This document shows, in pieces, positions 1 through 64,000 of a DNA stretch of 64,000 nucleotides. A model generated the notes under the pieces. That model worked only from the letters and a program-made list of their open reading frames with translations. It searched no databases and was not told the DNA's origin. Each line of letters opens with the position of its first letter. The stretch's first letter is position 1. The DNA comes from Sabellastarte sp. h YS-2021 (Eukaryota; Annelida; Polychaeta; Sabellida; Sabellidae): positions 48,473,028 to 48,537,027 of the forward strand of contig OZ024936.1 in NCBI GenBank assembly GCA_964017235.1, read 5' to 3'. The position numbers and the translations under genes are program-made.

Positions 1-474
1 TTTTCATCCAAACGCTGAGGATAAGTACTCCTCGGACACTGGATTTAGCCACGCCAAGTAATCCTCCCTTCTAGTGGCAGCACAAGGATGTCCAAGATGG
101 CGGCATGAAAAAACAACAATGGAAAATCTTTAAAAGTCTATCAGATATACTGAGTTGTAACTATTTAAAGAATTTAATGTCAAATATCTATTTTTATGTC
201 AGAATCGAAGTATTGCTCATATTTATGTTACTCTTTCAACATTATAGCTGCATATTTTGATATTTTATGACGTCACAATTTATGCAAATGAATGTAAATA
301 TCTTCCGAAGGTGCTCCTAGATGTTTGGAACGTGGTTATACTGCACATGCAAGAAATATTTGTCCTAGGACACCTTGGATCTCCATCCAAACTCGTCAAT
401 TGTGACTATGCAAAATGTGACAGAACCCAAGAAGTGATAAAATCACTACTACTTGGCGAATAGGGATTTCCCTC
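1..474. other. Intron or upstream sequence, nothing recognised
   Basis: AT-rich, no supported exon. The exon preceding 3363 must end in phase 0 before a GT donor; no matching open, conserved segment is visible here. Confidence 0.4.
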
Positions 475-545
475 ATAGCTCACCTGGTAGAGTCTGGGCC
501 TCACGAGTGAGAGGTTGTGGGTTCGAGTCCCCTGGAAACATTATC
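475..545 (+). repeat. tRNA-derived SINE head
   Basis: Contains a box-A-like TAGCTCACCTGGTAGAG and a box-B-like GGTTCGAGTCC at pol III promoter spacing, but the arms do not close into a full tRNA cloverleaf. Most likely the head of a tRNA-derived SINE. Confidence 0.6.
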
Positions 546-804
546 TTGTGACGCAAGCCAGTGTAGCCGATTAATATTACAAATCATCAGGACAAGTGTA
601 TGAGGCAACTCATTGACCGAAAGGTTTATTAAGTCTGACAAACAAACACTTGGCTCTTATATATGGTTGTGGATTCTGATTGAACTCATAATAATATGTG
701 GAAAATACTTGGGTCTATCCCAAACTGATCATAGCTGTTACGAGTGACATAAAACAATCTTTCACTTTGTGCAGAGAACATAGTTGCCTGAAGACTAAGG
801 TGGC

Positions 805-1060
805 CAGTCCTTAATAAAAGGTTCATAACCATAAAATCTTGTCTGGGAATATTTTTGGCCCCATTTTGAAAAACAAGATGGCCGCCACGGGCGTTTTTCG
901 ACTTTCAGCAAGGAGTTTTGTTTGCCCTCTAGAACAAAGGGTGTTATAGGTAGAGATCTCAAATTCGCAGGATATGTTCATCATTACAAAATCTTGACTG
1001 GGAATATTTTTGGCCTCATTTTGAAAAACAAGATGGCCGCCACGGGCGTTTCTTTTTAGT
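805..1060 (+). repeat. Diverged tandem repeat of the 42.3-kb Helitron-like family
   Basis: Two ~160-bp units, each with the phrases TTTTTGGCC, CATTTTGAAAAACAAGATGG and CCGCCACGGGCG. The same units occur at 42340-42600 inside the element 42218-43640, so this is a truncated relative. Weaker traces lie near 2160-2410. Confidence 0.65.
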
Positions 1061-1432
1061 TACATACTCTTCCTCCATGATACTTATTTTGTTTTTTAAT
1101 GTTCGGCTAGTTAAGTACATATGTGAAAAAGTGCCAACTATATAAAAGTAAAAAAATTTGAAAAATTTTTGCAAGTCACATGATCAATGAATATTGAAAC
1201 CTCGAAGGGTAAAACCTCTTGAAATTTATTTTCCCAATATGGGTTTTCCTTTTCTTGCACCCACAACCCTGAACTTTGACCTAGTATACCATGCGCATGC
1301 GACTTTTGGTTACTTACTCCCTTTGAGTTTTAAAGCATTCAGAAAATTATTTATGAAGTTGACATATTGTTGGAATTTTTTAAACATACCATTGGGGCTA
1401 TTTTATCATTCTCTAGTGATCATCATCTTGTA

Positions 1433-1656
1433 GAATAAGAAATCTAAAATTCGCCACATATCTGAAATTCGCCACATGTGAAAATACTAATAAAATAAAT
1501 GAATTGTGGTGAGATTTGTTGACTGTATAGTAAATTAAGCTTTTTGAACTGAAAAATACCAATTTTTGGACAAAAACATCATTTTCTTCATAAAATTAAC
1601 TAAGGTTTTAGAGGTGGCGAATTTTAGATTCCCGGCGAATTTTAGATTTCTTACTC
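1433..1656 (+). mobile_element. TA-flanked MITE, copy 1
   Basis: Non-coding ~225-bp element with inverted ends: GAATAAGAAATCTAAAATTC at the left and the complement of GAGTAAGAAATCTAAAATTC at the right, flanked by TA. Each arm also holds a second ATTCGCCA/TGGCGAAT motif. TA flanks suggest Tc1/mariner-type mobilisation. Other copies: 18123, 19786, 27505, 28387 and 30052. Confidence 0.82.
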
Positions 1657-3362
1657 TAACAATAAAATAATAGCAATGTGTTGTGACAGTCGTTGATAAT
1701 TCTGTTTTGTTATTTATTGTTTAAAATTTGTGTAAAAAGAGAGCATCTTGTGTCAGTTTTCTGTGTTGTAACTTGTAGCAAAGTTATCTATAATTTATAA
1801 AGATATGAGAAGTTTCCTTCCAGTTTTAGCCAATAATAATATGTACTGTCCGTGCCATATGTTGAATATTTAATAAGTAAATCATATAAATCTTTTAAGA
1901 TTTTATTTACATGTCCATATGTATAATTGAAAAAGAAATGATAATTTTTGAGGTTTGAGTATAAGTAATCACAGGTTTTGTGTGAAAATATTGGACCATT
2001 TTAGATAGACCAGTAATTATCTCCCACCAGCCAAAAACTTGGGTCAGGAGATTATAAAACGTCTTCCATGCTTATGTGTGTGCATGCCCATGTGATTCCA
2101 TTTGTCATGTTTTTACAGAAACCTTTATATCTCATTCATGTATGAAGTATCTTCAGCATGTCTGTAAAAATATTTTGACCTCATTTTGAAAATGAAAATA
2201 GCTGATTGTACGAAAATCATTAAGATGTTCTGAAGCATGAAATATTGCAGCTAGCTTCATCAGATTTGCACAATATATAATAATATTATATGACTAGGAA
2301 AGCTTGTCTTGAGAGTAATTTTTGCCTTGTTTTAAAAACAAAATGTGTCCTTGGGAGCTTGGTTGTGAAAGCAACATTTTGTGGCATCATTTTAAAAAAT
2401 AATATGGCCGTCATATTTTATGAATGAGTAATTGCTGTAAATGTTACCGTTCAGTATGGTTATGTTACCCCTGTTTCAATGTTGCACTACTTCCACTTTT
2501 ACTTAATACCTGATGGGAGATACTCACTACAGCAATAGACTTGTTTTGGTTTGAAATTTTCCGTAGTTTAAGGTTGGCCTCACTTGTACATTAATGGGTT
2601 GGGTTACATGATTAGTTAGGGTAGACATATAGATATCATTTCATATACAGTTCTACAAAGGAGCAGTTGAGTGCCCATAAAACTAAAGTTAAATTAAAAT
2701 GGTAATATTGGCTATAGTAAAGTTTGTGTGGGTGGTCCATATTTGCAATTTGGGAAGATCTCGAGTGTCTTCTGTTTCACTTGATAATCATCAGCTACTA
2801 CAATATATTATATTGTCTCTCATTAGGTGAGGTTTTTTATCACAACGAAACATGACAAAACAGTAAAATGTACGAATAGTTTTGTATATTGGGTAGTTTC
2901 ATATAACATTCCTCTTTTTTAAACAAAATAATAAGTTTTGAATACATTCACAACTATTTCAATGCAAAGATATCATTACTTGAAACCCCCATTGTTTTTA
3001 TGGAGAGGAAAAATGTGCATACCAAATCACGCAAATACCAGTGGGGTTTTATTCAATGGGTCTTTTGAGCACATCTATTGATTCCACCTTTGCATTTCTG
3101 CTCCTTAAATTGGATAACATTTATCCTTTTGGGACGCTTCAGTTTTGTCAGCCAAAAGATTTTTCTAGTTAATAATGTGATCTAATGTATAGGTGAGACC
3201 AGGCTACAAAGAATGATCAAAAATATGTTTGAATGAACCTGTAAATATTTGGTTTTCAACGATAAATTAATGATATGCTTGAATTGATAAGATCATAGCT
3301 TTAAAAATTAATCAATTATTTGGTCGATCCTTTATTATCTGCAATTTGACACTTTCCGGCAG
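1657..3362. other. Intron upstream of cassette A
   Basis: No gene seen. AT-rich, with faint old copies of the 805-1060 repeat near 2160-2410. The pyrimidine tract and acceptor of cassette A close it at 3361-3362. Confidence 0.5.
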
Positions 3363-3501
3363 GTGTTTAGCCGCAACCCCAAGTTTAAGGGCGCCTGTCT
3401 GGGTCACCTGTTCACACACCAGCCCTTTGACGGAGGAGTTCTTGGACTGGCCTATATTGCAGCGCCCAGGGACTATTCTGTGGGAGGTGTATGTACACAA
3501 G
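3363..3501 (+). CDS. ADAM17: ADAM17 catalytic-domain exon, alternative version A
   Basis: 139-nt exon after a ...TTTCCGGCAG acceptor and before a GTACAT donor. It encodes 46 codons plus one base, starting VFSRNPKF and ending GGVCTQ, with the central piece [12 protein letters not shown] typical of the ADAM17 edge strand before the zinc helix. It ends in phase 1, so it joins the 19308 exon to give Q-AYYKDGY. A homologous exon of exactly the same length and phase lies 9 kb downstream (12527). Exon identity is firm; alternative use with the 12527 exon is inferred. Confidence 0.9.
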
Positions 3502-4074
3502 GTACATTGTGTGTGTGATAGGGTTTTTTTTTCTCTTGTTGTATTCCTACACACTACTCATCAATTTGCAGTAGAATCTCTATTGTTATTCGAACATACC
3601 GGATGAATGAGAATTTGAGTGAGAAAATTTAAAGAAACGCCTAGGTATATTAGTGTTGAATGAGAGGAAATAATAAATTTGATCTAACTTCAGTTTTCAT
3701 CAGTTTATTCACTCAAAAGAAATATACAAAATATGTAAGTTAAAAATTAATATAAAGACAAAGATATACAGTGGAAACTGTGTTAATGAAATGAAGTATT
3801 TTGGATAAATGACAATTGGATAATAGAGGTTTTACGGTAAATATGTCTGCTTTAACATGACAGTTGAATTCTGTAGAGTTGAAACTCAGGTCACCACGAT
3901 ATATCATTACATACTAACACTGTAAAAGACATTCCAGATGATGGTACAACTATTAATATAATGGACGTCTTATTTCTCCAGTCCATATGTTTTGAAATCC
4001 ATCATATGAGGTGTGAGTAGATTGTACAATTCCATTCCATACCATAATATAACCAAGTGAGTTTCTGCTACCTC

Positions 4075-4465
4075 ATATGTACTAGTGCTGGTATTGTTTA
4101 TCGATATTGAAATATTTATCGATCCATGCTAAATATACTGATATCGATAATGTAGGGTACAATATCAATATCGGAACATACTACTAAATAGACACAATTA
4201 AGCTGTTTTCCATGTAAATAAAATATAAAATTTGAGAAATATATTGGTTTTCCTATCGTTTTTTGTCAAATTTCACTTACCGCTAAACCGGAAATGCCAT
4301 ATTTGTTTATGTTTCAGGCAACTTCTAAAACTCGTGAAAGCATTTGGAAGATCTTTCTCAGAAAACACCCGTTACCCGATATTTCAATATCGATCGATAC
4401 AGAAGCAAAAATATGGTTTGATATCGATATACATATTATAATTCGATACCAACACTAATATGTAC
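4075..4465. mobile_element. hAT-like MITE with 8-bp target duplication
   Basis: The element spans 4083-4457. Ends are TAGTGCTGGTATTG and CGATACCAACACTA (inverted, 12 of 14 matching). It is flanked by the identical 8-mer ATATGTAC at 4075-4082 and 4458-4465, the hallmark of hAT transposition. Interior rich in ATCGAT; no coding capacity. Confidence 0.8.
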
Positions 4466-5014
4466 ATATTCAAATTCATGTTTGAGTGTCATTAAACTAC
4501 ACATTTATTGCTCAAGTAGCAATATGTAAATCATATGACATCCAATAGTACACATGAAGTTACAGTTTTATTATGTCAGCTGACTTGTCAGTCAGCTGAC
4601 ATTATGTCGTCACTCTGCGGCGTGGGCGTCCGCGTACGCGTCCGCGTACGCGTCCGCGTGAACAACTTCTCCTCCAAAACTACAAGGCCTAGAGACGTGC
4701 TGTTTTTTTTAAAAGATACCTTATCTATCGAGGATGAAAAATTGTTCAAGGCATGCAAATCTGTCTGTTCGTCTGTTTGCTAGAGACATTACAAGGGGGG
4801 TACCCCCACCAAAAGTGTGAAAATTTCAACACTTAATCACAATTTTCTCAGTGACTATTGCAGGGATTTCTCTCATATCTTGCATATATGTACAAGGCCA
4901 GAGGTAGATTCTCTTGTGTGAGTATGAGACCTGGATCTGTCTTACTTTTTTTTTAATAAATTTTTTTAATAATTTTTAATGCATTAAAATTCATGAAATC
5001 ATGCACAAAATCAT

Positions 5015-7665
5015 TTATAACTTGAAAAGTGTTGCATTTAGAGCATTTTGTTAAAATATGTTATTCAGCTACTTTTTTCATAGCTACAATATGGTGAGTA
5101 AGTTGGGTGCCTGTCTCAATAGCTAAGTGAGTAATAGCTACTTTTGGGCTTTTCAGTAACTTCCATTATGAGTAAAATCACTTGTAACTTAAAAACTATT
5201 GCATTTAGAGAATTTCGTATAAATATGTTATTCAGCTACTTTTGGGTCAGCTATAACATAGTAAAATTTCAGACCTGTAGCTCATGGCATAGCTGAGTAA
5301 TAGCTACTTTTAGGTTATCACTGTTGAGTAAATCGCTTATAACTTGGAAACTATTGCATTTACAGTATTTTGTTTCAATATGTTATTCACCTATTTTGGG
5401 ATCAGCTATAACATAGTGAAGTTTCAGATCTGTGGCTCATTGCATAGCTGAGTAATAGCTACTTTGAAGTTCTCACTATTGAGTAAATCAGTTGTAATTG
5501 GAAAACTATTGCATTTAGAGAATTTCGTATAAATATGTTATTCAGCTACTTTTGGGTCAGCTATAACATAGTAAAATTTCAGACCTGTAGCTCATGGCAT
5601 AGCTGAGTAATAGCTACTTTTAGGTCATCACTATTGAGTAAATCAGTTGTAACTTGAAAACTATTGCATTTACAGTATTTTGCTTAAATATGTTGTTCAC
5701 CTACTTTTGGGTCAGCTATAACATAGTAAAATTTCAGACCTGTAGCTCATTGCATAGCTGAGTAATAACTACTTTGAGGTTCTCACTATTGAGTAAATCA
5801 GTTGTAATTGCAAAACTATTGCATTTAGAGAATTTAGTATAAATATGTTATTCAGCTACTTTTGGGTCAGCTATAACATAGTAAAATTTCAGACCTGTAG
5901 CTCATGGCATAGCTGAGTAATAGCTACTTTTAGGTCATCACTATTGAGTAAATCAGTTGGAACTTGAAAACTATTGCATGTACAGTATTTTGCTTAAATA
6001 TGTTGTTCACCTACTTTTGGGTCAGCTATAACATAGTAAAATTTCAGACCTGTAGCTCATGGCATAGCTGAGTAATAGCTACTTTGAGGTTATCACTGTT
6101 GAGTAAATCGCTTATAACTTGGAAATTATTGCATTTAGAGTATTTTGTTTCAATATGTTATTCACCTATTTTGGGGTCAGCTATAACATAGTGAAGTTCC
6201 AGACCTGTGACTCATTGCATAGCTGAGTAATAGCTACTTTGAAGTTCTCAATGTTGAGTAAATCACTTATAATTTGAAAACTATTGCATTTAGAGAATTT
6301 AGTATAAATATGTTATTCGGCTACTTTTGGGTCAGCTATAACATAGTAAAATTTCAGACCTGTAGCTCATGGCATAGCTGAGTAATAGCTACTTTTAGGT
6401 TATCACTGTTGAGTAAATCACTTATAACTTGGAAACTATTGCATTTAGAGTATTTTGTTTCAATATGTTATTCACCTATTTTGGGGTCAGCTATAACATA
6501 GTGAAGTTCCAGACCTGTGGCTCATTGCATAGCTGAGTAATAGCTACTTTTAGGTTATCACTGTTGAGTAAATCGCTTATAACTTGGAAATTATTGCATT
6601 TAGAGTATTTTGTTTCAATATGTTATTCACCTATTTTGGGGTCAGCTATAACATAGTGAAGTTCCAGACCTGTGACTCATTGCATAGCTGAGTAATAGCT
6701 ACTTTGAAGTTCTCAATGTTGAGTAAATCACTTATAATTTGAAAACTATTGCATTTAGAGAATTTAGTATAAATATGTTATTCAGCTACTTTTGGGTCAG
6801 CTATAACATAGTAAAATTTCAGACCTGTAGCTCATGGCATAGCTGAGTAATAGCTACTTTTAGGTTATCACTGTTGAGTAAATCACTTATAACTTGGAAA
6901 CTATTGCATTTAGAGTATTTTGTTTCAATATGTTATTCACCTATTTTGGGGTCAGCTATAACATAGTGAAGTTCCAGACCTGTGGCTCATTGCATAGCTG
7001 AGTAATAGCTACTTTGAAGTTCTCACTGTTGAGTAAATCAGTTGTAATTGGAAAACTATTGCCTTTACAGAAATTTGTGCAAATATGTTATTCAGCTACT
7101 TTTGGGTCAGCTATAACATAGTGAAATTACAGACCTGTAGCTCATGGCACAACTGAGCAATAGCTATTCTCAGGCACTGACTGTTGAGTAAATCGGCTAT
7201 AACTTGAAAAATATTGCATTTGGAGTATTTTGTTAAAATATATTGTTCACCTACTTTTGGGTTAGCTATAACATAGTGAAATTACAGACCTATAGCTCAT
7301 GGCATAGCGGAGCAATAGCTATTTTCAGGTTCTCACTATTGAGTAAATCAGTTGTAACTTGAAAACTATTGCATTTACAGTATTTTGCTTAAATATGTTG
7401 TTCACCTACTTTTAGGTCAGCTATAACAGAGCAAAAATTCAGACTTGTAGCTCATTGCATAGCTGAGTAATAGTTACTTTGAGGTTCTCACTCGTGAGTA
7501 AATCAGTTGTAACTTGAAAACTATTACATTTAGAGTATTTTGTTAAATATGTTATTCACAGACGTTTTGGTCAGCTATAACATAGTGAAATTGCAGACCT
7601 CTATGTCATGGCATAGCTGAGCAATAGCTTCTTTCAGGTTCTCACTGTTGAGTAAATCATTGTAT
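5015..7665 (+). repeat. 155-bp tandem array, about 17 units
   Basis: Units of ~155 bp with recurring phrases CTATTGCATTTAGAG, GGGTCAGCTATAACATAGT, GCATAGCTGAGTAATAGCTA and GTTGAGTAAATC. Units alternate between subtypes, indicating local multi-unit duplication. The homologous array at 23450-25630 has about 14 units. Confidence 0.9.
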
Positions 7666-8480
7666 CCAACCTGTAGGAAATCATGGGCTGGGAATCTGTT
7701 AATATGGTCCGATTTGACCTTGGAACCCTCCTTCAAGGTCAAATGAGGATAGTCAAACATAAAAGTGCTTATAACTCGCTTATTATTGGTCCTAGAGGTT
7801 TGGAATGAAAACCAACCTATAGAAAATCATGAGCTGGGAATTTTTTGGTGTGGTCGGATTTCACCTTGGACCCCTCCTTCAAGGTCAAATGAGGATAGCC
7901 AAACTTAAAAGTGCTTATAACTCACTTATTATTGGTCCTAGAGGTTTGGAATGGAAAACCAACCTATAGAAAATCATGGGCTGGGAATCTTTTGGTGTGG
8001 TCGGATTTCACCTTAGACCCCTCCTTCCAAGTCAAACGAAGATAGCCAAACTTAAAGTGCTTATAACTCGCGTATTATTGGTCTTGGAGGTTTGGGATGG
8101 TAAACCAACATATAGGAAATCATGGGCTGGGATTCTTTTGGTGTGGTCAGATTTGACCTGGGACCCCTCCTTCAAGGTCAATTGAGGATAGCCAAACTTA
8201 CAATTGCTTAGAACTCGCTTATTATTGGTCCTACAGGTTTGGGATGGTAAACAAGCTACAGGAAATCATGGGCTGGGAATTTTTTTGTGTGGTCGGATTT
8301 GACCTTGGACCCCTCCGTCAAGGTCAAACAAGGATAGCCAAACTTAAAAAGTGCCTATGACTCACTTATTATTGGTCCGAGAGGTTTGGGATGGTAAACC
8401 ATCCTAAATTCTTTGGCTGGGAATCTTTTGGTATGGTCAGATTTGACCTTTGGACCCCTTCTTCATGGTCGAACGAGGAT
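7666..8480 (+). repeat. 146-bp tandem array, about 6 units
   Basis: Monomer starts spaced 146, 147, 146 and 146 bp (7681, 7827, 7974, 8120, 8266). Key phrases are CTTATTATTGGTCC, AAATCATGGGCTGGGAA and CTCCTTCAAGGTCAAA. The same monomer appears at 25640-26450, 42603-43560 and as a single degenerate unit at 30540-30662. Confidence 0.9.
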
Positions 8481-8763
8481 ATTGCATTTATAGTATTTCT
8501 CTAAATATTTTTAACCTACTTTTTACACTTAAACAATTACCTTGTTACTTTATTTCATAATACCATTTGCAGGGCACAACTTTTTTGTCCTTTTCTTCTG
8601 TCAGCTTCGGAATATCTTTCGAACATGCTGTTCAGTTACCATTTACTGTATTTCTGTACAGCCCTTTCCCTGATAATTATGCTTTCCTCTCATTATCACC
8701 ATCACAAATCAAAAACATTCAGTCAGCTGACACAGTGCCCGTTCACGGGCACTCTCCTCTTGT

Positions 8764-11700
8764 ATTTGTTTCTGGTGAAAATGGAAATCTTGGTTCACCA
8801 CATTCAACTCAAATGGATTCAACTGTGGTGGTATTTGTTTTGAAGAGGGCTCCCTGTTAATATTTTTGTCAGACTTGTAACTGGAGATAAATTTTCAAAA
8901 TTTGTGCAACAAAATGTAAGAAGACAATAATTTGTTGTTTAAAACTTGACTGTTTTTTCTTGGATTTTGAGTAATGGCATTTAGCCTTGACCTTTATCTC
9001 TATTTTCACTTACTTTGGTAGGATTATTCATTCGAAGGGGAAGTAGAGAGCCCTGATTTTGAAGCAATTTCGCCTGATGTGTTTACCACTGGGGTGTTAC
9101 TCTTACATAACAGTATTACGCACGAATTTTCATGTTTGTAGTTTTATGTTTATACGATATAAAACCTGTATGTTAATAAAGGCAGGTGTTGTTTTTTTCT
9201 TTCCAAAATTATGACTATACAAAAAAGTATAGTCTTTTTTGAGATATTTGGATACCTTTATAGGACATAGTCTAGTGGATATGGAGCCAAAGTTTGCTTT
9301 TGCTCTGCTTGTTTTATTTGCATACAATGTATTTTGGGATTGGAATTAAAACACCTGCCAAACATGTACTTGTTTTGTTATTTATGAGTTAGCCTCAACT
9401 GGTATACACATAGTAATAAAAAATAAGAATAATTCTTATTTTACATGTCTAATTTGTAACATAGCTACCTGTACTTGCAAAGAAATTAAAATGTTAGCAA
9501 ATATCTCTTTTAATTTTCCGCCACTATCTCTGCTGTGTTTCAACTACTTAATTTTTAGTCATACTTCTTAACTTTTCTGTCACATAACCTTATTAATCTA
9601 CAATTTAACCTAGGTCTCTCTATTGTTAAAAAGCAGCATAATTTACAATCACCAAATATTTGAATGTTTGGCTTGGACTCTTTGCTTTCATTTACTATAG
9701 AAAGGAACAGTCTATTCTCTATGGTAAAATCTTTCCAAAACACATCTGTCTCTTTCCTTATTTAAGCCAGGCTGTATTAATGAAAGGTCTTAATGTTTGC
9801 CTCATCTAAGGCATAGCCCATTCATAAATCCAAGATTTTTGTCTTGGCAAAGAATGGTCATAAATATACATTCACAAAGATCTTAGCTGCTACAAAAAAT
9901 AATAAACTTAAGACTATATGTAAAACTTAGAGAAGATTAAAATCAGTAATGAATGGTACTAAGACAAAGACATATGATACAGCTTAGACTGTCATTTACG
10001 ACAAATGTCTCAGATTTGAGACACAGATAAGACCTTTTCTAAATAAGGGATCAGTTGATATTAAATTCTTGAAAAAACTTCCTATGGTTTAGTGAAAATT
10101 AGTTTATAAACTACTTAACCTTTGCTATTAATTTGATTACATTCTGGAGAAAATTATTTTGTAGTATTCAGAAATAATCACCGATGCTTAGGAAAATTTC
10201 TTAATTAAGTTATAGTGTATTAGTTCTGCACTATAAATGATAATTTTTTTTGAGAAAAAAAATCTGAATCTTCATAACAAGGTTATTTACATATAACCAA
10301 AATCTCTGTTTAGGCTTTTATGACAAAGTTACATAATCTCACTTAACCATTAATTTCTCTATGGTTCTGGGTTTAAACCCAGGTCAAGAAAACATATGAT
10401 AAACATGTGATCTGCCCTGATATGATGTTAGCTGTTGAAAGTGATATAAAACCCCATCTATGGTCTTTGTGCATTGATTTAAACCATATGTTTTTTTACA
10501 GTATTAACCAATTGTCCACCAGTAAAAGTTATACCACCAAGATGTCTCACTAAATTTTTTGTGGCACCTGACTATATCAGGTTTCTGATAATATTTTATA
10601 TAATTTAAAATGGAACCTGTGACAAATAATAGATATGGAATATTGATAGTAAGTCTGATACAATTAAATTTTAATGAATGTAAAATTATATGATTCCACA
10701 AGGATTGATGTACTACTGTATCAAATAAAAATTAACTGATAAATTTCAGAGATATGTATGCTAACATTTTATGTTTAATATTTGGTTAATAATTTGTTGC
10801 TAGGTATTGTGAAGGGTTGCCTCTGATGTATGGTTTCTTTCAGTTTTATTAGTTAGAGGTTTTCAATGTTTCTGTGTTACATTTCAGCTTATCTTTCAGA
10901 AGATGTAAATTTTTATCAATTTATCCTTAAGTACCATTTGTTCGATTTACAGCTTTAATGATATATTTAAGAAGTTTGTTGCTGGTATTAAGTTATCAGT
11001 TGCGACTTGATTTGAATGATTTGGACCCCAAAATATATAACTGACAAGACTTGAATAAAATAAAGTACATAAGTGTCTCCCTTGTCTGAATTAACAAGGC
11101 TTTCAGCTTTTCAAATTCTACTCTGTAAACAATAGAAGCATATTCCACTCAAAACTCTTGTGGTGTGAGTCCAATGGTTTGTACACTTTGCTGTATATAA
11201 TGGTGTTTATTTTAAGCATATGTATAAAATGTCTACATTTGTATATACATTATACAATGTATGGATTATTTAATTGTTGTATTACATTGAGCATAAAATA
11301 TCTTGAAAACAAACACTAACATTGGCAACTGATTTAATTTATTAATCATACATGTACTGACTTTCTGTGGAGGCAAAATTGAGCAAGTAACCACAATGAC
11401 TGTGTGCAAAAATTGTTGACCAAAATTGGTGAATTTGACCATATTTCTGTATTCCTAGGAATTGCAATCATTATAATGCAATTTGTCAGAATATTAAGTA
11501 CTTTGGTTAAACGTAAAATATTTTCAGAGCTCTAACCATTTCGGAAAATGTAGCAGTGCTGAATTCCTACTCTTTTTTCCCTGAAGCATGTACTATTTCA
11601 TAACTTTCACAATTTGGCAGTTTTAGGTTGTAGAATGAAGATGGATCATCAGTGGTGACACAAATATTTAATGTAAAATATAATAACTTTATCAGCAAAA

Positions 11701-12526
11701 CTATTTCTGTGCTTGCTTTTTGATAGGCTATGACATACACATGTACTCAGTATAAAAGACACCGAGAATGTATGCAGACCGACTTTGATCTTTGTTGCCC
11801 TTAGTGTCGAGATGCGGAAGATGGTAGTGATAGTATAAAGTATTTCATGTTCTGACTTGATGAATTAGTCTTGGCAGCTATTTGACTTGTATTCATACAT
11901 TTTATTGATTTTCAGCAGGAAAGATGCGCCTTTATGTAAGGTACTCCTCTGTCCTTACCAAAGGAGACTTTGTGAAATCATGGTCTCGTGGTCAACAAGT
12001 TTGGCATTAAATTTGGACAATGACGGGATGTCTGAGTCATCGAAATTGTTTCTAGTATGCTGATAAACGTAGCACGACCTAACAAACTAGGTACTCGAAA
12101 AAATTAATATTAAAATATTTTATATTTCCACAAAAAAACATGGGTGAAACCTAAGCACAAAATATTTTCTTTCTCAAATTTGGTACCTCTAGGTGGTTCA
12201 CACTAAAATGCAAATACCTAGATTCAATTCGGGTCATGTGATCTAGACATATGACTTTGTTCTGTATCCCTAGTCCCTCGGATAGCAATTTAGGCATCTA
12301 ATCACAGTGTGTTACTTCAGTCAGTGTATCACTTTCAAAATGCTGCGGACTTGTCCTAATGTGACCCTTGCCAATTAACGGGACCTAAAAACCCTGACCT
12401 TGACATTCGTCCAGAGTCACACCCCTGTTTAATATGAGATGTAATGGGGACCGGTCCTAAAATTACCTTGTCTGCTGTATAGGAAGTAAAAACTGCAACT
12501 TAAACCCAATGTGTGTATATTTCTAG
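8764..12526. other. Long intron segment between cassettes A and B
   Basis: AT-rich, with scattered stops in all frames. No exon, RNA gene or structured repeat recognised. It separates the Helentron-like element from cassette B. Confidence 0.5.
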
Positions 12527-12665
12527 GTATTCAGCAGATCGGGTCGTCATGACGCCTTTTGTTTGTCCCACCTGTTTACCTCTAAGAACTTTGCCGACGG
12601 TTCTCTGGGTCTTTCCTATGTGGCCTCCCCGCTGTCACATAACCCTGGGGGTCTCTGTTCACCAG
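12527..12665 (+). CDS. ADAM17: ADAM17 catalytic-domain exon, alternative version B
   Basis: 139-nt exon after a TTTCTAG acceptor and before a GTACTC donor. It encodes 46 codons plus one base, starting VFSRSGRH and ending GGLCSP, with GSLGLSYVASP in place of version A's [11 protein letters not shown]. It is open throughout, keeps the two cysteines and the HLFT and GLGL-type motifs, and shares 21 of 46 residues with version A. Entry phase 0 and exit phase 1 equal those of version A. Splicing A to B would shift the frame, so the two can only be alternatives. There are no signs of decay. Confidence 0.85.
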
Positions 12666-13931
12666 GTACTCACCATTATAGGACAAATATACATAAACTG
12701 GTTTTTATAAGCTTGCCAAATATACATATACCATTTAATAGGCTTGGTCAGTAGTGTAGCAATCGTGCTTAGCAATTAAGACTGCTCGGTATACATAATA
12801 CTGTCTTTATATTTGAAAGGTGAGATAGCTTACACAAAAATACATTTACCCCTTGATAAACATATCAAAAATACTTGTGCTACTCTCTTCATAAGCATGT
12901 AGGGGCTTGTACTGGATTGTTGCGTTGGTATTATTAGCCATGCTTGTTCTCATTTGGCATGTTAGTTTAAGGCATTCAGAAAAGTAAGGATTCAGTGTTT
13001 TATCACATTTTACATTATTTTTGGCATGATTTATATTGCATGTTGTATTAAGGATTGAATTTCTGTACAAATTAAATATCACACCTGTTTTACAATTTAA
13101 TTACCTGAGTCATGGATTGATATCTGTTAGTAGCAGATGTAGATATGGGATAGTGAAAGGATAGTGTCTTCCTTTTCTGAACTCTCAAAAAATTATATTT
13201 TATTCCCTTTTCCCTCTCTCTTTGCCTGGTTTATCACCTTTATTTAGTGCATAAAAATCAGTCCAGTAGGTCTTTTGAAGAAATCTTTACATCTGCATCT
13301 TTATACCTCTCTTTGTTTACTTTTAGTAAGTCTAAAATTCTAATTGTCTAGTTCTGTTAATAGAATATCAGTGATCTGTTTTTCATATCACAAAATTTAT
13401 TTATTTGGAATGTATGAATAAAAATTGTATTTATGAACCTTAACAATATCTTGCAGTGCCATTTATTTCACTGTTGCCAAACAAAATGAAATTACTGTAA
13501 GTTGTTCTTTGGCCCTTTAAAACTGGTAATGATCTTCGGAAATAATTACACCGCTGGTGACATAAGTGGTTTACCTTAATTTGACCTTGAGCTGTGAAAT
13601 ATTCCCAGTAGGTCAATATATTCAAAGCTTTTTACTACAGAGAAGCTTTACTGTACGTGACCTATGGGTAATTATTTGTTTGAAAAATGTAACAGATGAC
13701 CACAACTTGATGGTTCATTATCATGTCATTGAACTTTTAAGAAAAGTTTTCATCTGCTTTAAGTAGTACTACTCCCTTTTTAATGGGAAAGACTACAGTC
13801 AATGCCAAATTTCAACAAGAAATGATACATGTATCAAAAATTGGGGAAACAAACTGAAGTTATTGGACATCCTTAGTGTTGTATGTATAATGCATGAACA
13901 TGTAGATTGTAGATATGAGTTTGAAATGTAG
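12666..13931. other. Intron downstream of cassette B
   Basis: AT-rich, short spurious frames only, no recognised feature before the hAT-like element. Confidence 0.45.
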
Positions 13932-14406
13932 TTTTAAGGTAGGGATGGGTCGGTATGAAAAATGTGTACATCTGGAGGCCACCAATGCAAAACCGTTCCT
14001 AATTCGGGACTCCATGTTTTAGTTTACCCCAATCAAACATGGATGTTTCCTGTCAATGAAATCGCAATAAAAATCTCAAAATACACAAAATATGGGATGA
14101 AAGTGTGTAATATCTTCAGATTTCTGGTTTATGTCCAATATTTTTAAGTTTTCCTTCCATTATGTGTGTTGACAAGTGAGATTGAGGTCATAAAGTGTTG
14201 TCACATATTTACCACAAAATTGCTATAAAAGTTCGAAAGTGTACAAAAATATAGAATATAATCATGCAAATTTCTTCAGATTTAGGGTATCTTCCCAATA
14301 TTTGAAGTTCTCCTTCCATTATATGTGCTGATAAGTGAAGTGGTATTTCATGAAAATGCTCTTGATACCGAGACACTGGGCTTACCGACCCATCCCTATT
14401 TTAAAG
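13932..14406. mobile_element. hAT-like MITE with perfect 16-bp inverted ends
   Basis: The element is 13940-14398. Termini TAGGGATGGGTCGGTA and its exact complement; flanks TTTTAAGG and TTTTAAAG form an 8-bp target duplication with one mismatch. Two related internal halves each contain a TTCCTTCCATTAT-type or TCTCCTTCCATTAT-type phrase. No coding capacity. Confidence 0.82.
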
Positions 14407-14836
14407 TAAAAGCATGTTCCCTGCTGTCCTGCCATTTTAATGAAATGTGATAATATAGTTCACTCAGTACAAGTAGAATCAGTATAGGTCAAAGTAAGGC
14501 AAAAGTGGAACCAATTGTAAGGTCCAGACATCAGAATAAGCAATATTTTTCTTAGCAATATGTGTGGAGGTTAGGTATCAGTAGAACCACATCCTGTTGA
14601 TATTCGATGTTTTGTTTATACAGAGTCTACTGTATATAGTAGAATGTAACCAAAAGTAGAACCAAATCCTGTGGATACTGAAGGTTCTAGTTCTACTGAA
14701 TCTGTTGTATTTTTTTTTGTCCTGCAAGTTTAACAACAACATCATGACTGCACAAGTACAGCCCAACCTCTCAAGTAACTCACAATTCTCCTAACTGAAA
14801 GGCAAAGGCTCAGACCATTTGTCAACATTCCTAATA

Positions 14837-15396
14837 CCCCTTTCATACTACAGGCAGTAAAAAAAATATAACCCACTGTAACCCGCATTTTGGGAAACGT
14901 CCCTGTCCTTGGATCACCGTCAGATGTCCGTAGACGACCTTGCGAGTCAGTGGCGATCCATCCATTACCTTGCGAGTGCTATGGAAGTTTTAGACTGATT
15001 AAAATTTCTGCCTCTGATTCAGTACCGTGGGCATGCGCAGACGATTTTGAGCATGCGCGTTTGAATTTCTGACAACAGTAACCGAAGGTGTGGTCCACGG
15101 TGTACATAAGGTTGTGATTCGGTCATCTTTCAGTGTATTACGTTGATATAAGGTGAGTCAAAAGTATTGGTCATTTCATCAGACGGCTACCGAAGGTGAG
15201 TTGAGGTTGCTTCATGGTGACAAACGTTTGTAGCACTGTCATTCTACTGTTATTGATGGTTAAAAAACTGTGTACAATCAGTGGCCGTCCACTTGTAGTG
15301 TGAACAACTTGGACGAAATGGGGATGACCTGGTGGGCGGTTCCGCCACCGAGAAAAATTTCTAACCGTGGTACTATCACCTGTAGTGTGAAGGGGG
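14837..15396. mobile_element. MITE with CCCC...GGGG inverted ends
   Basis: 560-bp element. Left end CCCCTTTCATACTACAGG, right end the complement of CCCCCTTCACACTACAGG (16 of 18 match). Its left portion, including GGGAAACGTCCCTGTCCTTG, is repeated inside DIRS element B near 57,740-57,930. No obvious target duplication. Confidence 0.7.
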
Positions 15397-15982
15397 CATA
15401 CGGCTCTTTAGCCTGCCACTCTGGCAGGACCCAGTGACAGAAGACCAACATTTCAAATGGCCAGCAGAGCCACTGTGTATCTGCCTGTACATGGGTTAAA
15501 ACCAACATCCTCTGTGTTCCTAGGCGAGTGTGTAACCCACCAGGCCAAAACATAACTATTTGTTCAACCAAATTTCTGATAAAGTAATAAAAGTATACAG
15601 GTTATGAAACTGAGCTAATTTCGGGCCCATCCTACAAGTGATCCTTTTGTGAATAGAGCCCAGTGTGTGGGGTATCTCAAGAAATATATGTCTTGATGCT
15701 TTAGAATTTATTTCAGTAAGAGCCTGGAATGGTTTGTTATAAATAAATGAATAAAAAATAGGAAGCAAAAAATAGCTGACATCATCATTGCCCCTCCTCG
15801 CCTTCCCATCAAAAAGAAAGAGAAATATAGAAAATTTTAAAAAAAAACCAGTAAATATAAAAAACAATAAATGAAGATAAAAAATAGTGGATGTTGTGTG
15901 TCTTTGTATTTGCTGCAATGTGTGTTAACTTCAGATTAATGTTGTCAACATGAATAATCTTAAAAATCTCATAGAGGAAATA

Positions 15983-16215
15983 GAACGATGAAAGGTAAAA
16001 TTCACCTCAGTATGTGAAATTCACCGCAGTATTTGAATGTCACCACAGTATGTGAAATTCACCACAGTATGTGAAATACACCACTGTATGTGAAATTCAC
16101 CACTTTCCCATGTTGTGGTGAATTTTACATACTGAGGTAAATTTCACATACAGTGGTGAATTATACATACAGTGGTATATTTCACATACTGTGATGAATT
16201 TGGCTTTTCTTGCTC
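15983..16215. mobile_element. TA-flanked MITE built from inverted arrays of a ~22-bp repeat
   Basis: Flanked by TA on both sides. The left arm has tandem units with ATGTGAAATTCACCACAGT; the right arm has the complementary units (ATACTGTGGTGAATTT-like). The whole sequence can fold into one long hairpin. The ends resemble those of the 1433-1656 family (GAACGATGAAA and the complement of GAGCAAGAAAA), suggesting a sister family. Confidence 0.7.
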
Positions 16216-18122
16216 TATGTGTATTTGTCTCTGACCAAAATTTTTCTTGGCAAGCACTTTAAAAAAAAATTTAATATCATTTCTCAAGCCAAATTGTTGT
16301 AAACATCAGTCAGATGAGCTGTAATATTGTTTATTATTAATTCTGACACCAGTCCAGTGTATTTGCGTAATTTTATTTTTTGAAAATTGTATGTTTTTAT
16401 TTCATAAAAATGTTATATACCCTACCATATGAACACACTTGAGTTAGGGATGTCTAGTCCAGTGACTTAAATGTGAGTAGCAAAAACGCTTGTTTAATGT
16501 GTACAACCACCACAAAGAGAATAAACTATTTTTGGCAGTTATGGGCATGGCAAAGTGAATTAGGTCACCAGAGGTCAAAGGGTGGTAAGTATAAAGGTTT
16601 AATTAGGGTTTTTCCCTTATAGGTTAAATTCCATGTAAAGTGTATGTGGTGGTCACCGATGCCTAGCCATCTTTAACCCAAGTGTTTTCATATGTAAGGT
16701 ATATACATTTTTTCTTCATAAAAATGTGTTTAACATTTAAAATATAAACATTTTAATTGTTGTGATGTGACAGAGTGTCATGTGCCTGGTGAACACTGGC
16801 CCCCATATTTCTCTGCCTGATTTCTTCATTCAATTTCTATTATTTTTTCTTTTTTTTATATATTTTTTTTCTAGGGTTGGTATTTTACCAAGCAAAAGTT
16901 ATTTAAAATGAAGTTTTTTTTTACAACTTCATAGTTTGATGCCAACACAAATAATTGTTTTTAATTGTAGAACATTTAGTATGCAACTGGATCATATTTT
17001 CTTTAATCAATTTGGAAATACTAATGTTTTGTAAAATGTGTATGCTTCATGTTAATCTAAATAGTTAAGATATTTTATGAAAACTACCAAGATTATCTTA
17101 TTTTTTCAGATTTCACTTTATTAACTGTGTATGTCATAAATAGACTTGAATGGTTGATAATAAAAGTCTTTTCCGATCTCCGGTTTTGTTAAGTGGTGAC
17201 TGAAAAAGTTTGTTTATACCTGGTACATTAAAGGATGAAATTAAACCCTATATATGTGGCCATCTCTTTACTGCTTCTTCTATATTTTGTGTACGAATCT
17301 ACAGTGCAATTATACCAATATTTTTGTAACTTAACTCTTGATGATTTTTGTGTAGACTTATAAATTGTAAAAATATTTAAAAAATTAAAAAAAAATTACA
17401 AAAAACAACTGATTTTAAGTTTCAACCATTTTTGTTGTTACCTTAGAAACATGGTGATCAATTAATGTGATAGTTTATGTTATTTATATTTAATATTTTA
17501 TAACATATGAGACCCTCTGTTACCTTTCACTATACTTCAAAAATATATTCAAGTAAATTATATCTTAATATCACTCATATGGTATTTCTTCTGTTATCCA
17601 AACAAGAAATAATCCATCATATTGTTTGAATAAAAGAAGTTATGGTGAACTTATTGGTTTCTCAGTGGTTAAACCCTTGAAAGTCACATATCAACAGGAC
17701 CATATAAACAATTCTATACTTACTCAAAAAAGAAACTCGAGTTTTATACGGAATAAATTACCGTATATCTCGGGTTTCTTTTTTGGCTTAGTATATTAAG
17801 GAATTTCAGACAGCAGAGATCATTTCAATGCAGAAACCCTGTGTATAATTGATTACAAAGATTCTTTATCTTTGTCAGCTTTAAATAAAGAATTATAAAA
17901 CATTATTTTTTAAAAGTTTGGTAGGATTACAATAAAGAAAAATAATGATCATAGATAAATAAAGATCTGATTAAAGCTCTGAAGAATAAGCAAGTACCTG
18001 ATAAAGAATAGAGCAATGTCAACTTACACAAGTACAAAAGAATTCTGTTTTCCTGTTTTATATTGGAAACTTTTCAAATGAAGAAACTGGTATCCAAAAA
18101 TTTAACTATGAAAAAGGGAGTA
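16216..18122. other. Intron segment with one strong hairpin
   Basis: AT-rich and non-coding. Contains an isolated hairpin at 17726-17784. Nothing else recognised. Confidence 0.45.
17726..17784. repeat. Near-perfect hairpin
   Basis: Arms of ~24-26 bp: AAAAAAGAAACTCGAG...TATACGG and CCGTATATCTCGGGTTTC..., around a 9-bp AT loop. It may be a tiny palindromic element; no coding role. Confidence 0.6.
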
Positions 18123-18348
18123 GAGTAAGAACCCTAAAGTTTGCCACATATCTGAAATTCACCACATTTGGAAATACTAATAACAATAATGAATGGGGGT
18201 GAGAATTGTTGAATGTATAATAAATCCAGGCTTTTTGAACTAAAATATGTATCGAGGTTAAGGCAGAGCATCATTTTCTGCACAGAATTAACTATGGTTT
18301 TTGAGGTTGCGAATTTTAGATTTCTGGCAAATTTTAGATTTCTTACTC
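18123..18348 (+). mobile_element. TA-flanked MITE, copy 2 (degenerate)
   Basis: Diverged member of the 1433-1656 family. It keeps GAGTAAG at the left, CTTACTC at the right and internal phrases GCCACATATCTGAAATTC and GAATTTTAGATTTC. The right flank has mutated from TA to GA. Confidence 0.7.
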
Positions 18349-18974
18349 GACCAGTAATGGATGAAGATCAAAGTGATAGGAAAAGAGTACTCTGGTATAT
18401 ACATTCTTTGCTTAGTTGATCTTTTATTGCAGTCTAACCTTTTGTAGTAGCTGTTGATCCATATTAACTCAGTAATTTGATAGTAAATGTATATATAAAA
18501 ATATGACAGTACATGTTATTGTAATCAGTAGTAGATAAAAAATACTTCGTCTAATTTATTTTGTCACTTGTAATTACTAACTGTTCATTGTAAGTGTGTT
18601 TTTTGGTGTGTTTTTTTGATTATCTTAACTCAGAAGTATTTAATATGAATTTATAGACACTACATTTAAACTTTGTTCAGTAGTGTGGTATTGTAATGTT
18701 AATATATTTTTAAGCAATTTGTAAGATCCTAAGTATTAAATTTACTCATAACAATGTCTTGTATTTTATGTAACTCTTAACATAATCAAGCAAGGTGACC
18801 AGGGAACATTGCATCAATATTTATCAATCTTTCTTCTTAAATTTTGAAATGATATTAATGTCTAAAATAATGCCAAAGTCTTACTCAAGCAACTTTCTTG
18901 AAAATTTAACTCTTTTTAATCAACATTTTTATTATATAAAAATTTCTTTGTACTTTTAGAATTTTGTTCATGTT

Positions 18975-19200
18975 ACACACAGTTCATGAAATTGCCAGTG
19001 AGGAAACCCCCATTCTGTGTCCTTTTTTTGTGGGAAATTCTTTATGAAGTTGTGATTTTTGAGGCTATGTTGGGCCTCTGCTGTCCCTTTATGCAAAATT
19101 GGCACAAAGTTTGATTATTTTGTCTTACTTTTAGTCTTAAAGGGTGGCAAATTTCACACACTGTGGCAAATTTCATTTGTATTACTGTACAGCAATGGGC
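18975..19200. repeat. Unclassified dispersed repeat
   Basis: Homologous to 41000-41205: shared phrases include ATTGCCAGTGAGGAAA, GATTATTTTGTCTTA and ACTAGCAAATTTC-like ends. Both copies have weak inverted ends around TTTGCCA. Too diverged to place in a family. Confidence 0.4.
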
Positions 19201-19307
19201 TTATTATAGAAGTGACAATTAAATTTGAAAAATCACGATTGTAATGTTCATATGCATTGTGCAATATTTTACAGTACTAATGCATTTGTTTATAACAATG
19301 ATTGTAG

Positions 19308-19418
19308 CTTATTACAAAGATGGTTACCAGCTTTACTTGAACACTGGTTGGAGCAGCTCACTCAACCGTTACAACAGGAAGTTGCTCACACAGGAAGCTC
19401 TATTAGTTACAACACATG
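19308..19418 (+). CDS. ADAM17: ADAM17 catalytic-domain exon leading into the zinc site
   Basis: 111-nt exon with acceptor ATTGTAG and donor GTAAGT. With one base from either upstream cassette it reads AYYKDGYQLYLNTG, then ...LLTQEALLVTTH, ending one base into the glutamate codon of the zinc motif. This matches the ADAM17 stretch before HExGH. It is the common acceptor partner for both 139-nt cassettes. Confidence 0.92.
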
Positions 19419-19785
19419 GTAAGTGAATTCAGTTTAACATCAAGCCAGTATTTCCTAATATATTGTTTAGTATTCATTAGTCCCCAAGGTATAGGTAGTA
19501 ATATGAATGGGGGCTTGTTTTGGGGGGCTTTTTAATGGTTAATAATTCATCAAAACAATAAAAATATATAAATTTGGCCAAATATAGCACAGTTTACTTG
19601 TAAATTATTAACTTACAATATCTCATTCAGTTTTAAAGCCGCACACGCTGATTTTGATATTTGTAAGCAGTCCAACCAGTAGTTAAAGCTGACCTTGTTT
19701 GAAGAGCTAGATTTTCATTGGGTAATACGAAAATGATAAGTTATAATACAAGAGGGTAGTTTGGCATGAAACAAGAGAGAAATTA

Positions 19786-20009
19786 GAGTAAGAAATCTAA
19801 AATTCGCCACATATCTGAAATTCGCCACATGTTGAAAAACTAATAAAATAAATTAATTGAGGTGAGATTTGTTGAATGTACAGTGAATTAAGGCTTTTTG
19901 AACTGAAAAATACCAATTTTAAGACAAAATATCATTTTCTTTGTAAAATTAACTGAGGTTTTAGAGGTGGCGAATTTTAGATTCCTGGCGAATTTTAGAT
20001 TTCTTACTC
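19786..20009 (+). mobile_element. TA-flanked MITE, copy 3
   Basis: Well-preserved copy of the 1433-1656 family, with matching GAGTAAGAAATCTAAAATTC inverted ends and TA flanks. It sits in the intron right after the exon preceding the zinc site. Confidence 0.85.
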
Positions 20010-22129
20010 TACAAGTGTGAGAGAATGGAGATAAAGTCTTAAAATGAAGTATTCAGATAATAAAAGTTCTGTTGTGTATGATAACACCCACTGACTGGTA
20101 GATAATGGCTACTGTTGCTTATATCGGTGCTTTCATAAGCACCCCTCCACTATCTTACATTATTGCTAATAAATTGCTAATATGTGAACGTTCTCCATTA
20201 AAACCCAATAATCGGTCTAATTTTATTACTTTTTCAACAAAATTTTCCTTGTTTTAGTAGTTATTTCACATTTTATTTTGTAGAGATTTGTTTATTAACC
20301 GCATTTTACTTCCAGTTGGTGTGTGCTAAAATGTGGTTCCTCCAGATTTTTTTTTTTTTTTTTCAGAACGCCCAGCTCATTTTCATTGTTGTAAACACCC
20401 ATCCCTAACTTTTGCAAATAGTTGGTCACATTGCACATGGGTGCTTCAGAGGGTGGATACGCTAAATCACCAACCCCTCCCCTGTTCATGTTTAGACTTG
20501 CAAATGAGTGATAAAGTGATTATGTTGAATAGTGTTGTAACGAGTTGACCAAAACTCGAGTCGTAACTCGGTGGGCGATATTTGGGCATCACATCGGTTT
20601 ACGCAATTTAAACTTGAGTTTGTAAGAAATAAATAATGATATACTAATCTTGTTACAAACTAGCACTTTAGCAATTTATCAAACCATAAACACGTAAAAA
20701 TCAATTAGCAATGGTCATTTTTTTTATTTCCCTTATTTACGTGGCTGTTCCATAAAGTGCACATACATATCTGCACAATTTAACCGGCAACAAAATATAT
20801 TTCCTTGCAATAAAATGGCACTAAACACGATTAATGGCGGATCCCTTAATGACAATATTTAAACATTATTTATACTTGTGTCATTTACTCGAGTTCAACT
20901 CGCATCTAACAGGTGATCCTCGATCTACAGAAATCGATAATGATTACAGCCCTAGTGTTGAACATTGATTTCAAAATAACGCATGGGTCTTTTCATGATG
21001 GGTAGTTGGTAGGCTGGAGGAAAATAATGCAAACTGGTCAAGACTTTGTACTTAGTACCATCGCTTACCAGCAAGCAACTTCCTCATAAACTTTGCAAAT
21101 TCACGTCAGGTGGAAGATCTACCCCCGCTCCCCCAACATAAGTTAGCATGTTGGTGTTGATTCATTAATAAACTGGAATTGGTGTTAGTTATTGAGTGCC
21201 AGTTGGCTTCACATTAGTGCTGTGAAATCAGTCAGAATTTTGGGTTCGATGTTTGGTAACTTTACAACCTAGCGAACTTTGATTTAGTTCGATCATCAAA
21301 CCAATGTTTTCAAAAGCTGAAAAAAAGAACCCAGAAATCTACCACAGAATCTTGTCACTGTGTTAAAAATTTGGTAAAAAGATAATATGCGTAGGATATT
21401 GGGCTTCGTCCATTATTCCGCCTGGAATAATGATTTATTCGGCGATACAGTACTCAAACCCCGTCCTTTACTGCTACATTAGAATGTATCTTGAAATATG
21501 AAAAACACAACTGTGTGGAATGTATGCTTGTTTTGGTCAACTTATTAAATGCAAGTAATTCTAGTATAATTGATAGTATAAGTGGGACGGGAACACAAAA
21601 ATGGTCTCCAGTAACCATCGTGTCAGTCAACTGCTATTGTTTCCTTGCCTATAAATGCTTCTACATTATATAATTTGTCTTTTATTCCAGTTCTTTATGC
21701 ATTGCCAAACACAGGATCTCTTTGAAAATCGCCAGTATATTGATTAAATGACTATTTCCAAATTGTAAAAAATGGCTGCACAAGGTCTATATTATGACAC
21801 ATTTACCTCAAATAAACATAACTACATTTGATTCGCACAGTTTTTTACATTTTTAAAAAGAATCTACTTCATTTTAAGGACTAAACAAAAAATTAAAGAG
21901 CAAAGTTGTAATTCCAAAACTACATTCAAACAATGATGTCATTTCTGCTAGGTCATGTAACTCCATTTGTCTGGAGAGGGAGGGTTTTATGGGACACGAG
22001 GCCGAAGTGTGCATTCGATCAAACTGACTCATCTATATATCGAGGCTCGAGTAACCGTTCGCACCCCTAATTGACAGTTATTTCAATCTAAGAAGAAGTT
22101 TGTGCTTTACCGTGGTGTTTTTGTTTCAG
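20010..22129. other. Intron with a possible old DNA transposon relic
   Basis: Non-coding. Repeated CTCGAGT motifs at 20,550-20,625, 20,885-20,900 and 22,045, and a GCACCCCTAAT phrase at 22,060, hint at a decayed DNA transposon, but no clean ends were found. Confidence 0.35.
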
Positions 22130-22254
22130 AGTTTGGACACAACTGGGGTAGTGAGCATGACCCGGATACAGACGAGTGTTCACCCAATGCATTTAAAGGC
22201 GGGAAGTACATCATGTATACTTACTCAGTGTCAGGCTATGACACCAATAACAAG
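22130..22254 (+). CDS. ADAM17: ADAM17 zinc-binding exon
   Basis: 125-nt exon with acceptor TTTCAG and donor GTCAGT. Joined to the previous exon it completes [12 protein letters not shown]: three zinc-ligand histidines, the catalytic glutamate and the metzincin glycine. It continues through DECSPN and [19 protein letters not shown], equivalent to the Met-turn region. It ends in phase 0. All catalytic residues of an active protease are present. Confidence 0.95.
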
Positions 22255-23449
22255 GTCAGTACATTGGTAAATACTGAACTTTTCTGCATTAACCCTTTCG
22301 CTACTGAAGGATCGTTATTCCGCCGGACTGTAGCAATATGACGTCAGAAATGCGTATGAAGTAAGATGTTAACTCACTACCTTATACACTTCATTTGCGG
22401 TATTTTGCGGCATATTTCATTTAGGAATTGATGAAATGTCGAATAAGGAAACTCCAGGGAATCCCCCGAATAAATGTAACCACAAGTAAACAATCTGCAG
22501 CTATATGCGATAAATACGGCAATATCTACAGAAACCAGTTAAAATAGGTGAAAATGGTAAAATTTATTAAAATATAGCATAACTTCCATATAAAATACTT
22601 AAACGATCGTTATAATACTGATACACCAAAGAAAAATGTATAGCAGTATACTTAAGAGAAAGGAGAAATCAATATTATAATACCTTATAATACACATTGA
22701 TGTCGACTGCTAGTCGTCATAGGTGGTAGCGAAAGGGTTAAAGCCCCTCTGGCTGATAAGCTGAGAAAAGTGTAAAAAATTAGGGCTGGACTGTTATCTT
22801 GACATGACAGAAAAGTAATTCTGATCATCAGTCGTTTGTCAGTTTGTAATTTAGAAATAACAACACTTACTGGCCATGAGTGTAAATTCTTCTTGATAGG
22901 GTTGGCTATGCCTCTCATGTCAGCACCAAAGTAGACGTTATTTTGGCCTTGGTAGTGTCCAGTGCTGTATGATCTTAATGAAACTACATGGGTTAGCATG
23001 AAGTGGGTCGATTCGTGAAGTGGGTCAGTTTTTATGTCAAGTCAGCTGACATTATGTCGTCACTCTGCGGCGTGGGCGTCCGCGTCCGCGTGAACAACTT
23101 CTCCAAAACTACAAGGCCTAGAGACGTGCTGTTTTTTTTAAAAGATACCTTATCTATCGAGGATGAAAAATTGTTCAAGGCATGCAAATCTGTCTGTTCG
23201 TCTGTTTGCTAGAGACATTACAAGGGGGGTACCCCCACCAAAAGTGTGAAAATTGCAACACTTAATCACAATTTTCTCAGTGACTATTGCAGGGATTTCT
23301 CTCATATCTTGCATATATGTACTAGGCCACAGGTAGATTCTCTTGTGTGAGTATGAGACCTGGATCTGTCTTACTTTTTTTTTAATAAATTTTTTTAATA
23401 ATTTTTAATGCATTAAAATTCATGAAATCATGCACAAAATCATTTATAA

Positions 23450-25630
23450 CTTGAAAAGTGTTGCATTTAGAGCATTTTGTTAAAATATGTTATTCAGCTA
23501 CTTTTTTCATAGCTACAATATGGTGAGTAAGTTGGGTGCCTGTCTCAATAGCTAAGTGAGTAATAGCTACTTTTGGGCTTTTCAGTAACTTCCATCATGA
23601 GTAAAATCACTTGTAACTTAAAAACTATTGCATTTAGAGAATTTCGTATAAATATGTTATTCAGCTACTTTTGGGTCAGCTATAACATAGTAAAATTTTA
23701 GACCTGTAGCTCATGGCATAGCTGAGTAATAGCTACTTTTAGGTTATCACTGTTGAGTAAATCGCTTATAACTTCAAAACTATTGCATTTAGAGAATTTC
23801 GTATAAATATGTTATTCAGCTACTTTTGGGTCAGCTATAACATAGTAAAATTTCAGACCTGTAGCTCATGGCATAGCTGAGTAATAGCTACTTTTAGGTT
23901 ATCACTGTTGAGTAAATCGCTTATAACTTGGAAACTATTGCATTTACAGTATTTTGTTTCAATATGTTATTCACCTATTTTGGGATCAGCTATAACATAG
24001 TGAAGTTTCAGATCTGTGGCTCATTGCATAGCTGAGTAATAGCTACTTTGAAGTTCTCACTATTGAGTAAATCACTTGTAACTTAAAACCTATTGCATTT
24101 AGAGAATTTCGTATAAATATGTTATTCAGCTACTTTTGGGCCAGCTATAACATAGTGAAATTTCAGATCTGTAGGTCATGGCATAGCTGAGTAATAGCTA
24201 CTTTAAAGTTCTCACTATTGAGTAAATCAGTTGTAATTGGAAAACTATTGCATTTAGAGAATTTCGTATAAATATGTTATTCAGCTACTTTTGGGTCAGC
24301 TATAACATAGTAAAATTTCAGACCTGTAGCTCATGGCATAGCTGAGTAATAGCTACTTTTAGGTCATCACTATTGAGTAAATCAGTTGTAACTTGAAAAC
24401 TATTGCATGTACAGTATTTTGTTTAAATATGTTGTTCACCTACTTTTGGGTCAGCTATAACATAGTAAAATTTCAGACCTGTAGCTCATGGCATAGCTGA
24501 GTAATAGCTACTTTGAGGTTATCACTGTTGAGTAAATCGCTTATAACTTGGAAATTATTGCATTTAGAGTATTTTGTTTCAATATGTTATTCACCTATTT
24601 TGGGGTCAGCCATAACATAGTGAAGTTCCAGACCTGTGACTCATTGCATAGCTGAGTAATAGCTACTTTGAAGTTCTCAATGTTGAGTAAATCACTTATA
24701 ATTTGAAAACTATTGCATTTAGAGAATTTAGTATAAATATGTTATTCAGCTACTTTTGGGTCAGCTATAACATAGTAAAATTTCAGACCTGTAGCTCATG
24801 GCATAGCTGAGTAATAGCTACTTTTAGGTTATCACTGTTGAGTAAATCACTTATAACTTGGAAACTATTGCATTTAGAGTATTTTGTTGCAATATGTTAT
24901 TCACCTATTTTGGGGTCAGCTATAACACAGTGAAGTTCCAGACCTGTGGCTCATTGCATAGCTGAGTAATAGCTACTTTGAAGTTCTCACTGTTGAGTAA
25001 ATCAGTTGTAATTGGAAAACTATTGCCTTTACAGAAATTTGTGCAAATATGTTATTCAGCTACTTTTGGGTCAGCTATAACATAGTGAAATTACAGACCT
25101 GTAGCTCATGGCACAACTGAGCAATAGCTATTCTCAGGCACTGACTGTTGAGTAAATCGGCTATAACTTGAAAAATATTGCATTTGGAGTATTTTGTTAA
25201 AATATATTGTTCACCTACTTTTGGGTTAGCTATAACATAGTGAAATTACAGACCTATAGCTCATGGCATAGCGGAGCAATAGCTATTTTCAGGTTCTCAC
25301 TATTGAGTAAATCAGTTGTAACTTGAAAACTATTGCATTTGCAGTATTTTGCTTAAATATGTTGTTCACCTACTTTTAGGTCAGCTATAACAGAGCAAAA
25401 ATTCAGACATGTAGCTCATTGCATAGCTGAGTAATAGTTACTTTGAGGTTCTCACTCTTGAGTAAATCAGTTGTAACTTGAAAACTATTACATTTAGAGT
25501 ATTTTGTTAAATATGTTATTCACAAACGTTTTGGTCAGCTATAACATAGTGAAATTGCAGACCTCTATGTCATGGCATAGCTGAGCAATAGCTTCTTTCA
25601 GGTTCTCACTGTTGAGTAAATCATTGTATC
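23450..25630 (+). repeat. 155-bp tandem array, about 14 units
   Basis: Same monomer as 5015-7665. Consecutive CATTTAGAG landmarks at 23631, 23786 and 23941 are exactly 155 bp apart. Confidence 0.9.
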
Positions 25631-25639
25631 CAACCTGTA

Positions 25640-26450
25640 GGAAATCATGGGCTGGGAATCTGTTAATATGGTCCGATTTGACCTTGGAACCCTCTTCAAG
25701 GTCAAATGAGGATAGCCAAACATAAAAGTGCTTATAACTCGCTTATTATTGGTCCTAGAGGTTTGGAATGAAAACCAACCTATAGAAAATCATGAGCTGG
25801 GAATTTTTTGGTGTGGTCGGATTTCACCTTGGACCCCTCCTTCAAGGTCAAATGAGGATAGCCAAACTTAAAAGTGCTTATAACTCGCTTATTATTGGTC
25901 CTAGAGGTTTGGAATGGAAAACCAACCTATAGAAAATCATGGGCTGGGAATCTTTTGGTGTGGTCGGATTTCACCTTAGACCCCTCCTTCCAGGTCAAAC
26001 GAAGATAGCCAAACTTAAAGTGTTTATAACTCGCGTATTATTGGTCTTGGAGGTTTGGGATGGTAAACCAACATATAGGAAATCATGGGCTGGGATTCTT
26101 TTGGTGTGGTCAGATTTGACCTGGGACCCCTCCTTCAAGGTCAATTGAGGATAGCCAAACTTACAATTGCTTATAACTCGCTTATTATTGGTCCTATAGG
26201 TTTGGGATGGTAAACAAGCTACAGGAAATCATGGGCTGGGAATTTTTTTTGTGTGGTCGGATTTGACCTTAGACCCCTCCGTCAAGGTCAAACAAGGATA
26301 GCCAAACTTAAAAAGTGCCTATGACTCACTTATTATTGGTCCGAGAGGTTTGGGATGGTAAACCATCCTAAATTCTTTGGCTGGGAATCTTTTGGTATGG
26401 TCAGATTTGACCTTTGGATCCCTTCTTCATGGTCGAACGAGGATATTGCA
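25640..26450 (+). repeat. 146-bp tandem array, about 6 units
   Basis: Same monomer and unit order as 7666-8480, with a handful of substitutions and one-base indels. Confidence 0.9.
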
Positions 26451-27504
26451 TTTATAGTATTTCTAACCTAATATCTAATATTTTTAACCTACTTTTTACA
26501 CTTAAACAATTACCTTGTTACTTTATTTCATAATACCATTTGCAGGGCACAACTTTTTTGTCCTTTTCTTCTGTCAGCTTCGGAATATCTTTCGAACATG
26601 CTGTTCAGTTACCATTTACTGTATTTCTGTACAGCCCTTTCCCTGATAATTATGCTTTCCTCTCATTATCACCATCACAAATCAAAAACATTCAGTCAGC
26701 TGACACAGTGCCCGTTCACGGGCACTCTCCTCTTGTTTAAGATTTTCTACCCAAATAAAAGTATGGTGTATTTTCACTAAGTTTCACAGTACGTAGATAC
26801 ATTACAAAAGAACTGATTGGATGCTTTAATGTCTGTTAAAGTTTATAATTTATTAAATTGAATATTTTTGCCCTCCTCATGGGAGGGAAAAGACTGACTT
26901 GCAATTGTATCATGACACATTCAAAAACCAACTGTAATGATCATGAGTTTATTGATATTTTCTTTCTTGTAAAGATTATTCATGAACTTTTAAATAAAAT
27001 AAATCCAAAAAAGACATTTGATTTAGTCAAAATATGTATATGGGAGAAGTATTTTTGACTAAAAAATCTACCCACTTCATGAATGTTTGGGCAGAAATTT
27101 TTTCAAAGATTTTGTGTAATGTTCAGCATTAAGTATAAATTCTTGTGCCAATTTCTTTCACACTTCCAATAAAATATTATAAAGGCTATCAAAGGCTAGA
27201 TATGCGATGAAACAGCACATTATTTGAACTTTCATAGCTTTTGTTAACAAAACTGAGAGAAATTAGATTTACCAAATTGATGAAGTTACATGCTTCATTG
27301 GTAGTTTTTGTAGAGAATTTGATACATTTTTTAAACCGGTTAATAAACCAGTTATTTGCTTGATTTCAGAAACCAATAAATGATTTTGAAAAATTAACAC
27401 CAACTGCAACTGCAACTCCATCCCTGAAAGACATACAATTGAACCTGGTTGTTACAATTGTCCACGGTGACAATTGAGTAATACACAATATTTAACTGGA
27501 TATA

Positions 27505-27729
27505 GAGTAAGAAATCTAAAATTCGCCACATATCTGAAATTCGCCACATGTGAAAATACTAATAAAATAAATGAATTGTGGTGAGATTTGTTTACTGTAT
27601 AGTAAATTAAAGCTTTTTGAACTGAAAAATGCCAATTTTTAGACAAAATCATCATTTTCTTCATAAAATTAACTAAGGTTTTAGAGGTGGCGAATTTTAG
27701 ATTCCTGGCGAATTTTAGATTTCTTACTC
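27505..27729 (+). mobile_element. TA-flanked MITE, copy 4
   Basis: Well-preserved copy of the 1433-1656 family with intact GAGTAAGAAATC...GATTTCTTACTC ends and TA flanks. Confidence 0.87.
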
Positions 27730-28268
27730 TACATTAGATTATATTGTAACTAGAGCCGAGTGAAAGTTGTGCCATAAGTAGCAGTATTTTCCAAGTTCTG
27801 ACAATCGTTAGTGTATAATGCAAGGATAACTAGAAATTTGATGTACAGAAAGTGGCCATAATTAGTTATGTAATTTGATGCACAGAGTGTTACTTTTTAA
27901 TAGAAATAACAGGGTATAAGTAGTGCCAACAACTTTTCTGATACTGCAGATTAAGTCCCACAGAAGGGATACACAATAGCACATGGTAATTTTATCAACC
28001 AGTTAATATATGGTTGCTCGTTTAACAAAAGCCTATTAAACCAGTGGTGTTTTGTTAATTCTGAACACAAAATATATTATGCAGTAGAGGGATGACATAA
28101 GTGTTAAACATTGTAAGAGATTTAAATTGATTGATATCTTAAGAACTTCACATTTGTCCAAGTGGGTATAGCTAGAAGTTTTCAGAAGTAGAAGTAAATG
28201 GCTGACATAACCATCCACTTAGACTCACTGCAATCATGTCTTCACAATATCTTTCCTTGTATTTACAG

Positions 28269-28338
28269 GTGTTTTCTCCATGTAGTATGAGGTCTATTGG
28301 AACTGTGCTTGCAGCCAAGTCTCACAAGTGTTTCACTG
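28269..28338 (+). CDS. ADAM17: ADAM17 exon, end of the catalytic domain
   Basis: 70-nt exon, acceptor TTTACAG, donor GTAGGT. It encodes VFSPCSMRSIGTVLAAKSHK then CFT, the ADAM17 segment closing the catalytic domain with its conserved cysteines. It begins in phase 0 and ends in phase 1. A TA-flanked MITE starts only ~48 nt beyond the donor. Confidence 0.9.
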
Positions 28339-28386
28339 GTAGGTCACAGTGATGTACTCATCAATCTGTAAAAATAGAAACTGTTA

Positions 28387-28610
28387 GAGTAAGAAATCTA
28401 AAATTCGCCACATATCTGAAATTCGCCACATGTGGAAATACTAATAAAATAAATGAATTCAGCTGAGATTTGTTGAATGTACAGTAAAGTAAGGCTTTTT
28501 GAACTGAAAAAGACCAATTTTAAGGCAAAACATCATTTTCTTCATAAAATTAACTAAGGTTTTAGAGGTGGCGAATTTTAGATTCCTGGCGAATTTTAGA
28601 TTTCTTACTC
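28387..28610 (+). mobile_element. TA-flanked MITE, copy 5
   Basis: Intact-ended copy inserted 48 nt after the donor of the 28269-28338 exon. The DIRS-derived fragment begins directly at its right TA. Confidence 0.87.
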
Positions 28611-28612
28611 TA

Positions 28613-28855
28613 TCCCAGGCTCTAAAAGGATTGGGGAGGGGGGACACTGAAGATCTGAGGGCCAGGCACATTCCAGGTCGCCTAGATGTGATAGCAGACA
28701 AACTATCCAGGCACAAACAAGTGATTTATGGAGAGCGGTCTCTTCTACAGAAGGTGTTTGACCTCATATGGATCTAAGTCTGTCTTAGGAGGATCTGGAC
28801 GCTTATATGTTTCTTCAGTTTCAATCCTGGAGAAAGTAGTCACCAAAGTGCTTGA
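28613..28855 (+). pseudogene. DIRS-like pol fragment (RNase H end), left half
   Basis: Reads LRARHIPGRLDVIADKLSRH followed by VIYGERSLLQKVFDLIW, closely resembling the RNase H C-terminus in DIRS element A (ITLRARHVPGSLNVIADGLS). Stops and frameshifts follow. The fragment resumes at 29365 after an inserted element, so both pieces belong to one dead copy. Confidence 0.75.
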
Positions 28856-28859
28856 CCAT

Positions 28860-29353
28860 GTATATGTTACAGTAAATATGTGAAATCAGTAAATATGCGT
28901 ATAATAATACGTGTATTTACTGATTTGGTCAGTAAATACACGTATTCCCTAAAATTTTCAGTAAATACGCGTATGTACTGATTTATGACCTATGTTATTT
29001 CACAAGTTACTGGTTTGACTTTTAGTAAATGAGTGAAATGAAACGTTGATGTTCACTAGTTGTAACTATATAAGCTACTAAGGACCTATGTCATCCCTAC
29101 AAATGATTAAAGATCATTTAACTTTTCACTATTTTTATGTGACTGATACATAAAAAGCATTTTTATTGGAAATGAATAAAAGTTTAAGAAATTAATTTAA
29201 ATTTCTAAATTTTGACTGTACTTTCATTCAGCAGAAATTTTACCTTATCATTTAAGACATGATTTACACCCAAACAAGTCTGCATGTATTCTCAGTAAAA
29301 ATTTCAGTAAATACGCATATTTACTGATTTCACATATTTACTGTAACATATAC
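28860..29353. mobile_element. DNA element with perfect 43-bp inverted ends
   Basis: 494-bp insertion. The first 43 bases (starting GTATATGTTACAGTAAATAT) are exactly complementary to the last 43 (29311-29353). Internal AGTAAATACGCGTAT-like repeats. It splits a DIRS pol fragment. No clear target duplication and no protein. Confidence 0.85.
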
Positions 29354-29364
29354 AAAAGATTGAT

Positions 29365-29488
29365 TCTAATTGTACTGGCCTGGCCAAACATGCCCTGGTT
29401 CTGGGATCTGGTAAATCTGTCAGTTCAGATACCACTGTCTCTGTCATGTCTGGAGAACCTTCTAACCCAGCCATTCAATGAGTATCCA
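29365..29488 (+). pseudogene. DIRS-like pol fragment (methyltransferase-like region), right half
   Basis: Encodes LAWPNMPWFWDLVNLSVQIP and then LENLLTQPFNEYPW, matching the APGWPNMPWFWDLV region of DIRS element B. It continues the copy interrupted at 28,860. Confidence 0.75.
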
Positions 29489-29600
29489 TGGTGTAGTTGG
29501 TGACACACCAGCCTCCCACCTCTCATGTCCTAGGTTCGAATCCTGCCCTCAAAGTAGGGAAGTTGATTTTTAGTAAGCATTGCTTTTGTCCATCCCCTCA
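29489..29600 (+). repeat. tRNA-derived SINE
   Basis: Box-A-like TGGTGTAGTTGGTGACA and box-B GGTTCGAATCC. Not a functional tRNA, since stems are imperfect. It is followed directly by a 90-bp tandem array that may be its tail. Confidence 0.65.
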
Positions 29601-29611
29601 TCTACACTTTG

Positions 29612-29975
29612 TGATATAGCCTGACCAATGTATTGAAAGCGACATTCAGTAATAAGTCTCTTTAAGTTAATGATTTAAATATATATGGTTTACTTATATG
29701 TTATTATAGCCTGACCAATGTATTGAAAGCCACATTCAGTAATAAATCTCTTTAAGTTAATGATTTAAATATATATGGTTTACTTATATGTTATTATAGC
29801 CTAACCAATGTATTGAAAGCGACATTCAGTAATAAATCTCTTTAAGTTAATGATTTAAATATATATGGTTTACTTATATGTTATTATAGCCTGACCAATG
29901 TATTGAAAGCGACATTCAGTGATAAATCTCTTTAAGCTAATGAATTCAAGATATATAGTTAACTTGTATGTTATT
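29612..29975 (+). repeat. 90-bp tandem array, 4 units
   Basis: Landmark CTGACCAATGTATTGAAAGC recurs at 29621, 29711, 29801 (one change) and 29891, exactly 90 bp apart. Units are nearly identical, and the last decays. Confidence 0.92.
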
Positions 29976-30051
29976 AATTTGTTTGTATTATAAAAACTTT
30001 TTTTCAAAAGTATTTTTAAGTGTTTCAAATATATTGATACAAAAGAGCGTA

Positions 30052-30275
30052 GAGTAAGAAATCTAAATTTCGCCAGGAATCTAAAATTCGCCACCTCTAA
30101 AACCTTAGTTAATTTTATGAAGAAAATGATGTTTTGTCTGAAAATTGGCATTTTTCAGTTCAAAAAGCGTTAACTTACTGTACATTCAACAAATCTCACC
30201 TCAATTCATTTATTTTATTAGTATTTCCACATGTGGTGAATTTCCGATATGTGGCGAATTTTAGATTTCTTACTC
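30052..30275 (-). mobile_element. TA-flanked MITE, copy 6 (reverse orientation)
   Basis: Opposite orientation to the other copies, with intact inverted ends and TA flanks. Ends 26 nt before the disintegrin exon, so part of that exon's branch-point region may be MITE-derived. Confidence 0.87.
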
Positions 30276-30301
30276 TATGTAATTCTCTGTTCTGTTATTA
30301 G

Positions 30302-30440
30302 CTCCCATTGAGAAGCTGTGTGGCAATTCCCTGCGGGAGGAGGGGGAAGAGTGTGACCCTGGTCCACTTAGTTCAGACGTGGATGGTGACAATTGTTGCA
30401 GCAGAAACTGTAAATTGAAGCACCCATCATTTCAGTGCAG
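30302..30440 (+). CDS. ADAM17: ADAM17 disintegrin-like exon
   Basis: 139-nt exon, acceptor TTATTAG, donor GTCAGT. It begins APIEKLCGNSLREEGEECDP and continues with a dense cysteine pattern (DNCCSRNC ... FQC). GEECDPG is the ADAM disintegrin hallmark. It ends in phase 2. Its length equals that of the alternative cassettes by coincidence; the sequence is unrelated. A MITE copy ends 26 nt upstream of the acceptor. Confidence 0.94.
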
Positions 30441-30537
30441 GTCAGTAATAAACTGGAAATTTTTCATTTTTGGATACATGGTTTATCACTATTGGTAAAA
30501 TTGTTTCCCTGGATGAAAAAGGTTTATGTTAAAAAAA

Positions 30538-30662
30538 ACCCTTAGATCTTCTTTATTATTGACCCTCAGTGTTTTGAATGTGAAAACAACCAATAGAAAA
30601 TCATGGGCTGTAATCTGTTAAAGGATTTACTTTGACCTTTGAACCTTGCATCAAGGTTAAAT
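30538..30662 (+). repeat. Single diverged 146-bp satellite monomer
   Basis: Phrases TTTATTATTGACCCT, AGAAAATCATGGGCTGTAAT and ACCTTGCATCAAGGTTAAA align with the 146-bp monomer, but no neighbours remain. Confidence 0.65.
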
Positions 30663-30867
30663 TTTCTAGTCTTCTACCACCCTGAGATCTGCCATATTTC
30701 TTGCATTGTTTCCATGCACAGTGCTTTCATCTGACGTTCTCGGTATGTCCTCAAATATATTGTACATTGGAAATTATTAACTGGTAAGTCAGACTAATTC
30801 AAACAGCTGCGTGGTGAACTAGTTAAAGTAATCAAAGCCTCACAAGATGCTTTATATATCATTGTAG

Positions 30868-31032
30868 TGACATGAATGACGAGTGCTGCACCAACTGTAT
30901 CTTCTCAGTACAGGGCACCGTGTGTCACCCCAGTCAGGATGGCTCGTGTGAAGCCACTGCTAATTGTACTGGCTCATCTGCTTCCTGTCCTCCACCACCC
31001 AATAAAAAGGATGGATCTGAATGCATAGGAAA
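30868..31032 (+). CDS. ADAM17: ADAM17 disintegrin / cysteine-rich exon
   Basis: 165-nt exon, acceptor CATTGTAG, donor GTAAGT. It encodes SDMNDECCTNCIFSVQGTVC followed by NCTGSSASCPPPPNKKDGSE, matching the ADAM17 disintegrin-like domain including the CPPPxNxxDG motif. It starts by completing a serine codon and ends in phase 2. Confidence 0.94.
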
Positions 31033-31949
31033 GTAAGTGTTGGTTTACTGTGTTGTATAGTAGTAAAAGCAGTGGTCACACTTCCAGTTGGTAAAAACAC
31101 AGTGGCGTAGCTTATGTATAAGCCAGTACGCCCAGGCATACCATTTTGCCTGGTAGAATCATTAATGAGATATACAACAACCCATATCCCCTTACAAATA
31201 ATGCATATAACCACAGCTTTCTGAAAAATCATTGCATACCAAATCAAAAATCCTAGCTTCTCCACTGAACTACTAAAATTAGAAAACCTAGATTCTGGGT
31301 GGTTATTGCAATATGAATCCCCATGCTATTCTATTTTGATTCATTCGGTCACTGATTGCTTGTTCATTTGCCTGATCTACACAAGGATTGAGGTGGTAGC
31401 ATATTTTGCTTCTGTATATCCTGCCAATGCCAAACAATTACCAATTGATTAGACCCACTAACAGGATGTCCAGTCAATAAAAATTAAGCAGTCTCATTAA
31501 AATCACAAAAAATGCCAAAAATATTGTAGAAAAGGTCAAATTTCTTCATACTTGTATGTTTTTCAAAATTTTATGTTTTACCAACAGTTAATGTGCTTAC
31601 GATTGATATAATGGGCATACTATTTCATTTTGGCATTTAAGTTAAATACAACTCTAGCACTATACTTTCTCATCTCTAATCAACACCCCAGCACCTGTTT
31701 TGAAAAAAGTCCCAGAATGCATTGGAATGTAAGTAGAGTTTTACTGTATTTCTTGGAATAGTGAGAAATGTAAAATTTGTTAACAATGTATAAAATTCAC
31801 ATTCACAAAACTGTGAGACAGTGTATCATAATTTAATATTAAATAAGTCGGTTTTACAAGTTGAATAATTAATATTAGTCTTTAGTCAATTAATAAATTG
31901 TGTAAGTGATTTCTTGAGTTGATGTAATGGTTATCTATGTATTTCTCAG

Positions 31950-32023
31950 AGGTCAGTGTAAAGCTGGTGAATGTATTCCATACTGTGAAAGTCACGACAT
32001 GATCTCCTGTGCCTGTGATCAGG
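31950..32023 (+). CDS. ADAM17: ADAM17 membrane-proximal domain exon 1
   Basis: 74-nt exon, acceptor TTTCTCAG, donor GTAAGA. It reads GQCKAGECIPYC then ESHDMISCACDQ, as in the ADAM17 GKCxxGxCxPFC segment. Entry phase 2 and exit phase 1 fit its neighbours. Confidence 0.92.
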
Positions 32024-32856
32024 GTAAGAAGACATATTTTATACCAAAATTTGCAAATAGAAGAAATGTTTTTCAACATAGCTTTTAATTACTTAAAATA
32101 ACCAAACTGTTGTTTCATGTTAATATGAATTATAACTAAAAACCATTAATACAAAAAGGAACAAAACAAAAAAGTATTTCACCTAATTTACAGCTGCAAC
32201 CATCAATTATTAACCTAGAACATCCCTCAGCCATTACTTTTGCCCAATAAGGCCCATGCTGTTGTTAGTTTGACACACGGTAGATAAGGTTACATTTGAT
32301 AAAGACTTTTACCATTTCCTGACAGCAGCTAATGGAGCTCAAATATAAACCATACCCTGATGGCAGGTATTTGTTAGAGCCTTTTTCTCAACAACTGAAA
32401 ATTACCAGACTAAAGACCTTAAAAAATATCTCAAGCCCCCTTCTCATCTCAGCGGTAGTGTAAGGCGGGAATTTGCAGTCGAAATTCACGGAAAGAGAGG
32501 AGCTTGATCTCAGAAACATACAACAAAGTTTGGCTTTACCACTGTGTGAGGCGGTCAGAAGCGATTTTCAATAACTAGACCGAAGCAAAGTTTCCTTGGC
32601 AACGACAAATGTAGACGAGGTAGCTAAAGGTAGCAGGCAGAAGTTCATGATTTAAAGAAGGTGTTAGGAAGGTTGGAGACGGCTTTATAACCGTCATTTG
32701 CCACCTATTGAAAACGTGTATATAAGAAAGGGGCATTAACAATAACTACACTCTTTGAATATGGTATATGAATTGTATTTGATTTCTACCCATGTTTTCA
32801 ATTAACAAAAAAAAATATAGTTAGAATAATGAAAATTGATTTCACTAAAATTGTAC

Positions 32857-33189
32857 TAGTGTTGAAGACGGTAAACCGGTTACGTTTTGTTTTCTTCTAA
32901 CCAAAACCGGGCTCGTCCCATATTTCATTATTTTAACTTAAGTTTACCAAAATATTAAGCTAAAACAAATATTTCACAGTATTTTATAAAATTCTATTAG
33001 TATATCACCCATTTTGTCCTCGAAAGTCTTCAAAAAGTCCATCGTAGTTATTATTTATATGCAAGTTACAGCTCGTGTACCCATTTGAAAACTTTTTTCT
33101 TCGTGTTTTAAAAATCAAACGTACCTGTTTTTTTGCCGAATTTGTGCTTTCGGAAAGCTGTTCTAAAATTTGCATTCAACCACAATACT
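32857..33189. mobile_element. hAT-like MITE, decayed copy
   Basis: Homologous to 39531-39908: shared GAAGACGGTAAACCGG-like start, GCCGAATTTGTGCTTTCGG-like interior and AACCACAATACT-like end. Flanks AATTGTAC and CATTGTAC are consistent with an 8-bp target duplication. Confidence 0.6.
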
Positions 33190-33288
33190 CATTGTACAGA
33201 TAACAATAGTTCTGCATTAGTGACCTATTTTACCTATTGTGGTAAGTATGTAGACAGTGATTTCCTCTTTGTCTTCTGTCCCATACAG

Positions 33289-33422
33289 TTTCCACAGCCT
33301 GTAAGTGGTGTTGTCGTGCACGAATGGATGACATCACAAAACCAGACAAGAACTGCACACCAGTGACGCCGGCTGAAAACCTCCCTAATGGAATGCCTTG
33401 TGTGCAGGGTTACTGCCAGGAT
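33289..33422 (+). CDS. ADAM17: ADAM17 membrane-proximal domain exon 2
   Basis: 134-nt exon, acceptor CATACAG, donor GTAAGA. It encodes CKWCCRARMDD ... NLPNGMPCVQGYCQD, the cysteine-rich membrane-proximal region. It ends in phase 0. A decayed hAT-like MITE ends ~100 nt upstream. Confidence 0.92.
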
Positions 33423-34069
33423 GTAAGATGAGAAAATTTTGTTTTATTTTATTATCCACCACGCGCTGTATATGGCCTATACAGGGGTATATCCAGATAT
33501 ATTTGTTTTGTATACTCCAATTTAGAAATTATATTTATATTCACTAATGACCATATATATGTATTACAGCATTTTTTTGGGCGTTCTTTCTTTAAATATG
33601 GATTTATTTTACTAATTATTCATACAAAATGATGAATATGAAAAGAACACCCCTCTTATATCACTCGTGAAGGTTAACATTATAATACTCAAGCTAAACA
33701 CTCATGTAATAGTATCATCTTCATTGGCGATATATCTTATCTGTGTATGTCATTCGGGAAGTTTTCTTATTATATACAAAGACTTTTAGTAGGCCTTGAT
33801 TTTTCCTTGGTTTACCAGCATCTGTAGTAATGATCTGTGCACCGCTAGTGGCAAATGAATTTTGAATGATATATTATGCTTCTATGTCCTTAGAATAAAA
33901 ATAACGCAAAGATCAATTGCTATAAAAGATGAATAATGTTTATATTCGATTCCCTAGATGTTTTTTGTCCATTTATGAAATCGATGACAGTTTCTGCACT
34001 GGCAAATTTCACGTTCTCTGGTAAATTTTACTTATTTTATTACTAAAATTACTTATTTTACTATTTCAG

Positions 34070-34148
34070 GGTGTGTGTGAAAAACAAGTCCAAGACTTGG
34101 TACAGAGGTTCTGGGACATCATTGAGCAGCTAGATCCCAGTAAAATAG
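34070..34148 (+). CDS. ADAM17: ADAM17 CANDIS-like juxtamembrane helix exon
   Basis: 79-nt exon, acceptor ATTTCAG, donor GTGAGT. It encodes GVCEKQVQDLVQRFWDIIEQ then LDPSKI, corresponding to the membrane-proximal amphipathic helix of ADAM17 that contacts membrane and substrates. This segment distinguishes ADAM17 from other ADAMs. Exit phase 1. Confidence 0.93.
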
Positions 34149-34194
34149 GTGAGTGAAGTTCAACTAAGATAGATTTATTACAAATTTGTAGGGG

Positions 34195-34345
34195 GGGGGG
34201 GGGGGGAGCAAGGTGACGCAGTGGTAACCCACTTGCCTCCCACCTCTGAAATCAGATTTCGAATCAATGCTTGATCTCGTGTGGGAAAGCTGGTGGTTGC
34301 TTGCTGTTGGTCGGCTGTTTAGAGTACAAAATTTGGACTTAATTA
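34195..34345 (+). repeat. SINE copy with poly-G tract
   Basis: Starts after a ~16-17-base G run; contains GTGACGCAGTGGTAACCCAC and CCTCCCACCTCTGAAATC, then TGTGGGAAAGCTGGT. A related copy lies at 34595-34720. Typical tRNA-derived SINE wording with a degenerate box B. Confidence 0.6.
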
Positions 34346-34594
34346 CTTCACTTATCCTCTTCGCTCCTTGTGGAGCATAAGCCGGTACTCAATTTCCTCC
34401 AGTTTTCTCTGTCTTGGCCTTAGACTGTGCTTCATGCCAACTCGACCATCCCAAGATTCCCATCTCTTGTCTCTCTCTTTCTACTCTTCTTTACCAGGTT
34501 TCCTTTGGCCTGCTCTTCTTTCTTTTTCCCTTGTGGAGCCCAAGTCATTGCTACCTCTGTGTTTGTACTAAGATAGATTTATTTCAAATTTGTA

Positions 34595-34720
34595 GGGGTG
34601 GGGGGTGGGGCAAAGGTGGTAACATACTTCCCTCCCACCTCAGAGATCAGGGTTTGAATCAATGCCTGACCTCATGTGGGAAAGCTGGTAGTTGCTTGCT
34701 GTTGGTCAGTAGCTTAAAAG
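34595..34720 (+). repeat. SINE copy, second
   Basis: Shares GGTAACATACTTCCCTCCCA, GGGTTTGAATCAATGCCTGA and TGTGGGAAAGCTGGTAGTTG with the 34195 copy. The pair lies in the intron before the transmembrane exon. Confidence 0.6.
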
Positions 34721-34916
34721 TTCAGAACCTTGACCAACTGTGTGTACTGGTTTCCTCTGCCCTTCCAACAACCTGTCACAATATAACAGATCAGGTACTA
34801 GGCATTACATGAAAAACAGCAAATAAGTAAATACATATTTGTATGACCTTTTGCCACAGCTCTAGGTTTAATGGAGTTTTCAATACATGGTTGAGGAAAT
34901 TTGTGTTATTTTTTAG

Positions 34917-35005
34917 TGGCCTTCATGAAAGCAAACATTGTGGGGACAGTGATCATCTTGTCCCTGTTTCTATGGATACCTGCCAGCTGTGTGGTCTGCT
35001 ATATT
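34917..35005 (+). CDS. ADAM17: ADAM17 transmembrane exon
   Basis: 89-nt exon, acceptor TTTTTTAG, donor GTGAGT. It encodes FMKANIVGTVIILSLFLWIP and then ASCVVCYI, a single hydrophobic helix preceded by the ADNIVG-like motif of the family. It ends in phase 0. Confidence 0.93.
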
Positions 35006-36004
35006 GTGAGTATCTTTGAAACTTAAATCCTGCTTAAATGTGGTAAGAATACAGTGAAAACTGTGTCATCCAAACACATTGTAAGGGTAAGATTCTAGTT
35101 GAATAATAGAAGAAGTTTACTGTAAAATAATATTGAAGGACTAATTTAGGAGAGTGAAACTTCAGAAAATTGAACAATTGGATTATAGTGGGTGAGATAA
35201 TAGATGTTCTAGTGTATTATTGTGGCTCAGTATTTAGTGTTTTAAATAAATAGGAAAGTTTCCCAAATATGACCTACAGAAAAAATATATCGTGAATGAA
35301 GATGTTAATATTATATGAGTATTATATTGTTATTCTTAATGAGTGAAATATTTTTTTCTGTATATGTCTAAAGAGAGTTGTTTTCTTTTTATTGTCCACC
35401 ATTTTGTATGATGTATGAGTTGAATAAATCCATATTTAAAGAGAGATTGTGGAAAAGGCTGTCTTATATAAAACGGCAGCAATTAATATAAAACCATTAT
35501 CTCAGGCATATCTGCATAGATTTTTATGCAATAAATAGAAACAGAAGTGCTGTAAAAATGCCTGTCTAATGGTCTATATATAACCTATTTGTAGTTCATA
35601 GTTTCCGAAATATTAACTAACAAGGCCAAAAGGGGTTTTGGTCCCCTAGCGCGAGTGCAAAGCCATCAGAGACACGAGTAGTGCACTAGAATTTACAAAA
35701 GTCTGGTGACACAGAAAAACCAACTGAGACACATCCCACAGCTTGTCTAGAACTCAGGCATTCAAAACGTAGCCCATTTCCGTTTAACTTCAGTGAGCAG
35801 ACAAATACTCATCACGCTGCGCCACAATTCATGAAAGTCCGGAGACAACAAAACTTGTTGACATCAATTGTCCATGGTAACGTGTTGCCGCTGTCTATAT
35901 AAAAGACATATCCCACTCTATATATGCCCCTGTACAGATCATATACAGCCTGTGGTGGATAATAAAGAATAGAACCTCAACCTCTATTGTCCACCCTTCT
36001 ATTA

Positions 36005-36072
36005 CATACCACTGTGGCATACTGGGTAACACACTTGCCTTGGAACACAAAGGATGTGGGTTCAAACTTTAT
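36005..36072 (+). repeat. tRNA-like SINE fragment
   Basis: TGGCATACTGGGTAACACAC and GTGGGTTCAAACTT resemble box A and box B. Only the head is recognisable. Confidence 0.45.
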
Positions 36073-36288
36073 AAATGGATCTTTTAGTAGTAATATTCTG
36101 ACATTGCCAGCTGTTTTGCAAGAATTGGATTTAGTTGCCTGATGATGTCAGTTATGAGTTTTCTGAAACTCCCCAGTGAGTTACTTAACTATAAAGTGAG
36201 TAATGAGAAGTTAAAAGTCAAAATAAAATATTTGAAATGGTTGAGATCATATTACCTCATAATGTACATGCAAATTTATTGTTTACAG

Positions 36289-36342
36289 GACAGAAAAAAC
36301 AAGCGTAAAGATGAAGAAGATCGAGCCTGGCTAGCTTCATCA
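36289..36342 (+). CDS. ADAM17: ADAM17 cytoplasmic-tail exon 1
   Basis: 54-nt exon, acceptor TTTACAG, donor GTAAGA. It encodes DRKNKRKDEEDRAWLASS, a basic stop-transfer segment directly after the membrane helix. Phase 0 on both sides. It is short, but its placement and splice sites are consistent. Confidence 0.88.
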
Positions 36343-36976
36343 GTAAGAATTGTTTCTAACATTTCAAAGATACTGATTTTATATTCAAAATACCCCATTT
36401 CACTATTCTAATATTATAAGTGTAAGCCTTACAAAATCAGTAGCATGGCACGGGATACATCTTATAATAATGTAAATCTAACAAAATTGTAAATAACTGT
36501 TTAATACTTTTGTAATTTTTACTGCATTTTTGATAAGAACTGATGTGTTTTGATAAACTTCACTACTTGTTAACGGTTGAGGATTTGCTACAGTAACTTT
36601 TTTTTTTTTTTTTTTAATTTTGGTATCTTAGATTTAGACTCATTAGTAGACAATATTGCCTATTAGTAAATAAATGATAAAAGCCAGAGAAAAGAAAGAG
36701 ACTTTAATCAAGCATATAGAAGTGCAGAGATTTCAGGGGCCGCATTCTGCAACAATACTTAGACCATGTGTAACTTGGATTTCAAGCATTTCTTAGACTT
36801 CAAGCAAGAAATCATGAAACTGAACATTCCTTAGTTTCTCTCCTGAATACAATGTCCAAGAAAAACTTGAGTGAAAAAAACCTTCCCTTACTTAGATCTA
36901 ATGTCACGTTATCTAAGTATTGTTGTAGAGTATGGCCCCAGATATCTTACCGTGGTGTTTTTGTTTCTTTTTACAG

Positions 36977-37162
36977 AACAACACCCTAGTGGCAGCTGAT
37001 CAGGCAGGTCGGGTGAGAAGATCCACCCAGGTTCACCCGCGCCTGCGTGAGTTTACAGTAGCTCGCGATGCCTCAGTCAGACCCCGCAATACGGGGGGTC
37101 TCCATAGTAACCCACCTCCGTACAGAACTGTCACAACTCATCAGCCTACGTCACATGTTTAA
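36977..37162 (+). CDS. ADAM17: ADAM17 last coding exon, cytoplasmic-tail end
   Basis: Terminal coding exon after a CTTTTTACAG acceptor, 61 codons plus TAA. The tail starts NNTLVAADQAGRVRRSTQ, giving a basic kinase-type site (RVRRST), and contains NPPPYRT, a PPxY motif of the kind bound by WW domains. The whole tail of ~79 residues is shorter than the vertebrate one. The sequence outside these motifs is not recognisable as conserved. Confidence 0.88.
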   Translation, partial: NNTLVAADQAGRVRRSTQVHPRLREFTVARDASVRPRNTGGLHSNPPPYRTVTTHQPTSHV

Positions 37163-37740
37163 ACCTGAGAGAGAAAAGGGCAAATAGTAAAGACTCTTAA
37201 ATAATCCCCCAAAGCACTAGTGTCAAAGAATGTTATCAAAAAAATAGGTCCTAGCCAAAATTGCATCCGAGCCGAAGATTGGCCAGGAAAGGGGGGATAC
37301 GCTTTTTTAAAGCGATGGGTCATCAGATGATGTCTGAAAAACAGATACACTGTGCATGGATAATTTGGCAAGCTATTTTTGAAAACAACCAACAATGCCA
37401 GAACCAAAGCAACATCTGCAGGTTTTCTTTGATCGAGTTGAGTGAACAGAAGAAAATGGATTGTGTGAAAAAAAATCCGGATTTTCCATTTAATTACTGT
37501 TGTATGGCTTGGTGGAGGTGGAGGACTGTGCTCACCGAGTGTTCTCATTTCTTTCTGATGTGATTGCAGAATTGAGCAACTTTTTAAAAAAATGTTTTGT
37601 AAAGCCAACTTAGTTTTATGCATTCTTCCTCTGCATAATGTATTTTAAGTAAATTTCCTTACATTTTTATCTGCAATAAAACAAAACCTTGATGTCAAGT
37701 GAAAGTTATGTGTTAATAAAGCTAGAATGTTATTTATTCA
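37163..37740 (+). other. ADAM17: ADAM17 3' UTR with two polyadenylation signals
   Basis: Non-coding sequence after the ADAM17 stop. AATAAA hexamers sit at 37675-37680 and 37715-37720, so the transcript probably ends within a few tens of bases of 37,740. Antisense open frames of up to 154 codons here show no coding character. Confidence 0.6.
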
Positions 37741-37877
37741 AGGGTGTTACCTTTTTGTGATCAGATTTGTTAATTGCTTGTGTTACCTAAATTTTGTCTG
37801 ATAGTGATCTTCTTTGTTTGAGAGTTTATAAAAAAGCTTGCATTACATGTGTCTTGGTTACTTGTTTTATTACCCCA

Positions 37878-38990
37878 CAGCCCTTAAGGGCTGTTGGGGT
37901 ATTGTTTTCACCCATGGTGTCCGGATGGGCGGGCGGGCGGGCGGCGGGAAATAGTTTGTCCGGGCTGTATCTCAGAAACCGTAAGGTGTAGGGAGTTGAT
38001 ACTTGGTAGGGACATTGGTTAGGGGGTGTAGCTGTGCAACGTCATGGTCTGACCTTGATTTGACCTTTGACCTTGCCGTAGTGACCTTGAGTTTGAAAAT
38101 CTTGTCCGGGCTATATCTCGGAAACTGTAAGGTGTAGGAAGTTGATATTTGGTAGGGACATTGGTTAGGGGGTGTAGTTGTGCAACGTCATAGTCTGACC
38201 TTGATTTGACCTTTGACCTTGCCGTAGTGACCTTGACCTATAAAATGTTGTCCGGGCTATATCTCAGAAACTGTAAGGTGTAGGAAGTTGATACGTGGTA
38301 CGGATATTGGTTAGGGGGTGTAGGTGTGCAACGTCATGGTGTGACCTTGATTTGACCTTTGACCTTGCCGTAGTGGCCTTGACCTATAAAATCTTGTCCA
38401 GGCTATATCTCAGAAACCGTAAGGTGTAGGAAGTTGATACTTGGTAGGGATATTGCTTAGAGGGTGTAGGTGTGCAGCGTCATGGTCTGACCTTGATTTG
38501 ACCTTTGACCTTGCCGTAGTGACCTTGACCTATAAAATGTTGTCTGGGCTATATCTCAGAAACCGTAAGGTGTAGGAAGTTGATACTTGGTAGGGATATT
38601 GATTAGGGGGTGTAGGTGTGCAACGTCATGGTCTGACCTTGATTTGACCTTTAACCTTGCCGTAGTGACCTTGACCTATAAAATATTGTCCGGGCTTTAT
38701 CTCGGAAACTGTTAGGTGCAGGAAGTTGATATTTGGTAGAGACATTAGCTAGGGGGTGTAGGTGTGCAGCATCATGGTGTGACCTTGATTTGACCTTTGA
38801 CCTTGCCCTAGTGACCTTGACCTATAAAATCGTCAGGGCTGTATCTCGGAAACTGTAAGGTGTAGGAAGTTGATACTTGGTAGGGACATTGGTTATTGGC
38901 TATAGGTGTGTATTATCATGGTGTGACCTTAATTTGACCTTTTACCTTGCCGTAGTGACCTTGACCTTTAAAATCTTGTTGCACCTTTGG
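37878..38990 (+). mobile_element. Truncated Helitron/Helentron-like element with 146-bp satellite
   Basis: Begins with a near-perfect hairpin (TACCCCACAGCCCTT / AAGGGCTGTTGGGGTA) and a GGGCGGGCGGGCGGGCGG run, then seven units with GTCCGGGCTATATCTC at 37958, 38104, 38250, 38396, 38542, 38688 and 38832, spaced 146 bp (last 144). The layout matches the elements at 42218 and 43647, but no 3' hairpin/CTAG end is visible. Confidence 0.75.
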
Positions 38991-38999
38991 GTCTGTCTT

Positions 39000-39522
39000 T
39001 TGATGCAGATTAAGCAAAAGTCATATTAGAATTTATTAAGAATTTTACTTTCATAACTTCCCATTGTAAGAGATAGAATTTCATCAAGTGAGCCGCAAGA
39101 TTTTACTCCAACACCACACATAAGTATTCATTAAATGTATTACCACTTCTGTATGCATGGTAATATTCAAACCATCTAAACACAAATTCGGAAATGCAGA
39201 TGTCTATAAAGAGTGTTGAATTTTAGTTTGCTGATTAATGCTGTCATCGTGTCATTGAATTATCTTGTTTTAATACTTCATCTTTATACGCATTATCTTT
39301 CTTTTAAACATTATTTCTTCATTTAGACATTGTTTGGACCTTTATATAACTGACAGTGCTCTGAAAGTATCCTGAAGTTTGTACTGGTACAGTACTTCTA
39401 TATCTCATGGTGTTGAAAATATTTCCCAAGGCTGTGGGGTACGGGCATCTCTGATGCTATTTTTATGTATGTCATGGTGCAGATCTGATGTATTAGTGTA
39501 GGCGTCCATGTATGCGGGTGAG
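39000..39522. other. Intergenic sequence
   Basis: AT-rich; short open frames only. No feature recognised. Confidence 0.4.
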
Positions 39523-39916
39523 GTTTGTGGTAGTGATAAAGACGGCAAACCGGATAGTTGGTTTCTATTCGATTTATAAAAGAGTAAACGAAATCCGGTG
39601 ACAAATTCCAAGAACCGGTTCCGGAAATGTCACATATTTCACATCAAAACGTATAAAATATTGCACAAAAACGTTTAAAAATATTAACTTCTGTAATATT
39701 TTGCCAATATACACTGAAATAATATCCAAAACGTCTGTTTTATCATCAAATAAACCACATTTTAGTTGAAATTATTGTTCATGTACACGCACAGAAAGTT
39801 TTACAGCTTGACTACAGCTTGGTGTATACTAATTCGAACGAATCCGGTTTCCGCCGAATTTTTGTTTTCGGGACCCGGTTTCCATATTTACATTCGATCG
39901 TAACACTAGTTTGTGG
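39523..39916. mobile_element. hAT-like MITE with perfect 8-bp target duplication
   Basis: The element is 39531-39908, starting TAGTGATAAAGACGGC and ending CGATCGTAACACTA, flanked by identical GTTTGTGG at 39523-39530 and 39909-39916. Rich in CCGGTTTCC-type motifs. Related to 32857-33189. Confidence 0.8.
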
Positions 39917-40994
39917 ATACGGCTTGCGTGTATATATAAGTATATATAATATTAGCAAATTGATCAAAAGTAACATGTTATATATCTGATAGTGTGACTG
40001 TTGGGGGAGTTATGTTAAAATTGAATATTAGTTGGACACATCTAGTTGAATATTGGGCTTTCACCCATGTTAATTGTGGAAATAAACAATATGTTAATAG
40101 CTTCACAAGTACCCAGTTCTCTAGGGTTCATACTGTGTTTTCTCAACAGAGTATGTCCCATTTTCAAGTTACACGAGCAACGAGCAAGCTGTTACTGTTA
40201 CACCCCGATTTGAAGAGAAGATTGAACATTCACATGCTAGAAGTTTGGACAGCAGGAGTTTCCTCTATGTACATTTTCTGGTGTAAATATGTAATTATGA
40301 TATCACGCACAGAGATTTTATAGTTTCTAGTGTTGGTATTGAGTTGAAAGTTTAATGTCAGCATCAAAGTTGTACAAGTGGGTTTTCTGTAACGATTGAT
40401 ATTCAATTATGCCTTCTGATTGTGGAAAACAAAGAAATATTGTGAAAATTGTTCACCAATTTCTTTGAAATTATAATGAAATTGATGCTTTCGATGTCAA
40501 TATTAAAACTCACAACCATATATTGATTGATATTGAAATGTCAATGGAGAACACTTGTATTGTACTAGCATTGATATATCTGTTTATCTTTCACAATGAA
40601 TCAAGTTGAGGTGTTAACAATAATAACAGATAACATAACGTAGACACTGTATTAGAACAACCAGGATCCATTTTCAGTAACTTTCTTATTCTCACAATTA
40701 ACCTTATACTCTGAGTTTTCTGGGAAAAAAACTGACATTTTCTGAGAAATATTCTTCGAATAAAGAAAAATCTCTTTTTCATACTTTTACAAACTGAGAC
40801 TATATAGTATGTACTCATTTTTGATATGGTGTATGAGAAAAATTGCAAAACTTAAGGTGTCAATCAAGAAAAAGTGTATTTTCCTGATTTTATAGTCTAT
40901 ATAAACCATTTCTCTGTTCATTAATGAGTATTTGAATAAACCTTACAACCCTTGATAATGTTAGGTCATTTGTGTGATCAGTCGACAAAGTTCC
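39917..40994. other. Intergenic sequence
   Basis: No supported gene. Open frames up to 109 codons have no recognisable domain. Confidence 0.4.
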
Positions 40995-40999
40995 ATAAA

Positions 41000-41205
41000 T
41001 AAAGAAAGAAATGTAAAATTTGCCAGTGAGAAAACCCCATTCTCTTTCGTTTGCTTGTTAAGAAAAAAATTTTAACATTTTTCGGATTTTCATGACTACA
41101 TTAGGCTTCCAATCTTCCCAAATTCTGATTATTTTCTCTTATTTTTGAAAGGTGCCCCTGAGTGACGAATTTCAAAAACTAGCAAATTTCTCATCTCTTA
41201 CTTAG
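41000..41205. repeat. Unclassified dispersed repeat, second copy
   Basis: Partner of 18975-19200; shares GCCAGTGAGAAAACCCCATT and similar weakly inverted ends. Confidence 0.4.
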
Positions 41206-42217
41206 TGTTGTCTCTTGTTATGTAATTTCAGCATTTGGCCTCAGTGGTAATTTTTCTCATGCTGTAGTGAACTCTTGCATATATTATATATGATTTTTCA
41301 TCCGTTGCCTATAGGAAAGAAAGTTTCATGTGTCTTTGTGTTCTCAAAACAAGTTGTCACAGTTTATTTTTTATTTATCTTGCTTTACATCTGTGATATG
41401 ATGTATCCTCATTTATACTTTAATTATTTTTGTAATAAAATATTCCAGTCATATATATAATGTCTTTCTTTTTTTTTTTTTTTTTTTTGATGGGAAATTT
41501 AACAGTTGCTTTGTAAACCCTGGTAGTTTACATTAACAACATATATTTTCACCAGCTTGTATGCACTGCCTTTACTCAACTTAATAACTCCTTATCATGT
41601 TACTCCTTACCAGTGAAATAATTCCTGTTAAATACATGCAAGTTGCATGCAATGCCCCAAACCTTTATATTTTATTGCATAAAATACCCTTACCTTATCC
41701 TCACTAGTGCTTATGTGTTGGCGGGAGCAAACATGTATGACCAAATGAGAATATTTTAAAATAAATATTCTTGTCGGTACCAGTATGTATATGCATGACC
41801 GCGCATGCGCGTGCACTGGAAGAACCCTGTTAAGCCTCACTGTTATTTTGGTCACGAGGGAGTAAACATCGTTTAACACAATCTTCGTTTGCGAAGAATT
41901 TCAACATGGCTGGCAAGGAAGGAGATGTTTTTTTAAATGAATTAACGCTTTAATAAAAATTGGAAGGTTTTCTTCTTTCTTTTGATGTTTGCCAGCCTTT
42001 TTCATCAGGAAGTCTGCATTTTTGAGTGGATCTACGGCGCTTACAGACCTTTTACATAGTTAGTGGTAGGGTCCTGTTCGCCAATTAAGAAGATTTTCAC
42101 GACATTTTACGAAAAGAATTCATCTTCTGACCCTCTGCAGCTTATAGTAGCACGTCTAGAAGCTATGCAAGGTCTTATTAATGAACAGAAGAACCCCATA
42201 GATAGTCTTCTGCTTCA
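41206..42217. other. Intergenic sequence, nothing assigned
   Basis: Includes a ~20-base T run near 41,470 and a GCGCATGCGCGTGC patch at ~41,801. A frame from ~42,063 reads into the adjacent element and shows no known domain. MAGKEGDVFLNEL at ~41,906 soon meets stops. Confidence 0.35.
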
Positions 42218-43640
42218 TTGTATCCACCGGATGCTATCCGGTGGATACTATGGATTTGACTTCGTTACGCCTATGCCGCCGCCGCAGTGTGTAGAGAGCT
42301 TTCACTGTTACCGCTCTAACGAAAAAAATATTATAGCTAGCCTTCTCAAATTTGCAGGATATATTCATAGCCATAAAATCTTGCGTGGGAATATTTTTGG
42401 CCTCATTTTGAAAAACAAGATGACCGCCACGGGTGTTTTTCGACTTTAAACAAGGACTTTTGGTGGACCTCTAGAGCAAAGGGTATTATAGGTAGAGATC
42501 TCAAATTCACAGGATATGTTCCTCATTATAAAATCTTGACTGGGATTATTTTTGGCCTCATTTTGAAAAACAAGATGGCCGCCACAGGCGTTTCTTTGCA
42601 GTCATGAAAAGTGCTTATATCTCCCTTATTATTGGTCCTAGAGGTTTGGGATGGTAAACCAACCTATAGGAAATCATGGGCTGGGAATCTTTTGGTGTGG
42701 TCAGATTTGACCTTGGACCCCTCCTTCAAGGTCAAACGAGGATAGCCAAACTTAAAAGTGCTTATAACTCACTTATTATTGGTCCTAAAGGTTTGGGATG
42801 GTAAACCAACCTATAGGAAATCATGGGCTGGGAGTCTTTTGGTATGGTCGGATTTGACCTTGGACCCCTCCTTCAAGGTCAAACGAGCATAGCCAAAGTT
42901 AAAAGTGCTTATAACTTATAAGCTTATAACTTATAAGCTTATTATCGGTCCTAGAGGTTTGGGATGGTAAACCAAACTACAGGAAATCATGGGCTGGGAA
43001 TCTATTGCTTCGGTCGGATTTGACCTTGGGCCCCTCCTTCAAGGTCAAATGAGGATATCCCAACTTAAAAGTGCTTATAACTTGCTTATTATTGGTCCTA
43101 GAGGTTTGGGATGGTAAACCAACATATAGGAAATCATGGGCTGGGAATCTATTGCTGTGGTCGGATTTGACCTTGGACCCCTCCTTCAAGGTCAAACGAG
43201 GATAGTACACAAAATCATGTGCTGGGAATCTATTGCTGTGGTCGGATTTGACCTTGGACCCTCCATCAAGGTCAAACGAGGATAGCCAAACTTAAAAGTG
43301 CTTATAACTCGCTTATTATTGGTCCTAGAGCTTTGGAATGGTAAACCAAAATCTAGGAAATCATGGGCTGGGAATCTTTTGGTGTGATCGGATTTGACCT
43401 TTGGCCCCTCTTTCAAGGTCAAATGAGGATTGCCAAAATTAGTGTTTATATCTTGCTTATTCGTATTCCTAGAGGTTTGCAGTGTCACATCAACCTATAG
43501 GAAATCATGGGCTAAGAATCTTTTGATATGGTCAGATTTCACCTTGGGCTTCTTCAAGGTTAAGCGATGTTAGAATGGCTTTGGTGAGTTTTCTTCTGGT
43601 GGATACAATTTGCATCGGTTCTCCGATGCGATAGGTCTAG
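42218..43640 (+). mobile_element. Helitron/Helentron-like non-autonomous element with CTAG end
   Basis: The 5' end TTGTATCCACCGGAT opens a perfect 13-bp-stem hairpin (42220-42248). Near the 3' end its complement GGTGGATACAA recurs, followed by a 7-bp-stem hairpin (GCATCGG-TTCT-CCGATGC, 43612-43629) and the terminus CTAG at 43637-43640 with T next to it. A 5' end repeated inverted before a 3' hairpin and CTAG is rolling-circle element structure. Internal: two ~160-bp units, then the 146-bp monomer at 42603-43560. No protein encoded. Confidence 0.82.
42603..43560 (+). repeat. 146-bp tandem array, about 6 units
   Basis: Same monomer as 7666-8480 although the surrounding element has different termini. 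One unit is lengthened by ~20 bp through a CTTATAACTTATAAG duplication near 42,915. Confidence 0.88.
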
Positions 43641-43646
43641 TTGTTA

Positions 43647-46399
43647 TTGTATCCCCGGACGAAAGTCGGGGATACTTAGGATTCAGTACGGTCACGCCGC
43701 CGCCGCCGCAGAGATTTCCTTTTGGACGCGATAACTTAAAAAATATTTTAGTTACAACTTTCAAATTTGGTATGTGGGTATATATGGGCAATGCCACGAA
43801 CGCTATTGTTTTGTAACCTTGACCTTCAATCTCAAGGTCACTGGTGGCCTCTTAAAGGTCAGATTTTGGCCATTTTTTCACTTTTTGGCCCAGTTCTCCT
43901 ATACAGAAAGTCAGATCATCCTATGGCTGGTATATATAATACATATATATGTCCTCTGTAAGCATGCAGAAATTTGACCTTGAAGCTCTTCATTGAAGGT
44001 CATCCACTGACCGCCAAAGTACCTGACCGAGGGTCATTTTTGGCCTTTTTGGAGATATTTTCACACTTAATGCTGACTATATTGCATGGAAACTATTGAA
44101 AATGGCTTTGGAGGTTGAGTACATGAGGGACTTCTACCATCCAGGCTTACTGGTTACAGATCTTCATTTAAGGTCATCCACTGACCGCCAAAGTACCTGA
44201 CCAAGGGTCATTTGTGGCAAATTTGGAGATATTTTCACACTTAATGCGGACTACATTGCATGGAAACTATTGAAAATGGCTTTGGAGGTTGAGTACATGA
44301 TGGACTTCTACCATCCAGGCTTACTGGTTACAGATCTTCATTTAAGGTCATCCACTGACCGCCAAAGTACCTGACCGAGGGTCATTTTTGGCCCTCTATT
44401 TGTTTGTTTGTTTGTGAACAAGATAACTCAAAAACTGACAGATGGATTTTGATAAAATTTTTAGGATATGTCCAAAATGGTAAAAGGAAGATATGATTAA
44501 ATTTTGGGAGTGATCCGGATCACTGTCTGGATCTTCTGGATCCATGAAATTTAATTTTTAAAGACAGATAACTCAAAAACTTATGGGTGCATTTTGATGA
44601 AATTTTCAGGAAATGTCCTTAATGGGATGAGGAACAAGTGATTAGATTTTGGGAGTGATCTGGATCACTGTCTGGATCATCTGGATCCAGGCTGCAACAT
44701 AATTTTAGGATGAATTTTGATGATATTTTTAGGATATGTTACAAATGGTAAAAGGAAGAAGTGGTAAAAGGAAGAAATGATTCAATTTTGCGAGTGATCT
44801 GGACCACTATCTGGATCTTCTGGATCCATGAAATATAATTTTTAAAGACAAATAGCTCAAAAAGTCATGGGTGGATTTTGATGAAATTTTCAGGAAATGT
44901 CCTAAATGGGACAAGGAACAAGTGATTAGATTTTGGGAGTGATCTGGATCATCTGGAGCCTGGCTGCCAGATGTGTTTGTGTACAAGATAAATCAAAAAC
45001 TTATGGACGGATTTTGATAAAATTTTCAGGATATGTCTGAAAAGGTAAAAGGATGAAATGATTGAATTTTGGAAGTGATCCGGATCACTATATGGATCTT
45101 CTGGATCCATGAAATGTAATTTTTAAAGACAGATACCGCAAAAAGTTATGGATGGATTGTGATGACATTTTCAGCAAATGACCTAAATGGTACAAGGAAC
45201 AAGTGATTTTTGGAGTGATCTGGATCATCTGGATCCAGGCTGCAACAGAATTTTAGGATGAATTTTGATGATATTTTTAGGATATGTTACAAATGGTAAA
45301 AGAAAGAAGTGGTAAAAGGAAGAAATGATTCAATTTTGCGAGTGATCTGGACCACTATCTGGATCTTCTGGATCCATGAAATATAATTTTAAAGACAAAT
45401 AGCTCAAAAAGTCATGGGTGGATTTTGATGAAATTTTCAGGAAATGTCCTAAATGGGACAAGGAACAAGTGATTAGATTTTGGGAGTGATCTGGATCATC
45501 TGGAGCCAGGCTGCCAGATGTGTTTGTGTACAAGATAAATCAAAAACTTATGGACGGATTTTGATAAAATTTTCAGGATATGTCTGAAAAGGTAAAAGGA
45601 TGAAATGATTGAATTTTGGAAGTGATCCGGATCACTATATGGATCTTCTGGATCCATGAAATGTAATTTTTAAAGACAGATACCGCAAAAAGTTATGGAT
45701 GGATTGTTTCAGCAAATGGCCTAAATGGTACAAGGAACAAGTGATTAAATTTTTGGAGTGATCTGGATCACTGTCGGGATCATCTGGATCCAGGCTGCCA
45801 CATAATCTTGGGATGGACTTTGATATTTTTAGGATATGTTACAAATGGTAAAAGGAAGAAGTGGTAAAAGGAAGAAATGATTCAATTTTACGAGTGATCT
45901 GGACCACTATCTGGATCTTCTGGATCCAAGAAATGTAATTTTTAAAGACAAATAGCTCAAAAAGTCATGGATGAATTTTTATGAAATTTTCAGGAAATGT
46001 CTTAAATGGGACAAAGAACACGTGATTAGTTTTTGGGAGTAATCTGGATCACTGTCTGGATCATGTGGATCCAGGCTGCCAGATGTGTTTGTGTACAAGA
46101 TAACTAAAAAACTTATGGACGGATTTTGATGAAATTTTTAGAATATGTCTGAAAAGGTAAAAGGATGAAATGAGTGAATTTTGGAAGTGATCCGGATCAC
46201 TATATGGATCTTCTGGATCCATGAAATGTAATTTTTAAAGATAGATATAAGTGAAAGAACTAGTGATTAGCTTTTGGGAGTAATCTGGTACTATGGAGAA
46301 TCCTGACCTGGTGCTCCAGGAAACAGGCTCAAGACCGACATATTCACGCCTTAACTATGTCCCGTCCGGGGATACACTGCATCGAGACGCAATCTCTAG
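43647..46399 (+). mobile_element. Helitron/Helentron-like non-autonomous element with higher-order satellite
   Basis: Starts 6 bp after the previous element's CTAG: TTGTATCCCCGGACG with a GTATCCCCGAC-type hairpin and CGCCGCCGCCGCCG, and ends CGTCCGGGGATAC ... TCTCTAG. The 5' end is thus inverted at the 3' subterminus. The expected 3' hairpin is damaged (GCATCGAGACGCAATC). Core: ~2.3 units of 174 bp (from 43,997), then units of ~142-145 bp. Confidence 0.78.
44400..46260 (+). repeat. ~142-145-bp tandem array organised in ~550-bp higher-order units
   Basis: Monomers carry GATAACTCAAAAACT, ATTTTGATGAAATTTTCAGG and GGATCTTCTGGATCC. Four-monomer blocks repeat with CCAGGCTGCAACA-type landmarks at about 44,689, 45,236 and 45,791. 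Several monomers contain the 16-bp palindrome AGTGATCCGGATCACT. Confidence 0.85.
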
Positions 46400-48067
46400 T
46401 TAAATACAGATGTAAAGATGGCAGAAACTGCAGTTCTTATAGATCTACCTCTTCAAATAAGATCTCCACCTCACAAAGGGTAGTACCTCTGTCTCCTCTA
46501 GTGAGGTAAATATGGCAGAGGCAACCCCTGTAAAAGAAAAATCCACTATGAACACAAGTTTTCTCATCAGATAATTTCAGAGCTACAAGTTGCAGAAATT
46601 CATCTGAAAACAAATGGCAGTTCTTCCTATGGTGAGGTAAACTCGGCAGATGCTGCACTTGGTCAAGTAGAACTTCCTGGAGTCGGACCTTCTCAACCAG
46701 TTTTTTCATTCCAATATTACTGATCATAATGGAAATAATTAAATTTCACTGGTCAGTTATTTACAACAACAGAGAGGATGACCATGTAAATGAAGGTTTT
46801 CTTCTAGAGGGAATTATTACGTAGTGTTATAGTTTTTCAGAGGCTAGAACGTCTCTGAAAAGCCTGCATTCTTTGTCTTCTCTCTCCCAGGACAAGATCT
46901 CCATGACTGGGGAGGAAGAGGCTCATGGTGACAGAACATCAATTACAAACAACTAACAACTCTGTCTTTGATGAGGTAGATACAACAGAAGCGGCTTGAG
47001 ATCAAGAAGAACTACCTAAGTTAAACCTTCTCATCCATTCAATTTGGTATGGAAAGGGTTTGCTTTCTTCACTTTTCTACCTTGTGCGAGATCTGTGTTG
47101 GGGTTTCTCATTGTAAAACACATCAATTGATTTCTCAACAACTGCTCACAAGTGCCAAGAATTCTTCAGAAGCATTTGTTCTATCTACCTTGTCTTCCAT
47201 GCACTTTAAAACACAGCATATTCAAATGCTGGGGTAGTCCATCTTCTGGTCATAAATACCGGCTAGTAACCCTCAACTTGGACGAAATACTGCAGTGTTT
47301 TGGATCCATTGGACCAACACTTCTTTAAGGCATTGAAGTACTGCTCAGCCACATTCAAACCCAATTTCTTTCTTCTCATTTATTGGGAAGTTTTAGAAAT
47401 TATAGAAGAGGTATCAATGATAAGTATTTGCAACATGAACTGGCTAGTCGTGATACCATGCCTTTTCCATGCTTTTTCCTGCATCTATCTAACATGACAG
47501 AGATTGGCAGGAATCTTCAGTTATAGAAATTATGACCACAGCTACACTTTATGGCAAGAGTTCTTTTTTAGTAAAACAGACAAGAACTAACAGAACGCAT
47601 CACAAGCCATCAGAGGTGGAGTGTTATACTGTTGGAAGTGACAACCAAGGTATAAAAGAAATAATGGCTGGATCTTGTCTGTTGTTTTACTGCAACATCT
47701 ATTTTAAAAACAAATGTCATCTCGAAGTTGTGCACATTCTGCAATTCGGTTTAACACTGAAGCTACCTTATTGAATTGTCGAGAATTCCCACAATTCATA
47801 GCGGATATATTTTGACAGGAGAAACCACAATAATAAGTGTGTTTTAAATGATTGTATACGTTTATAAGCTCAGTAAAATGTGTACAAGCCTACAGTTTTA
47901 CAGCACATTGGTGTGACCTGTGAGGGTAGTGTATTAATTAAAACATCACACGATCCCAGCTTTGAGGATGCAAACCGCAAGGTAATCAGTACTCCATTTG
48001 CGAAGGTGGATAGGTAGTCGCGTTACATCTATCAGACGCGTTCTTCCTCACTCCCAGGTACAGCTAA
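46400..48067. other. Decayed, possibly once-coding sequence
   Basis: Short diverged phrases recur on the plus strand (GGTGAGGTAAACTCGGCAGA at ~46,633 and GATGAGGTAGATACAACAGA at ~46,970, with a similar GTGAGGTAAATATGGCAGA at ~46,501). They could be remnants of a repetitive protein. No domain recognised. Confidence 0.3.
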
Positions 48068-48265
48068 ATGCTTCATTGTTTCTTTGCTGATGAAAGAATG
48101 CACCTTGTCATAGGTCGTTCTTTTCAGTTCACAACCCTACCCTTTGGTGTAGCAACGGCTCCACTCGAATTTGTCCGTGTAGCACCACATTCATCAGTAT
48201 TGAGACCACTGGTTATATACTGCCGCCTATGTCACACATTTGCTTGTAAAAATCAAAGCAATTAG
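48068..48265 (+). pseudogene. Reverse transcriptase fragment, DIRS-like
   Basis: Contains FQFTTLPFGVATAPLEFVRV, equivalent to the RT segment FTSLPFGLATAPLVF in DIRS element A. No YLDD motif and no flanking domains; an isolated dead fragment. Confidence 0.65.
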
Positions 48266-48457
48266 TGGCCTGTGTACAGAAACTACATTGGGTGATAAGC
48301 TTTTGAACTCAGAACTCATCCCAACAAAACACTTCCACTTCTTCGAAATATTTGCCAGTCTTAAATTATATCTGGTTTTTTTTTTGAAGAACTAACTTTA
48401 GGCGCAACTTAGTAAAGGCTGCACCCATACCAATTAAAATTATTTTGTATCTGTATA

Positions 48458-48557
48458 ATTATATCCTCAGATGAAAGTTGCAGATATACTGGATTCAGCT
48501 CTGCCGCCACGGTCACCATAGAAATTTCCTTGTGTACACGATAACTCAAAAACAGAT
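48458..48557 (+). repeat. 5' fragment of the 43,647-type Helitron-like element
   Basis: GGATTCAGCTCTGCCGCCAC, GAAATTTCCTTGTG and CGATAACTCAAAAACAGAT parallel the start of the 43647 element. It stops exactly where DIRS element A begins, so it was the local sequence before the DIRS insertions. Confidence 0.65.
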
Positions 48558-48691
48558 AATTTTATTACGCTACAATAGACTTACCTATTGAAACAGTATG
48601 CTATTCCGTTGATCACCGGAAAAGCTACCAACGGGTTAAAAGTTGGAAACTTTCCCGGCTGAGTGCGGGAAGAGGTCTCCCCGGAGCCGGC

Positions 48692-48779
48692 TCACTTCAC
48701 CGGAGACACCGGTACCGAGATGACCGGTTATATGACGACTGCGCAGCAGATCACGTGATTCTTCCTTCTTTCCGTTGGT
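48692..48779 (+). repeat. DIRS-A inverted repeat, left arm
   Basis: Begins TCACTTCACCGGAGACACCG and is complementary to 55371-55457 with one or two differences. It lies in the 5' untranslated leader of Gag. Confidence 0.88.
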
Positions 48780-48965
48780 AGCCATCTTATCAGTTGGCTT
48801 TTTTAGAACTCTCACTTTGTGATAGTTTTTTACACAGTTCAAGGAGGAATTTTACTCTGACTCTAGTTTCTATTATCTCACCGTTGTTTATAGACAACTT
48901 TGATATACTTTGCTGTGAGATATTTTGTGTGTGTCTCTTACATTGTGACACTTTATACTACCATC

Positions 48966-50855
48966 ATGGTAGGTACTCCCCCTTACCAGAAGAGGGGAAA
49001 GTGTGGGCACTGGATGCCAGCATTTGACAAACACATGAGGTGTTATGGCTGTAGAATGCATTGTAAAGGGGAAGACCCTTGTGCCTCAGGTGCCCCTCTA
49101 GAGGCTTGTTCTTCATGTTCCTCTCTCTCAGAGGTGGAGTGGAATCACCTTCGGACTGTATTTCAAGAAAGGAGCGCAAAGCGTGCATCTAAGAATATAC
49201 CGGCCGACCCGGAACCGGATGAAGAGGATCCGGAGGCCGGTGAAATAGACGATTCAATCTTGGATCTCAACCCGGAGGACTCCGGCACCGGATATGTGTC
49301 ACCGACCGGAGTATCAGCACCCGCCGGCCTATCTCCACTACAACCGGAGAAGAGGGGAAAGTGTGGGCACTGGATGCCAGCATTTGACAAACACATGAGG
49401 TGTTATGGCTGTAGAATGCATTGTAAAGGGGAAGACCCTTGTGCCTCAGGTGCCCCTCTAGAGGCTTGTTCTTCATGTTCCTCTCTCTCAGAGGTGGAGT
49501 GGAATCACCTTCGGACTGTATTTCAAGAAAGGAGCGCAAAGCGTGCATCTAAGAATATACCGGCCGACCCGGAACCGGATGAAGAGGATCCGGAGGCCGG
49601 TGAAATAGACGATTCAATCTTGGATCTCAACCCGGAGGACTCCGGCACCGGATATGTGTCACCGACCGGAGTATCAGCACCCGCCGGCCTATCTCCACTA
49701 CAACCGGCCTCAGCTACTAGCGGGTCCCAGTTTATTCAACCTTCAATGCCACCTCCGAGGTCTGCAGCATTTCACAAAGTGCCACCTTCCACCACTTCTT
49801 CAGTCTTTTTCAAGACTCCGGCACCAGTCAGATCAAACATTATGCAGGACCCTATGTTCTCATCTGCTCCAGATCCACAAAGATTGGTGCCTCCTCCGAC
49901 CCCACGCACGCAGATGCTCAAAGCACATTTTGAACAACAAAATATGCAAATGATGGAGAATTTATCCCAACAAAATCAGAAGCAAATGATAGACCTTTCT
50001 TCACAACTCCAATCAGGCCTTCAACAGTTTCTGACCTCCTCCATGGAGGAAATGTTTAAGAAATTCTCCCCAGCTCCTCCGGATAGTACAGCAACATTTT
50101 CATCTGTACAGGCCCAACCTAGCCAGGTCGACCAAACACAACAAGTCAACCAACCGGTTCCAAACCCCCCAGAACCGATGGATACTTCCTTTCCTCACAC
50201 TACTATCAAGAAAGGACTAAAAGGGGTGAAGGGCTCAGCATCCATCGCACCTTCCACCATTAAGGCGATAGTTTCTCCTCCCCCGCCTCCAACAACTCAG
50301 CCACAACCTCAATCTGAGTCCCCCCTCCAAAGGCTCGAGACGGGAGACTACGGCGTGGAGACGGGATCTTCATATTCTGCAGCTTCACAAATAGAAGACT
50401 CAGAACCGGAGAATTTAGCCCCTCCCCCCAAGGCAGACTTCCATGCCTTCATTGACCGAGTTCGACAATATCTTGGCATTGACGACCCGGCAAAGACAGA
50501 GGATTACAAACTTGGCTCAGGACTCGGCCGCGACCCAAACATGTTTCGCATGGAGCAATCCTCTCGTCCACCGTCTCTGAAACTTCCCCTAATGGATGAC
50601 ATTGCCAAACTTCTCCAAAATCAGGATACAGTGGTCAAACCAGGCCCTTCCTCATCAACATCCTTGGATATTGGGCAATTCCTCTCCAACCCACCAAATA
50701 GAGGTAACTGGTATCCGGTAGCAGGGGAAAAGTTTGAACAGAGACCACAAGTAGTACCACAGGCATTCTCTAACATTGCCAGACCTGAGTACAAGGGCCT
50801 CCCTACAGCCTCTATCAACGAGAGAGAACTGGTTAAACTGGAACTGATGGTTTGA
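48966..50855 (+). CDS. gag: DIRS-A Gag-like protein, N-terminal part (premature TGA)
   Basis: Start chosen at the ATG at 48966 (MVGTPPYQKRGKCGHW) because the conserved Cys/His domain follows at once; an earlier ATG at 48900 adds only a hydrophobic leader. Order: a Cys/His domain (CGHWMPAFDKHMRCYGC ... DPC ... CSSC) with acidic proline-rich linker, present twice through an exact 120-codon duplication; a proline/glutamine-rich stretch; then a helical region (FHAFIDRVRQYLGI). The frame stops at TGA 50853-50855, yet remains open and Gag-like beyond it, so the TGA is probably a recent nonsense change. Gag identity rests on position and architecture; sequence alone is not decisive. Confidence 0.78.
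   Translation: MVGTPPYQKRGKCGHWMPAFDKHMRCYGCRMHCKGEDPCASGAPLEACSSCSSLSEVEWNHLRTVFQERSAKRASKNIPADPEPDEEDPEAGEIDDSILDLNPEDSGTGYVSPTGVSAPAGLSPLQPEKRGKCGHWMPAFDKHMRCYGCRMHCKGEDPCASGAPLEACSSCSSLSEVEWNHLRTVFQERSAKRASKNIPADPEPDEEDPEAGEIDDSILDLNPEDSGTGYVSPTGVSAPAGLSPLQPASATSGSQFIQPSMPPPRSAAFHKVPPSTTSSVFFKTPAPVRSNIMQDPMFSSAPDPQRLVPPPTPRTQMLKAHFEQQNMQMMENLSQQNQKQMIDLSSQLQSGLQQFLTSSMEEMFKKFSPAPPDSTATFSSVQAQPSQVDQTQQVNQPVPNPPEPMDTSFPHTTIKKGLKGVKGSASIAPSTIKAIVSPPPPPTTQPQPQSESPLQRLETGDYGVETGSSYSAASQIEDSEPENLAPPPKADFHAFIDRVRQYLGIDDPAKTEDYKLGSGLGRDPNMFRMEQSSRPPSLKLPLMDDIAKLLQNQDTVVKPGPSSSTSLDIGQFLSNPPNRGNWYPVAGEKFEQRPQVVPQAFSNIARPEYKGLPTASINERELVKLELMV
48988..49707 (+). repeat. Exact 360-bp tandem duplication in gag
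   Basis: 48988-49347 and 49348-49707 are identical in the given sequence. The unit is in frame (120 codons) and contains the complete Cys/His domain plus acidic linker. Breakpoints lie before AGAAGAGG and after CAACCGG. Confidence 0.95.
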
Positions 50856-51542
50856 CAATGTATCGCAACCTCAAACTTCTTATCCACACTCTCAACCGCC
50901 AGTGAGTCTACCCTTAATAACCTCAGAGCAGCCAGGGATCAAAGGGAAAAGACATTCACGTTATTGGCCTCAGAACCAGGTCCCAATAATAGGGACCAGT
51001 TTCTCCAACAGCTGCTCAACTCAACAATAGAGGACACCCCACAGATGCAGTTTATGCTGGACATCAGCAGGAGCACAGCTGTTGCTTACCAACACCTACT
51101 GGAGAAATTTCTCCACTTACTAACCAACTTGGTGCTGATACGTCGAGACGCCTACCTCAAGAACGCTCATAACAGTCTCGACTCTTACCGCCTCAAAAAC
51201 CTCAGGGCAGCCCCCATATCTGGACCGGACCTATTTGAACGGTCATTAATGCAAGAATATGAACAACATCTCATAGGTCTCGGAGTCAAAACCGGAAACC
51301 AGCAGAGCACCAGGTTTCACCCCTACGGTAAACACAAGAAGAAGCCCAGAGGCAGAGGAGCATATCAACAAGGAGGGTTTTACCCTGTTCCCCCTCCTCA
51401 GTATGTCATGCCACCACAGTTTTACCCACAACAACCACAGAGGGGTGGTTTTCGTGGCAGACACAGAGGCAGAGGATCTCGCAGGGGTAGAGGCAAGAGC
51501 AACAGTGGCTCTCAAAACCAGCAACAAACACAAAATCAATGA
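50856..51542 (+). pseudogene. gag: DIRS-A Gag-like protein, C-terminal part
   Basis: Continues in the same frame after the TGA: helical sequence (QFLQQLLNSTIEDTPQMQF, YQHLLEKFLHLLTNLVLIRR) and an arginine/glycine-rich end (RGGFRGRHRGRGSRRGRG), an RNA-binding-type tail expected for a nucleocapsid function. First in-frame start-like codon is GTG or later; the region is best seen as the downstream half of one Gag. Ends at TGA 51540-51542. Confidence 0.75.
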
Positions 51543-53070
51543 CATTCCTCAATTCTCTCCCCCCCTCAATCGTGGACAGCCTCCTTCAACCCATTTAGAG
51601 CTTCCCTGGGTACCCAACAAACCACATATGTTCAATCTGGGAGCACTTGCCTACCAGAGAGGCAAAAGACTCTGAGCACCCAGACCCCACCGGAGGGGGC
51701 AAAGACTCCGTGTGTACAGTTAAGCAAGGCATCTATATATACCCAAGAAAACATAAAAGACCTCCCAGTGGGAGGCAGGCTAAAGTGGTTTGTAAAGCAA
51801 TGGGAACAACAGGGCGCTCACCCATTTCATCTAGACATCCTCAAACAGGGTTATCGCCTACCATTCAAGGATCATCCCCAGCTGTCCAGAACACCTTGCA
51901 TTTACAGCGGATACAACAAAATCGACAAAGACAGTGCCTTGTCGAGTTCTATACTAGACCTCCTGGCCAAAAACGCCATAGAGGAAGTAAACAAACAAGA
52001 CAGTCTAGGATTTTACAGTCGACTGTTCTTAGTTCCCAAACCAGGGAACAGATGGAGACCCGTGATAGACCTCAGCTCCCTAAACCAATATCTAACGGTC
52101 TCAAAATTCAAGATGGAAACCCCAGAATCAATCCGCACATCGCTCAGACAAGGGGAATGGGTCACATCGATAGATCTCTCAGACGCATACCTTCACATTC
52201 CCATTCACCCACAATCAAGAAAGTTCCTCAGGTTCCACCACAAGGAAACCTCGTATCAGTTCACCAGCCTACCCTTTGGTCTGGCCACGGCCCCTCTGGT
52301 CTTCACCTCACTAGTGAAGGAAGTAAAGCTCCTAGCTCTAAAGCAGGACATTCGTCTACATCAGTACTTAGACGACTGGCTGATAAGGGCCTCTTCCCAG
52401 GACGAAGCTCAGAAACACACCGTCAAGCTTCTCTCCCTGATACAAAGCCTAGGGTTTATAGTAAACCTCCAAAAGTCAGAACTCAACCCCCAGCAGAGGT
52501 TTGACTTCATAGGCTACCGTTTTTTGTTGGACCAAGGTCTTGTCAGACCCACAAGCGACAGATGGAACAAGATCCAAATTTCATTCAACAGAATTTCCAA
52601 GAAATCTGTCATCAGTGCACGAACTCTCATGTCCACCATTGGATTACTGGCGTCCACAGAGAAAACAGTAAAATTGGGCAGGATACGCATGAGACCTTTC
52701 CAATGGCACCTCAAGACCCATTGGAGATTCCCAATGCCTCTGAATACTCCAATTCCCTGGACTCAGAAAATGAAACAACACGGGACATGGTGGCTAAACC
52801 CCCAAAATGTTCTAAGTGGAGAATACTTACACCCGAGAGATCATGACATTCTAATCTTTACAGACGCGTCAAACGCAGGCTGGGGCGCGCACTTAAATCA
52901 CGACTCTGTAGGAGGCATATGGTCTCAAGTAGAAAAACAACTACACATAAATGTATTGGAACTAAAAGCAGTGATCCTAGCTCTTCGACATTTCTCACCA
53001 CAATGCAACAAGAAACAGGTGTTAGTAGCATCCGACAACACCACAGTAGTAGCCCACATAAGCAAACGGG
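51543..53070 (+). pseudogene. pol: DIRS-A reverse transcriptase and RNase H
   Basis: Open in the same frame as gag, directly after the gag TGA, with no ATG before the conserved start (LPVGGRLKWFVKQWEQQG). RT motifs: FLVPKPGNRWRPVIDLSSLN, SIDLSDAYLHIPIHP, LPFGLATAPLVF, the catalytic HQYLDDWLI, and FDFIGYRF. RNase H motifs follow: IFTDASNAGWGAHL, NVLELKAVILALRHF and VASDNTTVVAHISKR. At 53068-53072 a run of five G appears to lack one base, after which the correct reading continues in another frame. DIRS pol replicates the element RNA to DNA. Confidence 0.88.
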
Positions 53071-53793
53071 GGAACCCACTCAACCGAACTTTGTGCCCTC
53101 ATGTGGAGACTTCTCACATGGTGCAACAAAAACCAGATAACCCTCAGGGCAAGACACGTTCCAGGCTCTCTCAATGTAATTGCAGACGGCCTTTCCAGGA
53201 GAAACCAAATACAACACACAGAGTGGTCTCTGGCACCCCAGATTTTCAAGAAGATCTCTCTACTCTGGGAACGTCCTCAGATAGATCTATTTGCCACAAA
53301 CCTGAATACAAAACTCCCAACCTATGTGTCCCCAATCCCGGACCCACAGGCTTGGGCAGTGGACGCTCTAAGCATATCCTGGAAAAACATGATCGGCTAC
53401 GCCTTTCCCCCCACAGCACTACTACCAAGAGTGGTCCAAAAGTTAGTGTCCCAGGAATGCAGGCTCATCCTGATAGCCCCGGGCTGGCCAACGAAGTCGT
53501 GGTTTTGGGATCTGGTGGAACTGTCTCTCGACCTCCCAAGACAACTCCCACCAATTTACTCGCTACTCAAACAACCACTGAACAACCAATTCCACACTCA
53601 CCCAGAGTCCCTCAACCTCCACGCATGGTATCTAGGAGTTCCATCCTCCAAGACCATGGTTTTTCTGCAGAAGTGGCAGACAGATTTGCTGCACCTCAAA
53701 GACTCTCTACTAGAGCCATCTACGCCTCAAAATGGGCAGTTTTCGAACGTTGGTGCATCGAACAACAGGTGGACTTCAGGGCTCCCTCTATAA
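53071..53793 (+). pseudogene. pol: DIRS-A RNase H end and methyltransferase-like domain
   Basis: Frame +1 relative to the RT part. Reads ITLRARHVPGSLNVIADGLS (RNase H end), then PQIDLFATNLNTKLPTYVSP, DPQAWAVDALSISW, GYAFPPTALLPRVV and LILIAPGWPTKSWFWDLVEL. This arrangement corresponds to the DAM-like methyltransferase region reported in the RT/RH/MT frame of DIRS elements; the assignment is from family knowledge. The frame overlaps the recombinase start by ~170 bases. Confidence 0.75.
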
Positions 53794-54143
53794 AACACAT
53801 CTGTGATTTCATGTGCTTTCTCTTTAACGAGAAAGACAGACGCCCTTCCACCATTGAGGGATATAGGACTGCAATCGCTGACACCTTGGGAAATGCCCCA
53901 TTAGACATCAGTAATAATGCAGAAATAGCTAGACTTATTGCCAGTTTTCACAGGGATAAACCGAAAAGTGCCAGGAAACTACCCCAATGGGACCTATCCC
54001 TGGTCCTTCATCAACTCCAACAACCTCCCTTCGAACCTTTAGAGGAGGCTCAAATCAAATATGTCACATGGAAAACAGTCTTTTTACTAGCCCTAGCCTC
54101 CGGGAAAAGACGGAGTGAAATACACGCCTGGACATTGGACTGA
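53625..54143 (+). pseudogene. DIRS-A tyrosine recombinase, N-terminal part
   Basis: Start set at ATG 53625, inside the end of the methyltransferase-like frame, the overlap usual for DIRS. Core-binding region (STRAIYASKWAVFERWCIEQ, RPSTIEGYRTAIADTLG) then the first catalytic-arginine region (LALASGKRRSEIHAW). Cut by TGA at 54141-54143. Confidence 0.82.
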
Positions 54144-54705
54144 TTACTGTGCCTAGGCAACTGGGACCAAATTCAACTTACCCCCTCACCTTCCTTCATT
54201 GCCAAGAACCAATTAGCAAAGGAAGGAATCCAAGCAGTATCACCAGTGGTTATTCCCGCTACACAAAACTACACAAAACAACAGCAATGAGGATATCCTA
54301 CTATGCCCCGTGAGGGCCCTCTCTATTTACTTAAAACTCACTTCAGAGTTAAGACAGGATAAAATTCTGTTATTCGTCTCTTACAAACAGGGCCACTCTA
54401 AGGACATCCAATGCTCGACTATATCATCTTGGATTAAAAACACTATCAAATTCTGCTACTCTAGAGTGGGAGACGTGGACATGGACCGGTTAGGGGTCAA
54501 GGCCCATGACGTTAGAGCATTCGCTGCTTCCAAAGCTTTCTATGGGGGTGTCTCTATGGACCAAATTCTCCAAGCTTGCCATTGGAAATCTCACAATACA
54601 TTTACATCTTTCTATCTCAAGGACCTATCTGGCCAGAACCAAAAAGACCTATCTTTCCATTTAGGATCCTTCGTGGCTGCTCAACAAGTGGTGGCTCCTC
54701 CCTAG
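54144..54705 (+). pseudogene. DIRS-A tyrosine recombinase, catalytic C-terminal part
   Basis: After the TGA the same frame continues LTPSPSFIAKNQLAKEG, then a frameshift between ~54,262 and 54,285 moves it to the frame reading LLCPVRALSIYLKL. The HxxR box (KAHDVRAFAASKAF) and the H...Y end (QACHWKSHNTFTSFYLKDL) are both present, so all catalytic residues remain. The recombinase inserts the circular DNA form without target duplication. Confidence 0.82.
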
Positions 54706-55211
54706 CAACACCACCTTCAAAAACAAGGGGGGGCGACGGGACGACGCATCCAGCAGATGGGGCCGGTCGGAACCTCCGACCGCATAGAGCATGGCTTTCT
54801 ACCATCCAAGGTAAAAATTGTAACCACATATTCACATACATATATATTTACCCTTTTCCTACAATTAACCTGAGTTTTTTTCTTAGAGGTGTTTTTTCTT
54901 ACCAAAAAAAAAACAACTCATTATCTCTTTGGAATTACTGTTAATTTGTCGTTAACTTCAATTCCTCTATCCTATCTCCTCTATTTCTTGTCTTTGCAGC
55001 CATATTGAAGTGCCACACTGACGGGCTACAGTTCGCTGGACAACTTCCCTTCGGGCCCTCTTCCAGATTTCCAGAAGAGCACACCCCTCAGATCTGATCT
55101 TCAACATACCGGCCGGATGCTGAATTCGGGTCTCCTTCCTTCACCAGATAAGGCTCTTCACCAGGACCAAGTCAGTGAGCTGTCTTCCCTCCATCCAAGA
55201 TGTTGGAATTC
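54706..55211 (+). other. DIRS-A 3' untranslated region
   Basis: Non-coding between the recombinase stop and the internal complementary region. Contains a G7 run and an AT-rich stretch; no other feature. Confidence 0.5.
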
Positions 55212-55297
55212 AGCATACTGTTTCAATAGGTAAGTCTATTGTAGCGTAATAAAATTGAAAATTTTATTTTAAATGTAGCTTTTATAAGCTACAATAC
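55212..55297 (+). repeat. DIRS-A internal complementary region
   Basis: 86 bp. 55212-55256 is the exact complement of 48558-48602; 55251-55297 is the exact complement of 55491-55537. It therefore mirrors a right-end/left-end circle junction and could template its closure. Confidence 0.9.
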
Positions 55298-55370
55298 TTA
55301 CCTATTGAAACAGATAGAAGCCCTCCCGGTCCATCCCCGCTTAACGACACCTCACTGCCGGGGATGGTCA

Positions 55371-55457
55371 CCAACGAAAAGAAGGAAGAATCACGTGATC
55401 TGCTGCGCAGTCGTCATATAACCGGTCATCTCGGTACCGGTGTCTCCAGTGAAGTGA
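55371..55457 (-). repeat. DIRS-A inverted repeat, right arm
   Basis: Complement of the left arm 48692-48779, located between the internal complementary region and the right terminus. Confidence 0.88.
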
Positions 55458-55867
55458 TTATATTATAGCTTATAAAGTTATATTGTAGCGGTATTGTAGC
55501 TTATAAAAGCTACATTTAAAATAAAATTTTCAATTTTATTGCGTTAATACATCCTACCTAATGGACATATGCTATATCGGTCAGCTTGACTGGTCCGGCC
55601 AAACGACAGAAAAAGCCATCCTTTGTTTCCACCGGCAGGACTGGACACAGAGTATGCATTCACTAGGTGTTGCATCGTACTTCCTTCCTGTCTGGATGAT
55701 CTGATGTCATCGCGTCTTTTTCGTTTGGCGTGTGGAGTGTGCATACGTGTTTTTGAAGAGCTCTTGAAGTTTGAAGAAATCTGTAGATATTTTAATAATT
55801 TGAACTTTATTTTACAAAGATTTGATACTGCTGTGTTCTGTAAAGATTATGTCATCTGTAGGACAGA

Positions 55868-57560
55868 TGCGTGACACTTGTGGCCATATTATGGCAGTTT
55901 TTGATGGCCATCTTAAATGTGTGAGGTGCCATGAAACAAGGGGTTGGTGAAGATTTGTGTGTTTGAAGAAAGACTGTCCTATATGCAAGGCATTTACTGC
56001 TGAGCAGAAACAACATCTAGCTACCCCGACCTACAAGGTACGAAAGGACAAGGAACACAGCAAGAAAACAGTTAGTGTCTCCCCTGCTACTTCTACTCCC
56101 ACCCTAGTGGATTCTAAAGACTGTAAGCTGTTGGGGCGGGTAGAGGGAGGTTGGGTCCGTGAAGCGACCCCTGCTGGCAAGAAGAAACTTCCTTGATGAG
56201 TGACCCAAAGCCAGCAAGTCTACCTCTGACGACCTGAAAACTCTTAATGACAAGAGGTCGCAGAGATTTGCATGTTTGGAGGCAATACAACTGGTGAAGA
56301 CCAGTGGAGCTGGACCAGGAGACAGGCAGTGATGAAGTGACCAGTGAGAAGCCATTTTTTGATCCGGCAGCTGGTACCAGTAAGAAGAATACCGGTCTGG
56401 TCACCCAGCCTTCAGAAGTTGTCACTACCTGTGCGAGTACTGTTCAGCCCACTGGGGATGTTGTTGCCAGTTTGACTGCCACCCAGCCTGTTGAAGCTCC
56501 CGGTGCAAAGATGAGAGTAGCTATCCAGCCTGTTGAGGCCCCCGGTGCAGAAGTTGCCATCTAGCCTGTTGAGGCTCCCGGTGCCAGACCTGTGGTCATT
56601 TCCCAGCCTACCGGTGCTGGTAGTGAAGAAGTTAGACCAATAGACCAGTCCCTCACCAGTAAGAACACTGTTCCTATTGCTGCTACTGGTGTGTCCGCTC
56701 ACTCTGAGATGGACTCAGAGGGGGACCAATGCAGTAAGCCAGGCTCCCTTGCTGGTACTAGTGAAGAACAGGGCAAGCTTTCAGACAGGGACCCCCTAGA
56801 GACTTGGACCAGGAGTTGTCTGAAGAAGCCAACTACTGGGAAACCATGAGAGGGATGAGGTCGTTTATGGGGTGGCACCAGGTACCAGATTTTAACACTT
56901 CCTCATCATATTTGGATGACAACCCCTTTGCCAGTTCCAGGACCCAGCCAACCGGTAAAGTGTTGGTCAAGCTTCCAGCAGTTGAGTGACTTTGTAAAAA
57001 GCTGGAAAAGCTGAACATTACCATCTCTGAAGGTTACCTGTCGAAGAACTCTGAAACTGCTGGACTGTTGAAGGACCAGTTTGTGAAAACACCAAAAAGC
57101 TCTAAGTGGTACGATATGTATACAGTAAGAAAGAATTTTCAAGGTCCAAGGTGTTTTCCTGGTCACCAGACCCAGTCAAGTTGAACAGCAGTTTCAGCAG
57201 AATTGCCAGACATATGCTGCCATCTGCCCCTATGCTGCCAGACTGCTGTACTGAGCCGGTGCCTCACCAAGGTTAAAAAATCTATGGTTACACATCTGAA
57301 GACTCTGCACAGTGACAAGGGCAAGAGCAAGTATTCCGGTAGGTCACAGCAAGCTGTTGATGAACTGGACTAATTAGGGACATTTAACAGGAGCAATACC
57401 TAGGCCATGGCTTGTACTATGCAGGACCTATCAGAAGGCATTTTTATTAATATGGCCAACCTGACACTAATTTGCAGAGACAGCTACTTGGACTATCTCA
57501 GAGTCGGAGTGAAACAGGATACACTTACTGCCCTACGTAATGCTCCCTTGCACATACACA
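55868..57560 (+). pseudogene. gag: DIRS-B first gag copy, broken
   Basis: Starts MRDTCGHIMAVFDGHLKCVR, the same Cys/His pattern as elements A and C, then DCPICKAFTAEQKQHL after a frameshift. Proline-rich repeats follow (IQPVEAPGA three times) and later YWETMRGMRSFMGWHQVPDF, DNPFASSRTQPTGK and RDSYLDYLRVGVKQDTLTAL. At least five stops or shifts. Confidence 0.72.
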
Positions 57561-57736
57561 TGTGAAAGCAGAGGAGATCTCACACAATGAAGAAAGGCAT
57601 TCAACCGGTACCTCACAGAAGAAACCCGGTTGCTATCACCCCTATGCCTCTTCTGCCTAGAAACAGATCAAACACCAACAACAGAGCAAGAAAGGTCATG
57701 ACAATGCCTCAACTTACAAGCAAAAACCGGCCAAGG

Positions 57737-57935
57737 GTTTTAACACCCCTTTTACACTACAGGCGGTATCACCTGCAGTAAAACGTGTTTTGGGGAAACG
57801 TCCCTGTCCTTGGATCACCATCTGACATCAATGCGACCTGGTGAGTGAGTGGTCAAACGTCCATTACCTTGCACACCTACCAAAGTTTTGAAATATTTGA
57901 GTTTCTACCTCTGATTTCGCAGACGATTTTGGACT
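57737..57935. mobile_element. Partial MITE inside DIRS-B
   Basis: Matches the left part of 14837-15396: CCCCTTTTACACTACAGGCG, GGGGAAACGTCCCTGTCCTT, TTTCTACCTCTGATT and GCAGACGATTTTG. The right inverted end is missing. It separates the two gag copies. Confidence 0.65.
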
Positions 57936-57939
57936 GGTT

Positions 57940-59300
57940 CAACTGGTTGGAAGCATTGTTGTTGGCCAAAACTATGGACCGACCTCAGGAGCCTACTTTC
58001 AGTGCTGTCAAGGTCACACCGACCCATGCTCCACCGGCCAACATGATTAGAACTGAGCCTTTTCTGAAACCCTCAGACCAGCCTTCTCAACAATCTCACT
58101 GACCTGCAACTGCTGCCTTACCAGCCACTGACCCTGCTAAGCCTTCTACTGCTTCTAAGGCCGGTTCTGACTCTTCTCAGTCCTCCCACCGACCAGGAAC
58201 TTCCAGAGTGTCCGACCAGTCTACTGCTCAGAGACAAGTTTCCGGTCCCTTTGATATCACCAGGAAAGACACTTCTTCAAGTGATTCGGACTCAGAAAGT
58301 GTCACTTCTGACCGACCTCCAGTAGACCTAGCCCTATACCCAGAAGAGGGTGAACTGTCCGACGATCATGAGGTCTCTTTCACCAACCCTGACCAATCCC
58401 TCTCAGAGGAACAATCATATAGGGAGACCATGAGGGGGATTCGGTCCTACATGGGGTGGACCCACATTCCGGATGTTGATTCAGGCACCAAGATGTCGGA
58501 TGACAACCCTTTTGCTGGACCTAAACTACAAACACCCGGCAAAGTTTCTGTCAATCTCCCTATGGACAAATGGCTGTGCAACAAACTGAGCAAGTTAAAT
58601 CTTACATTGGTCCAGGGTTACCCTTCATGTACGACAGAAGCAGGAACTCTTCAAAGGGACCAGTTTGTCCGACCGGCCAAGTCCCAAACTAAATGGTATG
58701 GCTTGCACACAGAAACTAAGAAGGACTCTAGTGACACTGTTAAATCATGGAATACCGGATCTTCACGCTTAAAGAGCACTTTCTTGAGGATAGCCCGACA
58801 GGCCGGTATAGCTTCAAACCCACTTACATAAATGGGAGAGATCTGCCAGGGAATCCTCAATTATTTGCAATCAAGCAGCCGGATTCAATTGCTGCCTTCT
58901 CAAGGTCCAGCAAATATGCAAACACAGTTGAGAGCTATCCGGACAGAATCTAAAGGAAAAGCAGCTAGCAGGGTCTCATCAGCTACTGATGAACTACAGT
59001 TCCTTCTTGACTTTAATTCCAGTGTATGTCATGCCTTGGACAAAGCAATGGAACATTTGACAGATTTCGTTTTAGTAAGCATGGCTAACACAACCTTACT
59101 GAGGAGGGACTCATACCTGTCTTATCTCAAGGCTGGGGTAAAGGCGGATACTTTGAATGCTCTTAGATAGGCCCCTCTAGAGCTGGACACCCTGTTTCCG
59201 AACAGTATCATTAAGCAAGCAGAGGAGGACATAGCCGCCTTTGATAGGAATCGCTCTGGGTCTGTGTACAAGAAGGGCAGGTATCACCCATAGTAAATAT
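57940..59300 (+). pseudogene. gag: DIRS-B second gag copy, broken
   Basis: Longest intact part at 58208-58831: acidic serine-rich region then SYRETMRGIRSYMGWTHIPD, DNPFAGPKLQTPGKVSVNLP and FVRPAKSQTKWYGLH. It continues after a frameshift with TDELQFLLDFNSSVCHALDK and RRDSYLSYLKAGVKADTLNA. Clearly paralogous to the first copy, so B joins parts of two elements. Confidence 0.72.
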
Positions 59301-59639
59301 GCAGGACCGACCAGCCTGGAAGAACATCTCATGGCCAACATAGAAGAGGGAAGGGCAAACATCAGTACTCTACACGACCAGCCAAGGGCCAGCAGCCGTA
59401 TAAATGACAATTACTGTGTAGCAAACTTACAGGCACGGCTGCTGGCTGGGGAGCCCTCTCCCAACAGAGACAATAGACATTTGTTCAAGAAGAAATGTAA
59501 AGCCTCTTGTTGATTCAAGTGTTCATACTGCGCCCGGGCATTCCCAAAAGAGAGAATTAAGTCCTGGGTCAGCAGGTTGTCATTACAAAGATTACACATT
59601 AAAGTATGTGAAAAGTTTTTCTTGTGTCACTTAATTGTC

Positions 59640-61130
59640 TTGTGTTCAACCTGTAACAAATGTCAAAAATGTTGCCCCAAATCTGCCTGTAGGGGCCAGA
59701 CTTCAAAACTATTGGCAAATTTGGCTGGATCTGGGTGCCGGTCCGAAAGTAGTTCAAATCCTGAAAGAGGGTTACACCCTCCCTTTTTGGATCCGGCCAA
59801 ATCTCACAAGGTCTCCCAGTCATAAGTTGTTATGTCAATCCCCACAGGCACCTCTACCTGCTGGAGGCATTACATCAGCTTATAGACAAAAATGTAGTAG
59901 AACTGGTGCAAAATCAGAATTCTCTAGGGTTTTTCAACTGACTGTTTTTCGTCCCAAACCCCAACAACAAGTGGAGACCTATATTAGATCTGAGCAAATT
60001 GAGTCTTTTCCTCAAGACAGAGAAATTCAAAATGGAGACACCGGAAACCATCAGGACATCCCTCCAACAAGGGGAGTGGGTCACCTCAATAGATTGCAAG
60101 GTCGCCTACTTCCATATACCAATACAGGAACAATCCAGGAAATATCTAAGATTTCATGTCCAGGGTCGGACATACCAATTCAAAGCACTTCCTTTCGGTC
60201 TGTCCACAGCACCCTTGGAGTTCACTGTAGTAGTAAAGGAGGTGAAACTGATGGCCGTACACAAGGGTATAAGAATCCACCAGTACCTAGACGACTGGTT
60301 GGTGAGAGCCAGATCCCACCAGGTTTGTCTCCAGCATACTCAGGATCTAGTTAAAATATGCCAAGAACTAGGTTGGCTGGTGAATTTAGAAAAATTAGAA
60401 CTGGAACCAAAGCAGGTCTTCGACTTTGTAGGTTACCAGTTCAACCTCAAGGCCGACTACACATGAGACCCATACAGTGGCATCTCAAAAACAATTGGAG
60501 AGTACCAGAATTACTAGAAAAAGTGATTCCAATTCCCAGGTCCCTGCACCCCCACTTACAATGGTGGCTAAAAGAAGACAACGTTCTCACAGGCCAACCA
60601 TTACACCCAATAAAGCATGCTCTGCAAATCTTTACAGACACATCAAAAGAAGGGTGGGGCGCTCACTTACATGAACACAAGAGGGTCCTGGTCACTACCA
60701 GAAAGCAAGCTACAAATAAACTATCCGGAACTAAAAGTAGTCCCACCAGCAGCCATCTTGGGCAAAGTGGTGGAGAAGTTGCAGGACTCCCCATGCAAAA
60801 GAATCATTCTGATTGCTCCGGGGTGGCCCAACATGCCTTGGTTTTGGGATCTAGTGGCCATGTCCAGTCAAATCCCGCTGAGCCAGCCCTTTCTGCCCAA
60901 TCTGTTAACACAGCCTTTCAATCAGATTCCTCACAGAAATCTGACGAACCTAAATTTCCATGCATGGCTAGAGCCTCAGCAATCAAAGAACAGGGCTTCT
61001 CTGAGGCAGTGGCAGCAAGAATTGAGGCTCCTCAAAGGGGATCCACCAGATCAGTCTATGAGGCGAAGTGGGCCATTTTTACAAAGTGGTGCCTCACTCA
61101 TCAGGTGGACTTCAGGGCACCCCCTTTGAA
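59640..61130 (+). pseudogene. pol: DIRS-B RT/RNase H/methyltransferase-like, with deletions
   Basis: Order: LPVGARLQNYWQIWLDLGAG; RT (KFKMETPETIRTSLQQGEWV, LPFGLSTAPLEF, HQYLDDWLVRA, FDFVGYQF at 59999-60466). The RT thumb is missing: FDFVGYQF is followed almost at once by MRPIQWHLKNNW. RNase H begins (LQIFTDTSKEGWGAHL) but its centre is deleted between ELKVV and the ILIAPGWPNMPWFWDLV region. Several frame changes. Non-functional. Confidence 0.78.
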
Positions 61131-61952
61131 GTCAGTAGCTGACTTCCTGATGTACCTTTTTCAGGACAGGAAGTTACAGCCCAGTACCATTGATGGTTAC
61201 AGGTCAGCCATTGCTGATAAGCTGGGAAATTCACCCATTAATATCAGCAAAGATGAAAATCTCACACGTCTCCTGGATAGTTTCCACAGAGACAGACCTA
61301 AAGGTCGGAGGGGAATCCCTTCCCGGAACCTATCACTGGTCTTGCACCAGCTGACAAAGGCTCCTTTTGAACCAATTAAAGAGGCATCTCTGAAGCATTT
61401 GACCTTCAAGACAGTTTTCCTCTTAGCCCTTGGGTCGGGCAAATGTAGAAGTGAGATTCATGCTTGGAAGATCAGAAATATTAGACACCAATCTGACTGG
61501 TCAAAGGTGTCCCTATACCCATCACCCAGCTTTCTGTCAAAGAATCAGCTGGCCAAGGAGGGTCCAGACAGTTTGGCCCCAGTGATCATACCAGCCCTGG
61601 CCCCAACTCTGGATAGGTCCCTCAAGTCTGACAGGTCCCTCTGTCCGGTCAGGGCATTACGCTACTATTTGGACAGAACCTCAGACCTTACGCAGAATAA
61701 GGAATTGGTCTTTGTCTTCTTCAAGAAAGGTGTCAACAAAGACATCTCACCTGCCACTATTCATGGATCAAACAGACAGTGATCCTATGTTATGAGCTTT
61801 CTGATCAAGAGGCCCACATTTTGCATCAGGTCAAAGCCCATGATGTCAGGGCCTTTGCTGCTTCTAAGGCCTTCCAATCGGATGTGGCCTGGGCTGATTC
61901 AGAGCTCTACCGTCTGGGACCTGTAGTGGCTGCTCAGCAGATCCACAAATAA
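60964..61952 (+). pseudogene. DIRS-B tyrosine recombinase lacking the tyrosine region
   Basis: Start ATG 60964 overlaps the methyltransferase-like frame as in element A. Core-binding region and first arginine region present (LGSGKCRSEIHAW, LCPVRALRYYL); open to a stop at 61782. In another frame KAHDVRAFAASKAFQSDVAW follows, but the segment with the second histidine and nucleophilic tyrosine is deleted before VVAAQQIHK. Catalytically dead. Confidence 0.78.
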
Positions 61953-62205
61953 CCGAGAAATAGAGGAGATTTTGTACATAAACAGATAGTTTGTACATAT
62001 GTAAATAGTTGTACATATATTAAGAAAAAACAAACTGTGACGTACTTCCTTTGGGAGGTTTATTTTTACTTCTTATGGGACTGAACTCATCCCTCTCTTC
62101 CCCTACCTCAGAGCAGGCCTGGAAGAAATTTTGTTAGTTCTGTTTATGAGTTCACCTAAGTCCCTAGTAACTTACCCGCCAACCAAGCGGTAGTTATTCA
62201 GCAGT

Positions 62206-62296
62206 TGTCCATTGGATAGGATGTTTTAACGCAATAAAATTGCAAAGTTAATAAGTAAATTAAATTTTTATAAGTTAATACCCTATCCAATGGACA
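62206..62296 (+). repeat. DIRS-B internal complementary region
   Basis: First part complementary to B's left terminus with a few mismatches; 62249-62296 exactly complementary to 62515-62562. Confidence 0.85.
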
Positions 62297-62514
62297 CACG
62301 AGACCCTCCCACCAATCCCGCTATCAGCTTACTAGGGGTCTATTAGGTTTAGACAACGAAAAAGATGCTATGACGTCACGCTGTCTAGACAGGAAGGAAG
62401 TACGACACGCCATCTGGCGAGTGCACTAGAACTACGGACCAGCCAGCCGGTGGAAACACAGGACGTCTTTTTCTGATGTTTGGCGGGCCGGTCTACGCCA
62501 ACCAGATTAGCAAT
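62297..62514 (-). repeat. DIRS-B inverted repeat, right arm
   Basis: Complementary to B's leader around 55,600-55,720; shared words include CTTCCTTCCTGTCT, GTGTTTCCACCGGC and TCTTTTTCG. Confidence 0.7.
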
Positions 62515-62620
62515 TGTCCATTGGATAGGGTATTAACTTATAAAAATTTAATTTACTTATTAAATTTGTAATTTTGTGAGTTTTCCGCGTTTCGACTTAG
62601 ATTTCTTTATTGCAGTTAAA

Positions 62621-63049
62621 ATGTCTTCCCACCAAATGAGTGCAAAGCCAAGATCATCTAAATGCTGTCACTTCTGTTTTCCATTTGATTCTCACAATTA
62701 TTGCCCCACATGCAGGGAATCTGGCAAGGGAGATGACCCCTGTGTCACTAATCAGTGTCTTTGCAATATCTGTGCTAGTTTCTCCGAGGAACAGAAAATC
62801 AAAATCAAACATAGACGTTGGTATATTAGAAAACAGAAGACATTGGATCCTAATACTAGCAAAGATGATATTGACCTACTGGGTGACAATGGGGATGCGT
62901 TTTCTGGCTCTCAAGCAGACCCTGAGGGTGCTGCTGAAAATTTGTTTTCTTCACCTCCCCGTCCCCTACCCCTATGTTTTGAATCTTTATTATTAAAGAC
63001 TCAACAAACTGTCCCACCCACCCTAGGTACTGCAATGCATAGAGGGTAG
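62621..63049 (+). pseudogene. gag: DIRS-C Gag-like protein, N-terminal part
   Basis: ATG 62621 (MSSHQMSAKPRSSKCCHFCF) chosen because the Cys/His domain follows: CCHFCFPFDSHNYCPTC ... DDPC ... CLCNIC. After an acidic stretch the frame closes at 63049, about where the Gag-like reading moves to another frame. Confidence 0.75.
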
Positions 63050-63779
63050 ACTAGAAAAATCCCTGGGTGCGCATTTTAACATCCAACTTCAACAACAAAT
63101 GGGGGTGTTTCAGGCATCCATGCTGGAGGCAGTGAAGTCTCTCAGAGACGAAATCCACTCCATGACAAAAACCTCCGAGTCAGATGTAGTTCATACGTCC
63201 GACTCTTTACCTAAAGCTGGACCCAGTAAACAGCCCGACCTAATTCCGACTCGGACTTCTATTTCTACCACTCCGGCATCCGACCACTCGGATGCTCAGC
63301 CAATGGACACTGAACATTGTGGACCTCCACTTCCTCCTCGGTCAACTCAAATTATCCAGTCCGAGCATGCTTCCAGGCACTCGGATGTTGAATCCAACCA
63401 CTCGGATCATCATTCCGAGTCTGAACAACCAACAAGGGTGTGTTCAAAAGCCAAAAAACATTCTGACAAAAGGAAGCACAACGTACGGGCAAAGTATTAT
63501 TCTCAGTCATCTTCTTCAGAGGAAGATGAGTCCTCTGCTACAATAAAAAAGTCTACAAAACCTCAACACAAGGCTCCCTCCGAGCCTGAACATCAGGACA
63601 GCACAGATCCAGTCTTCTACAAGGAGGTGGACATGTCTGATCCCAGGGAGACCTTGTCTAGGTCCTCTACAACTGTGCTAGGCCTGGACAACGAGAAAGG
63701 CCAACAGGAGCTTAGGCCAAGAGGCCCTTCTGCTATGCTCCCCTTAAATCCAATTCGAACAAGACTACTTGGCCTCTAA
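63050..63779 (+). pseudogene. gag: DIRS-C Gag-like protein, middle part
   Basis: Frame-shifted continuation: a short helical stretch (MGVFQASMLEAVKSLRDEIH), then low-complexity serine/aspartate/histidine-rich sequence (HSDVESNHSDHHSESEQ). Near 63,765 a second shift moves the reading frame. Confidence 0.65.
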
Positions 63780-64000
63780 TTTAGCTGAGGTTAAATACAT
63801 TAAACCCCCGGCTTCAACAGCCAAATACTACAAGGTGGGACAATCTTGTTTTGAAGATAAGCTTCAAGAACTCATTACAGATTTTGCTAAAATCTGTATC
63901 TCCCCAAAGCCTTCTGGGGCCTCTGTGGGCAAGGCTCCCCTACAAGTTCTTAAGGAACTTGAACATCAAGCTAGGCAGAATCTTTCTACCATCAATTTTA
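63764..64000 (+). pseudogene. gag: DIRS-C Gag-like protein, continuing at window edge
   Basis: Third frame: NLAEVKYIKPPASTAKYYKV then LQELITDFAKICISPKPSGA, open to the end of the window. Helical character as in the equivalent region of the other gags. Confidence 0.55.

Follow-up and report, generated by a model that had tools for sequence, protein, structure and literature searches.

Two homologous exons, A and B, lie in tandem in an ADAM17 gene of the annelid Sabellastarte sp. h YS-2021, and it is very probable that they form a duplicated, mutually exclusive pair of this one gene. Their use in the RNA of this species would be exclusive, as suggested by the architecture of the locus, the reading frame and the relatives. 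The two exons and the gene around them were analyzed in the window, the whole 64,000-nt stretch of DNA, to which all coordinates refer.

The exon pair and the gene around it

3363..3501, + strand: putative alternative exon A, 139 nt, phase 0 in and 1 out, 46 residues
3502..12526, + strand: intron A-B, 9025 nt, containing 155-bp and 146-bp tandem arrays
12527..12665, + strand: putative alternative exon B, 139 nt, phase 0 in and 1 out; VFSRSGRHDAFCLSHLFTSKNFADGSLGLSYVASPLSHNPGGLCSP
12666..19307, + strand: intron B-C, 6642 nt
19308..19418, + strand: exon C, ending in VTTH, the start of the zinc motif
22130..22254, + strand: exon D, remainder of the zinc-binding motif
28269..28338, + strand: exon E
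30302..30440, + strand: exon F, disintegrin
30868..31032, + strand: exon G, disintegrin
31950..32023, + strand: exon H
33289..33422, + strand: exon I, ADAM17 membrane-proximal domain
34070..34148, + strand: exon J
34917..35005, + strand: exon K, probable transmembrane segment
36977..37162, + strand: probable final coding exon, with tail and stop, behind an ag acceptor, placed with low confidence from phase and open frame only

The assignment to ADAM17, proposed in a first-pass annotation, was borne out. Joined to exons C and D, exon A scored 131.9 bits against the best ADAM17 chain and 69 against ADAM10, and exon B 122.9 and 71.5 bits, respectively. The ADAM17 membrane-proximal domain (PF16698, 40.5 bits, cut-off 26.2) and a disintegrin domain (48.4 bits, cut-off 35.1) were both detected, and the zinc motif HExxHxxGxxH is present, split over exons C and D.

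Recomputation confirmed what had been noted for the pair itself: an equal length of 139 nt, phases 0 and 1, AG/GT borders (ag before and gt after each exon), VFSR at the start of both, and identity at 21 of 46 residues, which corresponds to 73 of 139 bases. Frame 0, which carries the ADAM17 match, and frame 1 are open in A and in B, and the remaining forward frame, frame 2, has stops. The joining of both exons in frame to exon C (19308-19418) likewise held, and the last three upstream exons followed by A and C, or by B and C, give an open frame. The GC content is 0.55 for A and 0.53 for B, compared to 0.31 and 0.37 in the flanks. Residue numbers refer to human ADAM17. Both exons keep the rim motif LGL and two cysteines that align with residues 333 and 365 of the human protein. 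The donors of A (gtacat) and B (gtactc) have no G at +5, which in a post hoc comparison is carried by 15 of 17 other donors.

In a tblastn search of the window with human ADAM17, A was matched at E 1.2e-8 and B at E 1.5e-6. An HMM of the exon, of which A and B were themselves members, retrieved them from the open stretches in all six frames of the window at E 1.1e-25 and 5.6e-23, with no third match below E 0.14. A chance open frame was rejected as the source of the pair.

The duplication is limited to the A/B exon. Eight upstream exons were found in one copy each in the 50 kb read, the last, at 48472784-48472876 in contig coordinates, ending in phase 0 before the window (GAG followed by gtaagt), and separate 5' exons for B are lacking. 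The nine downstream exons, C to K, also occur once each by tblastn in the stretches read. Neither in intron A-B nor in intron B-C did P0006, an ADAM17 sequence from another animal, give an ADAM17 match outside the A/B exon at E up to 1. As possible intron pairings of the docking/selector type, positions 1-19400 hold 22 inverted-repeat pairs, none of which stood out in the one genome examined. A second ADAM17-like gene, separated from this one by 6.1 Mb of the same sequence, has a single, different version of the A/B exon in the 60 kb read. Further copies of the exon were found neither in the window nor in the 50 kb upstream, nor, beyond the paralogue's own, in the 60 kb around the paralogue.

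Counterparts of A and B in other animals

A search of relatives for both exons, suggested at the outset for molluscs, recovered both from protein predictions of two annelids, and B also from the coding sequence of P0006. The P0006 contig measures 2436 nt, leaves no room for introns and carries the B-like stretch directly between upstream sequence and C, an indirect hint that an exon of the B type is spliced to both neighbors. B and P0006 are identical at 34 of 46 residues (74%), compared to 67 of 79 (85%) for exons C-D and 223 of 322 for exons C-K, and only 26 of 46 residues are identical between B and the second Paralvinella copy. B thus evolves faster than the catalytic exons next to it. The predicted structure of P0006 has a pLDDT under 50 at 336-357 and is too weak for use. 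A-like exons were found in proteins of Paralvinella, Capitella, Tubulanus and Lingula, with A identical to Paralvinella copy 1 at 33 of 46 residues. The two annelid proteins with both copies, each an automatic prediction, differ in order: in Paralvinella an A-like copy is followed by a B-like copy, and in Owenia a B-like copy is followed by a partial A-like one. Most relatives as listed have a single version of the exon, and none of the 149 listed (the best 120 of 369, the best 120 of 291, plus 8) is named as molluscan.

Each exon groups with its own counterparts. With HMMs built without A and B, the best score of A, 90.8 bits, came from the profile of nine other A-like exons (runner-up 80.6 bits, insect alternates), and that of B, 82.6 bits, from the profile of three other B-like exons (runner-up 59.2 bits). 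In a tree of 32 rows the four B-like copies (B, P0006, the second of Paralvinella and the first of Owenia) formed one side of a branch with support 97/88; in the 31-row tree that left out human, the support was 92/87.

ADAM17-like records of some insects (Onthophagus isoform X1, Nilaparvata isoform X3, Cyamophila, Cryptotermes and Kerria) also contain a second version of this exon, and in Kerria both versions occur within one prediction. Between two proteins of Cryptotermes, 25 of 49 columns differ within the exon, as against 7 of 123 before it and 4 of 373 after it; since the contigs of these proteins differ in size, they may represent two loci. Unlike A and B, which are equal in length, the insect alternates are one or three residues longer than the main insect form. 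They share I353 (4 of 5) and Y359 (5 of 5) with A, and in the tree without human they were placed together with the A-like exons at 72/89, unstarred. The A-like profile nevertheless scored higher with the main arthropod exons (86-92 bits, four tested) than with the insect alternates (67-78 bits). It is A, rather than B, that more closely resembles the human sequence and the main form of insects, so that B may simply be a spiralian novelty. In AU tests of alternative groupings, p was 0.050 for A and B as one clade, 0.075 for A with the arthropod main exons, 0.102 for the insect pair as one clade, 0.135 for B with the arthropod main exons and 0.163 for B with the insect alternates, the comparison of insect and spiralian origins being based on 46 residues. 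That the pair predates the arthropod-spiralian split is a tentative reading, which we consider possible but rather doubtful. It would then be an ancestral protostome splice switch, whose A-type, marked by V347, I353 and often Y359 in human numbering, would survive as the alternate exon of the termite, the beetle and the hemipterans.

Reading frame, splicing and alternative explanations

An mRNA with both exons had been predicted to be out of frame, and a stop was indeed found at nt 24 of B; skipping both exons leads to a stop at nt 31 of C. Joint inclusion and joint skipping thus shift the frame, end early and give no full enzyme, and RNAs of either kind would probably be cleared by nonsense-mediated decay. 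The exon upstream of A would be spliced to A or to B and the chosen one then to C, either choice giving a complete ADAM17 with the difference confined to 46 residues. At 3.5, 9.0 and 6.6 kb, the introns around the pair exceed the length at which simple steric exclusion could operate, and we infer that the choice is made through regulated splice sites, combined with frame-dependent loss of the wrong products.

These long introns would also permit both exons to be spliced in, and both joint states are unproductive by frame. Both exons could then be real but not exclusive, with joint inclusion or skipping serving deliberately to make a decay-prone, non-coding RNA that lowers ADAM17 output. In favor of this reading, 18 of 20 human frame-shifting clusters, among 28 genes with Drosophila orthologues, show reads joining both exons (PMC5740500). 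By itself, however, such a function leaves the retention of two diverged coding versions in different phyla unexplained, and we regard it as very unlikely. Somewhat less improbable, but still unlikely, is that one copy is dead or dying and that only one exon is in effective use, with the other skipped or present only in decay-prone RNA. The non-standard +5 position of both donors would fit such a loss, as would the single version in the paralogue and in most relatives as listed and the lower conservation of B compared to C-D. A dead copy that had diverged at 25 of 46 residues should, however, have lost its frame; instead A and B are both open in the expected frame, have AG/GT borders and a GC content like that of coding sequence, and conserve the cysteines and the rim, and each resembles its own counterpart elsewhere, A the first Paralvinella copy and B that of P0006. 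The earlier view that neither exon is a decaying duplicate is supported by the same features.

An origin of A and B from two gene copies that were collapsed, broken or mis-joined in the assembly has in its favor the second ADAM17-like gene on the same sequence, but this gene has its own exon, distinct from both. One 5' set of exons precedes A, one 3' set follows B and nothing ADAM17-like was found between them; the DNA of A and B is only 53% alike, far too different for haplotypes, and the Paralvinella prediction has the same side-by-side layout. With single surroundings and such divergence, a separate paralogue or assembly duplication was rejected as extremely improbable. The preferred reading remains a mutually exclusive pair within one gene.

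The active-site rim as a candidate splice switch

Residues 346-350 are among those described as lining the ADAM17 active site (PMC12491190). It is this rim, human residues 346-350, that the A/B exon codes for, one strand forming one rim of the cleft. Swapping the rim would likely alter the choice of substrates or bonds, or the binding of inhibitors, with catalysis kept. Most likely the pair is old and tunes what ADAM17 cuts, the effect on specificity being suggested by the position of the exon.

With tandem duplicated exon substitution as in Dscam, myosin heavy chain and Cacophony, described in PMC9741552 and PMC5740500, the ADAM17 pair shares neighboring homologous exons that match in length and phase, conserved core residues, a frame shift upon joint inclusion and, often, great age. 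It differs from those systems in that the swapped piece is the active-site wall of a protease, and in being known here from DNA sequence alone. According to the title of PMC7434440, alternative splicing of the enzyme coq-2 sets the product that animals make, and that paper mentions mutually exclusive exons and molluscs; ADAM17 is a different enzyme of a different pathway, and the effect of its candidate switch is only proposed. The words "Tace" and "ADAM" are both absent from the main text of PMC3303723. "ADAM", the only word sought in the other two, is absent from the main text of PMC9741552 and appears in that of PMC5740500 solely as an author name. In line with the first-pass annotation, no earlier description of alternative exons at this site of ADAM17 was found in titles and abstract starts, among the best of longer lists of open-licence papers without their supplements, where genome-wide surveys usually place gene lists.

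ADAM17 is a main sheddase in vertebrates, where its substrates include TNF and EGFR ligands, and it is a standing question how a single enzyme selects among so many targets. Exchanging the active-site rim and nothing else, a natural splice switch of this kind would provide two matched enzymes for comparison and would link protease specificity with tissue-specific splicing; the insect counterparts make it accessible to standard genetics. If the switch is ancestral, splicing would have governed the choice of ADAM17 substrates for more than half a billion years, and vertebrates would have lost the switch or never possessed it. If the exon was instead duplicated independently in insects and in spiralians, the convergence would mark this strand as evolution's tuning site in ADAM17. 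With both versions also present in gene models of two annelids, splicing probably allows cells to make either of two kinds of ADAM17.

A doubled exon within one ADAM17 gene

The window carries two alternative versions, A and B, of one exon of the catalytic domain, and a search of the animal's own genome (1.786 Gb, 647 contigs) recovered the 5' part of the gene.

3363-3501, + strand: exon A, 139 nt, entry phase 0, exit phase 1, AG/GT borders
12527-12665, + strand: exon B, 139 nt, entry phase 0, exit phase 1, AG/GT borders
C14:48448627-48472876: eight 5' exons of ADAM17, own genome, a single open frame across all eight

The lengths, phases, borders and the identity of 21 of 46 residues given in the first-pass annotation were all reproduced from the sequence; pairwise comparison gave 73/139 identical bases. 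Frames 0 and 1 are open in both exons, with the ADAM17 match in frame 0. The GC content is coding-like (0.55 in A, 0.53 in B) compared with the AT-rich flanks (0.31, 0.37). Differences by codon position 1/2/3 numbered 23/17/26, lowest at position 2, a pattern that counts only as weak evidence given how far the two have diverged.

In searches of solved structures human ADAM17 scored 131.9 bits with the A version and 122.9 with the B version, ADAM10 69 and 71.5, and Pfam found the ADAM17 membrane-proximal domain in the gene. Nine exons, C-K, continue in phase 3' of A/B, followed by a probable tail exon. The last 5' exon ends in phase 0, 151 bases before the window start; a signal-peptide exon was not found among the 5' exons recovered. 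In-frame joining of either version was confirmed, as the last three 5' exons plus A or B plus exon C (19308-19418) translate without a stop. Joining A to B produces a stop at nt 24 of B, which upholds the earlier frame argument for the use of one exon only; skipping both produces a stop at nt 31 of C.

Exon copies were sought in the window and 50 kb upstream, using human ADAM17 (window only), P0006 (a relative's ADAM17 with a B-like exon) and P0002 (Capitella). Every ADAM17 exon besides A/B was found once, extra single matches at E >= 0.6 being taken for chance, and the A-B and B-C introns had no match to P0006 at E up to 1 outside this exon. Accordingly, B lacks a set of 5' exons of its own, as A does on the 3' side. 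From architecture, frame and conservation, a functional mutually exclusive pair is the best explanation and very probably the correct one.

A diverged second ADAM17-like gene (L005, L014-L019) has a single, 136-nt version of the exon, scoring 68.9 bits with the A-like and 62.8 with the B-like profile, and no second copy in the 60 kb around it.

C14 54.597-54.630 Mb: second ADAM17-like gene, read within C14:54593000-54652999, 6.1 Mb from the first

Locus L008 on contig C3 presumably resembles ADAM10, judging by motif. An ADAM-like open frame of 718 residues (L003, C2:96355946-96359224), perhaps a retrocopy still open, matched residues 57-641 of human ADAM17 without a break; a partial relative (L004, C479:8701-11985) lies on a small contig.

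Splice sites and use of exon B

The introns measure 3.5 kb before A, 9.0 kb between A and B and 6.6 kb between B and C, so steric crowding of splice sites is unlikely. RNA pairing elements for the A/B choice could not be shown. Neither the A nor the B donor has the G at +5 present in 15/17 other donors (9/9 downstream, 6/8 upstream); the chance of this for two of two donors is 6/171, in a comparison picked post hoc with borders set by eye. Such weak donors would fit regulated exons.

P0006 comprises 763 residues encoded on a 2436-nt contig, which leaves no room for introns, and its source tag 'lgn' we take to denote assembled sequencing reads. It places B between upstream and downstream ADAM17 sequence and is the closest to the window's gene among 16 proteins compared, with identities of 69% over C-K (223/322), 74% over B (34/46) and 47% over A (21/45). 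This is indirect evidence that B is spliced into mRNA in a relative. Over C-D alone identity reaches 85%; exon B has thus diverged more rapidly than the adjacent catalytic exons.

The same composite occupies 5169-8481 and 23598-26445, in two introns of the gene: a 155-bp tandem array (16.1 and 13.1 copies, respectively) and after it a 146-bp array, with 5.6 copies at either site. Further 144-147-bp arrays lie at 42607-43549. Three consecutive retroelement-like stretches, judged by eye from open frames, occupy 48894-54705, 55951-61952 and 62564-63779. The 866-residue frame at 51543-54143 matched reverse transcriptase (RVT_1, 4.2e-23) and, weakly, RNase H; the 475-residue frame at 60355 had no Pfam match. 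A 360-bp tandem duplication at 48988-49707, matching at 100%, is either very recent or an assembly artefact.

Versions of the exon in relatives and their origin

Three protein searches, the first two represented by the best 120 of 369 and the best 120 of 291, yielded 149 different proteins. An automatic pattern extracted the exon from 144; P0001, P0003 and P0011 were read manually, P0042 entered as a manual addition, and P0073 was dropped. No molluscan-named protein was among the 149 matches listed, and P0142-P0149 presumably resemble sponge proteins. Among these matches B-like versions occurred in three (the second copy of P0001, Paralvinella; the first copy of P0011, Owenia; P0006), A-like versions in P0001, P0002, P0008 (Tubulanus), P0010 (Lingula), P0004, P0005, P0007, P0009 and P0076, with a partial one in P0011, and insect alternates, a second insect version of the exon, in five (P0003 Kerria, P0042 Cryptotermes, P0053 Onthophagus, P0068 Cyamophila, P0106 Nilaparvata). 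All of these are minimum numbers, because the database is clustered at 90% and an isoform differing only here may hide in a cluster. In Owenia fusiformis the B-like version precedes the partial A-like one, opposite to the order in the window and Paralvinella.

Two Cryptotermes proteins differ in 25/49 columns of the exon versus 7/123 before and 4/373 after it; given contigs of different length, they are possibly two loci. Kerria has main and alternate versions inside one prediction, which speaks for a single gene there. Mutually exclusive tandem exons are well known as a kind. The first-pass annotation knew of no description for ADAM17, and among the open papers listed none was seen to describe alternative exons at this site of the gene, a statement qualified by the alternate version in isoform-numbered NCBI insect records (Onthophagus X1, Nilaparvata X3).

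In a tree of 32 chosen versions (46 columns; P0005 and near-identical arthropod versions left out) the four B-like copies, window B included, formed one group (97/88; 92/87 without human). The human branch was very long, and the Paralvinella second and Owenia first copies were also long branches. Human position 351 is Ser throughout the B group (4/4; Ala in all other rows listed in the profile comparison), and position 361 is Pro (4/4, also in four sponge-like rows). A-like rows, window A counted, have V347 and I353 (10/10) and mostly Y359 (8/10). I353 (4/5) and Y359 (5/5) in the insect alternates hint at a possible kinship with A; against this count the A-like profile scores, higher for the four main arthropod exons tested (86-92 bits) than for the alternates (67-78 bits), and the fact that the human and main insect exons resemble window A more closely than window B. 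AU tests clearly rejected none of the alternative groupings (lowest p-AU 0.050). A single early duplication would fit, and so would two separate ones.

Position in the active site

The exon corresponds to human residues ~321-367, with Cys333, Gly346-Leu350 and Cys365. Human position 347 is Val in A but Ser in B, position 351 is Ala in A but Ser in B, and the loop 357-361 reads RDYSV in A versus LSHNP in B. As described in a review (PMC12491190), ADAM17 inhibitors bond Gly346 (via water), Leu348 and Gly349 and pack on Thr347 and Leu350. The zinc-binding histidines are encoded by the common exons C and D, and A and B differ at cleft residues; we therefore infer that the choice between A and B would leave catalysis unchanged and alter the cleft wall.
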